Assembly: GCA_033675265.1 (NCBI GenBank)
Contig: JAUJYZ010001292.1
Coordinates: 372,001 to 436,000, forward strand
Reading direction: 5' to 3'
Source: Actinostola sp. cb2023
Lineage: Eukaryota; Cnidaria; Anthozoa; Actiniaria; Actinostolidae
DNA: 64,000 bases
A program made the position numbers and the translations under genes. Numbering within the stretch: the first letter of the stretch is position 1; every line of letters starts with the position of its first letter. This document shows positions 1 through 64,000 of the stretch, piece after piece. Under the pieces are notes generated by a model. It searched no databases. It saw only the letters and a program-made list of their open reading frames with translations, and was not told where the DNA came from.

Positions 1-220
1 TTCATGTTCCCCATTTATATTGAGGAAAATAATCAGTAAATGGACTGCCATCAATATTGAATAAACAATTTATTGAAACCATAACATCTATTTATTAATA
101 TATAGTAGTGAATTAATAAATAAGTTAGTTTTCATGTGATGTCACAAACTGCCATCTTATAGATTAAAAAAATAATATGTTTAACATTTGGTAAAGGTAA
201 ATTATGCTATGTGAAAAGAT

Positions 221-402
221 CTAAATGTATAAATGACTGATCAATTGCATACTTTGAATCAGTTCATTGCCTGGCATTGCACTTTTCAATTTCTGTAATT
301 TTTGCCTTGGAATAAAACCAACACGTTGCCACAGGCACTTATCATCAATGAAAGATTCTACAATAATACTGTAGCATTTTTTATCCCTAGGGTTGGTGGG
401 TT
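221..402 (-). CDS. Putative terminal exon of an unrecognised minus-strand gene
   Basis: On the minus strand an open frame runs to a TAG stop at 221-223 and reads coding-like (pieces such as DDKCLWQRVGFIPR). A possible acceptor, CACTTCAG, lies just upstream at 403-408. I do not recognise the protein. It lies outside the giant element that begins at 776, so with the 439-594 stretch and exons at 28.06-28.72 kb it may be part of a host gene that the element split. The phase with the upstream exon does not match cleanly (a run of A near 385 could hide an indel), so the exon structure is tentative. Confidence 0.3.
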
Positions 403-438
403 CTGAAGTGACTATGATTTAAATTTCCTTATTCTTAC

Positions 439-594
439 CATCTCTCGGTGCGCTCTGGCAATCTTCATGATAATTACTGGGCTTTTTAATGCAAAATGTT
501 CACTAAATAGCTGCCTTGCTTGTTGTTCGTGTTCAATATTATCATCATCACAATCGTTATCATCATCTACATGTAAATCTAATAGGGCCTCAAT
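439..594 (-). CDS. Putative acidic internal exon, minus strand
   Basis: An open minus-strand frame contains an Asp-rich patch (DDDNDCDDDNIEHEQQ) followed by QLFSEHFALKSP, and ends at a good donor (ATG|GTAAGA at 439/438). A TGA at 595-597 closes the frame upstream, so the exon must start inside this interval; the acceptor is not obvious. No family was recognised. It is in the left flank of the giant element and may belong to the same interrupted minus-strand gene as 221-402. Confidence 0.3.
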
Positions 595-775
595 TCATGA
601 ATCATCATCTACATCTCTAGTATGAGATATTATTCTAGCTAGTAGTTGCTGTGGTGTTCAGTATTACAGTTCCAGGAGGATAGACCTAGTACTTCTCTAA
701 ATCTAGCCATGGTACATGTCGATGTACTGTACTTGATCCTCATCATCTTCACCTTTGCAATCAAGCCTTCACATT

Positions 776-1140
776 TATGGAGAGCCCTTTGTGCCAAAAA
801 TACCAATCGCTAGTGCTAAATCTCCAATCGTTAGTGCTGAATACCAATCGCTAGTGCTAAATCTCCAATCGTTAGTGCTGAATACCAATCGCTAGTGCTG
901 AATCTTCAATCGCTAGTGCTGAATACCAATCGCTAGTGCTAAATCTCCAATCGTTAGTGCTGAATACCAATCGCTAGTGCTAAATCTCCAATCGCTAGTG
1001 CTGAATACCAATCGCTAGTGCTGAATACCAATCGCTAGTACTAAATCTCCAATCGCTAGTGCTGAATACCAATCGCTAGTGCTAAACGTCCAATAGTTAG
1101 TGCAAACATATCAATCTCTAGCGCTAAACTTCAATCGTTA
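776..1140 (+). repeat. Left inverted terminus with 20/21-bp minisatellite
   Basis: After a 25-bp unique tip, units CCAATCGCTAGTGCTGAATA (20 bp) and CCAATCGCTAGTGCTAAATCT (21 bp) alternate about 17 times and decay near 1,100-1,140. The core GCTAGTGC varies with GTTAGTGC. The same array occurs inverted and longer at 27.1-28.06 kb, with the same unique tip on its outer side. Confidence 0.9.
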
Positions 1141-1159
1141 TTGCTGAATTTTCTCAATC

Positions 1160-1237
1160 GTCGGCGCATGCTCGAGAGTCCAGCGGTGCTCTTCGGCGCA
1201 GGCTCGGTTGAAACACCGCTGGATTCTCGAGCATGTG
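1160..1237. repeat. 25-bp-arm hairpin
   Basis: GCATGCTCGAGAGTCCAGCG and its near-perfect inverse CGCTGGATTCTCGAGCATG are separated by a GC-rich loop of about 25 bp (CTCTTCGGCGCAGG...). It sits between the terminal minisatellite and the first exon of the SAM/HECT gene, so it could be a promoter-proximal or transposase-related structure; this is inference. Confidence 0.75.
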
Positions 1238-1354
1238 GCGCTGTTAATATAGATTACTTCACAACCAATCAAATCTTTCGAAAGAACTGTGTCAACTTCC
1301 TCCAATCACAAGATTCCTTATATCAACGTACAAGGATTATCACGTGTTTGCAAG

Positions 1355-1583
1355 ATGGCGGAACTTGCAGATGTGAGAAGTATACTTCAATCACTTGGAT
1401 TGGATAACGCCACTGTTATCGAAAAATTTGAGTCTCAAGATATAACTATCGAAGTAGTGCTGACTCTTTCTGATGCCCAGCTTGTTGATCTTGGTGTTAT
1501 TACTTTGGGTAAAAGACAGCTAATCCGTTCCCTCTGTCGCAGTGCAATTGACAGTGCAAGCAATAATGTTGGTTGCTCATCTG
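1355..1583 (+). CDS. SAM-domain first exon of a G2E3-like ubiquitin-ligase gene
   Basis: The exon starts at an ATG in good context (CAAGATGG) and encodes MAELADVRSILQSLGL followed by the rest of a sterile-alpha-motif (SAM) type helical domain (FESQDITIEVVLTLSDAQLV then DLGVITLGKRQLI). It ends at a strong donor, TCTG|GTAAGT, in phase 1. SAM domains mediate oligomerisation. In cnidarian genomes such a domain is found at the start of multi-exon G2/M-phase-specific E3 ligase-like genes whose later exons carry CUE-like and HECT domains, which are found downstream here at 7.8-8.7 kb. The gene begins about 200 bp inside the left terminus of the giant element. An upstream ATG at 1289 is in frame but poorer. 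That all exons form one transcript is an inference. Confidence 0.6.
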
Positions 1584-1789
1584 GTAAGTTTTATTTTCGT
1601 AACTTACGTAAAACGGCTCTATTACTTACCGATTGAAAAGGCTGTATTTTTACTCTGTTTGATGCACAAAAACACAACCTTTAATGATGATATTTCTGGC
1701 TCTTTTATATTTTTTGTTATTCTAATTGTATTTCACAATTTCAATTTTTGTTGTGCAAGGATTTGTCAAATAGCTTCAAATAAACCTTA

Positions 1790-1912
1790 TTATTACTCGT
1801 GCCAGGCCAAAGGCTGCACGAGGTATAAAATACAGGCCGTATTTTTTTTGTTGTTGTTGTTCGGCGTCGCGGTTCTGCAATCGAGTGGGACTGAGAACGA
1901 GACCACGAGACT
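1790..1912 (-). repeat. Dispersed element end with CTCGTGCC...GGCACGAG palindrome, copy 1
   Basis: TTATTACTCGTGCCAGGCC begins an imperfect palindrome (CTCGTGCC...GCACGAG) followed by an A/T-rich stretch. The reverse complement matches 7,726-7,807 (GGCCTGGGCACGAGTAATAA at its edge). The two copies face each other like inverted termini of a 6.0-kb unit, but they may simply be two independent insertions. Confidence 0.55.
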
Positions 1913-3964
1913 GACCATGAGGTTGCAGCGATCGACGTTGTAGCGACGTTTTGTAGTGTCGATCGACGAAGAAAGTCAAGTCAAGATGGTGAAGGTATTC
2001 GTCTTCTGTTTTTTCCTCTTTACGCTCGAAATGCTTACATGCCCTGGACCATGTCGTGACACCAATGGCATTCTTACCCTTACCATGTCGGCATTCTTAC
2101 CCTTACCATGTCATGATACACCCTTAGTACAACCATTACAAGGAGCCATCACTGCTGCATGGCCTGCCAAGTCCGCCTTTCTTCCCATTTCCCATCCATC
2201 CGCTTCTCTCAAATCCTCACACACCAATCTATCCTATCCCTTCACCCTCACTCTTTTTACTTTACCTCTTTCCCTTCAGATATCCCCCCCCCCCCCCCCC
2301 CCCCCCCTTTTATTATTTTTTTCAACTTGTCACTCTATGGCTTCAACATAACTTACATTCCTCTTCTTTCCCCCTCTCTATCATCCAGTTTTAATCATCG
2401 ATTCAATCATCCATTCCTCCACTTGTCACTATTTATCTGCATACACTCCACTTCTATCTTTCTTCTTTTCTTCGCTGTCATCCAATTCTCCACTTGCCAC
2501 TATTTTTCTACATACATTCCACCTATATATATCCTCTCTCCATCTCCATCATCCATTTCTCCACTTGTCACCCTACATAGCTACATACTTCCAGTTCTTC
2601 CCTCCTTTCTTTTCTTCCTTCTACGTTCCATCCTCCCATAAATTCACACTCACCCCCAGTCCCCATATCCCAATACCACCCTCCACAAACCACACCCCCC
2701 CCCCCCTCCGCCATTGCTACCTTCGTCCAAAGGCCCCGCCCCCCATACGCCCCCGCGAACCCAAAAACGTCACACACAGGAAACTCAATAACCTTCCCCA
2801 GTCCCTCCTATATAAAGACCCGCTACGCACCACTCCGCCCTTTCTAATAGAATCTCACCTAAGAACACAAGTCAGTCCGATGTACTCCAAAAATTCCCGC
2901 TCTAAAGGTACCATATTCATATCCACAACATCATCACCACCGCGCTCTGCGTAGCCTTCACATTTCCTCCCCGGGGTCCATGGTCTCGCCTGCTTTCCCG
3001 CACGCCACGCCAGCACATCAGCGCCCTTACTAGTCAAATTCCCCTCCCCCTCTGTCCTTTGCCATGGCGTAGGGTATAGCTTGCAGGCCTGTCAAGTATG
3101 AAACGTCTTGATCTTTGAATCACGCTGGGACTTCTAAACCCCTGAAGATTAGAGTCCCAGTGGGCACTGGACAGAGTCTCCCACTCTCTAACTCTCCTTG
3201 GATTGTGAGCTCACATCTTCCTCATTATATATACCACTTTTGTAAACCTTGCAGCTTCCCTTCCACCCCCCACGCCGCCTTTCAAGCATCACTTATTTCA
3301 TATTTTACCCCATTTCTAGCTTGGCTTCTCCATTATTCACCAACACATTTTTGACTATATTTTACTTCGCACGCTATTTTTAGCGCGTCTAACGCCTTAT
3401 CTCTTCACATACCATGCGCTATTATCACTATACACATTCCAATCCATGTATCTGAATACCTTAGTTTACAAACGCGCTCACAGCATTTATGTCAGTTTTA
3501 TCCCTCCTTGTTAAATTCATATCAATTTTATTCACTTCTAGTACACTGTTACAATGTATATAGCATAACGGGTACATTACCGACCCGAACCTTTTCTTAT
3601 CACATTCACTCCTATAGTATTTTCAATTCCTATAATAGCCCTATCCATTTCTCCTAATATGCCCATCAGTTTACACGTTTCTTTACCTCTTTTCTTATAC
3701 AATTCCCTCCGCTTTTTTTATAATTCTACCGACATACGTCTATATATTATGTGTCACTATCTTAAGGTCGTCGGTACGTCCTTCCATCACCATGTAGGCT
3801 TTTAACATTTACGTTTGCTGATCCCTATCGTACCACATTTCCGTTTGACCCTTGCCCCCACTTCTTCTTGCTTTATAAACTCACAGTTTTACACTGACAA
3901 TCACAGTAGCTTGAATCCCCCATAATCCCCGACCACCCCCATTCCACCTTTTTTCCTTGAGATA

Positions 3965-3997
<33 letters not shown>

Positions 3998-4228
3998 TTT
4001 GGATCCCTCAGGATTAACCAGTCGGTAATCAAAAATCAACTCCTCTACTTGTCACCCTATACATTTACATACTTTCCAGCTCTTTCCGTCTTTCTTCTCT
4101 TCTCTCTACATTTCATCCCCCCACAAATTCACACTCTCTCCCCCAGTCCCCATATCCCAATGTCACCCCCTACCAAACACCCCCCCCCCCCCCCCCCCCT
4201 GGCAACATCACCCCTATCCTCTCCCTTC

Positions 4229-4274
<46 letters not shown>

Positions 4275-4376
4275 ATAAAACACACACACACTCCCTCTCC
4301 AACGCTGGTCCGAATACCTTGCAAAACCCATCGCACTGGCTTAATCAGTCGATCAACAAAAATCTACACTAAAAGA
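1913..4376. repeat. Pyrimidine-rich repeat region with poly-C tracts
   Basis: This stretch is strongly C+T-rich on +. Poly-C runs occur at about 2,286-2,307, 2,695-2,707, 3,966-3,998, 4,181-4,199 and 4,231-4,274 (about 44 C). A segment of about 135 bp at 2,565-2,700 (CACTTGTCACCCTACATAGC...) is repeated with changes at 4,047-4,180, and GATATCCCCCC recurs at 2,279 and 3,960. Open frames here are low-complexity products of C/T composition. One frame at 1,986-2,351 opens with a signal-peptide-like MVKVFVFCFFLFTLEMLTC but turns into Ser/Pro/Thr low complexity; I do not call it a gene. TATATAAAG at 2,810 may be chance. Confidence 0.7.
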
Positions 4377-4558
4377 CGTTGAGCGTTTTCGAAATATGGA
4401 TTGTTCCGCGAAAACATGAAAGCCATGAAAAGCCTTGAATGCGATGAAAGCCAAAGTTATAAACGATCAACATGTTATGAAAGCCTTGAAAACGACGAAA
4501 GCGAATGCCAAAGTTATAAACAATGCCAAACTTATAAATTACGATCAATATGTTATGA

Positions 4559-5191
4559 ATGAAAGCCTTTATTATACAAACCGTTAATGAACTACAATCC
4601 TGGATGGCTGGAAGCAACCCACGATGTTTCCCGACGAAGGTGAAGTGGACTTTACTTTGCATTATTTGTGTCATGACTCACATGAGTGTTGCTATTGTTG
4701 TCATACAAGTTTATGCTTGCTATTGCTGTGCTACCTACCTACTTATAAGCTTAAACAGTTATGATTGTGATATATTTGAGAAAGCAAGCGAATTATCTGT
4801 CAATACTGATGAGAAGGATTCACAGTTTATATCAATAAAAACATGTGGATCACGATATGCAAAGTTTATTTATTATAACCGTATTAGATACAACTACTAT
4901 GAATGTGATGTTAATACTAGTAGTAATAGTAGATACAACTACCAAATACCATTAAACTACCATGCAGGTCGTGATAGAGAACCAAGCAGAATTCCAGTGA
5001 GGCGACTTACACATGCTTTATATAAAAGCAGAAAAATAAGGAGGCTCGAAAGAAAATACATTGCAAAAAATGTACCCAAATCATCAAGATTCCATCTTTC
5101 ACACGATAACCACATACATTCAACACAAACAGTCAGCTTGGGCTATACCTGTGATTACCACTCAAATAGAAAAAGCATACTGATCTTTTGA
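4559..5191 (+). CDS. Unrecognised 210-residue ORF with hydrophobic N-terminal segment
   Basis: The frame opens at 4,559; a second ATG at 4,604 (MAGSNPRCFP) is equally possible. Residues about 31-66 are hydrophobic and Cys-rich (WTLLCIICVMTHMSVAIVVI then CYCCATYLLISL), consistent with a signal anchor or two short membrane segments. The C-terminal half is basic (YKSRKIRRLERKYIAKN) with Asn/Tyr-rich stretches. The ORF is far longer than chance in AT-rich sequence, but I recognise no domain. It lies inside the outer giant element between the SAM exon and the middle part of the ligase gene, on the same strand. It could be an accessory gene of the element or part of an older LINE leader region; no reverse-transcriptase motif is seen. 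Confidence 0.35.
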   Translation: MKAFIIQTVNELQSWMAGSNPRCFPTKVKWTLLCIICVMTHMSVAIVVIQVYACYCCATYLLISLNSYDCDIFEKASELSVNTDEKDSQFISIKTCGSRYAKFIYYNRIRYNYYECDVNTSSNSRYNYQIPLNYHAGRDREPSRIPVRRLTHALYKSRKIRRLERKYIAKNVPKSSRFHLSHDNHIHSTQTVSLGYTCDYHSNRKSILIF

Positions 5192-5274
5192 TCGTTCATG
5201 TGGTCGTTCATGATACGGTGTACCCCAAGTACTCAATTGCACCAGGGCACGAGTGAGCGCTTGAACCAAGCGTC

Positions 5275-5350
5275 TAGTTATTATTATTATTAATGTTATT
5301 ATCGACGTCGTTATTATCATTATTATTATTGTTATTATTATTATTATTAA
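5275..5350. repeat. ATT/ATC microsatellite
   Basis: Runs of TTATTATTATT broken by GTTATTATCGACGTCG. No coding signal. Confidence 0.9.
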
Positions 5351-5515
5351 TAACTAAAGATCATTGATTGATTGAGTGAATAGCCTCTTTATAATCCTTT
5401 AATCAATATATGAATTTTTAGTCTTAATAAACACGTGTATAATTACACTAAACTTACATATAATACCGTATATTTATTTGCTATATATATGGTTGTTGAC
5501 ATAGAATCTTCTGCA

Positions 5516-6115
5516 AGAGCTGCTGCAAATTCCACATTTGGGTATCCACAACAGCAACCAAAGCAAAGTTCTGCTATGACTCCTGTTGCTAGCGTTGTAT
5601 CAGAGGCACGATCTCTTGTGCAGTCCATGTCAACATCTAACAGAACCCGCAGAGGTAATATTGCACCATTCCAAGGTGGTATGGCTAAGAAAAACATTGG
5701 AAAATATGGTTGCCATTTCAAAGCAAGTGCTTCACACCCAACAAATCGAAAGGAAAGACAGCCATGCCTAGAGTCCATCAGAAGCGAGTCATATTATTAA
5801 ATCTATATGATGGGGGAAATGTTCCTGAAGTATGTATATTCAATGGCAGATTCCATGGTTTTGATAGATGGTAATATACGTTACCAGGGTAATGATAGTG
5901 AAAGGGAGATCAGAAGAAAGATATGGGAGTTAATGTCTGAGAAGGACATCCTGAAGGACATCTTGCTGGATGATTTTGACTTTGTTCGTGTCTGCAATAA
6001 AAAGATCAGGAAGCCTGATGGCAATGTGCCGTTTGATGCCCTTGGAGTGAATACTGTCTACCCAACAGGCGCAATTTATGTAAGACTGTGTAAGAGTGTT
6101 GGTATTGAACACCTG
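5516..6115 (+). pseudogene. Middle exons of the G2E3-like gene, frame-broken
   Basis: Three overlapping frames carry the coding signal in order: Ala/Gln/Ser-rich linker (STFGYPQQQPKQSSAMTPVA, to about 5,700), then GKTAMPRVHQKRVILLNLYD and FNGRFHGFDRW to a stop at 5,868, then GNDSEREIRRKIWELM, LLDDFDFVRVCNKKI and ending YPTGAIYVRLCKSVGIEHL|GTAAGG (donor at 6,116, phase 0). DFDFVRV and the final IYVRL match the region that precedes the CUE/HECT part in cnidarian G2E3-like proteins, from memory of the family. The jump near 5,868 looks like a one-base frameshift; the one near 5,700 may be a frameshift or an unseen short intron. The last part joins in frame to an exon at 6,372. Confidence 0.5.
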
Positions 6116-6371
6116 GTAAGGCTCTAGTCACTTTAACCCAACTTTAACCTAACAGAAAGAAAACTCAACACTTCTAATTTCATATTTATTTTAAAACTCT
6201 CTTCTAGATAGTAATTGCACTGACTTATTCATCAGTGTCGCAAATGTTATCTATCAATTGGTTTTGGATTTACATAGGTTAATTGTCATCCCTGAAGGGA
6301 TGAAAAGTCAAAGAATAATGTAATTCACTCATTGTCATTAATAATTTGTTTAACTTGTCTTTTTCTTATAG

Positions 6372-6570
6372 GAATTAAGTGACAATGAAGATTATCATCA
6401 TGAGGTACAAAGTGAAGAGGAGTCACTACAAGCATGTCATCACTCAGCACTAACCCCAATAATTGTAGACCATCTACAAGCATGTCATCACTCAGCACTA
6501 ACCCCAATAATTGTACACCATCTACAAGCATGTCATCACTCAGTACTAACCCCAACAAGACCCTGCTACC
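6372..6570 (+). CDS. Exon with three in-frame 48-bp repeats
   Basis: The acceptor TTTTTCTTATAG lies at 6,360-6,371 and joins in phase 0 with the donor at 6,116. The exon reads ELSDNEDYHHEVQSEEES and then a 16-residue repeat (LQACHHSALTPIIVDH) three times before a TAA. The second forward frame also stays open through the repeat and gives SMSSLSTNPNNCRPST, which resembles NNNSRPSSIVS in the 7.8-kb exon. The repeat may therefore be a tandem copy of that linker, and the alternative frame may be the ancestral one. The 48-bp period keeps both frames open. Confidence 0.45.
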
Positions 6571-6684
6571 AGGGTTAACTCGTGCCTGGGGGGAGGGGTG
6601 TAGTTGGATGCTTTTGGGAAGAGCCTGCTGACTATCTAGCTATCTATCTAGGTTAGCCGTATGGTTATTGTAGATGGCTTGTAC

Positions 6685-6893
6685 CTAAATGTCAGCTTTT
6701 AAAATTTCTCCTATCAACTTTGTAATTCTTATCATATATGGTACTAAATAAAATATGTATGTATGTATGTACTCGGCAATAAAAGTAGAGAGAAGTGAAT
6801 ATTGATAGTTAGTTTCACCATATAACTGATGGGATACTGCTCTAAAGAAGCAATCACCTGCACCGCCAACATCCAATAATCTTAAACCTTGCT
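6685..6893 (-). pseudogene. OTU cysteine-protease domain fragment
   Basis: The minus strand reads LTEQGLRLLDVGGAGDCFFR then AVSHQLYGETNYQ. The D-x-x-G-x-GDC-x-FRAVS-x-QLYG pattern is the catalytic Asp/Cys motif of OTU-family deubiquitinases. In cnidarian and other animal genomes this exact style of OTU motif is common in transposon-carried proteases (for example Helitron-associated). Downstream of the Gln-Tyr the similarity ends and the frame goes on into unrelated sequence to a stop at 6,685, so the His half of the domain is missing. A TTATAG acceptor-like site lies just upstream at 6,898-6,903. It is a fragment within the outer giant element. Confidence 0.6.
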
Positions 6894-7104
6894 CGGTTAA
6901 TCTAGACTATAATAACACCATTGGGGAAATTCTTGACACTATTATTTCCATTGGAAACTGGGCTTGGGTTTACTTCAATGTCACCTGATGTCAGTATCTT
7001 TCTCCTTGAAACACAATACCTCTGATGCTGTTTATTTATTGCATATTGGATATAAACATTCAACAATGACTTCCTTCTTAATAGTAACTAATATTTTTGA
7101 CATT

Positions 7105-7632
7105 TTATGCTTCAGCTCTTTTACTAAGATAATTATTATCATATCTCTGACTTACTTCTCTCTTCATATCATAATAAGATGTTAATACATGACCAACAAC
7201 AATAATACTTTTGGCATTAAAGTTTTGTAGATTTGAGTGTTTCAATAACTTTGATATTTGATAACAATGGTTCATTTCATACTTGTTTGTTTCATTATTC
7301 CTTTGCAATTCGACCGTACTTGTGGTCTCTTCGTTATTTGCTGCTAGGACAGCACCCTCACGAATGGAAGGGTTGGCGACCATATATTTGCTGGTCTCTT
7401 CGTTATTTGCTGCTAGGACAGCTCCCTCACGAATGGAAGGGTTGGCGACCATATATTCGCTGGTCTCTTCGTTATTTGCTGCTAGGACAGCTCCCTCACG
7501 AATGGAAGGGTTGGCGATCTCAAATTTGAAGATCTTCTCGTCTTTACCACTTAACTTAACACTCCGATGAGTAAAAAGTGCAAGATTTCGCTCGTAAAAG
7601 TCCACACGAATCGTCCAAGCCGTCCTCGCCAT
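7105..7632 (-). CDS. Repeat-containing ORF, 23-residue unit x3
   Basis: The frame starts at an ATG in good context (GATATGGCGAGG) with MARTAWTIRVDFYERNLALF. It then contains three copies of a 69-bp unit (7,323-7,530 on +) encoding ANPSIREGAVLAANNEETSK plus YMV, and ends in Asn-rich sequence that may be intron (possible donor ACAA|GTACGG near 7,310-7,320). No family recognised. Its start is back-to-back with the CUE exon at about 7.8 kb, with a CG-containing spacer and an AAAATGGCG motif on +, which suggests a shared promoter region; this is inference. Confidence 0.35.
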   Translation of the reverse strand: MARTAWTIRVDFYERNLALFTHRSVKLSGKDEKIFKFEIANPSIREGAVLAANNEETSEYMVANPSIREGAVLAANNEETSKYMVANPSIREGAVLAANNEETTSTVELQRNNETNKYEMNHCYQISKLLKHSNLQNFNAKSIIVVGHVLTSYYDMKREVSQRYDNNYLSKRAEA

Positions 7633-7725
7633 ATCTAAAATCCAAAATGGCGTCTCGATAAATGCATGTATTGTGATAACATGTGCTATCGCAAGGAATG
7701 CTGGGTACCGGATATTTCACAACTT

Positions 7726-7807
7726 TGCGATTTTCTGACACCGACACAAAAAAATACAAGCTCTGTTTTTCACCTCGTGCGGCCAGAGGCCTGGGCACGA
7801 GTAATAA
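7726..7807 (+). repeat. Dispersed element end with CTCGTGC...GCACGAG palindrome, copy 2
   Basis: CTCGTGCGGCCAGAGGCCTG then GGCACGAGTAATAA is the inverse partner of the copy at 1,790. The similarity extends inward over the AAAAAAATAC stretch and CACCTCGTGC. Confidence 0.55.
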
Positions 7808-8052
7808 CAGCACTATCACTAGTACCCTCAATAATAATAGTAGACCATCTTCAATTGTGTCATGTGTTGAAAACTTTTTTACAAGTGCAGTGGGCTCAAC
7901 AGTCCTAAGTGATGATGATAAGTACATGAAGGATCAGTTAATCGAAATGTTTCCCAACATTAAGATTCAAATTATAGAAGAAGCTATCCATGACTCACTT
8001 TCTGTGGAGGAAGCAATTGATGTTGTCCTTCGCCAGACAGAAGAAAAATACA
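7802..8052 (+). CDS. CUE-like ubiquitin-binding exon of the G2E3-like gene
   Basis: The frame (open from 7,683) reads TSTLNNNSRPSSIVSCVENF then a helical module DDKYMKDQLIEMFPNIKIQI, EEAIHDSLSVEEAIDVVLRQ. The MFPN-type turn and the paired helices ending in (A)IDVVL are typical of CUE/UBA-like ubiquitin-binding domains. The donor at 8,053 (ACA|GTAGGT) leaves phase 1, and the next exon at 8,220 completes the codon and continues in frame into HECT sequence, which confirms that these two exons are joined. The start of the exon is uncertain because the sequence upstream of 7,802 is the dispersed palindromic repeat; 7,802 is an approximate limit. Confidence 0.65.
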
Positions 8053-8219
8053 GTAGGTTTATATCTAACTTTAAATTTAGACATTTTTATTTATGGTGGA
8101 AGCCATTATTATTAATTAAGATAAAAATATTGTTTTTGCTATTTGAATTATGCTACCATAATTACTAGCAAAAAAAGTGTGTGACAAAAATCTATAACTT
8201 TTCTCGCATGTCTCTCCAG

Positions 8220-8728
8220 GGCCAGGAGATACTTCCTCGTCAGATTCACTTCAAGATTCACTCAAGCCACTCTTAGTGAAATTGGCTTCAAAGCCCAGCA
8301 TTAAGCTAGAAGTAGACCCAAGTGACCTAGTGTCAGATGCTATTGCATTCTACATAGGACCTAAGTTTCAACCATATCAACCAGTCAGAGTAACATACCT
8401 TGGCCAACCTGCAATGGACAGTGGTGGTGTGAAAAGACAGATGTATACTGACCTTTTTAAGGAATTGGTGGTTGACAACAAATTCAGGCTGTTCGAAGGT
8501 CCTCCAGACAGGCTGCTGTTCCATTATGTTCAAACAGCTTTGAGCTGTGGCCTATTTAAAATGCTGGGACAAATTATTGCTCACAGTATTTGCCAAGGTT
8601 GTGCAGGTTTCCCCTATCTGGCACCTTCAATGTTCTATTACCTTGCAACAGGGGATATTGGCCAAGCATCAGCATATGCATCAATAGCTGATATATTTAA
8701 CGATGAGGAATTGTATTATGTACAAAAG
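8220..8728 (+). CDS. HECT domain N-lobe exon of a G2E3-like E3 ubiquitin ligase
   Basis: Acceptor CTCTCCAG|GG at 8,218-8,219; the codon split with 8,052 is completed exactly. The exon encodes a Ser/Asp linker (GDTSSSDSLQDSLKP) and then VRVTYLGQPAMDSGGVKRQM, YTDLFKEL, FRLFEGPPDRLLFHYV, FKMLGQIIAHSICQGCAGFP and FYYLATGDI. The D-x-GG-(V)-R-x(M) and G-x-I(L)A-HSI segments mark the HECT N-lobe. HECT ligases take ubiquitin from an E2 onto a C-lobe cysteine and pass it to a substrate. The donor AAAAG|GTAATA (8,729, phase 0) needs a further exon, but no C-lobe with its catalytic Cys is visible before or after the nested 15.2-kb element, so this copy is truncated. Confidence 0.75.
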
Positions 8729-8767
8729 GTAATAATTTAGTTCAGTGTTAGCATTGAATACAACATT

Positions 8768-8836
8768 GAATACAAGACGGACACCTCTCTAAGACAGACA
8801 GTTGGTGGTGGACCTTAGAGAGAGTTCACTGTACAT
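8768..8836. repeat. pogo/Tigger-like MITE end
   Basis: ACGGACACCTCTCTAAGACA then a tail AGAGAGAGTTCACTGTA. Its reverse complement starts TACAGTGAACTCTCTCTAAG, the style of pogo/Tigger-type inverted ends with TA duplication. Related ends occur at 16.6 kb, 31.0 kb and perhaps 11.8 kb. Confidence 0.5.
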
Positions 8837-8969
8837 TGTATATCCAACCCACTTGAAACGAAGTTGTCAGTTACATGTTACTTCATTAAATAATCAGCAA
8901 TGCCTTTGGTTAGATTTCAATAAAGAGCTGATATTTTAAATACTAGACTATATACGATTTGTAGATAAA

Positions 8970-9121
8970 TGAATAGAGTGATTGCAATAAACCTGTGAAA
9001 TAAAAATTAGATGCTAGTGTGTAATAGTTTAATAAACACAAAAGAAAACAATGGAAATACGGTCTACTAGTGTCTATTAGTTTACTAACTGTTTCATGGG
9101 TTTATTGCAATCACTCTATTA
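8970..9121. mobile_element. 150-bp MITE with CAATAAACC ends
   Basis: ATAGAGTGATTGCAATAAAC (8,972) and its inverse GTTTATTGCAATCACTCTAT (9,101) bound a short non-coding insert. A related MITE with CCAATAAACC ends lies at 15,345-15,508. Confidence 0.75.
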
Positions 9122-9289
9122 TACAAATCACAATTTAATAGTTTTCTAAGAAACAAAATTACAAAACCTTCAAAGTTGTGACCACCCTTTTCTCAATTTA
9201 TATCATATTTGGGTACTGGTATTTATCTATGTTTTTGTTTGTTTGGTTTATTGAAATTCGAAAAACATAAATTTTGCTATTAAAAATAA

Positions 9290-9582
9290 CTTATTTATAT
9301 TATTTCAAGTAGCATTCTTTTCTGAAATAGAAAAAAAAGTTTAACATCATTTATATAAGTTGTAGAGAACTTTTTGCCAGATAAAAAATGTCAATAATTT
9401 GCACAAGGGCGCTTTTGTATAATAAATTAAAAACAATCTGACGTCACCAAATTACAATATCACGATTTCAAACCTTTATAACTCGCAAATGCGAAGCTCA
9501 AATTACAAAATACTGTACCATCCCACTATTCACTTCATATGTAATCGATTTTCAAAATAAAAAAATTCGTGTCATATACACT
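9290..9582. repeat. Half copy of the AGTGCATATCA TTAA-type MITE
   Basis: From about 9,290 to the ACTTTAA at 9,580-9,586 the sequence matches the right half of the MITE at 14,126-14,587 (shared AACTCGCAAATGCGAAG, CATCCCACTATTCACTTCAT). The left arm is missing or strongly diverged. Confidence 0.7.
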
Positions 9583-9703
9583 TTAATTGTTCTTGTTATA
9601 GTTTTGAGCAAACTTTTTGTTATGAGTTGTGTTTTTAAAGAAAACATGTTATATAAGCATGCATGTTAAGTTCAGTTTTATGCTCCAAGTGGAGTTGAAT
9701 TAA

Positions 9704-9990
9704 GGTACCAGGGGACCTTCGTGACCACTGTTTACTGACAGCCGCGTAGCGCACTAACCACTCGTCCAACATGTATAAAAGTATACATTTTCTTAAAGCT
9801 GAATAAATGCAGATTCTAAATATGCTGGAGATGATTTCCTATTTTGTAAATATTTTTTGTTATTGCACATTTTAGAAAATTCGACCGGCCTTGTTCAAAG
9901 AGAATTTTGCACGCGGGAATTCAATCGATTTCTAAACGGAAAGTGCCATTGTAATGAGCACACTTTCACGAGGAGCTAAGACCAGATATA
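9704..9990 (+). repeat. Left terminal inverted repeat of the TTAA element
   Basis: Matches the reverse complement of about 24,600-24,924. Near its tip, read inward-to-outward, it has a tRNA-like stretch (GAGTGGTTAGTGCGCTACGC, as in a tRNA A-box/D-arm region). Inner limit is approximate; the match fades after CACGAGGAGCTAAG. Confidence 0.9.
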
Positions 9991-10302
9991 AAATCAAACA
10001 ACTGACTTTGAAAGTCAGTTGTTTCTTAGCAGGATACATCCTACGCTATTGTTTAGTTCTGGGAGCGGTCGTAGGGGATTAACACCTTTGATTTATAAAA
10101 ATCAACTTTATAACCATTCTGTTTGGTCTCCTGTCATCAATGTTTGTTGTCTTGTCGATTTAGGCATGCTATCTAATTAATAAAGTTAATATGGTGCTTA
10201 CTAAACATATAATGTTACTAAACACGAGGGACTGCGAGCGCGTCATTCAAACTGTGTATGTAATAGTAAGCGCATAAAGCCGGTTACTGTACTCTCGACT
10301 GG

Positions 10303-11468
10303 ATGCAATTTCGCCGGGTATTTTCTCCCTCGCTTAACCCTAGGAAACAATATTATGCCTTGACAAATGAAATATGCGATGGACCCACCAAAAAGTTTGC
10401 CATTTCATCGTTTGGTGCTCGCTTTCCCGAAGAGATCAAGCGAGTTAAGTTCGACACGGTCACCGAAGAAGATGGATCTGTCTCTAACGCGAAGCATTTC
10501 GACCGTGGGAGAACAAAGGAAGAAGTGTACGTGGCCACCGCTTTTGGAATCATTGGCGGACTTATTCGCTCTAAAGACTTGAAAAATTGTAGTTTCTTTG
10601 ATGGCAATTTCAAGAACATCGTAGATTGCATTAATTCGATCGATCTGGTAGCAGATTACTCTCGGCGAGAACGTCAAACTTCAGAGGAGGAGATAGAAGC
10701 CTTGGAAGAAAAGTTGATACTTTCAAGAAAGCACACCGAATCTCTGCAAATACAGTTAGAAGCCTCCTCATCACTCCTTAAGAAATTGAGACTGAAAGAA
10801 GTTACTAACAGAACCCCGCCGCCAAACAGCTCGATTTTCCCGCCAAAACCAGACTCCGGATATCACTCCTCTACAACTCAGGCTGTATCACCTAACATTG
10901 AAGAAATTTCAAAGAAAAATGCTTCACGTCCAACAATCAAAAGAAAGACCGTGGAAAGTCGAGTGAAGTCTGTAAAGAAAGACATTGACGACGTCTGCAA
11001 AAGCCGTAGAGAGTCTTTGTCAACGGTGTTTGCACAGGGAATCCTAGCTGAGGATGAAGCCACTCAAAGCACTCTAGATGAAATGGTGGATATCATCACA
11101 GAGATAAAAGGATATAAAGAAGGGTTCCACTCTATTTTTTCTGGAGAAAAATGGTCAGCTTATTTTAAAAGTCTACGCCGTCCTGACTGGGCCCTTCTAT
11201 ATTACAAGTTGAAGGCAAAACTTCCCGATGAAAGTTGGCAAACCATGCTAAATGTCACAACACTTGGTCAAACTGGGGTAAGTATAGTGTTTGTTTAATC
11301 ATTAATATAGTTCAATATCAATTCGTCAATAAATCGCATCAGTCTTATCTGTTCTGTTATATCCTAGCTTACGGTATCAGTTCGGGTCTTATCAATTACG
11401 GTATACTACTACTACTATTATTATTATTATATCATTATTATTAGTATTATTAGTATTATTATTATTAT

Positions 11469-11551
<83 letters not shown>

Positions 11552-11701
11552 TTAGTATTAGTATTAGTATTAGTATTATTATTATTATTATTATTTTTTT
11601 ATTATTATTATTATTATTATAATTATTATTTATTATAATTATTATTATATTATTATTATTTTTATTTTATTTTTATTATTATTATATTATTATTATTTTT
11701 A

Positions 11702-11785
<84 letters not shown>

Positions 11786-14700
11786 GTTATTATTATTGTG
11801 TAACAAACCCCACCTCTATTTTAATAGAGTGTCCGTTTATTAGAGGTTTTTTTTTTTTTACTGTTAGGTAATAATATGGTTCATATTTAGTTCAAATTGG
11901 AATTAATTTTGATGGTTTATTTTTCAAATGGTAGCCCGTACGTACGGCGAGTTCAATTTGAGCTCTTTGAGGAAATATACGGTATATGTATATATAAACA
12001 CTATTTATCGCAATCCGTACATTTTAATGTTAAATAGTATTCACTAATTGTTTTATATTCTATTTTAGAATTCAAGAGATACCCCTTTGTTATTAACACA
12101 GAGCCAAGTTATAGCTGTTCGGCATATGATATTCCGTATCATTAAAGAAACGATGGGAATAAAAAGAAATCCTCAAGCAAGTAAAGAAGCTTATGAGGTT
12201 GACCTTGAATCGGTTGTGGTCTGGGCGATAAGGGAGCAGAGACTCCACAATCAAGATGGTGAAGAATTGGAGTTTAATCTCAAGCTCGACGGGAGATCTC
12301 TAGGAGGTAACCCATTTTATATTCATTAAAAAAATGAATATAATCAAAAGAACGATATGGGAATGGTTTTCTCTTTCTTTATCCGTCTTTCTCTCATTCA
12401 TTCTTTCTTGCTTCCTTTTTTAATTCCTTTAACTCCTTGAATTCCCTCCTCGTCCCAGTCCCCCTTTCCCTCGGAAAGCCAAAGTCAAGCTACTCAGGCT
12501 ACGAAATCTATAAATGTAGTCGTTGCCGGATGTATAATTGTAGAAAGTCTGGATTTATATATAATACCACAATGGCTAAGAAATCCGATATTGGTACCTT
12601 TACAGGAAGAGATCAAGTTCTTGTTGGGTTGGTACCGATGAATTCAAAATCGAAATTACAAAGCTGCAAAGCGGTTTATCCTCTTGTGATAGCAAACTGC
12701 AAAGAAAATAGGCAAGTTGATTTAAAGTAGAATGACACGTTTGTGGAACCACGTCTTAATTTTATATGTAAATGTTTTGAAAAAATTATCAATCCTCAAT
12801 GTACTGTACTTTATATTTAGGAATGAAATTAAAGGGTTGGTAAAACATCTGAACGCTCAAAAAAATGTTCTTAAAAAAAAAAGAGGGATAAAAGTTGATG
12901 GCAGAGAGTATAATCTAAAATTCACAGGTACCATAATGTTAAATAGCAATTAAAGTTTTTACACTAGGTAATCTGACTCGAGTTTATACTAACGGTGAAA
13001 ATTAAACATTTCATTAGTTACAGCTGACTACAAGGCTCTAAGCCTGCTTATGGTTAAGAAAGGGGACGATGCCGATGATTACCATTTGGGTGGCAAAGGA
13101 ATGGACACTGAATTTTGCATATACTGTTTGACTATCAGGGTAAGGCTAATGATTCAGTACAACAACAAAAAAGTTAAGCATAATTTTCGACGCAATTACA
13201 ATTAATTAACGCAATGCATTAATTATAAACCGCAAACATTTAACAAAAGTGCAAGTGATATTCTTACGTTTTCTTGTACTTGCGTTGTGCCTGGATACAG
13301 TGTTCTCTTGATTTTATGCTGATGTTTTTCTTCTTTTTAAATTTAATTAGGGCTGTGGTTGTAAATTTTCAACTGAGGAGGAGGCATGCATGGGCTGTCT
13401 AAAGAAATGCTTTGAAAGAAGTAAAGCTAACATTGGGAGGTACGTGACCAGGGGAGTTCCCCCAAACCCCTCCACCCACCACCACCCCCCTCCGCCTTCA
13501 CTCTTCACCCCGGGGATCGAACTGTTTGATCAGTCAAAATGTAAACGCTGCAGTTTCAAACATACACGTCAAAAACTTTGATAGTGTAAACTAGCTGGGC
13601 CTTACTCTAAGTATGTTTTCAAAATGCCCAATAACTGCAATAACGTTATTCTTATCGAGATTAGGTGTCCGTTGTCCGTAATGTAGCTTTTTTTTAAACA
13701 AAAATGTCATGGGGATTGTGCAGGCACTGAGACAGCAGTCTGTACTAATGAGGTGTCCGGATGTATTATTATTATTTTCATTTTCTTCCACAGTTGGAAT
13801 ACAGGCTTACGAGATGATTTACAATTTCTTCTCGATGAGGAACTGAGCAATGTTATGCTCTGTTCTTTGCATTGCGAAATGCGGAATACAGAGCAATTGT
13901 TAGGTTCTGTTGGCCTATTTGCACATAGGTGCTCCGTTTTTGGAGGACTTTAATAGAGTATTATCACAATATGGGCCTGAAAGCTTCAAAGACAAGCGTA
14001 TTTCAGTTAAGCTCAAACCTGGACAGGAATCAGCAGTAGAAAAAGGAAACATTAAGGTTGCTACATTTTCAGGTATATTATTTATTCCATGACACCCTGG
14101 AGTTTTATGATTGTTTTACATTTAAAGTGCATATCAGGGTTATTTGTTTCTTTTGAAAATCGATTACATATGAAGTGAATAGTGGGATGGTTCAGTATTT
14201 TGTGATTTGAGCTTCGCATTTGCGAGTTATGAAGGTTTGAAATCGTGATATGCTAATTAGGTGACGTCAACGCAGGCATTAGACGTAACTTATTTATATA
14301 TTTTCAAGTAGCACTCTTTTCTAACGTAGAAAAAAAAACAAGTTTAACATCATTTATATAAGTTGTAGAAAAACCTATTGCCAGTTTAAAAATGTCAGTA
14401 ATTTGCAAAGGGGCGCTTTTGTATAATAAATGATGCGTGCGTTTGACGTCACTGAATTACCATATCACGATTTCAAACCTTTAAAACTCGCAAATGCGAA
14501 GTTAAAATCACAAAATACTGAACCATCCCACTATTCACTTCATATGTAATCGATTTTCAAAATAAATACATAACCCTGATATGCACTTTAATGACTTTGC
14601 TAAATACACTCATTGGGAATTGAATGAGTTTAAAAAAAAACAACCTCACTGAATTGGATGATATCACGGAATATATAAGTCATATAATGTTTCATTCTTT

Positions 14701-17700
14701 AAAAGGTCCAACGGAAAGAGAAATCTTGGAGAAGCTTGAAATAATAATGGAAGTTGGCTTACCTCTAGACAAGATAATACATTACTACAAAAATACCCAA
14801 AATGCAGCAAAGCAAATCTTGCTTGACAGATATACCTTTTGTGAATATATGAAAACAGAGGTATAATACTGTATACATGTATGTAGGTTATAAGACCAAC
14901 TTGCTAATTGACTGATATAATACATGTACACATCATAATCATCATTATCCTATTGGAGCTAATTGCGGTTACACTATAGACCTCTTGCCCACGGGAAAGC
15001 GATTTTTTTACGCGAGTAAAGCCGCATCTACACGAGCAAATTTTCGTTGACAAGTTTTCCTTGACAAGGAAGACTTGCTTGACTTTAATGTGTAGATGAT
15101 AACAAATTGTCAATTTTTCCTCGGCTTGTCAAGGAAAACTTGTCAAGGAAAACTTGTTCGTGTAGATGCGGTTTAATCGATCTTCCCAGTTTGAAATAGC
15201 CTCCGTGAAATTACCATGGATACATAAAAAAGTACAAAAGAAATCGGCTGATTCGATTGGATGATTTCTTTCAACACAAACTGAGAAAAGTCGTTTTAAT
15301 GGCTGAGTTTTATTGGGCTTTTTATTTCTAAACTCATGTTATACCGATTCCAATAAACCTCGACACTACTAAAACGGGTGCTAATTGATTGTCAGTATTT
15401 ATTAGATGCAAAGAAACAAACTGAAAAGAATCGAAAACAGGAGTGAGTGTCTAATAGTGTGTATTGGTGGAGTTAGTGATGCCCGCAGCGGTTTATTGGA
15501 ATAACTCGGCTATACGTAGATTAATATTAAAGTACAAACGTACACTAAAAGTGTGACATATGTACGAATATAGAATGACACACGTGACATTAAAATGACA
15601 TTGACTGTATGTGGGGATCGAAGCATTTTGCACACAGAACAATAGAAAGTTGCGTAGCACTTCAGTACACGCTTTGTTAGTAATACTTTCTGATTTCATC
15701 AGGTTATTGACAAGAAGTTGAAAGATGGTATGCATAAAAGAGACTATGGGACACACCAAGAGACTATTGATCTTAAAAATCTTCCACGTAAGTCATCATA
15801 CAAAGTTTAATTACATTTTAAAACTCACCTTTCTCTTGATTCCTATAAGGGTTCAATTGCGCTTGTGTTGGCCGCATATTTATTTCGAAACTTGCATTTT
15901 ATGAGTTGAACATTTCAAGATTTGGCTGTGTTTAGGTTTCATTTGAATTGTAATCAAATATGTTCCATCTACGCTGTCAAAAATGTTTGTATAAATTAAT
16001 TCCAAGCTTTCCGTCTCCCCTCTTCTGGCTTGAATCATCACCCCTGTTTTAATTCCCGAAAATTCTCGCCGGTAATTGTTCACTGAAGGAAACTGTCACA
16101 TTCACGTTGCTATTTTTTTTATTGAACAGAACTAAAGGAGTACCTGGAGAAACAATATTGTTATTGGGATTCCAAGCAATCTGAAATCAAGGAGAAATTT
16201 GTTAAAGCTTTCCCTGAGCTCAAGCATACAAAGAAGCAGAAACACAAGCAGCCAAATGTATTAGGAGCAACTTATGCAGCAGAGCTCGAGAAAGAGTTTT
16301 ATACCATGGTGGGTGTTTGATTCATGGGTTCAATAATATATGGCATACATGTAGGGGTCTGACATACATGTACATTGCAATAATAATAATAATAGTTTTC
16401 AGTGTATTAATAATAATAATAATAATTAATAATAATAATGATAATATTAACTTCAGGTTTTCGTCAAATGGAGAGACTTAGCCAAAACCATGAGAGAAGA
16501 AATATATGAAGATAATCAAGAAGAAGAAATTGATATATATGACATGAAGGTAAAAAAAAAAACTATCATATAGGCCTATACTGCATGGTTTATTCAAACC
16601 TATAAATTTTGTATACAGTGAAACCTCTATTAGCAGATCGACACTTTCGGGATGTAGCTTGGTGTCCGCTTAACAGAGGTGTCTGTTGAATAGGGCCGGT
16701 ACGTACGGTTTGTTACTGACACAGTAAATATTTCGGGACTCAACATGTAGGATATTATTATAGTGTCCTCCCAACAACACGGTGTCCACTTGTTTCACTT
16801 GTCAAACACTCACTACAAATCAGTATAATCACTTTGTCAATTATAGGCCAAAGAATGGGGTTATCTTCTAAGAGAGCTGTTTGGTGACAGATTAGGAACA
16901 GGTGACTATGGTCATTTGACCATAGAACATACCGCAATGCTCTTCAGAAGATTTCGATCTTTCAGAAGCTATTCAAACCAAGGATTTGAAGCCCTTCATC
17001 GATTGCAAAGGCAGGTGTACACTCGTGCTACAAATCATGACGCAAAAATACCTGGAAAGTCTTGTAAGTTAATCGGCCAGCAGTATTTAATTAGAATATG
17101 CGGGATATAGAGTGCAGTGATTTGTGAAAACTTTGTTTGTCATGCATGTCTTCTAACATTCTTGGAATGGAATAAAATATATTTAGGTTTAAATTCAAAA
17201 TTGTTATTTTTAGTGGAAGATATCCTTGTCCATCACTATGCTGAAAAGCTTCTGTTCTTTCGACTTTGTGTGAATGAAGCTGCTGAATGCTACATTTCAG
17301 GTATCATTGTAGTACAATCATGATTGGGCCGGCGAGCTACTTTTTTAAATTATATATATCACATACCATATTTTCTCAATAATAAATGCTGGAAAAATGC
17401 CGGGTTGACAAGCTAAGGCTAACCTTAAAATAAATGGAGGCATTTATTTGAGAAAGTATGGTAATGATGTCAGTGTAATATTTTTGATGTGCAATTTAAA
17501 AAAATCATTGATATATCTATTCAGGTACATTCATAAGTTTATATTGCTTTTTGTTTATTGCTCAATTCAACACATCATGTAGGGAAGCAGTTCAAATTTC
17601 GTGGTTGTGGGTGGAAACTTGCAAATTCACCCAAGATTGGCGACGAAGATGCTAAATGGCTAGCAGCAATGCAAAACCTGATGGAGAAAGTGATTGGCAG

Positions 17701-19201
17701 TGATTTCTTGGAGTACTTTTTTGACAAATCTTCCGGTGTAAAAGTTGTTGAGAAAATGATCCCAACTTATAAATATCACCATGATTCCTGGGAGGAAGAG
17801 TACGACATTCTTTTTCAAACCATCTGCCAACCGGAATTTAACAGCACAAAAGGGCCAATCAAGAAGAAAGCAAGGAAATCACTCTTTAACACCAGCTTGA
17901 CAGAGGACAATAGCGCTAGCAATCCCACGCCCATGGAAACAGAAGACCATACTGATGTGCAATCATGTCCTGAGCAGCTATCGGCCACCAAAGATAAGAA
18001 AACTACAAAACAAGTGCCAAAAACCGCAGGCAAAGCAAGTTCCTGCACTACCAACAGCTCGTACCAACTCCAGTGCCCTGTAGATGCAGCTTTATCTACG
18101 CATGATTTAAATATTTGCAAGTCGAGCAGTAGGGCAACTCGTCAACAATTGGCAAATGTAATCTTGCCAAATGTGGAGAATGTGGGTAATGGCAAAATTT
18201 CTGTGGTTTCAAAACCAAGTCAATTATTAGATGCATATTCTATTACAACTCGCCCCTCTAAAACATCACTTAACTACGCTGAAAAGCTTTTAACCAAGTT
18301 AAGAAAGGATGGAATGTCACCAAACAATTATGCAGTAAAGTTTGGTAACATTGGAATCTTTGATGTGGATTCTCTTTCCACCCTTCACAAGTTTTGTGAG
18401 ATAAGTGACGTCAGGCATGCTGTCATTTCAGAAGTCCAATGGTTAAATATAGATGATGGACTAGATGTGAATAATATAATGAAGTTATCATCTGCACTAT
18501 TGGAAAATGAGCCAACAAAAGTGATTATCAAGGTAACTTGTGGTTCCAACACAATAGCAGTCGACACAATATCTTTCGCATATCTTATAGGTGAAAGGTA
18601 TGTGGACAACATGATGATTGATGTCTGCCTATACAAGTACATGTTGGACTTAAATGACCAAGGGCAGTTTCAAACATTGCTATTTCCCAATTCAGTGTGG
18701 ACATGGGAATCGGGCAATGAGGATCATCTGAAAACACAGATTGAAGCTTGCATAAGCCACTGCAAAGTAACAACAACAGGCACTCTCCAGATAGTCATCC
18801 CTGTCTACATGAATAAGCACTGGGGTATTATCTTTGTAGATTTTAAAGATAATACAATGTATTTTGATGACGGTTTGAAACGTAAGATACCCAAGGGTAC
18901 TCTTAGTGCATTGAAACATATTCTAGATATTGTTCAAGTAGTTTTAATGCCAAGCACTACAACAGCCGTGTGGTGGAGCACTGTGCAATCCTTACAGAGA
19001 CTAGGAATGCCTAGACAAGATGCAAAGGATGCTGTTCAAAGTAATCAAGGTTCTGGAAGCTGTGGGATTGGAGTTGTCTTAGCAGGAAAGGAATTAATGG
19101 AGAATGGGAGCACTGCCATTAATAATTTTTCGTGGAGCTTTGCTAGGAGCAGATACCACCGAAAACAGCTAATGATTCAGATTTTGAAATGGGCACAATG
19201 A
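10303..19201 (+). CDS. 14-exon transposase-like protein with C-terminal Ulp1/C48 protease domain
   Basis: Exons: 10303-11277, 12069-12306, 12459-12726, 12821-12927, 13018-13139, 13351-13439, 13794-14072, 14706-14860, 15703-15787, 16130-16308, 16457-16549, 16847-17063, 17214-17300, 17583-19201. All introns are GT-AG and phases agree at every junction; the protein would be about 1,503 residues. One extra base breaks exon 7 (T5 run at 13,937-13,941). N-terminal part has a coiled coil at about 125-170. A Cys-rich block (FCIYCLTIRGCGC, then MGCLKKC) lies near 560-590 and SLHCEMRNTEQLL near 630. Candidate DDE residues are D533 (TADYKAL), the LHCE region and E911 (YSNQGFEALHRLQRQ); this is inference. 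The last exon ends in a Ulp1-like triad: His1377 (NKHWGIIFVDF), Asp1393 (MYFDD), Gln1453 and Cys1458 (QGSGSCGIG). Ulp1 enzymes cleave SUMO-type modifiers. Confidence 0.8.
11398..11795. repeat. ATT / AGT trinucleotide microsatellite in intron 1
   Basis: About 400 bp of ACT/ATT, then (AGT)n, then (ATT)n. Just after it, CCTCTATTTTAATAGAGTGT resembles the pogo-like repeats elsewhere. Confidence 0.95.
14126..14587. mobile_element. 462-bp TTAA-type MITE in intron 7
   Basis: AGTGCATATCAGGGTTAT and its inverse AACCCTGATATGCACT are the ends; arms of about 130 bp include TCGATTACATATGAAGTGAA and CTCGCAAATGCGAAG. Flanked by TTAA at 14,122-14,125 and 14,588-14,591. It lies entirely in the intron between exons 7 and 8, so it does not affect the coding frame. 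Related copies: 9,290, 48,006 and 54,710. Confidence 0.92.
15016..15173. mobile_element. Small MITE, CCGCATCTACACGAGCAA ends
   Basis: GCCGCATCTACACGAGCAAA at the left and TTGTTCGTGTAGATGCGGTT at the right are inverse copies. Inside, ACTTGTCAAGGAAA is repeated. Located in intron 8. Confidence 0.8.
15345..15508. mobile_element. MITE with CCAATAAACC ends
   Basis: CCGATTCCAATAAACC and GGTTTATTGGAATAACTCGG are inverse ends of a 160-bp non-coding insert; related to 8,970-9,121. Confidence 0.65.
16616..16705. repeat. pogo/Tigger-like MITE end
   Basis: TACAGTGAAACCTCTATTAG followed by GGTGTCCGCTTAACAGAGGT. Located in intron 11 of the transposase-like gene. Confidence 0.5.
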
Positions 19202-19394
19202 TAGATCTAATCTATGAAACAGTATTTAGAACTAAATAGCTAGCACAAATGAGAAATACTTTTTACAGGTTAAATGTGGGCACTATATGAAATAATGTTT
19301 CACTATGTAATATATTTCTTGACAGTCTGTCTTACTGATAGTTTAGTCACTAGTCCAAACTGTAAGCATGGGTTATCAGTACAAGAACTACACA

Positions 19395-20165
19395 GACCTG
19401 TAGACAGCAGATATGCGTGGGTGCTTAGTACACCTGTATGTCTGTGTGATGTATTTTGATCACCTGGTGTCTACCTGGGTCACCCAGACACACACACACA
19501 CAGACCTGTAGACAGCAGATATGCGTGGGTGCTTAGTACACCTGTATGTCTGTGTGATGTATTTTGATCACCTGGTGTCTACCTGGGTCACCCAGACACA
19601 CACACACACAGACCTGTAGACAGCAGATATGCGTGGGTGCTTAGTACACCTGTATGTCTGTGTGATGTATTTTGATCACCTGGTGTCTACCTGGGTCACC
19701 CAGACACACACACACACAGACCTGTAGACAGCAGATATGCGTGGGTGCTTAGTACACCTGTATGTCTGTGTGATGTATTTTGATCACCTGGTGTCTACCT
19801 GGGTCATCCAGGTCACACACACACACACACAGACCTGTAGACAGCAGATATGCGTGGGTGCTTAGTACACCTGTATGTCTGTGTGATGTATTTTGATCAC
19901 CTGGTGTCTACCTGGGTCATCCAGACACACACACACACAGACCTGTAGACAGCAGATATGCGTGGGTGCTTAGTACACCTGTATGTCTGTGTGATGTATT
20001 TTGATCACCTGGTGTCTACCTGGGTCATCCAGACACACACACACACAGACCTGTAGACAGCAGATATGCGTGGGTGCTTAGTACACCTGTATGTCTGTGT
20101 GATGTATTTTGATCACCTGGTGTCTACCTGGGTCACCCAGACACACACACACACACACATGTATT
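19395..20165. repeat. 108-bp minisatellite, seven copies
   Basis: Copies start at 19,395, 19,503, 19,611, 19,719, 19,832, 19,940 and 20,048 (GACCTGTAGACAGCAGATAT...). The period is 108 bp apart from one 113-bp unit that has an expanded CA run. Each unit ends in (CA)n. Copies are almost identical, which suggests recent expansion. A diverged unit (ACACAGACATGTATGCAGCA) follows near 20,190. It lies between the transposase-like gene and the kinase gene. Confidence 0.95.
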
Positions 20166-20817
20166 CATCGATAATTGTATCAACAAGAACTACACAGACA
20201 TGTATGCAGCAGATCTGTCCGGGATATAGATAGTACCCACAAATGGTGAAGTTTTATTTCCGGAATCTGTTGCAAATTATTCATTAAATTCATTGAATCA
20301 ATCATTAAAAGAAAGTTGAGCAAATCTCAATAATTCCGCAGTCAATTATAGATCCTGTTCAGTTTCAAACTAGACCGGGAACTAAAGAACTATTTGTACT
20401 AGAGAAACTTTCTGATCTGATAGAAACGAAGACACAATTTTCCAATTGTTGAAGTGCTCTGTACATACGTCTTTGGCCAGATGACTTCAAACTTCCTAAT
20501 CACTAATTTTAAAACTTGTCAACTATACAATAGAGCCTTTGTATACATGTTTACTCTTATTTATAGTCGACTAACAGGTTTCTCGCCCCGTTTCTCACAG
20601 TCTTATCAAACGAAGGCTTTTTAAAAGAAAAGAACAGTGTGGATATGCTGATGCCATGGCCAGGAAGTCAGAACAAAATATAACAGTCAATCAAAAGTTA
20701 ATTAGTTTAAAACATACAACAGAGCCTTTGTAATATAGTGTTTACCGTAGCTACTCAGATTACTGTTCTTTAGTATAATCACATGAAAGGTTACTCAACT
20801 TTGAATACAAGAACATT

Positions 20818-22043
20818 ATGGATAGCAATCGACGAAAACCGAGGGAGATAAAAAAGTTTAAAAGGAAACTGTGGCTCGCCAGGAAGACAGAAAGAAGACG
20901 CGAGGCAAATAGGGAAGACAGAAGGCAGAAGTTTCTGAACAAACACACGTGAAACAAACCGAGTTGGAAGCTAAAGCTCTACATAAGTCCTCAAAGGTAG
21001 AAGTTTCTACACAAGTAAACTTTGTAGCTGTCGATGAAGCGATTGCAATAAAGCCGTCCAATGCCGATGTCCAGGCGTCTATCTCACGTGGTCACGTAAT
21101 GATCGAGGCAGCACGCAACATGAATGTACAGAAAGGACTGACAATTAAGTTGCGCCCTTCAATTGAAGATCAAAAGAGAAAATTCCGTGCTGTTGGAACC
21201 AACAGAAAAGACGTTGTCATAGCACCACCTGTTAAACTTAGAAAGAGGGAAACGTCAAAGCTGAAAGAGCTAGAACCCGATCTTATTTCAAGAATTACCG
21301 AGGTTAGAGCGCTGGGTCAAGGAACATTCGGACTTTGCTTTTTAGCTAAGTATAGAAACATCATCGTAGCAGTGAAACGGTATTTGGACAACGATGGGAA
21401 AAAGAGTTTATCTAGTCTTCAAAAATCGGCCAAGCAAGAAGCAAGTGTTTTACTAGAACTTGGTGACCACAAGGGATTACCTTTCTTATTTGGAGTCTGT
21501 ACTCAAGCTAAACCGATCCAGATAGTATTGCTTTATCATGGAGATGGATTAACAAATCTCACTATTTACCAGGCAACCAAGTCAAAGCCAGAATTATCGG
21601 TTGATACATGGTGTTCTATTTTTCGTTTGACCGCCGAAGCTCTTCAGTACGTACATGCATGTGGTTATATCCACAACGACATTAAGTCAAACAATGTTGT
21701 CCTCGAGAAATTCAATTCAAACTCCCAGGATGAGGTACTCTATAACCCTGTGGTTATTGACTTTGGATGCAGTGTAAAAGAAAGCCTTGCCAAACCACCA
21801 ATTCCCAAGGCAGTTCACCTGCAGCGTGCCAACAAAGACAGCTACATCGCTCCAGAACTGTTAACTGGATCGAGACCTCCAAGTTGTAGTAGTGACGTTT
21901 ATTCTTTTGCCAAAATGGTTGTTTTTGTTTCAAGTCGTTGTCCTTTTGAAGTACCATCTTTAATTTCACAATGCCTTTTAAAAAATCCTGACGAGCGACC
22001 TTCGTTAGTAGACGTAATCGCATGTTTCTCGCCCGGTATATAA
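20818..22043 (+). CDS. Transposon-borne protein kinase (TKL/Tyr-kinase-like fold)
   Basis: From 20,949 the open frame carries all kinase signature elements: Gly loop GQGTFG, VAVK (Lys143, numbered from 20,949), Glu in AKQEASVLL, catalytic loop HNDIKSNNV (Asp244; the usual HRD Arg is Asn), DFG (Asp271), APE in YIAPELL and DVYSFAKMV. It is thus likely to be catalytic. There is no ATG at 20,949; an ATG at 20,818 (MDSNRRKPREIKKFKRKL) opens a basic frame that stops at 20,950-20,952, and the kinase frame is open from 20,913. The best reading is one gene of about 408 residues with a one-base deletion between about 20,913 and 20,945. The N-terminal basic region could bind DNA or localise to the nucleus. 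An AATAAA-like signal follows at about 22,130. The zinc-finger gene converges from the right. Confidence 0.82.
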
Positions 22044-22589
22044 CTACAATGCAACAAGTTGCGAAAGTTGTATATAGATTGATATATCCGTACACAATAT
22101 TTAGAAGAGTAATTTGTTTCAGTTGTTAGTAATAAACTATGCGCTTGCTTTCGGAGAGATTTTTTGTTTGTCAGCGCTGTAATATAATAGGAATCATTGT
22201 TGCCAGTATAATAGGGTATTTGGAGTTTCCGGCTTTTATAGTTAGGACAGGCGAAGCCTTATTCACACCTTTATATGTCAAAATTACTTTTTAAATTAAT
22301 ACTGGGGATTCAGTGTTGTTTAAAAAAATGATAGTAGAGTTTATATAGAAACAATAGCTATGTAGTAGTTTTATGGATTGAGATATGTAGAATATGATAT
22401 CCACGCTCTGCTTAGCAAAAGGCTAAAGCAACATAACCATGTCAAATTTTTTTAGCCTTGTCGAAACGTATATGATGATACCTGTATGATATTCAACAAG
22501 GACTGTTCTCGTCAGCCCTCCCCCCCCCAAAAGGTAAGTGGTAAGTGCCTCATTATAATAATAATTTATAATTATTATTTGTAATGGAT

Positions 22590-22975
22590 AGAGACGTTTT
22601 AGTCTCACTATTGAATATCTTATTTTAAAACAATTAGACTACAAAACGCGCCGAATTGACTATTTGACTCATATAAAAAAAAGAGAACGAGTAGTCTAAT
22701 TGTTTTAGTAGAAACCAACTAGCATACTACCTTCGAATTTATACCAATATTTATTGATTTGTTTTTGTTCAATATCACGCAATAGAATGAAATTATGCCG
22801 GTGTATTTATAGTTCACAGGTTTATGAAAACCACTCTATTTTAATTACTTGGATAGCGTTAATACTTCCTTAGTAGAGTCGTTTTAGTCTAACCTATTCA
22901 GTATAGTGAGATAAATTTAGCCAAGCAGCAAGGCCCGCATTGAGGGTTGACTAAAACGTCTATAGCGTACGAAAA
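22590..22975. repeat. Inverted repeats between the kinase and zinc-finger genes
   Basis: TAAAACAATTAGACTAC (22,626) and GTAGTCTAATTGTTTTA (22,692) form a hairpin, and GAGACGTTTTAGTC (22,591) has its inverse GACTAAAACGTCTA at 22,950. This convergent intergenic stretch is AT-rich and otherwise non-coding. A role as shared transcription-termination sequence is possible but not shown. Confidence 0.6.
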
Positions 22976-22981
22976 TACTGT

Positions 22982-23792
22982 TTACAAATATATTTTATTT
23001 ACGAAGAATCTGAAAGATAATTTACCAAAATGAGACTTATATAAGTTGGGCCACCATTGGATTTCAAACTCCCTTGTTCGTCTTCCTTCTCCTTCACCAA
23101 TGACGATGGAACTCCGTATCTTTGGCTTTGCTTGGGAGACCCCACGGGGCTGTTGTGCACGATGTCGTGCTGCTTCAAGAGCAGCAAGAGGGTCGTCTTC
23201 TTCATAAGGGTCGCACTCGACTAAGCGGTGATCGGTATCATAAGCGGCATTAATATTGATAGCCACTTCCGTTTGTTCATTTAGGAAGTCAGTGAAAACA
23301 TCCTCGTCATAAATTCTGTAGGCGATGCGGACTGCTTGCTTTTTCATGATCGGTTGCTTCAAGTGTTGACAGTTTCGGACGTTATAAACTGGAGGCGAAC
23401 CTATTTTCCAAATGATGTGGTTGAAATACGATTCTAGAGCTTGAAGAATATCGATTTTCACCCATTGACCTATAGAATGATATTATAGATGAGTTAATTC
23501 TTCCCTCTAACTATTTAAAAAGTCAGCGTTAAAGCTACGTACCTCCTACTTTTGGGTAATGAACACCATTTACTCGTTCGGCTACACAGGATAAAAAGGC
23601 CAAATAATTCTTGTATGATTGTTTACGTATTTTTCTTGGCACTGGTAAGGAAATCTGATTGGCACTCGCATCAAAGAAGATGCACGAGTTTGATACTTTG
23701 CCATGGCTTTTCAAAGTATGCCTACCAAGGGATCGGCTATTGGTGAACTTTCTGTTACAAATGCTACAGTGAGTTGAGCAAGATTTAGACAT
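22982..23792 (-). CDS. Two-exon C2H2 zinc-finger protein of the TTAA element
   Basis: Exon 1 (23,543-23,792) starts MSKSCSTHCSICNRKF and continues SRSLGRHTLKSHG, one C2H2 finger (C-x2-C-x12-H-x4-H). Donor GTACGT at 23,542; acceptor TTCTATAG ends at 23,470; exon 2 is 22,982-23,469. The split Gly codon fits, giving 245 residues. Exon 2 encodes YFNHIIWKIGSPPVYNVRN, an acidic stretch (ECDPYEEDDPLAALEAARHR) and EFEIQWWPNLYKSHF. No known family was recognised beyond the finger. Convergent to the kinase gene, with its start close to the right inverted repeat. A DNA-binding partner of the transposase is a plausible role, by inference only. The frame is intact. Confidence 0.7.
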
Positions 23793-24600
23793 CGTACTTT
23801 TACGCTACAATAGAAGTAATAAACGCCAAGCTGAAACCACGCGTTAGTAAAATGTCACTGTTTAAAACGGAAGTGTAAACAGACAACCACAGCCAATAAG
23901 AAAACGGATAATAGAAAGGCACATCCGGAATATACCAAGAGACTAAAAATAACCATATAGCGCGACACTATATAAATAATGCTTTGTTGATAATAATGTT
24001 GCCGTTTTATTGCCGCTCGAGCACTTCTTTCTAACTGCAATTATATCCGCCTTGCGAAATGAACTCACCTCACGCGAACAGAGTCTACAGACAAATACAC
24101 CACTGAACTAAAAGAAAAGCCGAAAATAACAAAACAACTATATCACAGGGACAAGTAAATATTTGTTTATAAAGTTTATAAACTTGTCGTTCAAAAGGTT
24201 TTGAAGAATCAATCATCTCAAAATCACAATGTATTTAAAGCGCTAAAGAATTCGAAGTTGCAGGCACTTTTAGAAAGCCGCTATAAAAAGTCAATGTTCG
24301 TCTCTAGCCGTTTTCGTTAATCAAATACTCAGAGCATAGACTATGCTATTCATTGGGATATTATAATCATAAGTGAGCTGCAGGGAATGGCTGACCAAGA
24401 GACCATATAAATACTACTTAGTATTATGGTCTCTTGCTGAAATATAGCAGTCGTATTCTTCTTACTTGTGTTTATCTAGTAATCTCTTTACATGACAGGC
24501 TTTCTTTATCATGATACAGGGTGATTAAAGAGTTGTGACGTTTTAACACTTGCCTAACACTATTTTGACATATGATTGAGTGAAATAATGGTCCCCCAGG
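23793..24600. other. Non-coding spacer and probable promoter of the zinc-finger gene
   Basis: No convincing coding frame. A short hairpin lies at 24,398-24,437 (AAGAGACCATA...TATGGTCTCTT). The rest is AT-rich and unremarkable up to the inverted repeat. Confidence 0.5.
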
Positions 24601-24924
24601 ACAATTTTTTTCTCTGGGCTTAGCTCCTCGTGTCTAAAAAACCAAATATCTCCTCAACAAATGCGTTTATCGGAAATCGGAGACACGGTTTTTTAAAAAT
24701 CGATTGAATTCCCGCATGCAAAATTATCTTTGAACAAGGCCAGTCGAATTTTCTAAAATGTGCAATAACAAAAAATATTTACAAAATAGGAAATAATCTC
24801 CATCATATTTAGAATCTGCATTTATTCAGCTTTAAGAAAATGTATACTTTTATACATGTTGGACGAGTGGTTAGCGCGCTACGCGGCTTTCAGTGAACAG
24901 TGGTCACGAAGGTCCCCTGGTACC
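24600..24924 (-). repeat. Right terminal inverted repeat of the TTAA element
   Basis: Inverse of 9,704-9,990; outer end ...CCCCTGGTACC followed by TTAA at 24,925-24,928. Contains GACGAGTGGTTAGCGCGCTA, the tRNA-like stretch. Confidence 0.92.
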
Positions 24925-24946
24925 TTAAAATATATGTTGTGGTATA

Positions 24947-25106
24947 ATAATGTATTATTTGTTCCACTTTTAGGACATCATTTTACCCTCATAATGTACA
25001 TCCTGTCAGTTAAATCCAACCAAAACACATAACTTACCCACCATAAAACCCTAAACCTAACATACATGTATGAATTATGTCCTATAAACCAGTGGAACAA
25101 ATAGAT
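24947..25106. mobile_element. MITE, ATTTGTTCCAC ends
   Basis: TATTTGTTCCACTTTTAGGA and its inverse CCTATAAACCAGTGGAACAA bound about 160 bp of non-coding sequence. Confidence 0.65.
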
Positions 25107-25311
25107 ATTGGTTACATCACAAACTTTCTAGGTATACTTTTTGTACAGTTTTAGTTCGATTTGGTACTGTTTATTATTACTGGAAATACAAAGCAATTGT
25201 AGGACAAAACTAGAAGACTGTGTAATGTTGTTGTTTGGTCAATTATAGCCATATTTTGAGGTCCCAATCTGGACATAAAAAAATACTATGGTCACTACCG
25301 ACCATACTTCA

Positions 25312-25473
25312 CTATTAAAGTGATTTTACATTGCCTGTGAAAAAAATAGTGACACTAAATAGTTAGTAGTAGACACAATTACTGTACACTGTGCTTGTTT
25401 GTTCTGTGTGGACTGTGTTACTATTAAGTATACATCTTTTTTTCATGGGCCAAGTAAAATCACTCTAACCACT
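25312..25473. mobile_element. MITE, AGTGATTTTAC ends
   Basis: TTAAAGTGATTTTACATTGC and its inverse AAGTAAAATCACTCTAA are the ends; a TTAA duplication is likely, with one base changed on the right. It overlaps the 3' end of the integrase gene slightly. Confidence 0.6.
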
Positions 25474-26867
25474 AAAATAGATCACGAAGGCCGAGGTACA
25501 GATCAACACCATAGGAATCGCTGAACTGTAAAGGATCTATTGCAGATATAACTGACGTCTGCCTGTCTGTGAATGTAACTGTAGTGTCTGGAACATCCAC
25601 TTGTTGTATATCAAAACCATTAGGGGCTGGACCTTGTGGATCAATTCCATAATCATTTAGGTCTATTGGATCCTCATTATAAGCAGCAATACTGGAATGG
25701 CACCACAGCTGATAAGGTGACCAGTTATGCTCTGTACGCAAAGGGTGATGATTGTGAGCCTCAGAATATTCCATCAGTGCTTTATTTATTCGTGGAGTAA
25801 AAATGTAATGTAGACAAAAAAGATCCCAATCATCTGTTGGACTTAGTTGACTACAATCTTCTAACATATAAAACAGTGAATAGTACAAGGCACAAGCACA
25901 CCTGAAAACATCCCTCCATAGTCTCTCTATTCGTTGATTATGAGTTGAACTACCAGCAATGTGACTCCCCCTGTTTAAGCCTTTAACAATAAACATTGCA
26001 TAAGCAACATCCACATTTTCTCCTCCTTTGTCGGATCTCACACGAGAGGGCCATCCATATCTTTATGTTGCTTGCATAAAACACTCGCTAACAGTTGATG
26101 CACGATTGTTATTGGAGCATTTTAAAAATACAACAAGGCGTGTAAAGCCATCGATTCCCCCATGGATGACTAATCTCCACCTGATAAAACAATGCAGCCC
26201 ATCTATGTGCCACTCTTTGAATGGTATGTAATTCTCTTACGAAACTGTGTATTGGATCAGTGCGCAACAGTGATTCTCTCACTCTTTTCCTGGTTATGTG
26301 TATACCCAAACTTCGCATATGACCTGTTATCATTCTTAATCCACAGGTAGGATAATTTGTTGTCAGGCGATGCATTACATCATCAAGGTCACTGTCTGAT
26401 ATTTGAGAATACCTCTCTCTCTTTTTGCAAATATTGAATTCCTCACACCTTCTGTAAAGAGTTCTTCTGCTGATTAACAATGTTTGAGAGATTTGGTCCA
26501 TGGTTCGTCCAACAGATATAAGGAATTCCACCTGGTCTGGGTTGATGGGGATAAGTGGTCTCCCCCTATTACCATTATGATTATTCTGACGCGTTGTCGC
26601 TTCAAAAGTAGGTTGGGGTAAGGACCTTACCTCTAGTTTATATAGTTTATGCACCCAATGCTGTAAAACACGACTCAGTAAAGACAGAAGATCATTTTGT
26701 CGAAGATTCCCAGCATTCTGACTGTTAACTTGTTGCAATACTGTAATGCAATTCTGAAGGCTATTCACAATTCTTAAAACAAAACCTGTATCTTGGATAT
26801 CATTGTAGATTGCACACTGCTGCAAAATAGAATCGACTGATTCCAGAAACGAACTGAACTCTGTCAT
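25472..26867 (-). pseudogene. Integrase-core (DDE/rve) transposase of the outer element, frame-broken
   Basis: Starts with MTEFSSFLESVDSILQQCAI at 26,867. An HTH-like segment (GRTMDQISQTLLISRRTLYR, about residues 120-140) is followed by SDLDDVMHRLTTNYPTCGLR. Core residues are visible in three pieces: [12 protein letters not shown] (first Asp, in a second frame near 26,200), [11 protein letters not shown] (second Asp, 26,040) and [17 protein letters not shown] (catalytic Glu, 25,930). The tail has [18 protein letters not shown]. This family is widespread in cnidarian and fish genomes, from memory. One frameshift near 26,230 and one TAA near 26,070 disrupt the frame. The gene reads inward from the right minisatellite terminus, so it is the natural transposase candidate for the outer element. 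Confidence 0.75.
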
Positions 26868-27124
26868 ACTTTAACAACTACATGTACATGTACAGAAACA
26901 TGTACAGTAAGAACCAGAACGATATGGCTACCATTTTCGTTCCCAGAGCCCACTCGTCATTTACAAACCATGCTACTCCGAATGGACTGGGTATCAGGAA
27001 AGCTCACAAATGAGCATTACATACATTGGTACTTGCAAGGGTTACACTCGTTCTCAGTAATACGCACCGAAAGGTACATTTGTCTAGGTGACAAAGTTGT
27101 TTTTTTTTTTGATTTTTGAAACTT
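26868..27124. promoter_or_regulatory. Upstream region of the integrase gene
   Basis: About 250 bp without coding signal between the integrase start and the terminal minisatellite. A promoter is expected here from position only; ACATGTACATGTACAG repeats occur at 26,880. Confidence 0.3.
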
Positions 27125-28056
27125 AGCTCTAGCCATTGGAGATTTAGCGATGGAAACTTCGCACTAGAGATTTTAATAGCACTAGCGATTGGTATTCAGC
27201 ACTAACGATTGGAGATTTAGCGCTAGCGATTGGTATTCAGCACTAGCGATTGGAGATTTAGTGCTAGCTATTGATATTTTTGCACTAACGATTGGAGATT
27301 TAGCACTAGCGATTGGTATTCAGCACTAGCGATTGGAGATTTAGCACTAGCGATTGGTATTCAGCACTAGCGATTGGAGATTTAGCACTAGCGATTGGTA
27401 TTCAGCACTAGCGATTGGTAACTAGCGATTGGTATTCAGCACTAGCGATTGGAGATTTAGCACTAGCGATTGGTATTCAGCACTAGCGATTGGCATTCAG
27501 CACTAGCGATTGGTATTCAGTCAGCACTAGCGATTGGTATTCAGCACTAACGATTGGTATTCAGCACTAACGATTGGAGATTTAGCACTAACGATTGGTA
27601 TTCAGCACTAGCGATTGGAGATTTAGCACTAGCGATTGGTATTCAGAACTAGCGATTGGTATTCAGCACTAGCGATTGGTATTCAGCACTAGCGATTGGA
27701 GATTTAGCACTAGCGATTGGTATTCAGCACTAGCGATTGGAGATTTAGCACTAGCGATTGGTATTCAGCACTAGCGATTGGAGATTCAGCACTAGCGATT
27801 GGAGATTTAGCGCTAGCGATTGGTATTCAGCACTAGCGATTGGAGATTTAGCGCTAGCGATTGATATTTTTGCACTAACGATTGGAGATTTAGCACTAGC
27901 GATTGGTATTCAGCACTAGCGATTGGAGATTTAGCACTAGCGATTGGTATTCAGCACTAGCGATTGAAGATTCAGCAATAGCGATTGGTATTCAGCACTA
28001 ACGATTGGAGATTTAGCACTAACGATTGGTATTTTTGGCACAAAGGGCTCTCCATA
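27125..28056 (-). repeat. Right inverted terminus with long minisatellite
   Basis: About 44 units of AGCACTAGCGATTGGTATTC / AGCACTAGCGATTGGAGATTT (inverse of the left array), with variant CACTAACG and a decayed inner edge (27,125-27,200). The outer tip GGCACAAAGGGCTCTCCATA matches the left tip. Confidence 0.9.
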
Positions 28057-28062
28057 CACATT

Positions 28063-28152
28063 AGGACACTGTCTTGGGAGGACATCGAAATCAAAGATTG
28101 TTGCCTTCAGAGTTCTGTCCTTGTTCCACCTATACCAAAACCATAGAGCCAT
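28063..28152 (-). CDS. Possible host exon next to the element insertion
   Basis: On the minus strand an ATG at 28,152 opens MALWFWYRWNKDRTLKATIF then DFDVLPRQCPN; this reaches the CACATT target-site duplication. Past the reconstructed empty site the frame soon meets a TGA, so the exon may end at an AAT|GTGAAG donor. Unrecognised; could be part of the gene whose other exons are at 28,602 and in the left flank. Confidence 0.3.
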
Positions 28153-28232
28153 TTATTATTGGTATATTATTTGACTAACACTGGCACAGTGAGTACCACT
28201 AAGTACTTAAGCGTATATGTAAGCTTAATATT

Positions 28233-28410
28233 ATATTGTTATAAATATAAAGGAAATTATGGCAACGTTTCGGTGTCGGCTAGGCACCATTATCAAGCGA
28301 AATGAGTTGAAAGTCAGTGTCATCAATTAAGAGTATAACAGTAAATTAGCATAACACTAAGGTCGACACCGAAACGTCGCCATAATTTCCTTTATATTTA
28401 TAACATTATG
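28233..28410. repeat. Inverted repeat with CCGAAACGT core
   Basis: AAATATAAAGGAAATTATGG plus CAACGTTTCGGTGTCG is inverted at 28,360-28,410 as CGACACCGAAACGTCGCCAT plus AATTTCC. The GACACCGAAACGT motif resembles Penelope-like-element terminal sequence; no associated reverse transcriptase was found. Confidence 0.6.
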
Positions 28411-28601
28411 TACATCTAAATCGTTACTTATAGTATTATATTGTTAGTTATGTGCATTTAAGCTTATTAAGACTTATACATAAGTAAGCTTATTGATTTA
28501 GTCAACTCGAGATTATAAGGAGCGACTTTTTCAACATATTGACTTCAAAACAAGAAAAGGCTGATGTTATGACTTCAATTTACGTATAAAATATAACTTA
28601 C

Positions 28602-28721
28602 CGTTACTTCACAGCTGCTTAGGATTTTCAGAAGAACAGGAGACCTGTGATCCTTCAAAATATCCCGCAAAACCGACTGATCGTAGCCGTAGGTGAAGAA
28701 ACAAATCCTGCTTTCCGTCAT
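28602..28721 (-). CDS. Possible first exon, unrecognised gene
   Basis: ATG at 28,721, 40 codons starting MTESRICFFTYGYDQSVLRD and ending at a consensus donor (ACG|GTAAGT). Outside the giant element; may be exon 1 of the interrupted minus-strand gene. No domain recognised. Confidence 0.35.
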
Positions 28722-28979
28722 TTTCTCAGGGAAACTTATACGTTCCAGTACGATATTCACCTCTATTCACAGCTTTCAAGGGAAACGTTTTCGGTGTATT
28801 CTACGTCGACATAATGAAGAAATATATATGTTTTCCATTGAAAACACAGTCTCTCAGAGCTACTACCTCCAAGAAATCAACGACCGAATGATAAGGTTAT
28901 TATTATTATTATTAAGGTCACGTGACACGAAAAATTTATAACATAGTTCATTCGCAAAGGATTATGGGATAGGCCTCGC

Positions 28980-29300
28980 ATCCTCCTTGCAGCTGTCCAT
29001 ACCACGCCTGGAGTTAACAGTCACAACTTTTGCAGTACGACTCGGCAAGATTATCCTCAAGGAGCTTGATACACGCATCGATCAATCATAGTTTTGGACA
29101 TATAGTACTGCCATACTGTCCTTTGTACACAGCAACACGTCAAAATTCCACATCTTTGTGTATCAGTAGCTGATACATGATTACACACATTACCAATACA
29201 GTGGAGATCCTGCTGACGTGACATTGAGAGGATCCACTGTGGATAACCTGCTACATGACGAACGTTGGCTAAAAGGTCCTAGTTTCTTGTAGAACAAGCG
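28980..29300 (+). pseudogene. BEL/Pao pol fossil (RNase H region)
   Basis: The plus strand reads SIPRLELTVTTFAVRLGKII, then a decayed equivalent of the TDSTTVL / RFKVFV region, then DPADVTLRGSTVDNLLHDER and WLKGPSFL. These match in order the RNase H and connection segment of the BEL element at 40.5-40.8 kb (IPRLELTAATVSVRI, NPADDASRG, WLVGPAFLW). It has stops (for example the TAG at 29,088-29,090 and another at 29,167) and no LTRs, so it is an old fragment. Confidence 0.75.
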
Positions 29301-29544
29301 TAAAGAATGGCCCACCTGTCCAGTTGCACTCAAGCACATTATCAGACAAAGATCATGAAGTAAAATCCCAAGTCCATGATCAAGACAACAGCGTACATCT
29401 GATTGATCGTTTTTTCCTATGGTTCTCTTTGTGGAATAAGGTAAAAAGAGCACATGGATAGCTCCTACATCCAAGGAAGAACGATGTAAAGTATCAAATA
29501 TGATTACTGTGGATGAATTTCAAGACGATCCTGGAAGATCCTGA

Positions 29545-29682
29545 CAGTCCATCATGACAAAGAGCTGTCAAACATTGTTACGCTTGCACAGATATGCATG
29601 ACACTGCCACTCCACACAGCAGAATGCGAGAGAACATTTTCAGAGCAAAAGTTAATTTTGACTAAACCAAGTTTGTAATAGA
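29545..29682 (+). pseudogene. hAT transposase C-terminal dimerisation fragment
   Basis: Reads LSNIVTLAQICMTLPLHTAE then CERTFSEQKLILTK before a stop. The LPLHTA-x-CER-x-FS motif is typical of the hAT C-terminal dimerisation region. Only about 45 codons remain. Confidence 0.7.
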
Positions 29683-29839
29683 AGGGGAGAAATAGGTAAA
29701 AAGTACTAAAGATGACAATGGTGATATCAAAAGGGGAGAACCTATGGCTCATGGATTTAGTTGAACAAATAAACGAATCATCTGGATGTTCAACCATTGA
29801 TTGTAATGGTATGTCAAATTGAAAAGAAAGAACCAATGT

Positions 29840-31020
29840 TTTACAAATGTTCTTGTAGTGTTATCGGTGTTGTAGTTTTACTTACAACCATTTATGTGTA
29901 AGAATGATATATTTTTCCCTAATTTGTTTACCAATCTCTCAAACTTATAGCTCACTTGCTATTACTAAGACCTTTTGGTAACATTATACACGATCTACCA
30001 ATATAAATGAAAAGATGTGCAAACCTTTACCTGCAACAGTTGCTGCCTGCCTGAAAATCAATTTCCAAGGTTCGCACTTGTCGAAGGATCAAAAAAACAG
30101 TTGTAGGACTTGCACTTGGTGTGGCATTTTTTATCTCTGGACATGGATTTGCGAAATTTGATGACACTCAGGCAGATTTTAAGTATTAGTGCTCTGCAGG
30201 GTTTTCAATAAGAGCCGGCGGCCGGCGAAACTTGCCGACTACTCCACTTTAATTCGCCGCCTACTTTGATTGAAAAATTGTCCACAATTTCGGAATAATG
30301 CAAGAAAAATTCATGAAAGAACATGTCAAGATTAAGTTACAAACTTGCCTGAATTTTGAGTAATTTCACAGTGAATCGCGATCGACAACATATCGCTGAG
30401 CAGCCTTGCATTGGCTGAGAACAGTGGGGTCTGGACGCGAAAGCAGTACAACGCATGCATAAATTTGCATGTGGTCTGGTTAAAGTCAGTCATGCATGGC
30501 AAGGTCAAAGGTTTGTTTTAATAATCACATGCATGATATGTTCGAGAAGAAAAAGAGAAAACCGATATCCATATTGGAGACATTCCAGCCACAAAAGCGA
30601 ACAAGAAATGAGACCAGGTGATGTCCTTTGTCTTCAATTACGACATTTTTAAACAGGTTTCAACTGGAGAAGAAGAAAAAACATTGGATAAATATTATTC
30701 AAGTAAAATATATTCTTAAGTAAAAATGCATATATTTAATTCCGAGTTTAAACGAAAGCAATGCCAATGGTAACTTGCGATCAAACCTTTTGTTATCAGT
30801 AAATGCAGAAAGTGTTTTCGTATTTTGAGGAAGGGAAACAATCATGTTCACAGCAGCCATATGGGCAAACATCTCACCAACTGCATTTCCGGTGAATTGG
30901 TGCACGCCATGTGAATGGCTAATGATATAAGAACTTGCTGCAGTACAAAAGAAAAAGAAAACTGTTATACAGTTTCTTTGTGGTGAAATATTTTATTCCC
31001 GTTGATTTTAATATTAAAGA
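29840..31020. other. Intergenic, no gene recognised
   Basis: AT-rich. A GC-rich patch GAGCCGGCGGCCGGCGAAAC at 30,212 looks like part of a dispersed repeat. Short frames (30,455-30,652, 30,699-30,905) have no recognisable features. Confidence 0.6.
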
Positions 31021-31529
31021 ACTACAGTCAAACCTGTATTAAGTGGGCCTGTATTAAGTAGTCACTCTCTATTAAGCGGTCAGTTATAAAATTCCTGAAA
31101 TTTTCTCCTCATATTTACTGTAAATGTGACCTCTATAAGCGGTCACCTGTATTAAGTGGACGTGGTCACCCTTTCAAGGGGGTGTAGATAAAACGCGGAA
31201 ACGGACGGCGGACGCGGACGGCGGACGGCGGACGGACAATATTTTTTATTTTTAAAATAGAAAATGTAATTAATTAATTTTAACTTGAAATAACAAAAAA
31301 AAATAAAAAATAAAAAATAAATGGTAGAAGTACATAAAAGATGTAAACCGGAGAATTTTAAAAAAGGACTCTGTCAAAAAATTAAAATAATAATAATAAG
31401 ATCGCTCTACAGGATACCGCTATTCGGAATGCGCCTGTTCCAAGTTTCATACCTTACAGTACCAATTTCTGCAATATTTAGTATATTTTTAAGTAACGTT
31501 TTAAACAGAATCTTCTCGTTATCCCTCCA

Positions 31530-31695
31530 CGGCAGGAGCGTAGGCAGGGGATCCCAGGGTGCCTGATACGCCCTTCCTCTGGGCATGAGTCTACTCTTTA
31601 AATTTATATTTTGAAGAGGGGAGGACAGGGGATTTGGTGGTGAATGATGGAGTGTGACCCCTGGAAAATCCTGGCTACGCCCATGCACGGCACTG
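31530..31695. repeat. MITE-like insert, GCGTAGGCAGG ends
   Basis: CACGGCAGGAGCGTAGGCAG and the inverse-related CCTGGCTACGCCCATGCACG frame a 165-bp stretch inside the MULE. Arms are imperfect. Confidence 0.45.
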
Positions 31696-33496
31696 AGGCT
31701 CCGGTATCTGGATATAATAAACTGTCATGCCATTACGCGACTGACATGCCAGTATTGACACGCCTGCGGGATTTTAACCAATGGGGATTTCGCGTTGTGC
31801 AAGGGGGACCAAAGGGTTGTCCGCAGTGTACTACCATCCCATGGCGAACAATTTCATACACCATGGCCGCGAGCATGCGCAATGCTCACTCGTATTCAAC
31901 TACGGGTCACTTCAAAATTACAGAGAAAAACAGTGCATTTTCATTCAATATTTGTCGTACCTCTTATATCATTACGGTTCCTCAATCTCCACAAGTCCCA
32001 AATCATTCTTTCATACTTCGTCTCGCCCATGGTTAGTGTTTCTCTCACGTGGAATATGCCTAACATTGTTCCCAAGTCCGTTGAAAAATAGGTATAATTA
32101 GCTAAGCATCCGCCATACTGTCTTTGTAACTGACCCGAGATGCCGTACAGTTATTGTAGTTCAGAACATTTTTCAGGAGTTCGAGCTTCTTTCCACAAGT
32201 CTGATTCGAAAATTCAAGTGTCCATTTCAAATAACTCCTTATTAAAACCGCTGAAAATGTCCTCTTTGGTTGTTCCCAAATCGTTTACAACTTGGTAGTT
32301 TTTCGGTGATTATCCCATTGTTGTCCTTTTGGGTTTTTCCGTAGCGATAACTCTTGCGTTTGAAACACAATTGTGCGTTTGTGAACGATCTATTGGTAAG
32401 TTGAGTATTACAACCTTGTTACAGAAAGATCAAAGTTTCTGATGAAGTATGTTTTATGGAGATCGGCGTTACTATGGCAACGCTGAGAGAGAATTCCTCT
32501 TTTTACATATTCTCGATTTCTATAGATTCTAGGGGGTTATTTTTGGGAAATGTTCTTGTGATCTTATAGTGGGCATAATTGTCTCTAGTTCTAGTGAATA
32601 CAAGCAAATTATGTGAGAGCGTTTGTGAGATATCTTCGATGAAATGTTTTGAGTATATAATTCAAGCGTAAATAAAGTAATTAATTCAATCACCTGAAAT
32701 CCAAGTAAATCGGGCGTATCAAGTCAATTTTAGACTTGAATTGTTGTAATGATATTGAACTACTTTTCTGGAAAAGTTGAGAGAAATCGCTTGCAATGAT
32801 ATCGGAAAATGTGAGCTCAAGTCATACACGATGAGGTGTTTACTTTGCACTTATTGTCCACCATTCGTTCTATTTTTACTAAAAAAGTCATAATTAAAAA
32901 TACCTTTGGTAAATTTTGTTTAAAATTGACTATGCTCAAATTTAGATTGTAGCTGAGATGTTCTTGTAAAATCAAGCTCATTGAAACATTTTAAGGCCGC
33001 CAAATATAAGCTTCAAATCAGAACATTTTTCAACCAGTTTTAGTAGTTGTAAGTTGTTGATTCGTCATATGCAGCTCTTTTGTTCTAGTTTGGCACCTTC
33101 TCTTGTGCATTCCACCTTGCGAACACTCTTCCGAAATATGCTAATCTGCAGTATTATAATAACAATAGACAAAAATAAAAGCAATGTAATATCACACAAT
33201 CGCTCTAATTTTATGATAAAAGGCCAGTGTTTTCTTAGAATAAAAAGGTGTCATTTACGCGCCAGCAATGTCATCCGCTGACTGTATGAAATTGTTCGCC
33301 ATGTTTTCGCTCGCTCTGCTGGTGTGGATCCACTGTTTCCTTTTGCGATTCGTTGTCAGTACTGTCCCACTGTGAAAAAAACGCTCGAAGATTTCAAACT
33401 GTCGTTGTGCATATTAACTACATTGAAGGTAAGGACCATTTCATGTAAAACTTTTCAGATCAAACGATATGTGTAACTTTATATTCTGCACTATAG

Positions 33497-34709
33497 ATGT
33501 GTGATCCAATGGTATCAGAGCTGTCTCTTGAGTATAACCCATCAGGAGTAGCTGCTCAGTTGGTGTCGATTCCTTTACAAAGTGTGAAAAGTGTTTTTCA
33601 AAAAGCGCAACTGCTGCTATCAAAAGCGAACTCAATTGTTCAAGCCCCGGGAAGTGGAGGAATGGCATTCATGGTTGAAAGCCACACCTCAAAGCGCCCT
33701 CATTATGTCAGCTTAGAGAAAACCACCGGTAAAGTGACGTGTGAGAATTGTCCTGGTTGGGCGTCGGCTAAGTTATGTGCTCACGCCGTAGCTGCAGCAG
33801 AGAAAGTTAAGAAACTCGATAGTTATTTGGAGTGGGTAAGACGCCGCGGTAGCGCTGTAAATATGACTACAATGGTCACCTTCGACTCAAACAAAGGCGT
33901 GGGAAGAAAGGGTAACAAGCCATCGACATGTCGTCGAAAAGGAGGCCGAAATAACAAGAACCAGGAAGCATCTGGACAGACTTTGTAATCAGCATCCCTT
34001 GCAACAACAGATATCGCCATCATCACAGCAACAACCCCAACAACAAAATCAACAGCCTTTACAGCAACAACGTAACACACTACCACAAACATCAACAATT
34101 CAACAACAGCAGCATCAACAACAACAACGTTACTTGTACACAGCAAGTAACGTTTCTTGTATACAGCCAACAACACAACAATTACAGCAACAGCGTTATC
34201 AGTGCACATCATCGTCATCATCAGCAACACAACAATCATCATTACCGCAGCCACAATCTCAACAAATTGTACAGCAGACACAACAACAGCAACAACATTA
34301 CTATAACACACAGCCAGCAACTCCACAATTGCAGCGCAATCCGTTCGCTCCTATATCCCCTGGTTACCCTAAACCCCTCTTTGGCTCCTATATGTTGTAT
34401 TTGCTTCAATTTTGCCCGCCGCAAGTGAAGACTTGTTTTGGCTGTAGCCAATCTCTCAAACCTGGAGGTCAAATTGGAAGGCCTCCATGTGACCTCGTAA
34501 TTGTATCGCATACAGCAAGAACATATCTTGACCAAAACGGATCAACAAGAGATCGACCAGGAAATGTATATTTCCATGTGAATACTGGGTGCCTAAGAAG
34601 CCAGCAGGCATACTTCATCGCTTCTCTCGTGCAAATACCACAGATAATCGGGGATATGCTAATGCCAGCCCACCGCTTGCATTTGCGGGAATTTGGCTTA
34701 GCTGTTTGA
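33497..34709 (+). pseudogene. SWIM zinc-finger / Gln-rich protein of the MULE
   Basis: Opens after an acceptor CTGCACTATAG with MCDPMVSELSLEYNPSG. A SWIM finger follows (CENCPGWASAKLCAHAV, C-x2-C-x8-C-x-H style, near residues 79-95), as found at the C-terminus of MULE transposases. A basic stretch then reaches a stop at 33,986-33,988. The next frame is open across this point and goes on as QHPLQQQISPSSQQQPQQQN, a long Gln-rich linker, and then a Cys-containing domain (QVKTCFGCSQSLKPGG, GRPPCDLVIVSHTARTYL, NVYFHVNTGC) to 34,709. A one-base frameshift near 33,965-33,985 separates the two halves. Upstream transposase exons are not recognised. Confidence 0.7.
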
Positions 34710-35124
34710 GGTGCCAAAAAGTAACAAAAGTAACAAAAAACTGTCATGAACACTGATGAGGTGGGATATCCCTGATTTTCCGATTTACAACTTTTATGTA
34801 CTTCTAATACTTTTTTTAAATTGAAATAAAGTTATTTCAAAATTAAATTAATTTAATCAATTATTTTTTCAAATAAGATAAAAATTGTCCGCGTCCGCCA
34901 TCCGCGTCCGCCGTCCGCGTCCGCGTTTTATCTACACCCCTTTCAAGGCCCTCAATTTGGCCTTTTTATTGTCTCTGACCTGTATTAAACGGTCACCTCG
35001 TAAACACGAAACAAATTAAAATACAATTTAGATGTCAGATTCAGCCAATTCATTCATTTCAGCATAGTCAAAACTATGATTTCAGCAAATATTCTAACTA
35101 CGTGCGGCCCTATTGTCTTGCACT

Positions 35125-35392
35125 GCAAATTTCTTTGATGAACTTGTTCTCCAGCCAGATATTGACAAGGAAACTCTAGCCCATATCCTCCACCTCTGTT
35201 GACGTGTTTCCCTGCAAATTTCTTTGATGAACTTGTTCTCCAGCCAGATATTGACAAGGAAACTCTAGCCCATATCCTCCACCTCTGTTGACGTGTTTCC
35301 CTGCAAATTTCTTTGATGAACTTGTTCTCCAGCCAGATATTGACAAGCAAACTCTAGCCCATATCCTGCACCTCTGTTGACGTGTTTCTCCT
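35125..35392. repeat. 89-bp tandem repeat, three copies
   Basis: Copies start at 35,125, 35,214 and 35,303 (GCAAATTTCTTTGATGAACT...). In one + frame each copy reads ANFFDELVLQPDIDKETLAH then a stop, so it may derive from a coding 3' end. Confidence 0.92.
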
Positions 35393-35402
35393 TTATGGAC
35401 AT

Positions 35403-35681
35403 TGTTAGTGCGAATATGCACGAACTGTTTACTGTAATGACAATGACTCTTTGTATTTACTCTTGTTTAATGTATTCAATCTTTTTGTTCTAAACGTCCG
35501 TAAAATACTGTACTTTGAATAATTACTTAGTCTTACCGAAACCACCGAAGGACACAGTTTGTAAGTATAGTTTTCTGCCGTTACCGTAATCTTCCGTTAA
35601 CTAATAACTTGTCATGTTTGTAGATTTTCTACCGCTTAACGAATAAAACGTACCGTACACCGAACGAAACGAAGCGCGTCA
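35403..35681 (+). repeat. 5' LTR of the BEL element
   Basis: TG...CA boundaries; AATAAAACG signal-like at 35,643. Followed by ATATTCGTAG. Confidence 0.95.
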
Positions 35682-36680
35682 ATATTCGTAGAAAATAAAC
35701 TTGAAAGTTCCTTCAACGATCGAGCGAAGACAGTCATCGCTATGTCGGACGACATCCGTCTTAGGAAGGACAAAGCTATTGCCTTGGTCGCTGTCACGAG
35801 AAAACGAACCAAATTATCGAAGTTGATGTGCCATGGAGAGAATTTCGGCGAGGTCAAGATCGAATTGGACAATTTGGACCTCCTGTTTGAAGACTACGTG
35901 GATAAGTATCGCCTGTTAATCGACAGCTTAACAACGGAGGATTCTATAGAAAATGAAGAACTACGCTACGAGGAGAGAGAAAAAGCTGTTATGGAGTTTA
36001 GAGCTCATGTGCAAAACTGGGTGTCATTAACTGAAAGTTCCATGTTGTCGTGTGACGATAGCGTCTCACAAGCATCCAAGTCATCCAAGTCATCCAAGTC
36101 ATCGCAAGCATCCAAGTCATCCAAGTCATCGAAGTCATCGCAAGCATCCAAGTCATCCAAGTCATCGCAAGCTTCGAAGTCTTCGAATTCACCATCCTCA
36201 AGCTTAACTAAAGTCAGAGCTCATGTCGCTGAATTGCTGGTCGAGAAGGAAATATTGACTAAAAAGCAAGAATTGAAAGCAGCAGAGGAAGAATTGGCCC
36301 TAAAGACAGAAATAGAAAAGGCCAGAGCTAGAGCAAAGGCGTACGAAGAAGCACAAGACATGGATGCGAAACCTGTGCGTCAATCTACCCTCCTGCGTAC
36401 ACCAGCATCTTTTAATTACAAGCCCCAAACACACAAATCTCGGTTAAACCCTAAAGCCAAAGACTTTAAGCCAAGAAATTTAGACCTACCAGGACCATGT
36501 GAACGTGAAACTCCGCACCCTGACCAACTTTTCCACGCTTTACAGAATCGACAGTTCGTAGAAGATATGGCCAACTCTTACCATCAGCTCAAGGCTGCAA
36601 TTTCATTACCTCAACCCAAGGTTCCTGTATTTAAAGGCGACCCAACAGAATACGTGTCATTCATCATGGCCTTTGGTGCC

Positions 36681-37499
36681 TGTGACAATATCAATCACAT
36701 GACAGGGCCCACGTTGTCCGAAACAATACAATACAAAACAATTCCGGGACCATATATACATTCAAGGAATTTATTACGCGACTTAATTACGCTGATAACG
36801 TTAACTGAAATTAAAGAAAGAAAGTATTGACTAACGAAAAAAATGCTAAAGTTAAATTAAACGAGTAAAGATACGATACTAACTAAGTGTTTGTTTTTTT
36901 ACAATTTTGTCTTACGTTGAAGTGTTCTTCTGTCGCTGTCCAAAGTAGTTTCTTGTGGCCTTCTTGTAGTTGTGCTTGACTACTTTTAAAAGTACTCTAG
37001 CTAGATTTGTTAATAACGCGGTGCAGCAGACTTGTAGTCGAATATCCACTGTCGTATACTATACTTGTCTTGTAGATAACTTGTACTTTACTTGTATTGT
37101 ACGTTGTACTTCACTTGTACTTTACAGTTGTTGTACTTCACTTGTACTTTAAAGTTGTTGTACTTCACTTGTACTTTAACTTGTTGTACTTCACTTATAC
37201 TTTAACTTGTTGTACTTCACTTGTACTTTGAAGGGGATTCCAGACGATTCTTGTAGATGATAATCTTCTTTGACTGATGAGTTCAGTTGATTCACTTGAA
37301 AAATGACTGTCGACTTGACTGACTGACTGACCGACACAAACAACTTGGGCGTATTTATACTTCTACTACGATTACATAATCACATGTGAATTTACATAAC
37401 TTAACGACTTATGAACAATAACTATATATATAATGAGCGAGACTGAAACAATGTGAAACAATGAAAAAAATACAATTGATCTAAACGAATTTTGTAACA
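36681..37499. mobile_element. 819-bp solo LTR inside gag
   Basis: TGTGACAATATC...TTTTGTAACA with perfect 5-bp duplication GTGCC at 36,676-36,680 and 37,500-37,504. Removing it and one GTGCC restores the gag reading frame. It holds no ORF; repeated GTTGTACTTCACTTGTACTT occurs at 37,095-37,225. Superfamily (Gypsy or BEL) is not determined. Confidence 0.85.
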
Positions 37500-40400
37500 G
37501 TGCCCGTATTGAATCGAATGTTACTAACGAATCGGATCAGTTGTACTACTTGCATCAACATCTCGAAGGCGAGCCTCAAGACTTAATTAGTAGATGCCTT
37601 TACTTGGAACCAACCGAAGGTTACGCGGAAGCGAGAAGAATTCTTCACGAAGAATACGGCGACGCGTACAAAATTGCCATGGCGTACGTCAATCAACTCC
37701 TGGCCTGGCCTTTAATCAAACATGACGACAGCACTGGATTACGAAAATTCTCACTTTTCTTACTCAGGTGCAACAATACTATGAAGAACATCGAGCATCT
37801 CACAGTCCTCAATCACTCACCTAATATGCAAGCCATTGTTCAAAAGCTACCTTACTTCCTACAGAATAAATGGCGAGAGCGAGCTACTACCATGAAGAAA
37901 AGACAATGCAGGATAGCCTCCTTTGGTGACCTCGTGGAGTTCATAATGTCCGCAGCTGATTCCGCTAATCATCCCATATATGGCAAAGAAGCTCTAAAGG
38001 TAGAATCAAGACAAGTGAATATCAAGAGTAAAGATGGTGAACGATGGCAGAAACCTAACTCCTTTAAACAGAAAAGTTCCACCTTTGCAATTGAAGTTGA
38101 ACAACCTAGTTCCACCTTTGCAACTAAAATAGAGCCTGATCTACGGATTACATCCCAACGCCAGACTGCAAAGCCTACCGAGTCAACTTGTGCATATTGC
38201 AAGAATTCCCACGACATAGACAACTGTGAAGGATTTCTAAAGTTAACAATCAAGAGAGAAAGGATTACGTCAAATACAATGCTATGTGTTTTGCCTGTTA
38301 TGGTCTGAATCACGTGACGAAGGGATGCACCGATAAAAGAACGTGTAAAGTTTGTAACAAGTATGGACACCCTACAGCTCTACACATCGAAGGATTTGTT
38401 CTCAGAAAACCCAAGGACAACAACGCAGTCAAGGAACCTTCAACTGTGAACAACGCAAGCGTCGACTTAGTGGACAACGATCCTGTGGTCTTGCACACAA
38501 TTCTTCCTGTCAAGGTGAAGGAGAAATATTGCAACAATGTGATTACAACGTATGCTTTCTATGATGGAGGAAGTGGTGGCTGCTTCGTGACAGAAGACCT
38601 CAAGAACCAACTAGGCATTACTGGCGTTGAAACTACTATCCAGCTTGGAACTATGCATGGTAAAAGTACTGTAAAAACCACAGCTCTGGAAAATGTCATC
38701 ATGGCAGATCTCAAAGGTGATAACGCTATCCAACTGCCAAGGACGTATACAAGAGATTGCATCCCGGTAAGCCATAAACAAATACCCAAACCGGAAGTCG
38801 TTGGTCGCTGGCATCATCTGCGAAAGATATCACAAGAAGTGCCTGAGTACAGACCCGAATTGAAGATCGGACTCATGATAGGTAACAACTGTTCTGCTGC
38901 ATTTGAACCACTGGAAGTACTCCCAAGTCAACATGATGGACCATTCGCAGTTCGTCTTCGCCATGGATGGACGATTAGTACTCCGATACGGATAGCTGTT
39001 GAACCGAAATCGAAAACCGTTACCGTCAACCGTGTAGCCGTACGGGAAGTAGATGGTGTAAAGGAAATCATCGCTCCAGAGACTTTGATCAAGATGTTCG
39101 AGCTTGACTTCAACGATACTGATAAAGACCCCATTGCACGTGGTTATTCTCAAGAAGACAAACGATTCATGGAAATAGTAGAAGGTACCCAACACGTCGA
39201 AGGCCATTACGTGGTTCCTTTGCCGTTTCGTCAACCTGACACGAAAATGCCTAATAACAAGAAGCACGCCTTAAAGAAGGTGCTATGGCAGAGAAAGAAA
39301 ATGCAGAGAGACGAAAGATACTATGCTCATTACAGGAAATTTATAAGTGACATGTTGGTGATGGGATACGCACAGAAAGTTCCTGAGAACATACTTACAG
39401 CAGTTCCAGGGAAGATGTGGTACCTTCCTCACCATGGCGTCTACAATCCAAACAAGCCAAACAAGATAAGAGTTGTCTTCAACTGTAGTTCAAGATGTGA
39501 TGGCACATCGTTAAACGACCAGCTCGTGCAAGGCCCAAACCTCACGAATTCCTTGGTTGGTGTTCTCCTACGATTCAGGAAAGGCATCGTAGCCTTCATG
39601 GCCGATATCGAATCAATGTTTCACCAAGCACGTGTACCGATCGAACAGTGTAATTTTTTAAGATTCTTATGGTGGCCCGATGGTGACCTCGACACAGAAA
39701 TAGCCGAGTATCAAATGCTTGTCCATCTCTTTGGCACTACATCTTCTCCAAGCTGCGCCAACTACGCCCTGAGGAAAAGTGCAAGAGACTCTGAGAAGCT
39801 GTATGGTGGTCTCGCCGCAGAAACGATACTGAGAAATTTTTATGTAGACGACTGCCTGAAATCTGTGGACGACTAAGAAACCGCTGTCCAGCTCATTGGA
39901 GACGTTCGCAAGATGTGCACTCATGGTGGATTCCACCTCACCAAGTTTGTATGCAACCGAAGAAGTGTCACCCAAACTTTACCAGCCGAGGAGTGCTCAA
40001 GTAAGTTAGCAACACAAGATCTGGCCATGGGAGAGTACAACATTCTCATTGAACGTGCCCTTGGTGTACAGTGGTGTGTAGAATCTGATGTTCTTGGATT
40101 CCATATCACAGTCACCAATAAACCACCTACTAGAAGAGGGATATTGTCAACGGTAGCTTCTATCTACGATCCTCTTGGAATTGTGGCACCCTTCACCATG
40201 CCAGCTAAGAGAATTCTTCAGAGTTTATGTAAAACTACTAACCTTGGATGGGATGATGAAATACCCAACGGTGAGAAATTACAGTGGGAGAAATGGATTA
40301 TACAGCTGCCTCTACTTGAGTCCATAACAGTTAATCGCTGCTACAAACCACCAGGCTTTGGTGACATCACATCCGAACAAGTCCATGTCTTCTCTGATGC

Positions 40401-42132
40401 AAGTACGACGGGGTATGGCTCCAGCGCATATCTACATCTAGTCGATGATCAAGGTCATATTCACTGTGCATTTCTATTTGGCAAGTCACGCCTTGCACCC
40501 ATTAAAGCGACAACGGTACCAAGATTAGAACTAACCGCAGCAACGGTATCTGTCCGCATTAGCCATATGATAAAGAAGGAACTAGAAGTAGATCAGGCAT
40601 CCATGATTTACCACACCGATTCCACCACAGTTCTGCGCTACATATTCAACGAACAACGAAGATTCAAAGTGTTTGTCACAAACAGAGTTCAGCTGATTAG
40701 AGAGTGTTCCAACCCAACACAGTGGAGATTTGTTCCTACTTCTATTAATCCAGCTGACGACGCCTCAAGAGGAGTCGACGCCACTACCTTGACCGAGGAA
40801 CAACAACGATGGTTAGTTGGCCCTGCGTTCCTATGGAAAGGAGAGAAAGAATGGCCAAGTCAACCAACCACCTACTGTCAGCTACAAGATCCCAGGAGAT
40901 GACCTAGAGTTGAAGTCCATCCCTGCCTGTGCAACTGATGTCAGCAACTCAATCCTGAGTATACAAAGGCTGATGGGTTACTTCTCCAACTGGTACAAAC
41001 TGAAGAAACCAGTCGCCGTTTTCTTACACTTGAAGGAGCTTCTCAAACAAAGATATAATAAACAGCTAGAGCACAACAACGTGGAGCACAAGCCACCGTT
41101 TACTGTCAATGACATGCAAAGTGCTGAAAGTGCCATCATCAAGTTTGTACAGTTAAGTCACTTCAGCAGTGAAATTGATTCCCTGGTCAACGCAGCAAAT
41201 GTTGAAGACCCACGGAGCTGGGCATCACGTGAGATCACACCTGTAAGAAGATCAAGTTCAATTATCAAGTTCAATTAAACGTCTAGATCCATACATCGAT
41301 CGTCATGGAATAATTCGAGTAGGCGGACGCCTTCGCTGAGCTAACATATCAGAAGAAACCAAACATCCCATCATCCTGCCACGCAAAAGTCAGGTAACAA
41401 CGATGATCATCCGTCAAGCCCACGAAGAACTGGGTCACGCAGGCCGAGCTCATGTCCTGAGCAAATTGATAGAGAAATATTGGATCATTGGCTCTAACTC
41501 GGCTACACGCAGTCTTATCTACAAGTGTGTCACATGTCGTCGCATTAAAGCCCCGCCAAGCGAACAGAAAATGGCCGACTTCCCGAGTTTTCGTCTTCAA
41601 CCTGCTCCACCATTTACGTACGTGGGTGTTGATTACTTTGGGCCGTTCCTGATCAAAGAAGGGTGAAACGTTATGGTGTCATCTTCACATGTCTTGCGAG
41701 TAGAGCAGTACATATCGAGCTAACTTCAACACTCGACACCGACTCCTGTGTACAAGCAATACGACGCCTCATCGCCCGCTGTGGACCAGTGCGTGAAATC
41801 CACTCAGATAACGGGACCAACCTTGTTGGTGCTGAAAGAGAATTGCATCAGACGATACAGGAAATAGATGACAAGAGAATAAGAGAGAAGCTACTGCAAC
41901 ACAGCATCGACTGGAAATTCAACCCGTCCACCGGGTGGTAGCTGGGAGCGACAGATCCACTCAGTAAGAAAGATCCTAGCTGGTCTTCTCAGTGAACATG
42001 GCGAACAAATGAATGAAGAATCGCTCCACACCCTGATGTGCGAAGTGGAGGCCATAATCAACTCCAGGCCACTAACACTGATGTCCAGCGAACCTGATGA
42101 TCTCACTCCTTTGACGCCTAGCCAGCTATTAA

Positions 42133-42809
42133 GGTGACTCCGTTATCATTCTCAGCGCACTCGTCTATGACAAACTTTGGGTCATAACTTCCTCTGCTTT
42201 TATGCAATTGCCATAAAACATTGGCAACAATTAGAGCTATCGTTCACCTATGATACAATATAATTCGATTGCACTGCAGAACATTTTTTTAAATAATATT
42301 AGAACTTGAGTAAAGTCAATGTTTTGGATAAAATTGGATATTGCGAAAAATCCGTCCGTTTTTTTTGGATGAAAGTTTTGGAATCACTTTAGATTGACAT
42401 AATTCATAACCTGAGCAAGTTTTAGCAAAATCGTTGGAGCGAAAGCACGGCCGCATGAAAACAACCAAAATTAAGCACGGAAATTAGCTCCAACGATTGC
42501 TTTCGCTCCAACGATTTTGCTAAAACTTGGTCAGGTTATGAATTATGTCAATATAAAGTGATTCCAAAACTTTCATCCCAAAAAACCGAGATTTTTCGCA
42601 ATATCCAATTTTATCCAAAATATTGAGTTTACTTAAGTTCTAATATTATTTTTTTTAATGTTCTGCAGTGCAATCGAATTATATTGTATTATAGGTGAAT
42701 GAAAGCTCTAATAGTTGCCAATGTTTTATGGCAATTGCATGAAAGCAGAGGAAGTTATGACCCAAAGTTTGTCACAGACGAGTGCGCCGAGAATGATAAC
42801 GGAGTCACC
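42133..42809. mobile_element. 677-bp TTAA hairpin MITE inside BEL integrase
   Basis: GGTGACTCCGTTATCATTCT and inverse AGAATGATAACGGAGTCACC are the ends, with arms of about 330 bp making almost the whole element one inverted repeat. TTAA at 42,129-42,132 and 42,810-42,813. Its removal rejoins the integrase reading frame exactly. A relative lies at 56,900. Confidence 0.95.
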
Positions 42810-43216
42810 TTAACTATGAAGACCAACGTGGTTGGATACCCTCCAGGAGATTTTCAGCGCAACGATTTTTATCTACGCCGACGCTGGCGCCGCATTCAGT
42901 ACTTAGCTAACCTATTTTGGTCAAGATGGCGTAAAGAATACCTACTCACTTTACAGGAACGCCACAAGTGGTGGCGAACAAAGCGAAATCTTGAAATTGG
43001 TGATGTGGTTCTCCTCAAAGAAGACAACACCCCAAGAAACTCTTGGCCAATGGGTATCATTCTCAAAACAGAAACAGATGCTCAAGGATTTGTCAGAGCC
43101 GCAGAAGTTAAGACGCAAACTTCCAACTTCCGCAAACCCGTAACAAAGCTCGTTCTTCTGGTTCATTCTGAGACCAACTAGATGAAAATTCCCAGTGAGA
43201 AGTTTGGAGCCGGGAA

Positions 43217-43495
43217 TGTTAGTGCGAATATGCACGAACTGTTTACTGTAATGACAATGACTCTTTGTATTTACTCTTGTTTAATGTATTCAATCTTTTT
43301 GTTCTAAACGTCCGTAAAATACTGTACTTTGAATAATTACTTAGTCTTACCGAAACCACCGAAGGACACAGTTTGTAAGTATAGTTTTCTGCCGTTACCG
43401 TAATCTTCCGTTAACTAATAACTTGTCATGTTTGTAGATTTCCTACCGCTTAACGAATAAACCGTACCGTACACCGAACGAAACGAAGCGCGTCA
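43217..43495 (+). repeat. 3' LTR of the BEL element
   Basis: Identical to the 5' LTR apart from two substitutions. The preceding AGTGAGAAGTTTGGAGCCGG may act as polypurine tract. Confidence 0.95.
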
Positions 43496-43940
43496 TTAGA
43501 CATGAATAGCTTTCTTTGTCACTAAGCAAATTCAATGACTTACTTCATGACAGTTGAACTGCGAGGCGCCAAATCCCAAATGTATAAGCATAAAGGAGTT
43601 CTTTCCCGTTCAGCCCAACGATATGTAGACATTGTACATGTTGGCATTTGTGTTCACAGAAGTTTACATGGATGAAGCCTACGTGCGGGGCCTGCATCTT
43701 ATTAATTTTGTTAGCTCGGTTCGTACCATAAGTTAAAGATCCTCATTGTTTTCTTCCTCATGGCCCATGCGTTACGCTCTTGGTTCATAAAACGGAGAGA
43801 GAAAAATTGGTCCATAACTTACGGTACGGACCTCGCAGTCGGTTAATAAGAGGTATGTATTTTGTCTTCAAATTAAGTCTTTATTTAAAACATAATAATT
43901 AATTCATATGGCTAGGAGAAGCATCAGGTGATCAGGAACA
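43496..43940. other. Unassigned intergenic sequence
   Basis: No gene or clear repeat recognised. Confidence 0.5.
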
Positions 43941-43944
43941 AATA

Positions 43945-44990
43945 CCGTTGGTTCTAATTCTGGAGCTGCCATTGGTTCTGAAGCTGCCATCGAAAAAATA
44001 CCCAAGCCCAAGGCCATACCACAGCCACCAAAGCAAGCAGAATGTATCCGGCCAGAAGAAACAAAGAAGCTGCTTTTCTGCGGAAACTTCACTTCTCCAT
44101 CATAGTTCATCATGCCCTGCAGTCTCATGTCAAAAGATCTCCGAGGGTGACCAGAAGGCTCAGAAGTCCTTCAAAGACAAGTTGAAGCACGAGTGGCTTA
44201 CAGACAAGTCTCTGGCATTCCAAGTCTCTAGCATTCCAAACAGGAATATGGTGGCTTACATATGTGGAGGGCAAAGGAATGTACTGCCTTTTGTGCAGTA
44301 AGCACAACACAAGAAACGAGCAGAACAAATCGAAGATATTCAGCAGCGATCCAGCAATTAGATACAGAAAACCGACACTCGTTTATCATTCTACTTCTCA
44401 GCAACATCTTGCAGCCATATAAGCGGAGCATTTGCAGAGAGTTTCGACATTCCACAAAGAATCGGTAAACAAAGACCAATGATGTGCTGTATAAAGCTTT
44501 CATGACCGTTTACAGGATCGCCAAACACGAGATTCCCATCTGCAAACTTGTTCCCCTCCTGCAGCTGCTGGAAAAGTGGGCGTGACTGACATGAAGTATT
44601 TCACTCACAGATCCGCTGGCTCTGTAAGAGAACTATTTCTTACACTTGGTCAAGTTATTCTCGATCAGCTACTTGAGAAAGTGCACAGATCAAATATTGT
44701 TGGCCTCTTGTGAGATGATGTCACTGATATTGCAGTGCTTGAGCAGTTTGTCAACTTGATTCAGTTTGTCGACCCTGATTCTCGAGAGGTTTGCACAGAC
44801 GTTCTCTTTGTAGAGAATGCACTACTGGCCAACAGCAAGTCAGCAGATGCCCAGACCCTGTTCACCATTCTGACAACAAAGTTGCAAGAGATGAAAATAT
44901 CAATAGAGAAAGCTCCAGTCTTGTCAGCGATGGTGCTAGTGTGATGCTGGGACCCCAATCTGGACTAGCTGCCCGATTAAAGGAATTTTA
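43945..44990 (+). pseudogene. hAT-type (ZBED5/KIAA1586-like) transposase pseudogene
   Basis: Pieces in several frames keep the order of this hAT subgroup: KSFKDKLKHEWLTDKSLAFQ (44,175), a zinc-binding KGMYCLLCSKHNTRNEQNKS (44,275), SGSVRELFLTLGQVILDQLL-like sequence near 44,615, then DDVTDIAVLEQFVNLIQFVD and LLANSKSADAQTLFTILTTK (44,715-44,900), and SDGASVMLGPQSGLAARLKE (44,925-44,990). Several frameshifts and stops are present. The sequence then ends abruptly in a LINE 3' fragment. Related zinc-finger sequence occurs at 45.97 kb. Confidence 0.7.
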
Positions 44991-45039
44991 AAAACCCAGC
45001 TTTGATCAGCATCCACTGTATTTGCCACAAGACAGAAAA

Positions 45040-45172
45040 TTCTCACCCGCTGGTCCCAAGCTTTGGAACAGGTTGCCCACAGAAATCTGTATGGCGAGTT
45101 CCTTTGACATAAAAAAAAAACATGCTCAAAACATTCCTTTATAAAGAATCTTACATTAATTAGTTTCCTTTT
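45040..45172 (+). pseudogene. LINE (CR1/Rex-type) ORF2 extreme C-terminus
   Basis: Reads SPAGPKLWNRLPTEICMASS then a frame change in the A-run at 45,111-45,120. The GPKLWN-x-LP motif is typical of the end of many non-LTR reverse transcriptase ORFs. Only about 40 codons remain. Confidence 0.65.
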
Positions 45173-45248
45173 TATATATTTTTTTATAGACTTTATTGGA
45201 ACTTTTATTAGTATTATTAGTGTTATTCTAGTTTTCTTCAATTTGTTT

Positions 45249-45390
45249 TCTTGTCATTGTCTATATGATAGGTTCTAAACCTTTAGTAGGTTCGTAAGGA
45301 CGAAACATGTTTCCATTTATGATGACTTTGCTGTGCATGAAGATTTACTAAAGGTTTAGAACCTATCACATAAACAATGACATTTTCGAT
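45249..45390. repeat. Inverted repeat with ACGAAAC core
   Basis: ATAGGTTCTAAACCTTTAGT and inverse ACTAAAGGTTTAGAACCTAT flank GTAAGGACGAAACATG. Resembles Penelope-like terminal repeats; tentative. Confidence 0.6.
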
Positions 45391-45959
45391 GACGAATTTC
45401 AAAATCGTTTGAAGTCCAATTAAGAAGAATTTCAATTCAATTTTTTTATATTTTACCTTCTATTGTAAAAGCAAATTATTATTCTCATTATCTTATCATC
45501 GTTATACCTTGTTGCTGAATCCTCCTGAGGTTGTGATTTGAATTCCCCTGGCCTCCCCCTCAAAAGGGGCAAACAGTTTTCAGTGATCGAAACTAATGGT
45601 CGTTCACTCAAAAACAAGTAAAATGAAAGATAAACCAACTAGAAATTTGACTTGTTCTTCCTCCAGGACGAGTAGAAGTTTTGCTCTGTGTCTCTCTTTT
45701 TCGCTTGTGATGAATGTACATGTACTAAAATCCCTGTTTAATTTTGTTTACGCTCTTGATTTGTACACAGGTTTGCGGGTTTGTGATTCAGCATGCAAGC
45801 GCCATTTTGAAAACCATGAGGAAATGGGCCAAGTCGGTGCCTAGTCCCCCAGGTTCCAAACACTGTAACATTAAAAATTGTGGATCCCACCAGCCGCTCC
45901 TCCTCGAATTTTGCTCAGAAAGCAAATACCAGAAAAGATGAACTGAAAACAACCGATGC

Positions 45960-46175
45960 AAGTGATTCTAAGTCAGCTGAGCCAGCTGATTCCCGGCCAA
46001 CAGATGCAAAAAAAGCAAGAAAATAACGAGAATTCAAACCAGCATGGAAGATGTTCTGTCAATATTGCCTAAGTTTCCCAAACAGCAAGAAAGAACAGTC
46101 CTCATTTCATAAAGGAAGCCAGGTTGATGGTGTAAGAGCTCATACATCTTTCTACAACTCAAAGAGAGAGTAATA
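45960..46175 (+). pseudogene. hAT N-terminal BED/TTF-like zinc-finger fragment
   Basis: Reads DASDSKSAEPADSRPTDAKK, a stop, then REFKPAWKMFCQYCLSFPNS and QVDGVRAHTSFYNSKRE. The W-K-x-F-C-x2-C ... H-x-S pattern fits the zinc finger at the start of hAT-like transposases. Confidence 0.45.
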
Positions 46176-46779
46176 TGTCTTCAATATTATAAGATCATGA
46201 GTTGAATTGGCACTCAAGATACATGTACGAGGCAACAAGTTATTCTTCGAAGCGGCCATCTTGGATTTCTTTCATCATGTTACATCATGATGCAATCACA
46301 GGAAGCCCAAGGCGAACATGGTTTGAGGATGAAACATGATTAAACAAAGGTTGATTGTCTACCATAAATAAAGACTCGAGGATCCAGCCAAGAGAACTAC
46401 TGGATAAGTTATCTACTAGTACGAGTTCTGGGCGTGATACGAATCTTGATTGTCAATGGCCCTCTTTGAGGATAAAAAAGAGGGCCAATCAAAACTCAAC
46501 CATAATTTACAAAAATATCCATGTTCACAGATATTTTAAATAAATGACAAAGGTTAAGTATTTGCGTGATGCAATCGATCACTCACTCCAGTCTTTCCCC
46601 AGGATCGATTTCCTATTAAAGCCAGAACAGTTCATGGTTCTGGAAGCATTTATCGCCGTTTAAAAAGGATCAATGTATTTGCACATATCTGACGGGATAT
46701 GGTAAAAGCTTCATACCTGGTATTTCAAATACTACCACTCATGTTGAAATATCTGAACCAGGACTCGAAATTAAAAAAA

Positions 46780-47120
46780 TTGTTAAGTTGTGTAGGGTCT
46801 AGCGATATGCATAGCCAGCGGTTATCATATTTAATCGTGACGTCAGAGCACATGTAATCAGTAACATTGAGTTAGCATGAACGTGTAAGTCACCATGAAC
46901 TGCTAGGGCCGCTAACATGAGGTAAATAATCCGTATGATTCGTTATTTAGCTGTAAGTTGGCAGTGATAGCAACCATATGTACATTGTTGTATTTCAGAA
47001 CCGTCAGTTTTTGTCTAAGCCGTATATATACGTCTTCCGTCTAAGTTCGTCATGTAATACGCAAGGAATAAAGTTATGATTGACGCGTGTCTTATGTCGT
47101 GAAGAAGTCTAGCAGTTAGT
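46780..47120. repeat. Probable solo LTR
   Basis: TGTTAAGTTGTGTAGGGTCT starts and GAAGAAGTCTAGCA ends; inside are TATATATACG and AATAAAGTTATG (TATA- and polyA-like). No flanking duplication was confirmed. Confidence 0.4.
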
Positions 47121-47129
47121 AATTTTATG

Positions 47130-47990
47130 TGATCGTACAAGTCGCCTTTTGGCGACTAAGTGGGAAAAAATAGTCACCAAAATGCCAAATTTTTAGTCAC
47201 CAGATTGCAAACTCAAATAGGGGTTACTTTTCACTATCTGACATAATAATAATATGACATCCAGTTGCATTGGACACAAATAATTTACTAACTTTCGAAT
47301 AAAATGACTCCATACATGAAAACCTAAAGGACTTTTGGTGATTGCACTTAATTGTACGAAGGGAATCAACAGCGGATACTAAGCTATTCGTCTTTTCAAC
47401 ATGAATTCGCTGGTCAGAGGCTGAAATGAGGTGCGAAATCCAAGATGGCGTCTAGCAACATATTCGTAAAGTAGGTGCCGATTTTCGAAAACTAGCTTCC
47501 CTGAAAGCCCATCACTACCACGGATTTAGCTTTAAACATTTTCAAAAATTCACAAGGTCTTCAGGTAAAGTGTGTATGGTGTAATGAAGAATTCTAGTTG
47601 ACAATTTGATGACTAACTTTCAGGGTTTGGTCGCCAATGCAGAAATCTTAGGTGCATTGGCGACTGTATCAGTCGCAATTTCGAGCCCTGTGAAAAATAG
47701 TGATTTTCAGTGTGATTTTCCTGCAAATCCTGTTGTTTTGGTTGTTTGTCCAATGAAATTGATTAATATTCAAGATCAAGTAAGATAATTCCAAAACATC
47801 CAAATATCAACTGGAGTTGCTGGAGATGGTGACAAGGATATCCTTAGTGGAAAGAAGTGGATAGATGTGCTGATTGGGAGGCCAGAAACTACTGCCAACG
47901 GAAAGAATATGTGCCACAAGTACTGGATACTGAGTTTTCAGTGTATCAGCTTTCCATTTTTGACAAGCTGGATTAAGAGCTTCAGCTGTT
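47130..47990. other. Non-coding, dispersed-repeat-like sequence
   Basis: TCGCCTTTTGGCGACTAAGT at 47,142 and TGCATTGGCGACTGTATCAG at 47,652 suggest an old dispersed repeat. No coding gene recognised. Confidence 0.4.
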
Positions 47991-48005
47991 CGAGTTGTCA
48001 CTTAA

Positions 48006-48672
48006 AGTGGCTATAACCCCTGTGAGTTTGTTTTAAAAATCGATTATATATTAAGTGAATAGTTGCAGCTTTCAGTATTTTGTGATTTGAACTTTGCGTT
48101 TGTGAGTTAATATAGAACTCAGGATATGCTAATTTGGATATGCTAATTTGGTGACATAATTTAAGTTGTGTTATTTTCTGAAATAGGATAAAACGTTTAT
48201 CAAATCATATCTATAAACTGTGAAAAGATATTGCAAGTTTCAAAATGTTACTAATTTGCACAAGACTGTTTCCTTAAAGGAGCACTCTCACAGGTAATGC
48301 ATTGCGCGCCGTGTTATTGTTTACATACGGGATACTACTTAGATTTGACAAGAACGCACGTGAAAAGTACACGTGAAAAGTTCGCCTTTCGAATTCCGAT
48401 ACGGATCAGCAATGGCAAGTCCGCAGTTCTCCAGAGAAACTCTTCCTTCTGGTGTGGTAAGTAGAAATCCGCCATTTTCGTATCATACGAAAATGGCGCT
48501 GAGGGGTTCAAGGCGCGCAATGCATTACCTGTGAGAGTGCTCCTTTAAAGTATGTCATTTTGATGTCATCTGATTTCCATATCACGATTTCAAACCTCTA
48601 TAACTTGCAAACGTGAAGTTCAAATCACAAAATACTGAAACCTGCAAATATTCACTTAATATGTGACCTCTC
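48006..48672. mobile_element. TTAA-type MITE hosting a second MITE
   Basis: Starts AGTGGCTATAACCCCTGTGA after TTAA at 48,002; inverse arm (ATTTCAAACCTCTATAACTT...CACTTAATATGTGA) ends near 48,672. Same family as 14,126. It is split by the MITE at 48,278-48,544. Confidence 0.75.
48278..48544. mobile_element. 267-bp TTAA MITE nested in another MITE
   Basis: AGGAGCACTCTCACAGGTAA and its inverse TTACCTGTGAGAGTGCTCCT are the ends, arms of about 37 bp (to GCATTGCGCGCC / GGCGCGCAATGC). TTAA at 48,274-48,277 and 48,545-48,548. The AGGAGCAC start is shared with the THAP element at 54,910, so it may be mobilised by that family. Confidence 0.93.
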
Positions 48673-48689
48673 ACGAGAGAACGTTAAAC

Positions 48690-49035
48690 AGGAAAATTAA
48701 CGGGTACTAACGCTTTTTCAGACCATTTAACGGTTTGCTAAATCGTGCTAACAGTTTGGCATGAAGACCAAACGCTTTGCTAAAGTGTTAATAACGGTTT
48801 GGCTTGAAGAGATAACGCTTTGCTAAAGCGTTACTAACGGTTTGGCTTGAAGACCTAATGCTTTAGCAAAGCGTTATTAACGGTTTGGCTTCAGGAAAGC
48901 GTTATAACGGTTTGGCTTGAAGACCTAAAGCATTACTAACGGTTTGACTTGAAGACCTACAGTTGTTTAATCGGCTAACGCTTTGCTTATAAGGCATTAT
49001 ACATGTAATAGCTTGGCTTGAAGACCTATTTTAAA
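48690..49035. repeat. Diverged tandem repeat of about 45 bp
   Basis: Units like AACGGTTTGGCTTGAAGACC plus TAACGCTTTGCTAAAGCGTT recur about seven times with indels. AACGCTTTGCTAAAGCGTT is itself nearly palindromic, so each unit can fold. Confidence 0.85.
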
Positions 49036-50708
49036 TACCGGTTGCTAAAGAGTTATTATCTGATTGATCTTAACAGCGTGTGTTCGTTGGTCATTTAGAA
49101 CCATGACGTGATTGGTTTTAGTCGGGATGCCTGTGGTCATTCTCTGAGACGTCCAGCTAATTTGCATATATCATATTCATAGATCATATTTACACGACAA
49201 CAAACTTTAAACTTTAGCATTACCGTAAACAGTAAAATCGTAATAGGAAAAAGCAAGGTTTCGCAGTCATTTCACATTAGCACTATGGATGGCGAAGAGC
49301 AAGATATCAACAACAACATTTTTTTAGAAGCTTAAGTCATTTCTAAGCAATGGATGTGAATGTTGTGATGGTCCGAAGGGAAAGTCTTGTTCTTTTCAGT
49401 TTTCAGAAGAAACAATTACGTTCAACTTAAATAATGTTCTGGAACTGTCTAGTGCAGAGCTGGATCTGGTGATACTAGCCAACATTCAAGCTTCGAAACA
49501 AACCAATGTCATTGGAGAAAAGAGAGCTCTAAGCCGTTTTAAGTTCATGTTCAAGTTCAAGGCTATCTGCAAAGAGATGTTTTTACACACTTATGGAATT
49601 AGCTACTCAAGATTCCGGCGGCTAAACGAACATTACGAGTCAAACGGAATATGTCCCAGACAACACGACAGCAACAAGAGGCCACCAGTGCACTCACTTT
49701 CACAATCCACTGTAGAGGACATGAAGACATTTGTGACGAACTATGTCGAAGAAAATGCACTTCCAAGACGTATACCTGGGTATAAGAATGATGACATTCA
49801 GTTACTCTCTTCTTGTGATAATATAATATAATAATAATTATAGCAAGACACACGTTTGGAAGGCATACACAACCATGTGTGAAGCATCAGGCAAGAAAGC
49901 TGTGTGTTACACAAAGTTTATTGAACTCTGGGGACAGTTTCATTCGAATGTTGTAGTCGCCAAACCAAGGACAGACTTATGCATGATTTGTCAGCACAAC
50001 ACCTGCAAATTACAGCGTGCTATCAATTTCTCAGATGCCGAGAAGTCTGAGTGTGTTCGAGCACAGCAAAGCACACCTTGACTGTCACACCTCGACTGCT
50101 ACCGTGATGCGTGTAAGAAGGAATCAGAGGAGTTGGGTCAATCACAAGATGTGTCGGGCATACGAAATGCGTGTTCGTGGAAGGCCACCATTCATTACTC
50201 ATTCGACTATGCCCAGCAGGTCCACATTCCTAGCAACCCGATGCAGCCTGGCCCAATATACTTCAAAGCTCCAAGGAAGTGTGGTATATTTGGAGTAATC
50301 TGCGAAGCCATCCCACAACATGAGGTTGATGAGGTTGTCGCAACGGGGAAGGGAGCAAATGCTACCATGAGCTGCCTTCATTACTATTTTGAAAAACAGA
50401 TTATGAAACAGATGTGCATCTACATGCCGATAATTGTGCTGGACAGAACAAAAACAATTATTTTATTTGGTATTTAGCTTGGCGAATTCTGGTGGAATTA
50501 CATCACACTATTTTGTATTCTTTTCTTATTGCTGGACACACTAAGTCTGGCCCTGATCGATGCTTCGGAATAATTAAGAAGGCTTATGAAGCGACTTATA
50601 TTTCGTCGTTATATGAACTTGCCAGTATGGTGGACTCGTCAAGTAGTGTAGGAGTTAACAAAGCCCAGTTAGTAGGCACACATGATGGGCGAGTAATTGT
50701 ACCTGTGT

Positions 50709-52785
50709 ACAGTACCGCCCAAAAGTTGTCATGCACCGAAACGATATATCGCCTCATTTGCCAATATATCGCCAAAAGTGCCGATATATCGCCTAACCAA
50801 TATATCGCCTAACCGATATATCGCTTAAATGATATATCGGTTGACGGCAACTGATATTTAGCCAGGGCAGCAACCGATATATCGCCTAACCGAGATATCG
50901 TCTAACCAAAATATCGTCTTACTGAAATATCGTCATACCGAAATATCGTCTAGGCAGTAAAACCAAATCTGAAATACGGTACTCGAAATATCGGTTGACG
51001 GCCGGCATTTAAGGACAGTGTATTTCACGGCTAAAGGAAATCACCTGAGTATTCATTGATGCAAGAATGAAAGGGTTTTTTGGTTAAGTTAGTTTACTTT
51101 CAGAAAAATAGAGGAAATGATTAAAAATTTGTCATGTAAACATGCTTCCGTTTCTGAACGACCAGACTAACATGCCTTCCTGGCGTCAACTGGCGCCTGA
51201 ACAATTAGCGAACACGCCATCGTCGCCGGCAATTAATTACATGTATCGTTCTTCAAACTATCATGGATCTTTTTTACGATCCATGAAACTATCAACAGGA
51301 TAAAAACATTTCTTTATCTTGAATAAAGAAGATTTATTTGAAAAATTGTAACAGAACCAAGTTTGACGAACACGGCCGATAATTTCAATGTTCCCATGGG
51401 ATTTTTGACAATCACAGCCGCAGTGAATTAGCATTTTCACTATGACAACATAACATTCCGGGACATTAGTGAACACTCCATCGTCACCGGCAATGAATTA
51501 CATGTATCATTCTTAAAACTATAAACGGGTTAAAAACATGTCTTTATCTTGAATAAAGAAGTTTTAATGAAAGAATTGTTTGAACTTTTGATACTCGGTA
51601 TATGGTAGTTGAAGTTTTGAGCTTTTGGCTCAGACTAGAAGTTTTACTTGTAATATTGTAATATAACTAGTTTGACAAATAAGGCCGTGAATTTCAATGT
51701 TTGCCAGCAAAGCTTTTCCCATGGGATTATCGTCTCAGTTTACAATTTTCAGAATCAAAAGTTAACCGATCAGCATGCGAGAAATTATTTTCTCGGGTTT
51801 AAATGGGTTAAAAACATGTCTTTATCTTGAATAAAGAAGTTTTAATGAAAGAATTGTTTGAACTTTTGATACTTGGTATATGGTAGTTGAAGTTTTGAGC
51901 TTTCGGCTCAGACTAGAAGTTTTACTTGTAATATTGTAATATAACTGAGTTTGACAAATACGGCCGTGAATTTCAATGTTTGCCAGCAAAGCTTTTCCCA
52001 TGGGATTATCGTCTCAGTTTACAATTTTCAGAATCAAAAGTTAACCGATCAGCGTGCGAGAAATTATTTGGCAAAAATGTAAACAAGCGTCACGGGCTTG
52101 TGCAGTTCAGAGGTCGCGATTTCCAAGTGATCAGGTTTTCACTGTAATTTGTTTTCCCCGATAAACAAAAACAAAAAGTTTGTTGCTTTGGCCATGCATT
52201 TAATATGGCTACAGCATTTGGGTGGCCTAAAGGTTTCTCGCCGAGTTTAAGCATCACGTTTACGGCTAACACCAAATGTTTGATTGACTTTTAGTAAATG
52301 GGAAAAAATGGGAAAAACTTTCAAATTAATAGAAAATGACCTCGTTTACGTCTAAACACGAAAGGATGGTGAGCAACTGCAGCAAAACCATGATCACGTG
52401 TAAGTTGTACAGTTTCGCCGTCATCTCTCCAAACATGTGAACGATCATGTGGATATTCTGCTGAAAGCTCAGGGAGAGATAGCTTGACGTTTTTCCAGTA
52501 ATCAAAATAGAACTGTTTTATCAGACCAATCACACGAATTGTTGTTTGACAACAAACAAAATGGCATGGCATGGTGAACCACCAATATATGGCTTGTTCA
52601 AACGAAATATCGTTTGCCGGTAACCGAAATATCGCTTGGCAGCAACCGATATATCGCTTGGTTAACCAAAATATTGTTTGCCAGTAAACGAAATATAGTT
52701 CAACCAATATATCGCTTGGCAGCAACCGATATATCGGTGCCGATATATCGCCGAAAAAGCGTGACAGACTTTTGGGCGGTACTGT
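50709..52785. mobile_element. 2.1-kb non-autonomous element with CGATATATCG clusters
   Basis: ACAGTACCGCCCAAAAGT and its inverse ACTTTTGGGCGGTACTGT are the ends. Within about 300 bp of each end, variants of CCGATATATCGCC, CCGAAATATCG and CGATATATCGG occur many times. The middle has no gene. It interrupts the DNCxGQNKN pseudogene exactly between two coding parts. Confidence 0.85.
51290..52070. repeat. 278-bp duplication inside the 2.1-kb element
   Basis: GGGTTAAAAACATGTCTTTA at 51,527 and 51,805 starts two copies over 95% alike; a third, diverged partial copy begins near 51,297 (GGATAAAAACATTTCTTTAT). Confidence 0.9.
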
Positions 52786-53195
52786 TTGATTGGGTAGCAT
52801 TTTTGGAACCTTATTTTCGAAAGATTCCTAACATTATGAAATTTCACCACTTTAGGTTTTCATGTGATCGACCAGGCATGGTTTTCTGTAAGGAGCTTGT
52901 TTCATCAGAAGAACAGGAATTTATGTTACTGAAAGACCACGCAGTCCTCCCACCGAGACTCCTTCCAGCGCAGACTTATCTCCCGATGGTCTGTCAGATG
53001 AGCGCAGGAGGTATCTCTTTCTGGAAATTAGGCAATTCTGTAGGCCAGGCACTGAGGACTTAGTAGCTAGCGCCACCACTGTCGAGTGTATTGTATGTTT
53101 CACAAATTGAAATAGAGATTGATTAAATAACTTATGTAATTAGTTCAAACAATTTTAATAACTGATGAAATTTGTAAATACAATGAAAACATGCT

Positions 53196-53366
53196 ACATA
53201 CACCGATTCCGAACATGGCGAACAATTTGAATAACCATTGTTCCCGACTGACCAGCCTCTCATACAGGTGAGAACGCTTTTGTGTTTCCACATGAACACG
53301 AGGCCAGTCAGTCAAAGAACAATGGTTATTCAAATTGGTCGCCATGTTCGCAATCGGTGAATAATA
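53196..53366. mobile_element. 170-bp MITE with 50-bp arms
   Basis: CACCGATTCCGAACATGGCG...TTTGAATAACCATTGTTC is inverted as GAACAATGGTTATTCAAATT...CGCCATGTTCGCAATCGGTG. Confidence 0.9.
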
Positions 53367-53782
53367 TATGTTTTATAGTAATTCATCATTATCGTGATTT
53401 ACAATCCAGCCGAATATAAATGTTACTTTATAACATCCCGGTCCGAACGTAGCAACGAAGGAACCCAACTGTAAACTCAACTAACTTCATGGTATTTTAA
53501 TATTATTGCGTCGCGCGCGCTTGTGATTGTCAGCTGTTTTCACTCGCTCTCGCTGTTGTAAAATTACCATAGTAACAATGTTCATTAATATACGTATTGC
53601 AAACAAACACTTTTTACCCTGATGATGGCCACAATGGCCGTTTATTCGCATTTATAATTATAGATCAAACAAACATCATGAAAGCTTTAGATGTATACTT
53701 TCTTTTTGAGTAGAGCTTAGAATTATACAATTTTTTAATTTTTTATGTTATTATTATTATTATTATTGTTATTATTTGTTTT

Positions 53783-53968
53783 TATACACCTGTTTTCAGA
53801 AACGTTGCCCTTTTACAAAATACAAAATATTAAAAGCAAAAAAGGAATTAATTAGAGAAACAAAAGAAATGTGCTCAAGCTGAACTCTGGCTTATTGTTT
53901 CTCTAATTAATTCCTTTCTACAATTTACTATTTTGTATTTTGCAAAAGGATTTTTGAAAACAGGTGGA
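53783..53968. mobile_element. 186-bp MITE with long arms
   Basis: CACCTGTTTTCAGAAACGTT...GGAATTAATTAGAGAAACA is inverted as TGTTTCTCTAATTAATTCCT...TTTTTGAAAACAGGTG. A (TAT)n tract lies beside it. Confidence 0.9.
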
Positions 53969-54488
53969 TATATACATATTTTATTAACATTGTAAAAAGC
54001 ATTGAGACTTGTTAATGCGTTTTTTTAAGAAATTATTATTATTATTATGAAATGTCAGAGGACAAAGGGAAAAAACTTATAAGTCAGTGAAACTTGATAA
54101 GGGCGTCCTTTGTCACGCATCACTTGAACGTAACTTGTGAAAGTTCATTTTATGACTCCTTTATGAATATTTGACGACAGCTAGATTAATTGAAAAGTGA
54201 GTAAAAACTTGCTCTAAAAGCTAAAAGGTCTTTTTCCTTATAATAACTCTTATGTGCAGTTCTTGAACTGGCAATATTGGTCAATCAAGGTTAATGGGAA
54301 GAGGTGAGAGATTTCTGACATCTACGGTCCGCTACGGTTCAGTTATATGTCCAGCTGATGGAATACACCCGGGAATACACCACAAACCAAAATGGCTACC
54401 ACAACATCTCATGCAAACCAGCAATTTCCCGTAGAACTAAACTCTCACGGCTTACACACTTTTACACATAAGCAGCTATCCAGTTGAT

Positions 54489-54709
54489 ATGTTTTATTTG
54501 CTTTACCGGTTTATGAGTCCGATTGCACTGTTTCTTCTTGTTTCCCATGCCATCCTAGACAGGTTGTGCTCCGGTGCTATTTCACTTTGGGGAAATGTTA
54601 GCCAGGTCGCACCACCACACCTTTTCTTGCCATTAACTGTAGAGCCATCCAAATCGAGACTGTGTAATGATATATTCCTTAACCTGTGGATGACTGATCG
54701 GCCTTTTAA
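54489..54709 (+). pseudogene. DIRS-type reverse transcriptase, N-terminal piece
   Basis: Reads FLPLTVEPSKSRLCNDIFLN then LWMTDRPFK, the start of the RT domain of cnidarian DIRS-like elements. It stops at the TTAA of a MITE at 54,706-54,709. The palm domain that should follow is missing; later parts appear at 55.6-56.7 and 63.7-64.0 kb. Confidence 0.65.
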
Positions 54710-54905
54710 AGTGCCTATCACCCCTGTGAGATTGTTTTAAAAATCTATTCAATATAAGCTGAATAGTTGGTGGGTTCAATATTTTGTGATTTCAACCTTG
54801 TGTTTTTGAGTTATATAGGTTTGAAATCTCAATATGCAAATTTGATGACGTCTACTAAGGAATTTGCCATAACTTATTTATACTTTTTCAAGAAGAACTT
54901 ATTTC
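54710..54905. mobile_element. TTAA-type MITE, left arm only
   Basis: AGTGCCTATCACCCCTGTGA after TTAA at 54,706; similar to 48,006 and 14,126. No right arm: it runs into the THAP element at 54,906. Confidence 0.7.
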
Positions 54906-54909
54906 TTAA

Positions 54910-55500
54910 AGGAGCACATAGATCAAAATTAAAAATGTCCTTGAAAATACCTTATTATAATGTTAAACCCGTCAATATTCACTCTACCAAACGGTTTTTC
55001 AAATTTTCAATTGGAAGCACTATATTTTCGCCCTTCTTTTTCGAGGCCACTGAATAAATCGATAATTCCGAGTGGGAAATGGGGAGACCAGTCGTGACGT
55101 CATCTTACCAAAGCAAGCTACACGTGAAGTAAGGAAAGTATTGGAGACTTGTCTACGTATAGAAATAGTGCGTTAAAAAAAGCTTTGCAATTCAAAATTT
55201 TCACGAATACTGTGCACCATGCCCAGTAGGTGTGTTGTACAGGATTATTGCAACAACAAATCAAAACCAAAAGAGGGCATTTCGTTACATATTTCGCCAA
55301 CCAACAAAACCAAGGTAACTTAAATCAAGCATGAGAACTGCGTCACCTTTTCTAACTTATACTCAAATGGTACTAGACAAACAGGTTAACTTATCAGATT
55401 GTGTAAAAGCAACTAATTTCCTTTCGTTTAAGCCTTTTAAAGCGTTTTGAATTTATTGTGTAATTTAATTAATTGATTAATTATTCAAACAAATTGGGTG
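54910..55500 (+). mobile_element. 5' part of a THAP-encoding TTAA transposon
   Basis: TTAA at 54,906-54,909 is followed by AGGAGCACATAGATCAAAA. The first exon of a THAP gene follows. No transposase core or matching right end was found, so only a fragment is left. Confidence 0.6.
55219..55314 (+). CDS. THAP zinc-finger first exon
   Basis: ATG at 55,219: MPSRCVVQDYCNNKSKPKEG then ISLHISPTNKTK, ending at donor CCAAG|GTAACT. The MP-x-x-C ... C-x-N ... I-x-LH-x-x-P pattern is the first half of a THAP DNA-binding domain. THAP domains start Kolobok and P-element-type transposases. 32 codons; the rest of the finger (next exon) is not seen before DIRS sequence resumes near 55,500. Confidence 0.75.
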
Positions 55501-55594
55501 ACCAACCTTGAAGGCTGGCCACCCTACATTTTTTCTTAGAGCACACAATTGTTCTGTATCTTGGTTTTCTCTGCGACTCTCGCCTGCAAGCCTT

Positions 55595-56745
55595 CAGTCT
55601 TTTACCCCACAAGAAAGAGAAGTTCCTCAAACAACTAAAGTCTGTTTTAGCGAAATCACATACACATTTAGTCATGCTTCAAAAGCCCCCTGGAAAATGC
55701 TTCTCAATGGCTTTCGCGGTGCCTGGAGCGTACCTTTTTACCAATGAGATCAACCTTGCCATTTCACGCTCGTCCAAGTCCTGGCGTCAAGCAAAGTTAG
55801 AGGGTGCCCTTTTTAGAGTCCTGGGATGGTTTTCTTCAATGGCGTTCAGAACGTCATCGCCACATCAAACTATTATCGGATGCATCTGCGTACAGTTGGG
55901 GCGGTTTTCTTAGCCAAGATGCCATCTCAGTGGAAATCTCCGGCTATACTGGGATCGATCAACCTGGCTCTGGCTAACGTTTTGAGGGGTTTTGGATATT
56001 CTATCAGCAATTCGTGGGTCGACGTTTTCACCGATAGCCAAATTCTAATTAAAGCATGGCATCGACAAGGAGTAAAATCTCAAGCCTTTTCTTCGGCTCT
56101 CAAAAGAGTATTTTCAGCTATGTCATCGCTGAATATTGATCTACATCTGTTTTACATTCCAAGTAAGCGTAATCCCGCTGACCAGCCATCGCGTCGCCTC
56201 AAGATGGGCAACTTAATGACACCCTTTGGGAGTCCATCCAGCAACAGTTCGGTGGAGAGGGTGGCTATTCCGCTGACCTCATGGCCCTCCCCTCAAATGC
56301 AAAAACGAACCTAGAAGGGCGGGTTCTGCCATTCTTCTCGCCATACCCAACACCTCTTTGTGCTGGAGTCCACCTATTTGCCCAGGTGCTACAGCCCTCA
56401 ACAGTTGCTATTTTTGAAAATCTGTACGTCTTCCCACCAATTTGCCTGATAGCTCAAGTGTTTCGATTTCTGAAATTGCTCCATGTCCCGTTTACCATGG
56501 TAGTTCCTCACGTCCTACCTCGAAGACACTGGTGGCCCATGTTGTGTGCTGCTTCAGAACCTCGTGTGCTGTTGCACACTGGTGGCCCATGTTGTGTGCT
56601 GCTTCAGAACCTTGTGTGCTGTTGGCACAAGCCAGCGTCTTGGGTGCACTCTTGGTCCCTTCAAAAGAGGGTTATTGTGGCAATACACCTTATTCACGTG
56701 TGCTGGTTTTCGAGATCAGAATACTAGGATCTTTCACATACAAAT
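55595..56745 (+). pseudogene. DIRS-type RT thumb / RNase H region
   Basis: Frames give KKEKFLKQLKSVLAKSHTHL, LQKPPGKCFSMAFAVPGAYL with FTNEINLAISR, then FLESWDGFLQWRSERH, LLSDASAYSWGGFL (RNase H first Asp), DVFTDSQILIKAWHRQG (second Asp), FYIPSKRNPADQPSRR and CLIAQVFRFLKLLHVPFT. This order fits DIRS-like RT-RNase H followed by the start of the inter-domain region. A 59-bp unit (GCACACTGGTGGCCCATGTT) is duplicated at 56,520-56,630. Several frame changes are present. Confidence 0.75.
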
Positions 56746-57613
56746 GACCACTGCCATCTGAAAAAGCAATTATTCATCAATATTTTTGGAAAATTTCAAT
56801 AGTATTGGATAAAATCCCAAGAAGATATTGTAAATTACATTTATATAGTTTAGTATGGAATTTTCAGTCATGCGTACCAAATTTTTCGAAATTGCTTAAG
56901 GTGGCTCCGTCGAAATTCCAGACGCATTCGTCTGAAATACAACTTCGGCCATAACTTTTTTAATATTCGCGTGATGGACTATCAGACTTGCAGAAAGTTG
57001 AAGCTATTATTTGGCAATATTACAACACAATTCGATTTCCCTTTCCGCAAATATTTTTAGTGATATCGGAGCTACAATGGACCTTGTTCTCGCTACTTAA
57101 ACGCGCTCAAAAAAAATTATCCGATAGTTTTGCGTAAAAGTTTGTGAATCGTGTTCAATTGACTTGTTGAATATCATAACTAAGTTTCAGCAAAATCGGC
57201 GGAACCAAAATAACAGCATTCAAATTCATGACTAAAATATATAACCTGTTTATTATAAAATAATATAAATAATAGCTTCAACTTTCTGCAAGTCTGATAG
57301 TCCATCATGCGAATATTAAAAAAGTTATGGCCGAAGTTTTATTTCAGAATGCGTCTGGAATTTCGACGGAGCCACCTTAATTTCAAGGTTTAACACTTTT
57401 CACTAAAAGAAGATATCGATATAATGTCCTTGCGGAGTTATGGACGTTTTTAATTCTAAAAATACATCAGAACGAGGCTTGGTACACATGAAGGCAAATT
57501 CCCATACTAAACTCTATAAATGTCATTTACGATATCTTCTCGGGATTTTATGCAGATGGCAGTGGTCATTTTTATGTGAAAGATCCTAGTATTCTGATCT
57601 CGAAAACCAGCAT
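56690..57613. mobile_element. Long-arm MITE hosting another MITE
   Basis: CACCTTATTCACGTGTGCTG with TTTTCGAGATCAGAATACTA is inverted at the right end (TAGTATTCTGATCTCGAAAA...CGTGAATAAGGTG). Split by the TTAA MITE at 56,900. A diverged copy lies at 63,390-63,670. Confidence 0.85.
56900..57376. mobile_element. 477-bp TTAA MITE, GGTGGCTCCGTCG ends
   Basis: GGTGGCTCCGTCGAAATTCC and inverse GGAATTTCGACGGAGCCACC; TTAA at 56,896-56,899 and 57,377-57,380. Arms of about 100 bp or more. Related to the MITE in BEL at 42,133 (GGTGACTCCG). Confidence 0.95.
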
Positions 57614-57959
57614 GCGTGAATAAGGTGCATTGGCCACTTCCTTGGGACCTGTGGGTCATTTGTGTATTGCCCGACAAAAATTAATTTCAGATACTCCTGA
57701 GTTAAAGTGTATATAGGTATTGTATTGTTATACCATAAATAAACAATTCCGTTTTGTGTGGGTGTGTTTATTTGTCTTTTCTTCTCTTATCCAGGAACTC
57801 CCTCAAGTAGCTTGTCTATTTATCCCAGCAGTTTGATGTTCAGAATGCGGATATCCAAATGACCATACCTTCCGATACTTAACGAAACAAAACGCCACTT
57901 TCTCAGCAAACTTCCATCTCTCTTCTTGATATATTCGTGAATGTTTCCCTCTCTCTTCC

Positions 57960-58247
57960 TTAACTCGCCGAACAATAGCCATTTCCTTTGGACCACTTTC
58001 GCAAACACGTGTTTTCCTTCTGCACGCCCGAAAAGGATGCCGGGAACATACGGGAATTTTCGACAGCAAGCATCCCGCCCTTTCCGTTTTTCAGACTTTT
58101 ATAGAGTGTCGAGCCACTTGGTCCTACAGGCAAAATATTGCACTGGTTGCATTCTTTACAAGTCCAAAGTCGCCAAAAATGCCTTTGTAGGTCCTGCAAT
58201 CCACCACAGAACAACCAGAGAGACGATTTCACAGTTGAGTCCGCCAT
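57960..58247 (-). CDS. Unrecognised 95-residue minus-strand ORF
   Basis: ATG at 58,247 in good context (AAAATGGCGG): MADSTVKSSLWLFCGGLQDL, then LWTCKECNQCNILPVGPSGS. The C-x2-C-x2-C cluster could bind metal. A second minus frame (57,803-58,008) continues with KRKWLLFGELRKREG-like basic sequence, so a frameshift or intron may be present. Function unknown. Confidence 0.3.
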   Translation of the reverse strand: MADSTVKSSLWLFCGGLQDLQRHFWRLWTCKECNQCNILPVGPSGSTLYKSLKNGKGGMLAVENSRMFPASFSGVQKENTCLRKWSKGNGYCSAS

Positions 58248-58664
58248 TTTGAATAACGTAATGGGACTGCCAAGATGTCTTCGTGAAAATCGCTTCTCGC
58301 TGCTGGGTTCTTTCAGCAGAACGGTCTCCACCACACCAGTCAAGCTTAATGATTCTGTTCTGGGGGCTTCTGTGGTGAATAATGGCTATACAACACTCTA
58401 AAATGCAAAATTGACCTCTTCAAGCAGTTAAAACTCTACTGGCCACGAAGAGATCCCAAGAAGAAAGGCAAACCACGTGAAAACGCGAGCCCACGGGCAT
58501 TCTGAACTGTCACGATTTCCATGGAAACCCCTTATATGGAATCGAAATTTCCTATGGCGTGATTAGGTCCAGAAAATCGCTAAAAAACTAAAAATAGCTC
58601 AGGAGCGAATGGGTTAAGTCCTTTTTAGAAATCATATTTGATGCAAATTTAAGACTAGCATATA

Positions 58665-59731
58665 TTGCTCAAGCAATCATCCAAGCTACAAGACCTAGAG
58701 GTATTTTGGCACCACTGCAACTTGGCCTTGGCGAACAGATGCCATTTTGCATCAAAATTCCGGATTGATTCACTAAATTCGCATGGATTCTGTTCTTCTT
58801 ACTCAACAGTCCAGAAGTATGAACAAAGTGCAGCTGCAACGCAAGCGACAGAGATACCAGACTATATCCCTGGCCAATTCGTCCAATATGTGGCTGATAA
58901 CGTTGATCATAACACAAGAACTTTGGATGGGAAAGGGACATTTCACGGCATGGGCATTATTGCTACTTCCACACCTGGTACACAAAGCTATAAGGTCATC
59001 CCAAGAAGAACTGTTACAACAGAAGAGATTGCTGAAGCTGGAAAAGTAACTATGTATAATTACAGTTTTCGCGAAGAAATGCACCAGTTGATGTATAAAG
59101 AAATAAGAGACTTGAAAGTCCAAGATCGTTTAAAAAACCTAGACCTTCTTTGGAAGCTTTCTCAACCCATTCTACAATCCCTGCGACCTCACTGAAGAAA
59201 ATCACAAACGGACGCACTGTTTCAGCAGCAAGCAAGTGTTTTCAACAGAACGGATGCTTCAAAATATGACATTATCGCGTCGGATGAGAAGGCACTCTTA
59301 TGTCTATACAACTGTAAGGCCGAAGAAAACCTTGATTCACTGATATGTGAAGTTTTGCCAGAAGGTTGCGACTGGAACATCGTTTGTGTCCCCAGAGAGC
59401 CTTCCGCCAACATCCGCAGCTACCAAGTATCACAGCCTAAGAGTATACTGTCAAGTTCAAGAATGGAATGGTGTCTTTCTACAGCCAGAAGATTGGGGAT
59501 GGAAACTAACAGATGAGTTTTGTGCAATACTAACTGACATGCACACGAATCACTGATGGAGGTCATCCGATGTAACTGCAAGACAGACTGCAGAACACAA
59601 AGATGCACCTGCAAAAGGAATGGCTTGGACTGTTCAACAGTTTGTGGTGAATGCAAAGGCCAAAGTTGTGCAAATTCAAGTGCTCCTGATTTGGATGTAC
59701 AGGTCCAAATGAAGACTGATTGTTGTTAACA
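58665..59731 (+). pseudogene. Cnidarian-type transposon ORF, C-terminal part with Cys-rich tail
   Basis: First block 58,665-59,195: DSLNSHGFCSSYSTVQKYEQ, FVQYVADNVDHNTRTLDGKG and TFHGMGIIAT, KNLDLLWKLSQP. Second block: SDEKALLCLYNCKAEENLDS (59,268) then, in another frame, KFCQKVATGTSFVSPESLPP with TSAATKYHSLRVYCQVQEW (59,350-59,480), GWKL, and finally a Cys-rich tail MEVIRCNCKTDCRTQRCTCK and CSTVCGECKGQSCANS to a TAA near 59,728. I know this combination from uncharacterised multi-copy cnidarian proteins, probably transposon-encoded. The catalytic middle part is missing and frames are broken. Confidence 0.65.
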
Positions 59732-59739
59732 CACTTACT

Positions 59740-60560
59740 TAACTGTAAGGATCATATTAACATACTAAAAAGTTTTGGAAGGTACTCCTTTTCTGTGGTA
59801 CATAGATGTATTTACACGTTTTGTATAGTAATTGTTTCACGTTTAGTACTCTATTGTAAAATAAGCATAGAAGTAGAGATGAAACAATGAACCAAATACT
59901 GTATTTCAGTATTAGAGCTCTGCCCATTCTCAATTGGGCTTCCTGTGGTAAAAGCAAAATACAATATTTTCAAGTTAAATTATTGCTAGCCTTTAACAGT
60001 ACAGTTCAAGTATATATTTCTGCATCACCTGAGATTTCTCGACATAATCTCATTAATAAATTGATATTCCAAAGAACTTTCGATTTTTCTTAGTGATGGA
60101 ATCCCTGTGTAATAAGCTCGATTTTTAGTATGTTATTAAGAAGGCTGTCCTTGAATGTTTGGCAGTGAAATTTTTTTTGTTGCAATTAGTTTGATCAAAA
60201 TCCATAGATTGACTGGACTACTCCGCCGCAAGTGACAATGCGACCTGTCGATATCTTTGCAATAGTGATAACCATCTGCACCAGCTACAAATGTTATCCC
60301 TTAGTTCAGCCTATTCAAAACAAAAGATGTCGTTAAAGGGTGAGCTGGAGAGTTTTTTGTTCTCCATGCCGGGAGAATAATCACTGTGTACAGTCATGCC
60401 GATTGATGTCTCTTCCGCTTTCTCGCATGGAAAGATAAAGATGAAAAGACAAAGGTTCACCAGGTCATTTGCGTATACCGGGGACAGAAAGCGGCGTCTC
60501 CCTGCGTTTGTCCAACACAGTTATCATACAACACTGTAGATTCTTATATAGGAAAATTGG
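59740..60560. other. Non-coding interval
   Basis: AT-rich sequence with no recognised gene; short frames only. Confidence 0.5.
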
Positions 60561-61315
60561 TCCATGGGTCAGTTTAGATGTGATTTTGACATGAAGTTTA
60601 TTGTTACGACTGGTACACTGCCTTTCTATAAGAAAATGTTAAAGTACCTTCAAGAATTTAACACAGAAAACTTTACAAACCAAGATATATTTCTAAAATG
60701 CATTTGGAATAACAAATCAATAAAAATCGAAAATTCTCCCGTTTTTTATAGATCCTGGTTCAACAAAGGCATCCAAACTATAGAAGACTTGACTGACTTT
60801 GAAAGTAAATTCTTTAGTTTCTCTGATTTTGTTAATAAATATGGTATAAGTGCTAATTTTCTCACATACCATAGTGTAGTGAGCGCAATTAAGAGTTTTT
60901 TGACATCAAATACAGCTTTGGACTCTACAAAACAACCACCATTCTTTGATTTAACTAAAATGTCAACAAAATCGGTTAGGCATTTTTTTACTAGGTTAGA
61001 TTTTCTTATCCCAACCAGTCAATTGAAAATTCTTCAACAAGGTGTCCACCCTTCAGAGCTAAAAATAGTTTATTCACTCCCTTTCATTGTGACTAAAGAG
61101 ATTAAACTATCTATGTTTCAATTCAAAATTGTTCATAACATACTCCCGTTAAAAAGGTACCTATGCAAAGTAGGTATAACAGATAATGAATTTTGTCCTT
61201 TTTGCACTGATCGAGAAAGCCACACTTGTCAACACTTCTGGAATTATTTCAAACCTTGGTGGTCAGAAATAAATGCAGTCTCTGAAATCAAACTTACCCT
61301 ACCTCTGATTCTATA

Positions 61316-61465
61316 GGTAAATTCATTGGCTGACGAGGGAATTCCACGTTGAATTCACGAGAAAAGGCGATATCGCACAAGTCGCGAAGCGACGAGTGCG
61401 ATATCGCCTTTTACGAGTGAATTCAACGTGGAATTCACGAGTCGAGCCAATGAATTTTCCTTGAA
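61316..61465. repeat. 150-bp near-perfect foldback
   Basis: GGTAAATTCATTGGCTGACG...AGGCGATATCGCAC and GTGCGATATCGCCTTTTACG...GAGCCAATGAATTTTCC are inverse arms of about 65 bp around GTCGCGAAGCGAC. At the left edge of the 1.57-kb insertion. Confidence 0.9.
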
Positions 61466-62884
61466 TCCCATAGCGTTCTCTTTGTTTTGAAAAATATATA
61501 GTTTTTAGACAATCTTGAGTCGCTTTATATCGCGCGTCGCTAAGAAAGCCAGTGCAGTGTCCAGTCTTTCGCTACGCTAGCCAATAGGAATCAAGCAAAA
61601 TTGAATACTAAAATCAGTTTATCTGCATGAACTTGAAGACAAAAGTTGTTTTCTTCAGTCGTTTTAACGTCTAGATTTAGGGTCAATCTACAACAGAAAC
61701 ACAGCCATAGATTTAGATATGGATAACCAGTTCATAGTTAACGAAAACTTACAACCAAAAAGACTAAAAGTGATCAGTGACAGGCTCGAAGTTCAATTCA
61801 AGTTTTGACAATCAATGAATCAGTCTTGTCAAACCTGTAAGTATGCTTTTCTGATGTTATTCAGTTTACAAAGAAGTTAATTGGAAATACACGAAAATAC
61901 GGACTTATTCTATCCTCATAAGACTTAAATAAATCGTTCAAATTTTCTCAACTGACCGTTTCTTGTTGCTTTCAATCCGATCAGAGAACTGAGTGCCGCT
62001 TGCATGAGAAGTTGAATCTAGTGAACTTCAACATTTCACAGGACATTGATGGATTTGTTAACTACCTTACTGAATGCTGAAGATTCTCAGGCAAAATAGT
62101 TCTTTCAAAGCCATATTTATTGATAAAGATGCATAGGCGATAGCTCTGATTCAGTGAGTGAAGCTACATGACTTGTACAAAACAAGTACACAAGGCTCAA
62201 AGTAAAAGGCAGCCGATTGACTAACAAGCAAAGAGAACACAACTGGAACACGGGATAAATTTGCAGTTTTGTATGATTACAGGTACAGATTTTGCTAGGT
62301 GTAAATGCTGAATTAAATTGGACTGATTTTGTTGTTTATCTGTTGGCTTAATCTATTAGATTGTGGTTTCTTTATGCCGGTCTGAAAATGTCGTTCGCCA
62401 TGATTTGCTGTCGTACTTCGTGGTCTCTCTTTCAAACATCGATTCTCATCTCGCTTTAATAGATTTCTTTACATCGATTATATTTAGTGCTAGAGATGCT
62501 AAAGCCAGATTCAAAACGATTTACTTTGCTTTCGTGTTCAGTTTATATTTAAGCTTAAGTTGAGAAGACACTTGAAGTACAACTGAAAAAGCGTAAAGAT
62601 TTTTCAGTACTCTGTGTTTGTGACATTAATTTCACTTCGATGAAAATGAATTTTACAAATGAAAAATGAGAGCAAACAAAGCGAAAATATTGATTTGACC
62701 TTTACTCTCAATCCATTCTTTGTACGCGTATATCGTATCTTAGCCACAGCCTCGCTTTCATCTCGCAATTCCACGCTAAATACCCATTGCATCCGGTTTG
62801 CAAAGCACCCAATTCCACGCTGAATACCCTCTCATCCGGTTTGCTTCTCAGCCAATCAGCGCGCGAGTTTCATATGAGCTATGG
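61316..62884. mobile_element. 1.57-kb insertion with 9-bp duplication
   Basis: GATTCTATA occurs at 61,307-61,315 and again at 62,885-62,893; removal restores the LINE frame exactly (LILYGILL). The ends share ATTGGCTGA in inverted orientation but are not perfect inverted repeats. No ORF with recognisable function inside. The 9-bp duplication suggests a MULE-type mechanism. Confidence 0.7.
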
Positions 62885-63389
62885 GATTCTATATGGCATT
62901 CTCCTAAATATTGAGAAAAAACATCTACTCAATCATTTACTCTTAATTGCAAAACAGCATATGTATATTGCCTTTATTAATGAAGAACTTTACACTTTCA
63001 AGTCCTTTATTGAGTATGCACCCAGTAAATATGAGCTAGAAAAAAGAATTGTATTACCAAAACCAAAACGCGTACAGAAATCTTTTGAATTAAAATGGTC
63101 CCCTTTTTCCAAATTTCTGAGCAAAGCTGCTTCCAACTCATAGTTTAATGTATTACGTAGTTCAGACCGATTTCTTTCCTTCTCTCATTTTTTTCTTCTT
63201 TTCTTCCTTTCTTCTCTTCTCTATATATATATTGCCAATCATGTATTGTAAGTAAAAAAAAATTCTGACAGTTCATGTATGTATGTTTTAATATGATTTT
63301 GTAATAGAGTTAATATTTATATATACGATATGGTTGTGTTTGTACTCTATTGACTCTTATCAGGTGTACTGATTTTTCAGATCAGCAAA

Positions 63390-63670
63390 CTGGTTTCTTT
63401 CTGGTGCAAATAGCCTATATGATCTGAAAGAGTTTGTCTGGAAGAACATTTCTGAAAATTTTCAATGGTATAGCATAAAATCTCAAAAAGTTATCGGGAT
63501 GACATTTATAGACTTTAGTATGGGATTTTGCCGTCATGCGTTAGAAGCCTCGTTTTGATGTTTTTCAGAATTTAAATCGTTCATAACTTCGCAGAGATAT
63601 ATAATTTTGTCATGAAACTTCTACAATATACTTATATAACTATATTCTTTTAGAGGAAAGGGTTAAATCT
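63390..63670. repeat. Diverged copy of the 56,690 MITE family
   Basis: Shares ACATTTATAGACTTTAGTAT, GTCATGCGT and the AAATCGTTCATAACTTCGCAG-type inner arm with 56,800-56,880 and 57,420-57,480. Confidence 0.55.
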
Positions 63671-63714
63671 TGTAATTAATCATTTTGAAAAACCGGCTAA
63701 CATCAAATTTCAAA

Positions 63715-64000
63715 ACTGATTTGGGTCTTATTCAGACCCAGGAAATTCTTCGTTTTCCGCAAGATGACGGTTTTCTATTTAACCACGTTTGGGGCAAAAC
63801 ATTGCTTGACAGCACCTCAAACATGTTTGGCATTCGTCGACACTCCAATCCCTCGTTGTGTCCCATCAAGGCAAGCGAGACCTATTTTGTGGTTGCCTCC
63901 GAAACTACGGTTAACCCTAATCACGGGATACCTGTTTCGCCCACCTAATATACGAGGTGAAGTGGTAAACAGCCCACTTAACACGCTGGGCTGGCAGGCG
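63715..64000 (+). pseudogene. DIRS-type tyrosine recombinase fragment, runs off window
   Basis: Reads DDGFLFNHVWGKTLLDSTSN, MFGIRRHSNPSLCPIKASET and then, in another frame from about 63,919, GYLFRPPNIRGEVVNSPLNT followed by LGWQA at the window edge. The F-x-H-x-x-GKT ... CPI-K-x-x-x-x-Y ... GYLFRP order is that of the DIRS tyrosine recombinase (central to box regions). A frameshift lies near 63,915-63,930. It probably belongs to the same DIRS copy as 54.5-56.7 kb. Confidence 0.7.

What the first reader, a model, noticed from the sequence alone, without database searches (positions are those of the whole stretch)
9704..24924. 15.2-kb TTAA transposon with three cargo or accessory genes
The TTAA duplication, about 280-bp inverted repeats and a complete set of enclosed genes (transposase-like/Ulp1, protein kinase, C2H2 finger) define a single mobile unit much bigger than usual cut-and-paste elements. 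GG-starting ends fit Kolobok better than piggyBac, but the protein has no THAP domain. I cannot check Repbase, so a named family may already exist.
Basis: partly seen in the sequence, partly recalled or inferred. Interest (0 to 1): 0.93.

Follow-up and report, generated by a model that had tools for sequence, protein, structure and literature searches.

The report
RAG1-like kinase transposon inside MITE
In a sea anemone genome, a short TTAA-flanked repeat has been split by a 14.7-kb mobile element that encodes a transposase predicted to fold like RAG1, the enzyme that cuts antibody genes, and a protein kinase that nearly always sits with it; none of the nine copies examined left duplicated target bases beside its ends, so the element likely joins DNA in an unusual way.

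Summary
The TTAA sites and long inverted repeats are real, exactly at 9704-24924, but are not the big element's ends. They are two halves of a palindromic MITE, found elsewhere in this genome as at least 34 short copies (median 686.5 bp). A separate 14,666-bp element (9967-24632) is inserted in it. Its own ends are exact 14-bp inverted repeats, CACGAGGAGCTAAG / CTTAGCTCCTCGTG, seen in independent copies. It encodes a 14-exon, 1,449-aa protein (transposase core plus C-terminal Ulp1-type protease domain), a protein kinase and a C2H2-finger gene. A template-free model of a 41%-identical relative of the core matches RAG1, BbRAGL and Transib best in the PDB. The D, D, C(2)C, H(4)H, E motifs of the RAG1/Transib/CACTA/Chapaev group are conserved. 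The kinase is a standing part: between the ends in 8 of 9 paired copies, and downstream of 42 of 94 ORF1 loci. The C2H2 gene appears subfamily-specific. None of nine paired insertions has an exact, abutting 2-12-bp target duplication, unlike described relatives (2-5 bp). Host: Actinostola sp. cb2023; all named transposase relatives are Anthozoa. Repbase could not be checked. Kinase role and duplication-free joining are inferred.

The parts
9704..9966 (.). left half of the interrupted TTAA MITE (TSD TTAA at 9700-9703)
   Evidence: arms up to 98% identical genome-wide, 34 paired copies among the scored matches; one search shows two intact copies (L003, L008)
24633..24924 (.). right half of the same MITE (TSD TTAA at 24925-24928)
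9967..24632 (+). the RAG1-like kinase transposon, 14,666 bp, no detected target duplication
   Evidence: boundaries shared by independent copies
9967..9980 (+). left terminal inverted repeat CACGAGGAGCTAAG
24619..24632 (-). right terminal inverted repeat (exact reverse complement of the left)
9997..10023 (.). conserved subterminal palindrome AACAACTGACTTTGAAAGTCAGTTGTT, 30 bp from the left end; one base pair of its arms changes on both sides in L016 and L017
10303..11277 (+). transposase exon 1 (N-terminal region, no known domain)
12069..12306 (+). transposase exon 2; first predicted catalytic Asp (LKLDGRSL)
12606..12711 (+). transposase exon 3 (GC donor)
12821..12927 (+). transposase exon 4
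13018..13139 (+). transposase exon 5; second predicted catalytic Asp (VTADYK) and C(2)C (FCIYC)
13351..13439 (+). transposase exon 6
13794..14072 (+). transposase exon 7; one-base length difference in a homopolymer against copies C154 and C585
   Evidence: read from C154
14706..14860 (+). transposase exon 8
15703..15787 (+). transposase exon 9
16130..16308 (+). transposase exon 10
16457..16549 (+). transposase exon 11
   Evidence: public annotation P0010
16847..17063 (+). transposase exon 12; H(4)H (YGHLTIEH) and predicted catalytic Glu (NQGFEA)
17214..17300 (+). transposase exon 13
17583..19201 (+). transposase exon 14; C-terminal Ulp1-type (C48) protease domain, motifs HWGI, FDDG, GSGSCG
20913..22043 (+). 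protein kinase ORF (VAVK, HNDIKSNN, DFG)
   Evidence: Pfam Pkinase E 7.4e-23
23543..23792 (-). C2H2-finger gene, putative exon 1
   Evidence: zf-C2HC_2 and zf-C2H2 matches below their cut-offs; splice sites by eye
22982..23469 (-). C2H2-finger gene, putative exon 2
   Evidence: splice sites by eye; stretch present in copies C14, C1580 and C648
19369..20163 (.). tandem repeat of about 108-bp period between transposase and kinase

Best explanation
The window holds a 14,666-bp DNA transposon, inserted inside an unrelated TTAA-flanked MITE, whose transposase is predicted to share the RAG1/Transib fold and is likely to cut and join its CAC..GTG ends as RAG1 does, while the nine copies with both ends located show no exact abutting target-site duplication. 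Shown by sequence: the nesting, the ends, an open 14-exon gene model (exon 7 read from a sister copy), the C-terminal Ulp1-type protease domain, the kinase between the ends in 8 of 9 such copies, and the absence of exact 2-12-bp duplications. Predicted: the RAG1-like core binds the 14-bp ends (and perhaps the conserved palindrome 30 bp inside the left end), excises the element with its D-D-E site, and joins it to a target by strand transfer with no or almost no stagger. Inferred only: the Ulp1-type domain would remove SUMO-like tags from transposase or chromatin proteins, and the kinase would phosphorylate the transposase or a host repair or cell-cycle factor to license movement.
Against: The model is middling (mean pLDDT 69.6, pTM 0.66, 23 sequences); TM-scores of the top 11 Foldseek hits are 0.22-0.40 with rmsd 10-20. 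No Pfam model, RAG1 included, and no significant PDB sequence match for the core. D1-D2 (80) and D2-C (28) spacings (P0038) differ from RAG1 as I recall it (about 108 and 19). 52 of 94 ORF1 loci show no kinase in range (cause not examined; searches score only part of their candidates), and paired copy C1407 shows none. Two of the three pairs behind the dN/dS values include a copy with a stop codon. In 5 of 9 paired copies the two 14-bp ends differ by one base, and C330 (33.7 kb) and C1194 (22.7 kb) may be composite. Right ends were found by exact motif, so copies with eroded ends would be missed. C14 flanks agree at 4 of 5 bases, C1407 has a 6-bp repeat set two bases off the end, and C1007 lies in a minisatellite. 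No expression or transposition data.
Confidence: 0.76

Rival explanations
1. It is an ordinary, already catalogued CACTA/EnSpm, Chapaev or Mirage family of Anthozoa whose Repbase entry I could not see, with 2-4-bp duplications that happen to be obscured here.
For: CAC..GTG ends, C(2)C and H(3-4)H motifs fit the CMCT group described in PMC12730594 (passages read). Ulp1 genes in CACTA elements are recalled; the grapevine cut-and-paste paper counts the word Ulp1 5 times (search listing only). Only solved structures were searched, and no CMC transposase is among the rows shown, so RAG1 may only be the nearest solved relative.
Against: No exact abutting duplication of 2 bp or more at 9 of 9 paired sites from several families. 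No Pfam transposase model matches the core. The listings of the paper searches show no title or abstract start describing such a family with a protein kinase.
Confidence: 0.3
2. It is a single 15.2-kb TTAA transposon (Kolobok- or piggyBac-like) as first read.
For: TTAA on both sides and 96% identical long arms flank all genes.
Against: Arms recur as 34 short paired copies too short to hold these genes; interior copies elsewhere start and stop at 9967 and 24632, not at the arms. Among the scored arm matches only the window copy is known to surround the genes; the flanks of six unpaired arms outside the window contig were not examined.
Confidence: 0.02
3. The copies are excised linear elements captured at chromosome breaks by end joining rather than placed by strand transfer.
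For: No duplications, and a two-base shortfall against MITE copies at the window site, resemble end-joining junctions.
Against: The nine copies have both end motifs with single-base changes only; end joining usually trims ends. This is partly by construction, as right ends were found by exact motif; on checking I raised this rival from 0.15 to 0.2 for that reason. At C1194 the other arm of a palindrome suggests a junction without base loss (by eye).
Confidence: 0.2
4. The kinase is a host gene caught by chance.
For: It resembles BRAF and IRAK4 kinase domains.
Against: Same strand and same side at 42 of 94 loci, down to about 30% kinase identity; between the ends in 8 of 9 paired copies.
Confidence: 0.03

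Closest known systems
Transib and RAG-like (RAGL/ProtoRAG, TransibSU) transposons
   Same: RAG1-type fold in the predicted core, CAC at the termini, D-D-E with C(2)C and H(4)H
   Different: No RAG2-like gene seen, no 5-bp duplication (5 bp is typical in PMC7204232 and PMC4411706, passages read), ends CACGAGG rather than the RSS-like heptamer, Ulp1-type domain and kinase present
CACTA/EnSpm, Mirage, Chapaev, Plavaka, ESTA, Lanisha (CMCT clade, PMC12730594, passages read)
   Same: Motif set and 5'-CA..TG-3' ends
   Different: Described to make 2-5-bp duplications; none here; the term protein kinase does not occur in that paper's main text
IS3EU transposons of fungi (PMC12730594, passages read)
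   Same: Transposase plus a kinase gene in one DNA transposon
   Different: Alpha-kinase in opposite orientation to the transposase, 6-bp duplications, TAYGG ends
Ginger transposons (PMC2836005, search listing and start of abstract only)
   Same: A DNA transposon paper in which Ulp1 is mentioned 21 times
   Different: Integrase-type (Gypsy-like) transposase
Spy transposons (PHIS; PMC4482050, passages read)
   Same: Cut-and-paste element without target duplication
   Different: Different transposase group; strong AAATTT target preference, and no AAATTT across the nine junctions here

Membership tests
CMCT clade (CACTA/EnSpm-Mirage-Chapaev-Transib) | D, D, E with C(2)C and H(3-4)H between second D and E | tested here: met
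   definition from PMC12730594
CMCT clade (CACTA/EnSpm-Mirage-Chapaev-Transib) | 5'-CA..TG-3' termini | tested here: met
CMCT clade (CACTA/EnSpm-Mirage-Chapaev-Transib) | 2-5-bp target-site duplication | tested here: not met
   0 of 9 paired insertions
Transib / RAGL transposon | RAG1-like catalytic fold | tested here: met
   (prediction on a relative, mean pLDDT 69.6)
Transib / RAGL transposon | 5-bp target-site duplication | tested here: not met
RAGL transposon | RAG2-like (kelch/PHD) partner gene | tested here: inconclusive
   Pfam scan of nine stop-to-stop pieces in the element showed no kelch or PHD; short pieces were not scanned
Transib / RAG1 / CACTA / Chapaev lineages | placement in one lineage by phylogeny | not testable with these tools
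   no Repbase or reference transposase sequences on hand
Kolobok or piggyBac | TTAA target duplication at the element's own ends | tested here: not met
   TTAA belongs to the MITE; none at the element's ends in nine copies
Ulp1/SENP (C48) protease | His-Asp-Cys motifs and family profile | tested here: met
   PF02902 E 0.0012, just under its cut-off, in relative P0040; no Pfam match for the window domain itself
Protein kinase | Pkinase fold with Lys, HxD and DFG motifs | tested here: met

The most novel reading that the evidence does not exclude
A separate anthozoan superfamily of RAG1-fold transposons that integrates without duplicating its target and carries its own kinase as an obligate control gene: a transposase-plus-partner system parallel to RAG1-RAG2, with a kinase in place of RAG2.
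Probability: 0.4. Interest if true: 0.88.

Novelty: new variant of a known kind. Interest (0 to 1): 0.74.

Why it matters
RAG1 relatives are studied to learn how a transposon became the antibody recombinase and how its re-insertion was tamed. A recently moving RAG1-fold element in corals and anemones with no RAG2 seen, a linked kinase, a fused SUMO-protease-type domain and no target duplication would give an independent case of partner-gene control and of altered strand transfer in the same enzyme fold. It also shows how nested insertion can imitate a giant transposon.

Tried and rejected
Single 15.2-kb TTAA unit: rejected by copy boundaries. My first by-eye choice of the Glu in TIEH as catalytic was dropped: that column is E in 15, D in 6 and S in 1 of 22 letters, while the Glu of NQGFEA is E in 21 of 24. 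A tRNA-like end of the MITE was suspected; ARAGORN (bacterial code) found none in 9000-25500. Rfam gave nothing at gathering thresholds in the whole window. Coral MITE paper (PMC2872659, passages): those CMITEs are about 100 bp with CCC ends, not this MITE. KolobokP (PMC9587614, outline and abstract) does not fit. No own-genome count for the Ulp1-type domain or the C2H2 gene, and no RAG1-family search of the genome, was obtained because the search machine stayed busy. A second structure prediction was not possible.
Full report
What was checked. The letters are there: TTAA at 9700-9703 and 24925-24928, arms 96% identical. The window lies in G000:C318 of a 424-Mb genome. The contig lengths of C1407, C1007 and C318 equal those of contigs that encode public proteins of the sea anemone Actinostola sp. 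cb2023, among them QZH41_010173, whose sequence follows this locus.

The repeats belong to another element. A search with the left arm gave 76 matches (two of them in the window contig; 40 of 957 candidates scored, so a lower bound). I could pair 34 copies head to head within 1 kb, spanning 392-699 bp, median 686.5. Two copies printed in full (L003, L008) are palindromes with TTAA on both sides. The window MITE reads ..ACACTTT[insert]TCTAAAAAACC.. where printed copies read ..ACTTTGTTCTAAAAAACC.., and its central stretch is also shorter.

The real element. Copy C585 matches 9968-24408 at 99.2-99.5% in its two main pieces, and C154 matches from 9967 to its contig end at 99.2%; both lose similarity at the (C/T)ACGAGG motif. 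C14, C1580 and C648 match the right side at 99.7-99.8% and stop at CTTAGCTCCTCGTG, 24632 (the C648 alignment takes in two further chance bases). The window's ends are exact 14-bp inverted repeats. The pattern CACGAGRAGCTWAG occurs 31 times in the genome against 3 for the reversed pattern. With the left ends it gives nine copies with both ends: window 14,666 bp, C14 14,768, C1580 13,134, C585 about 21.9 kb, C977 14,420, C1007 16,064, C1407 14,981, C1194 22,664 and C330 33.7 kb. In four the two ends are identical over 14 bp (window, C14, C1580, C977); in five they differ by one base. C330 and C1194 may be composite. Because right ends were found by exact motif, eroded copies are missed. About 30 bp inside the left end is a 27-bp palindrome; in L016 and L017 one base pair of its arms changes on both sides.

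Target duplication. At none of the nine sites do the bases directly beside the two ends form an exact repeat of 2 to 12 bp; the best is 4 of 5 at C14. C1407 has a 6-bp repeat set off by two bases, and C1007 lies in a minisatellite. C1194 lies in a palindrome whose other arm suggests a junction of equal length (read by eye). The TTAA of the host MITE shows that such marks can persist at this locus.

Accessory genes. The C-terminal domain matches yeast Ulp1 by profile (E 5.5e-5) with HWG, FDDG and GSGSCG motifs; P0038 and P0040 carry core and protease in one annotated protein. Coral and octocoral relatives P0016, P0036 and P0039 end in a different domain. The kinase (Pkinase E 7.4e-23) gave 109 genome matches, 101 loci after clustering (109 of 286 candidates scored). 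Of 94 ORF1 loci, 42 have it 5-25 kb downstream on the same strand, against 1 with it on the opposite strand in that range and 3 with it upstream. It lies between the ends in 8 of 9 paired copies; C1407 showed none. Of 26 kinase stretches inspected, the HxD-type motif was found in 24 and DFG in 24. dN/dS is 0.20-0.40 in the three of 11 pairs where dS could be estimated, two of which include a copy with a stop codon; the other eight are saturated. The C2H2 stretch is in the same-subfamily copies C14, C1580 and C648, but C977, C1007 and C1194 have their right end 342, 347 and 721 bp past the kinase match, too short for it.

Mechanism. Shown: near-identical copies at separate sites (99.2-99.8%), precise ends, no duplications. 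Predicted: RAG1-like cutting at CAC ends. Inferred: strand transfer with little or no stagger; kinase and protease acting on transposase, chromatin or repair proteins. Precedents seen in passages: alpha-kinase genes in fungal IS3EU transposons and the CMCT definition (PMC12730594), Spy elements without duplications (PMC4482050), RAGL elements with RAG2-like partner and 5-bp duplications, with RAGL sequences also in cnidarians (PMC7204232), and the Transib/Chapaev relationship (PMC4411706). The listings of paper searches show no family with this gene set in titles or abstract starts; Repbase itself was not available. Because the duplication test fails, I do not file it as Transib, RAGL or CACTA; I say that it works like them.

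Noticed in passing
window 25475-26062 (-): Integrase core domain (PF24764, E 5.4e-48) just right of the MITE: probably part of another mobile element.
   Followed up: no
window 799-1160 and 27125-28041: Tandem repeats of about 41-bp period, similar to each other on opposite strands.
   Followed up: no
window 42129-42813: A 685-bp self-complementary stretch (89%), MITE-like.
   Followed up: no
window 14118-14591: Short repeat family inside a transposase intron, with relatives at 9287-9590, 48002-48666 and 54705-54906; the stretch is also in copies C154 and C585.
   Followed up: partly
P0039, P0036, P0016 (Oculina, Desmophyllum, Paramuricea relatives): The Ulp1-type C-terminus is replaced by another domain with an NTCPIDN motif (and GQHY in P0039 and P0016), possibly another cysteine protease; no Pfam match in P0039 and P0016.
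   Followed up: partly
G000:C585:1112097-1133998: This copy is about 7 kb longer than the window copy; similarity breaks at window 24408, probably a further nested insertion.
   Followed up: partly
genome-wide, for example L003 and L008: The palindromic TTAA MITE with GGTACC ends; its own transposase was not sought.
   Followed up: partly
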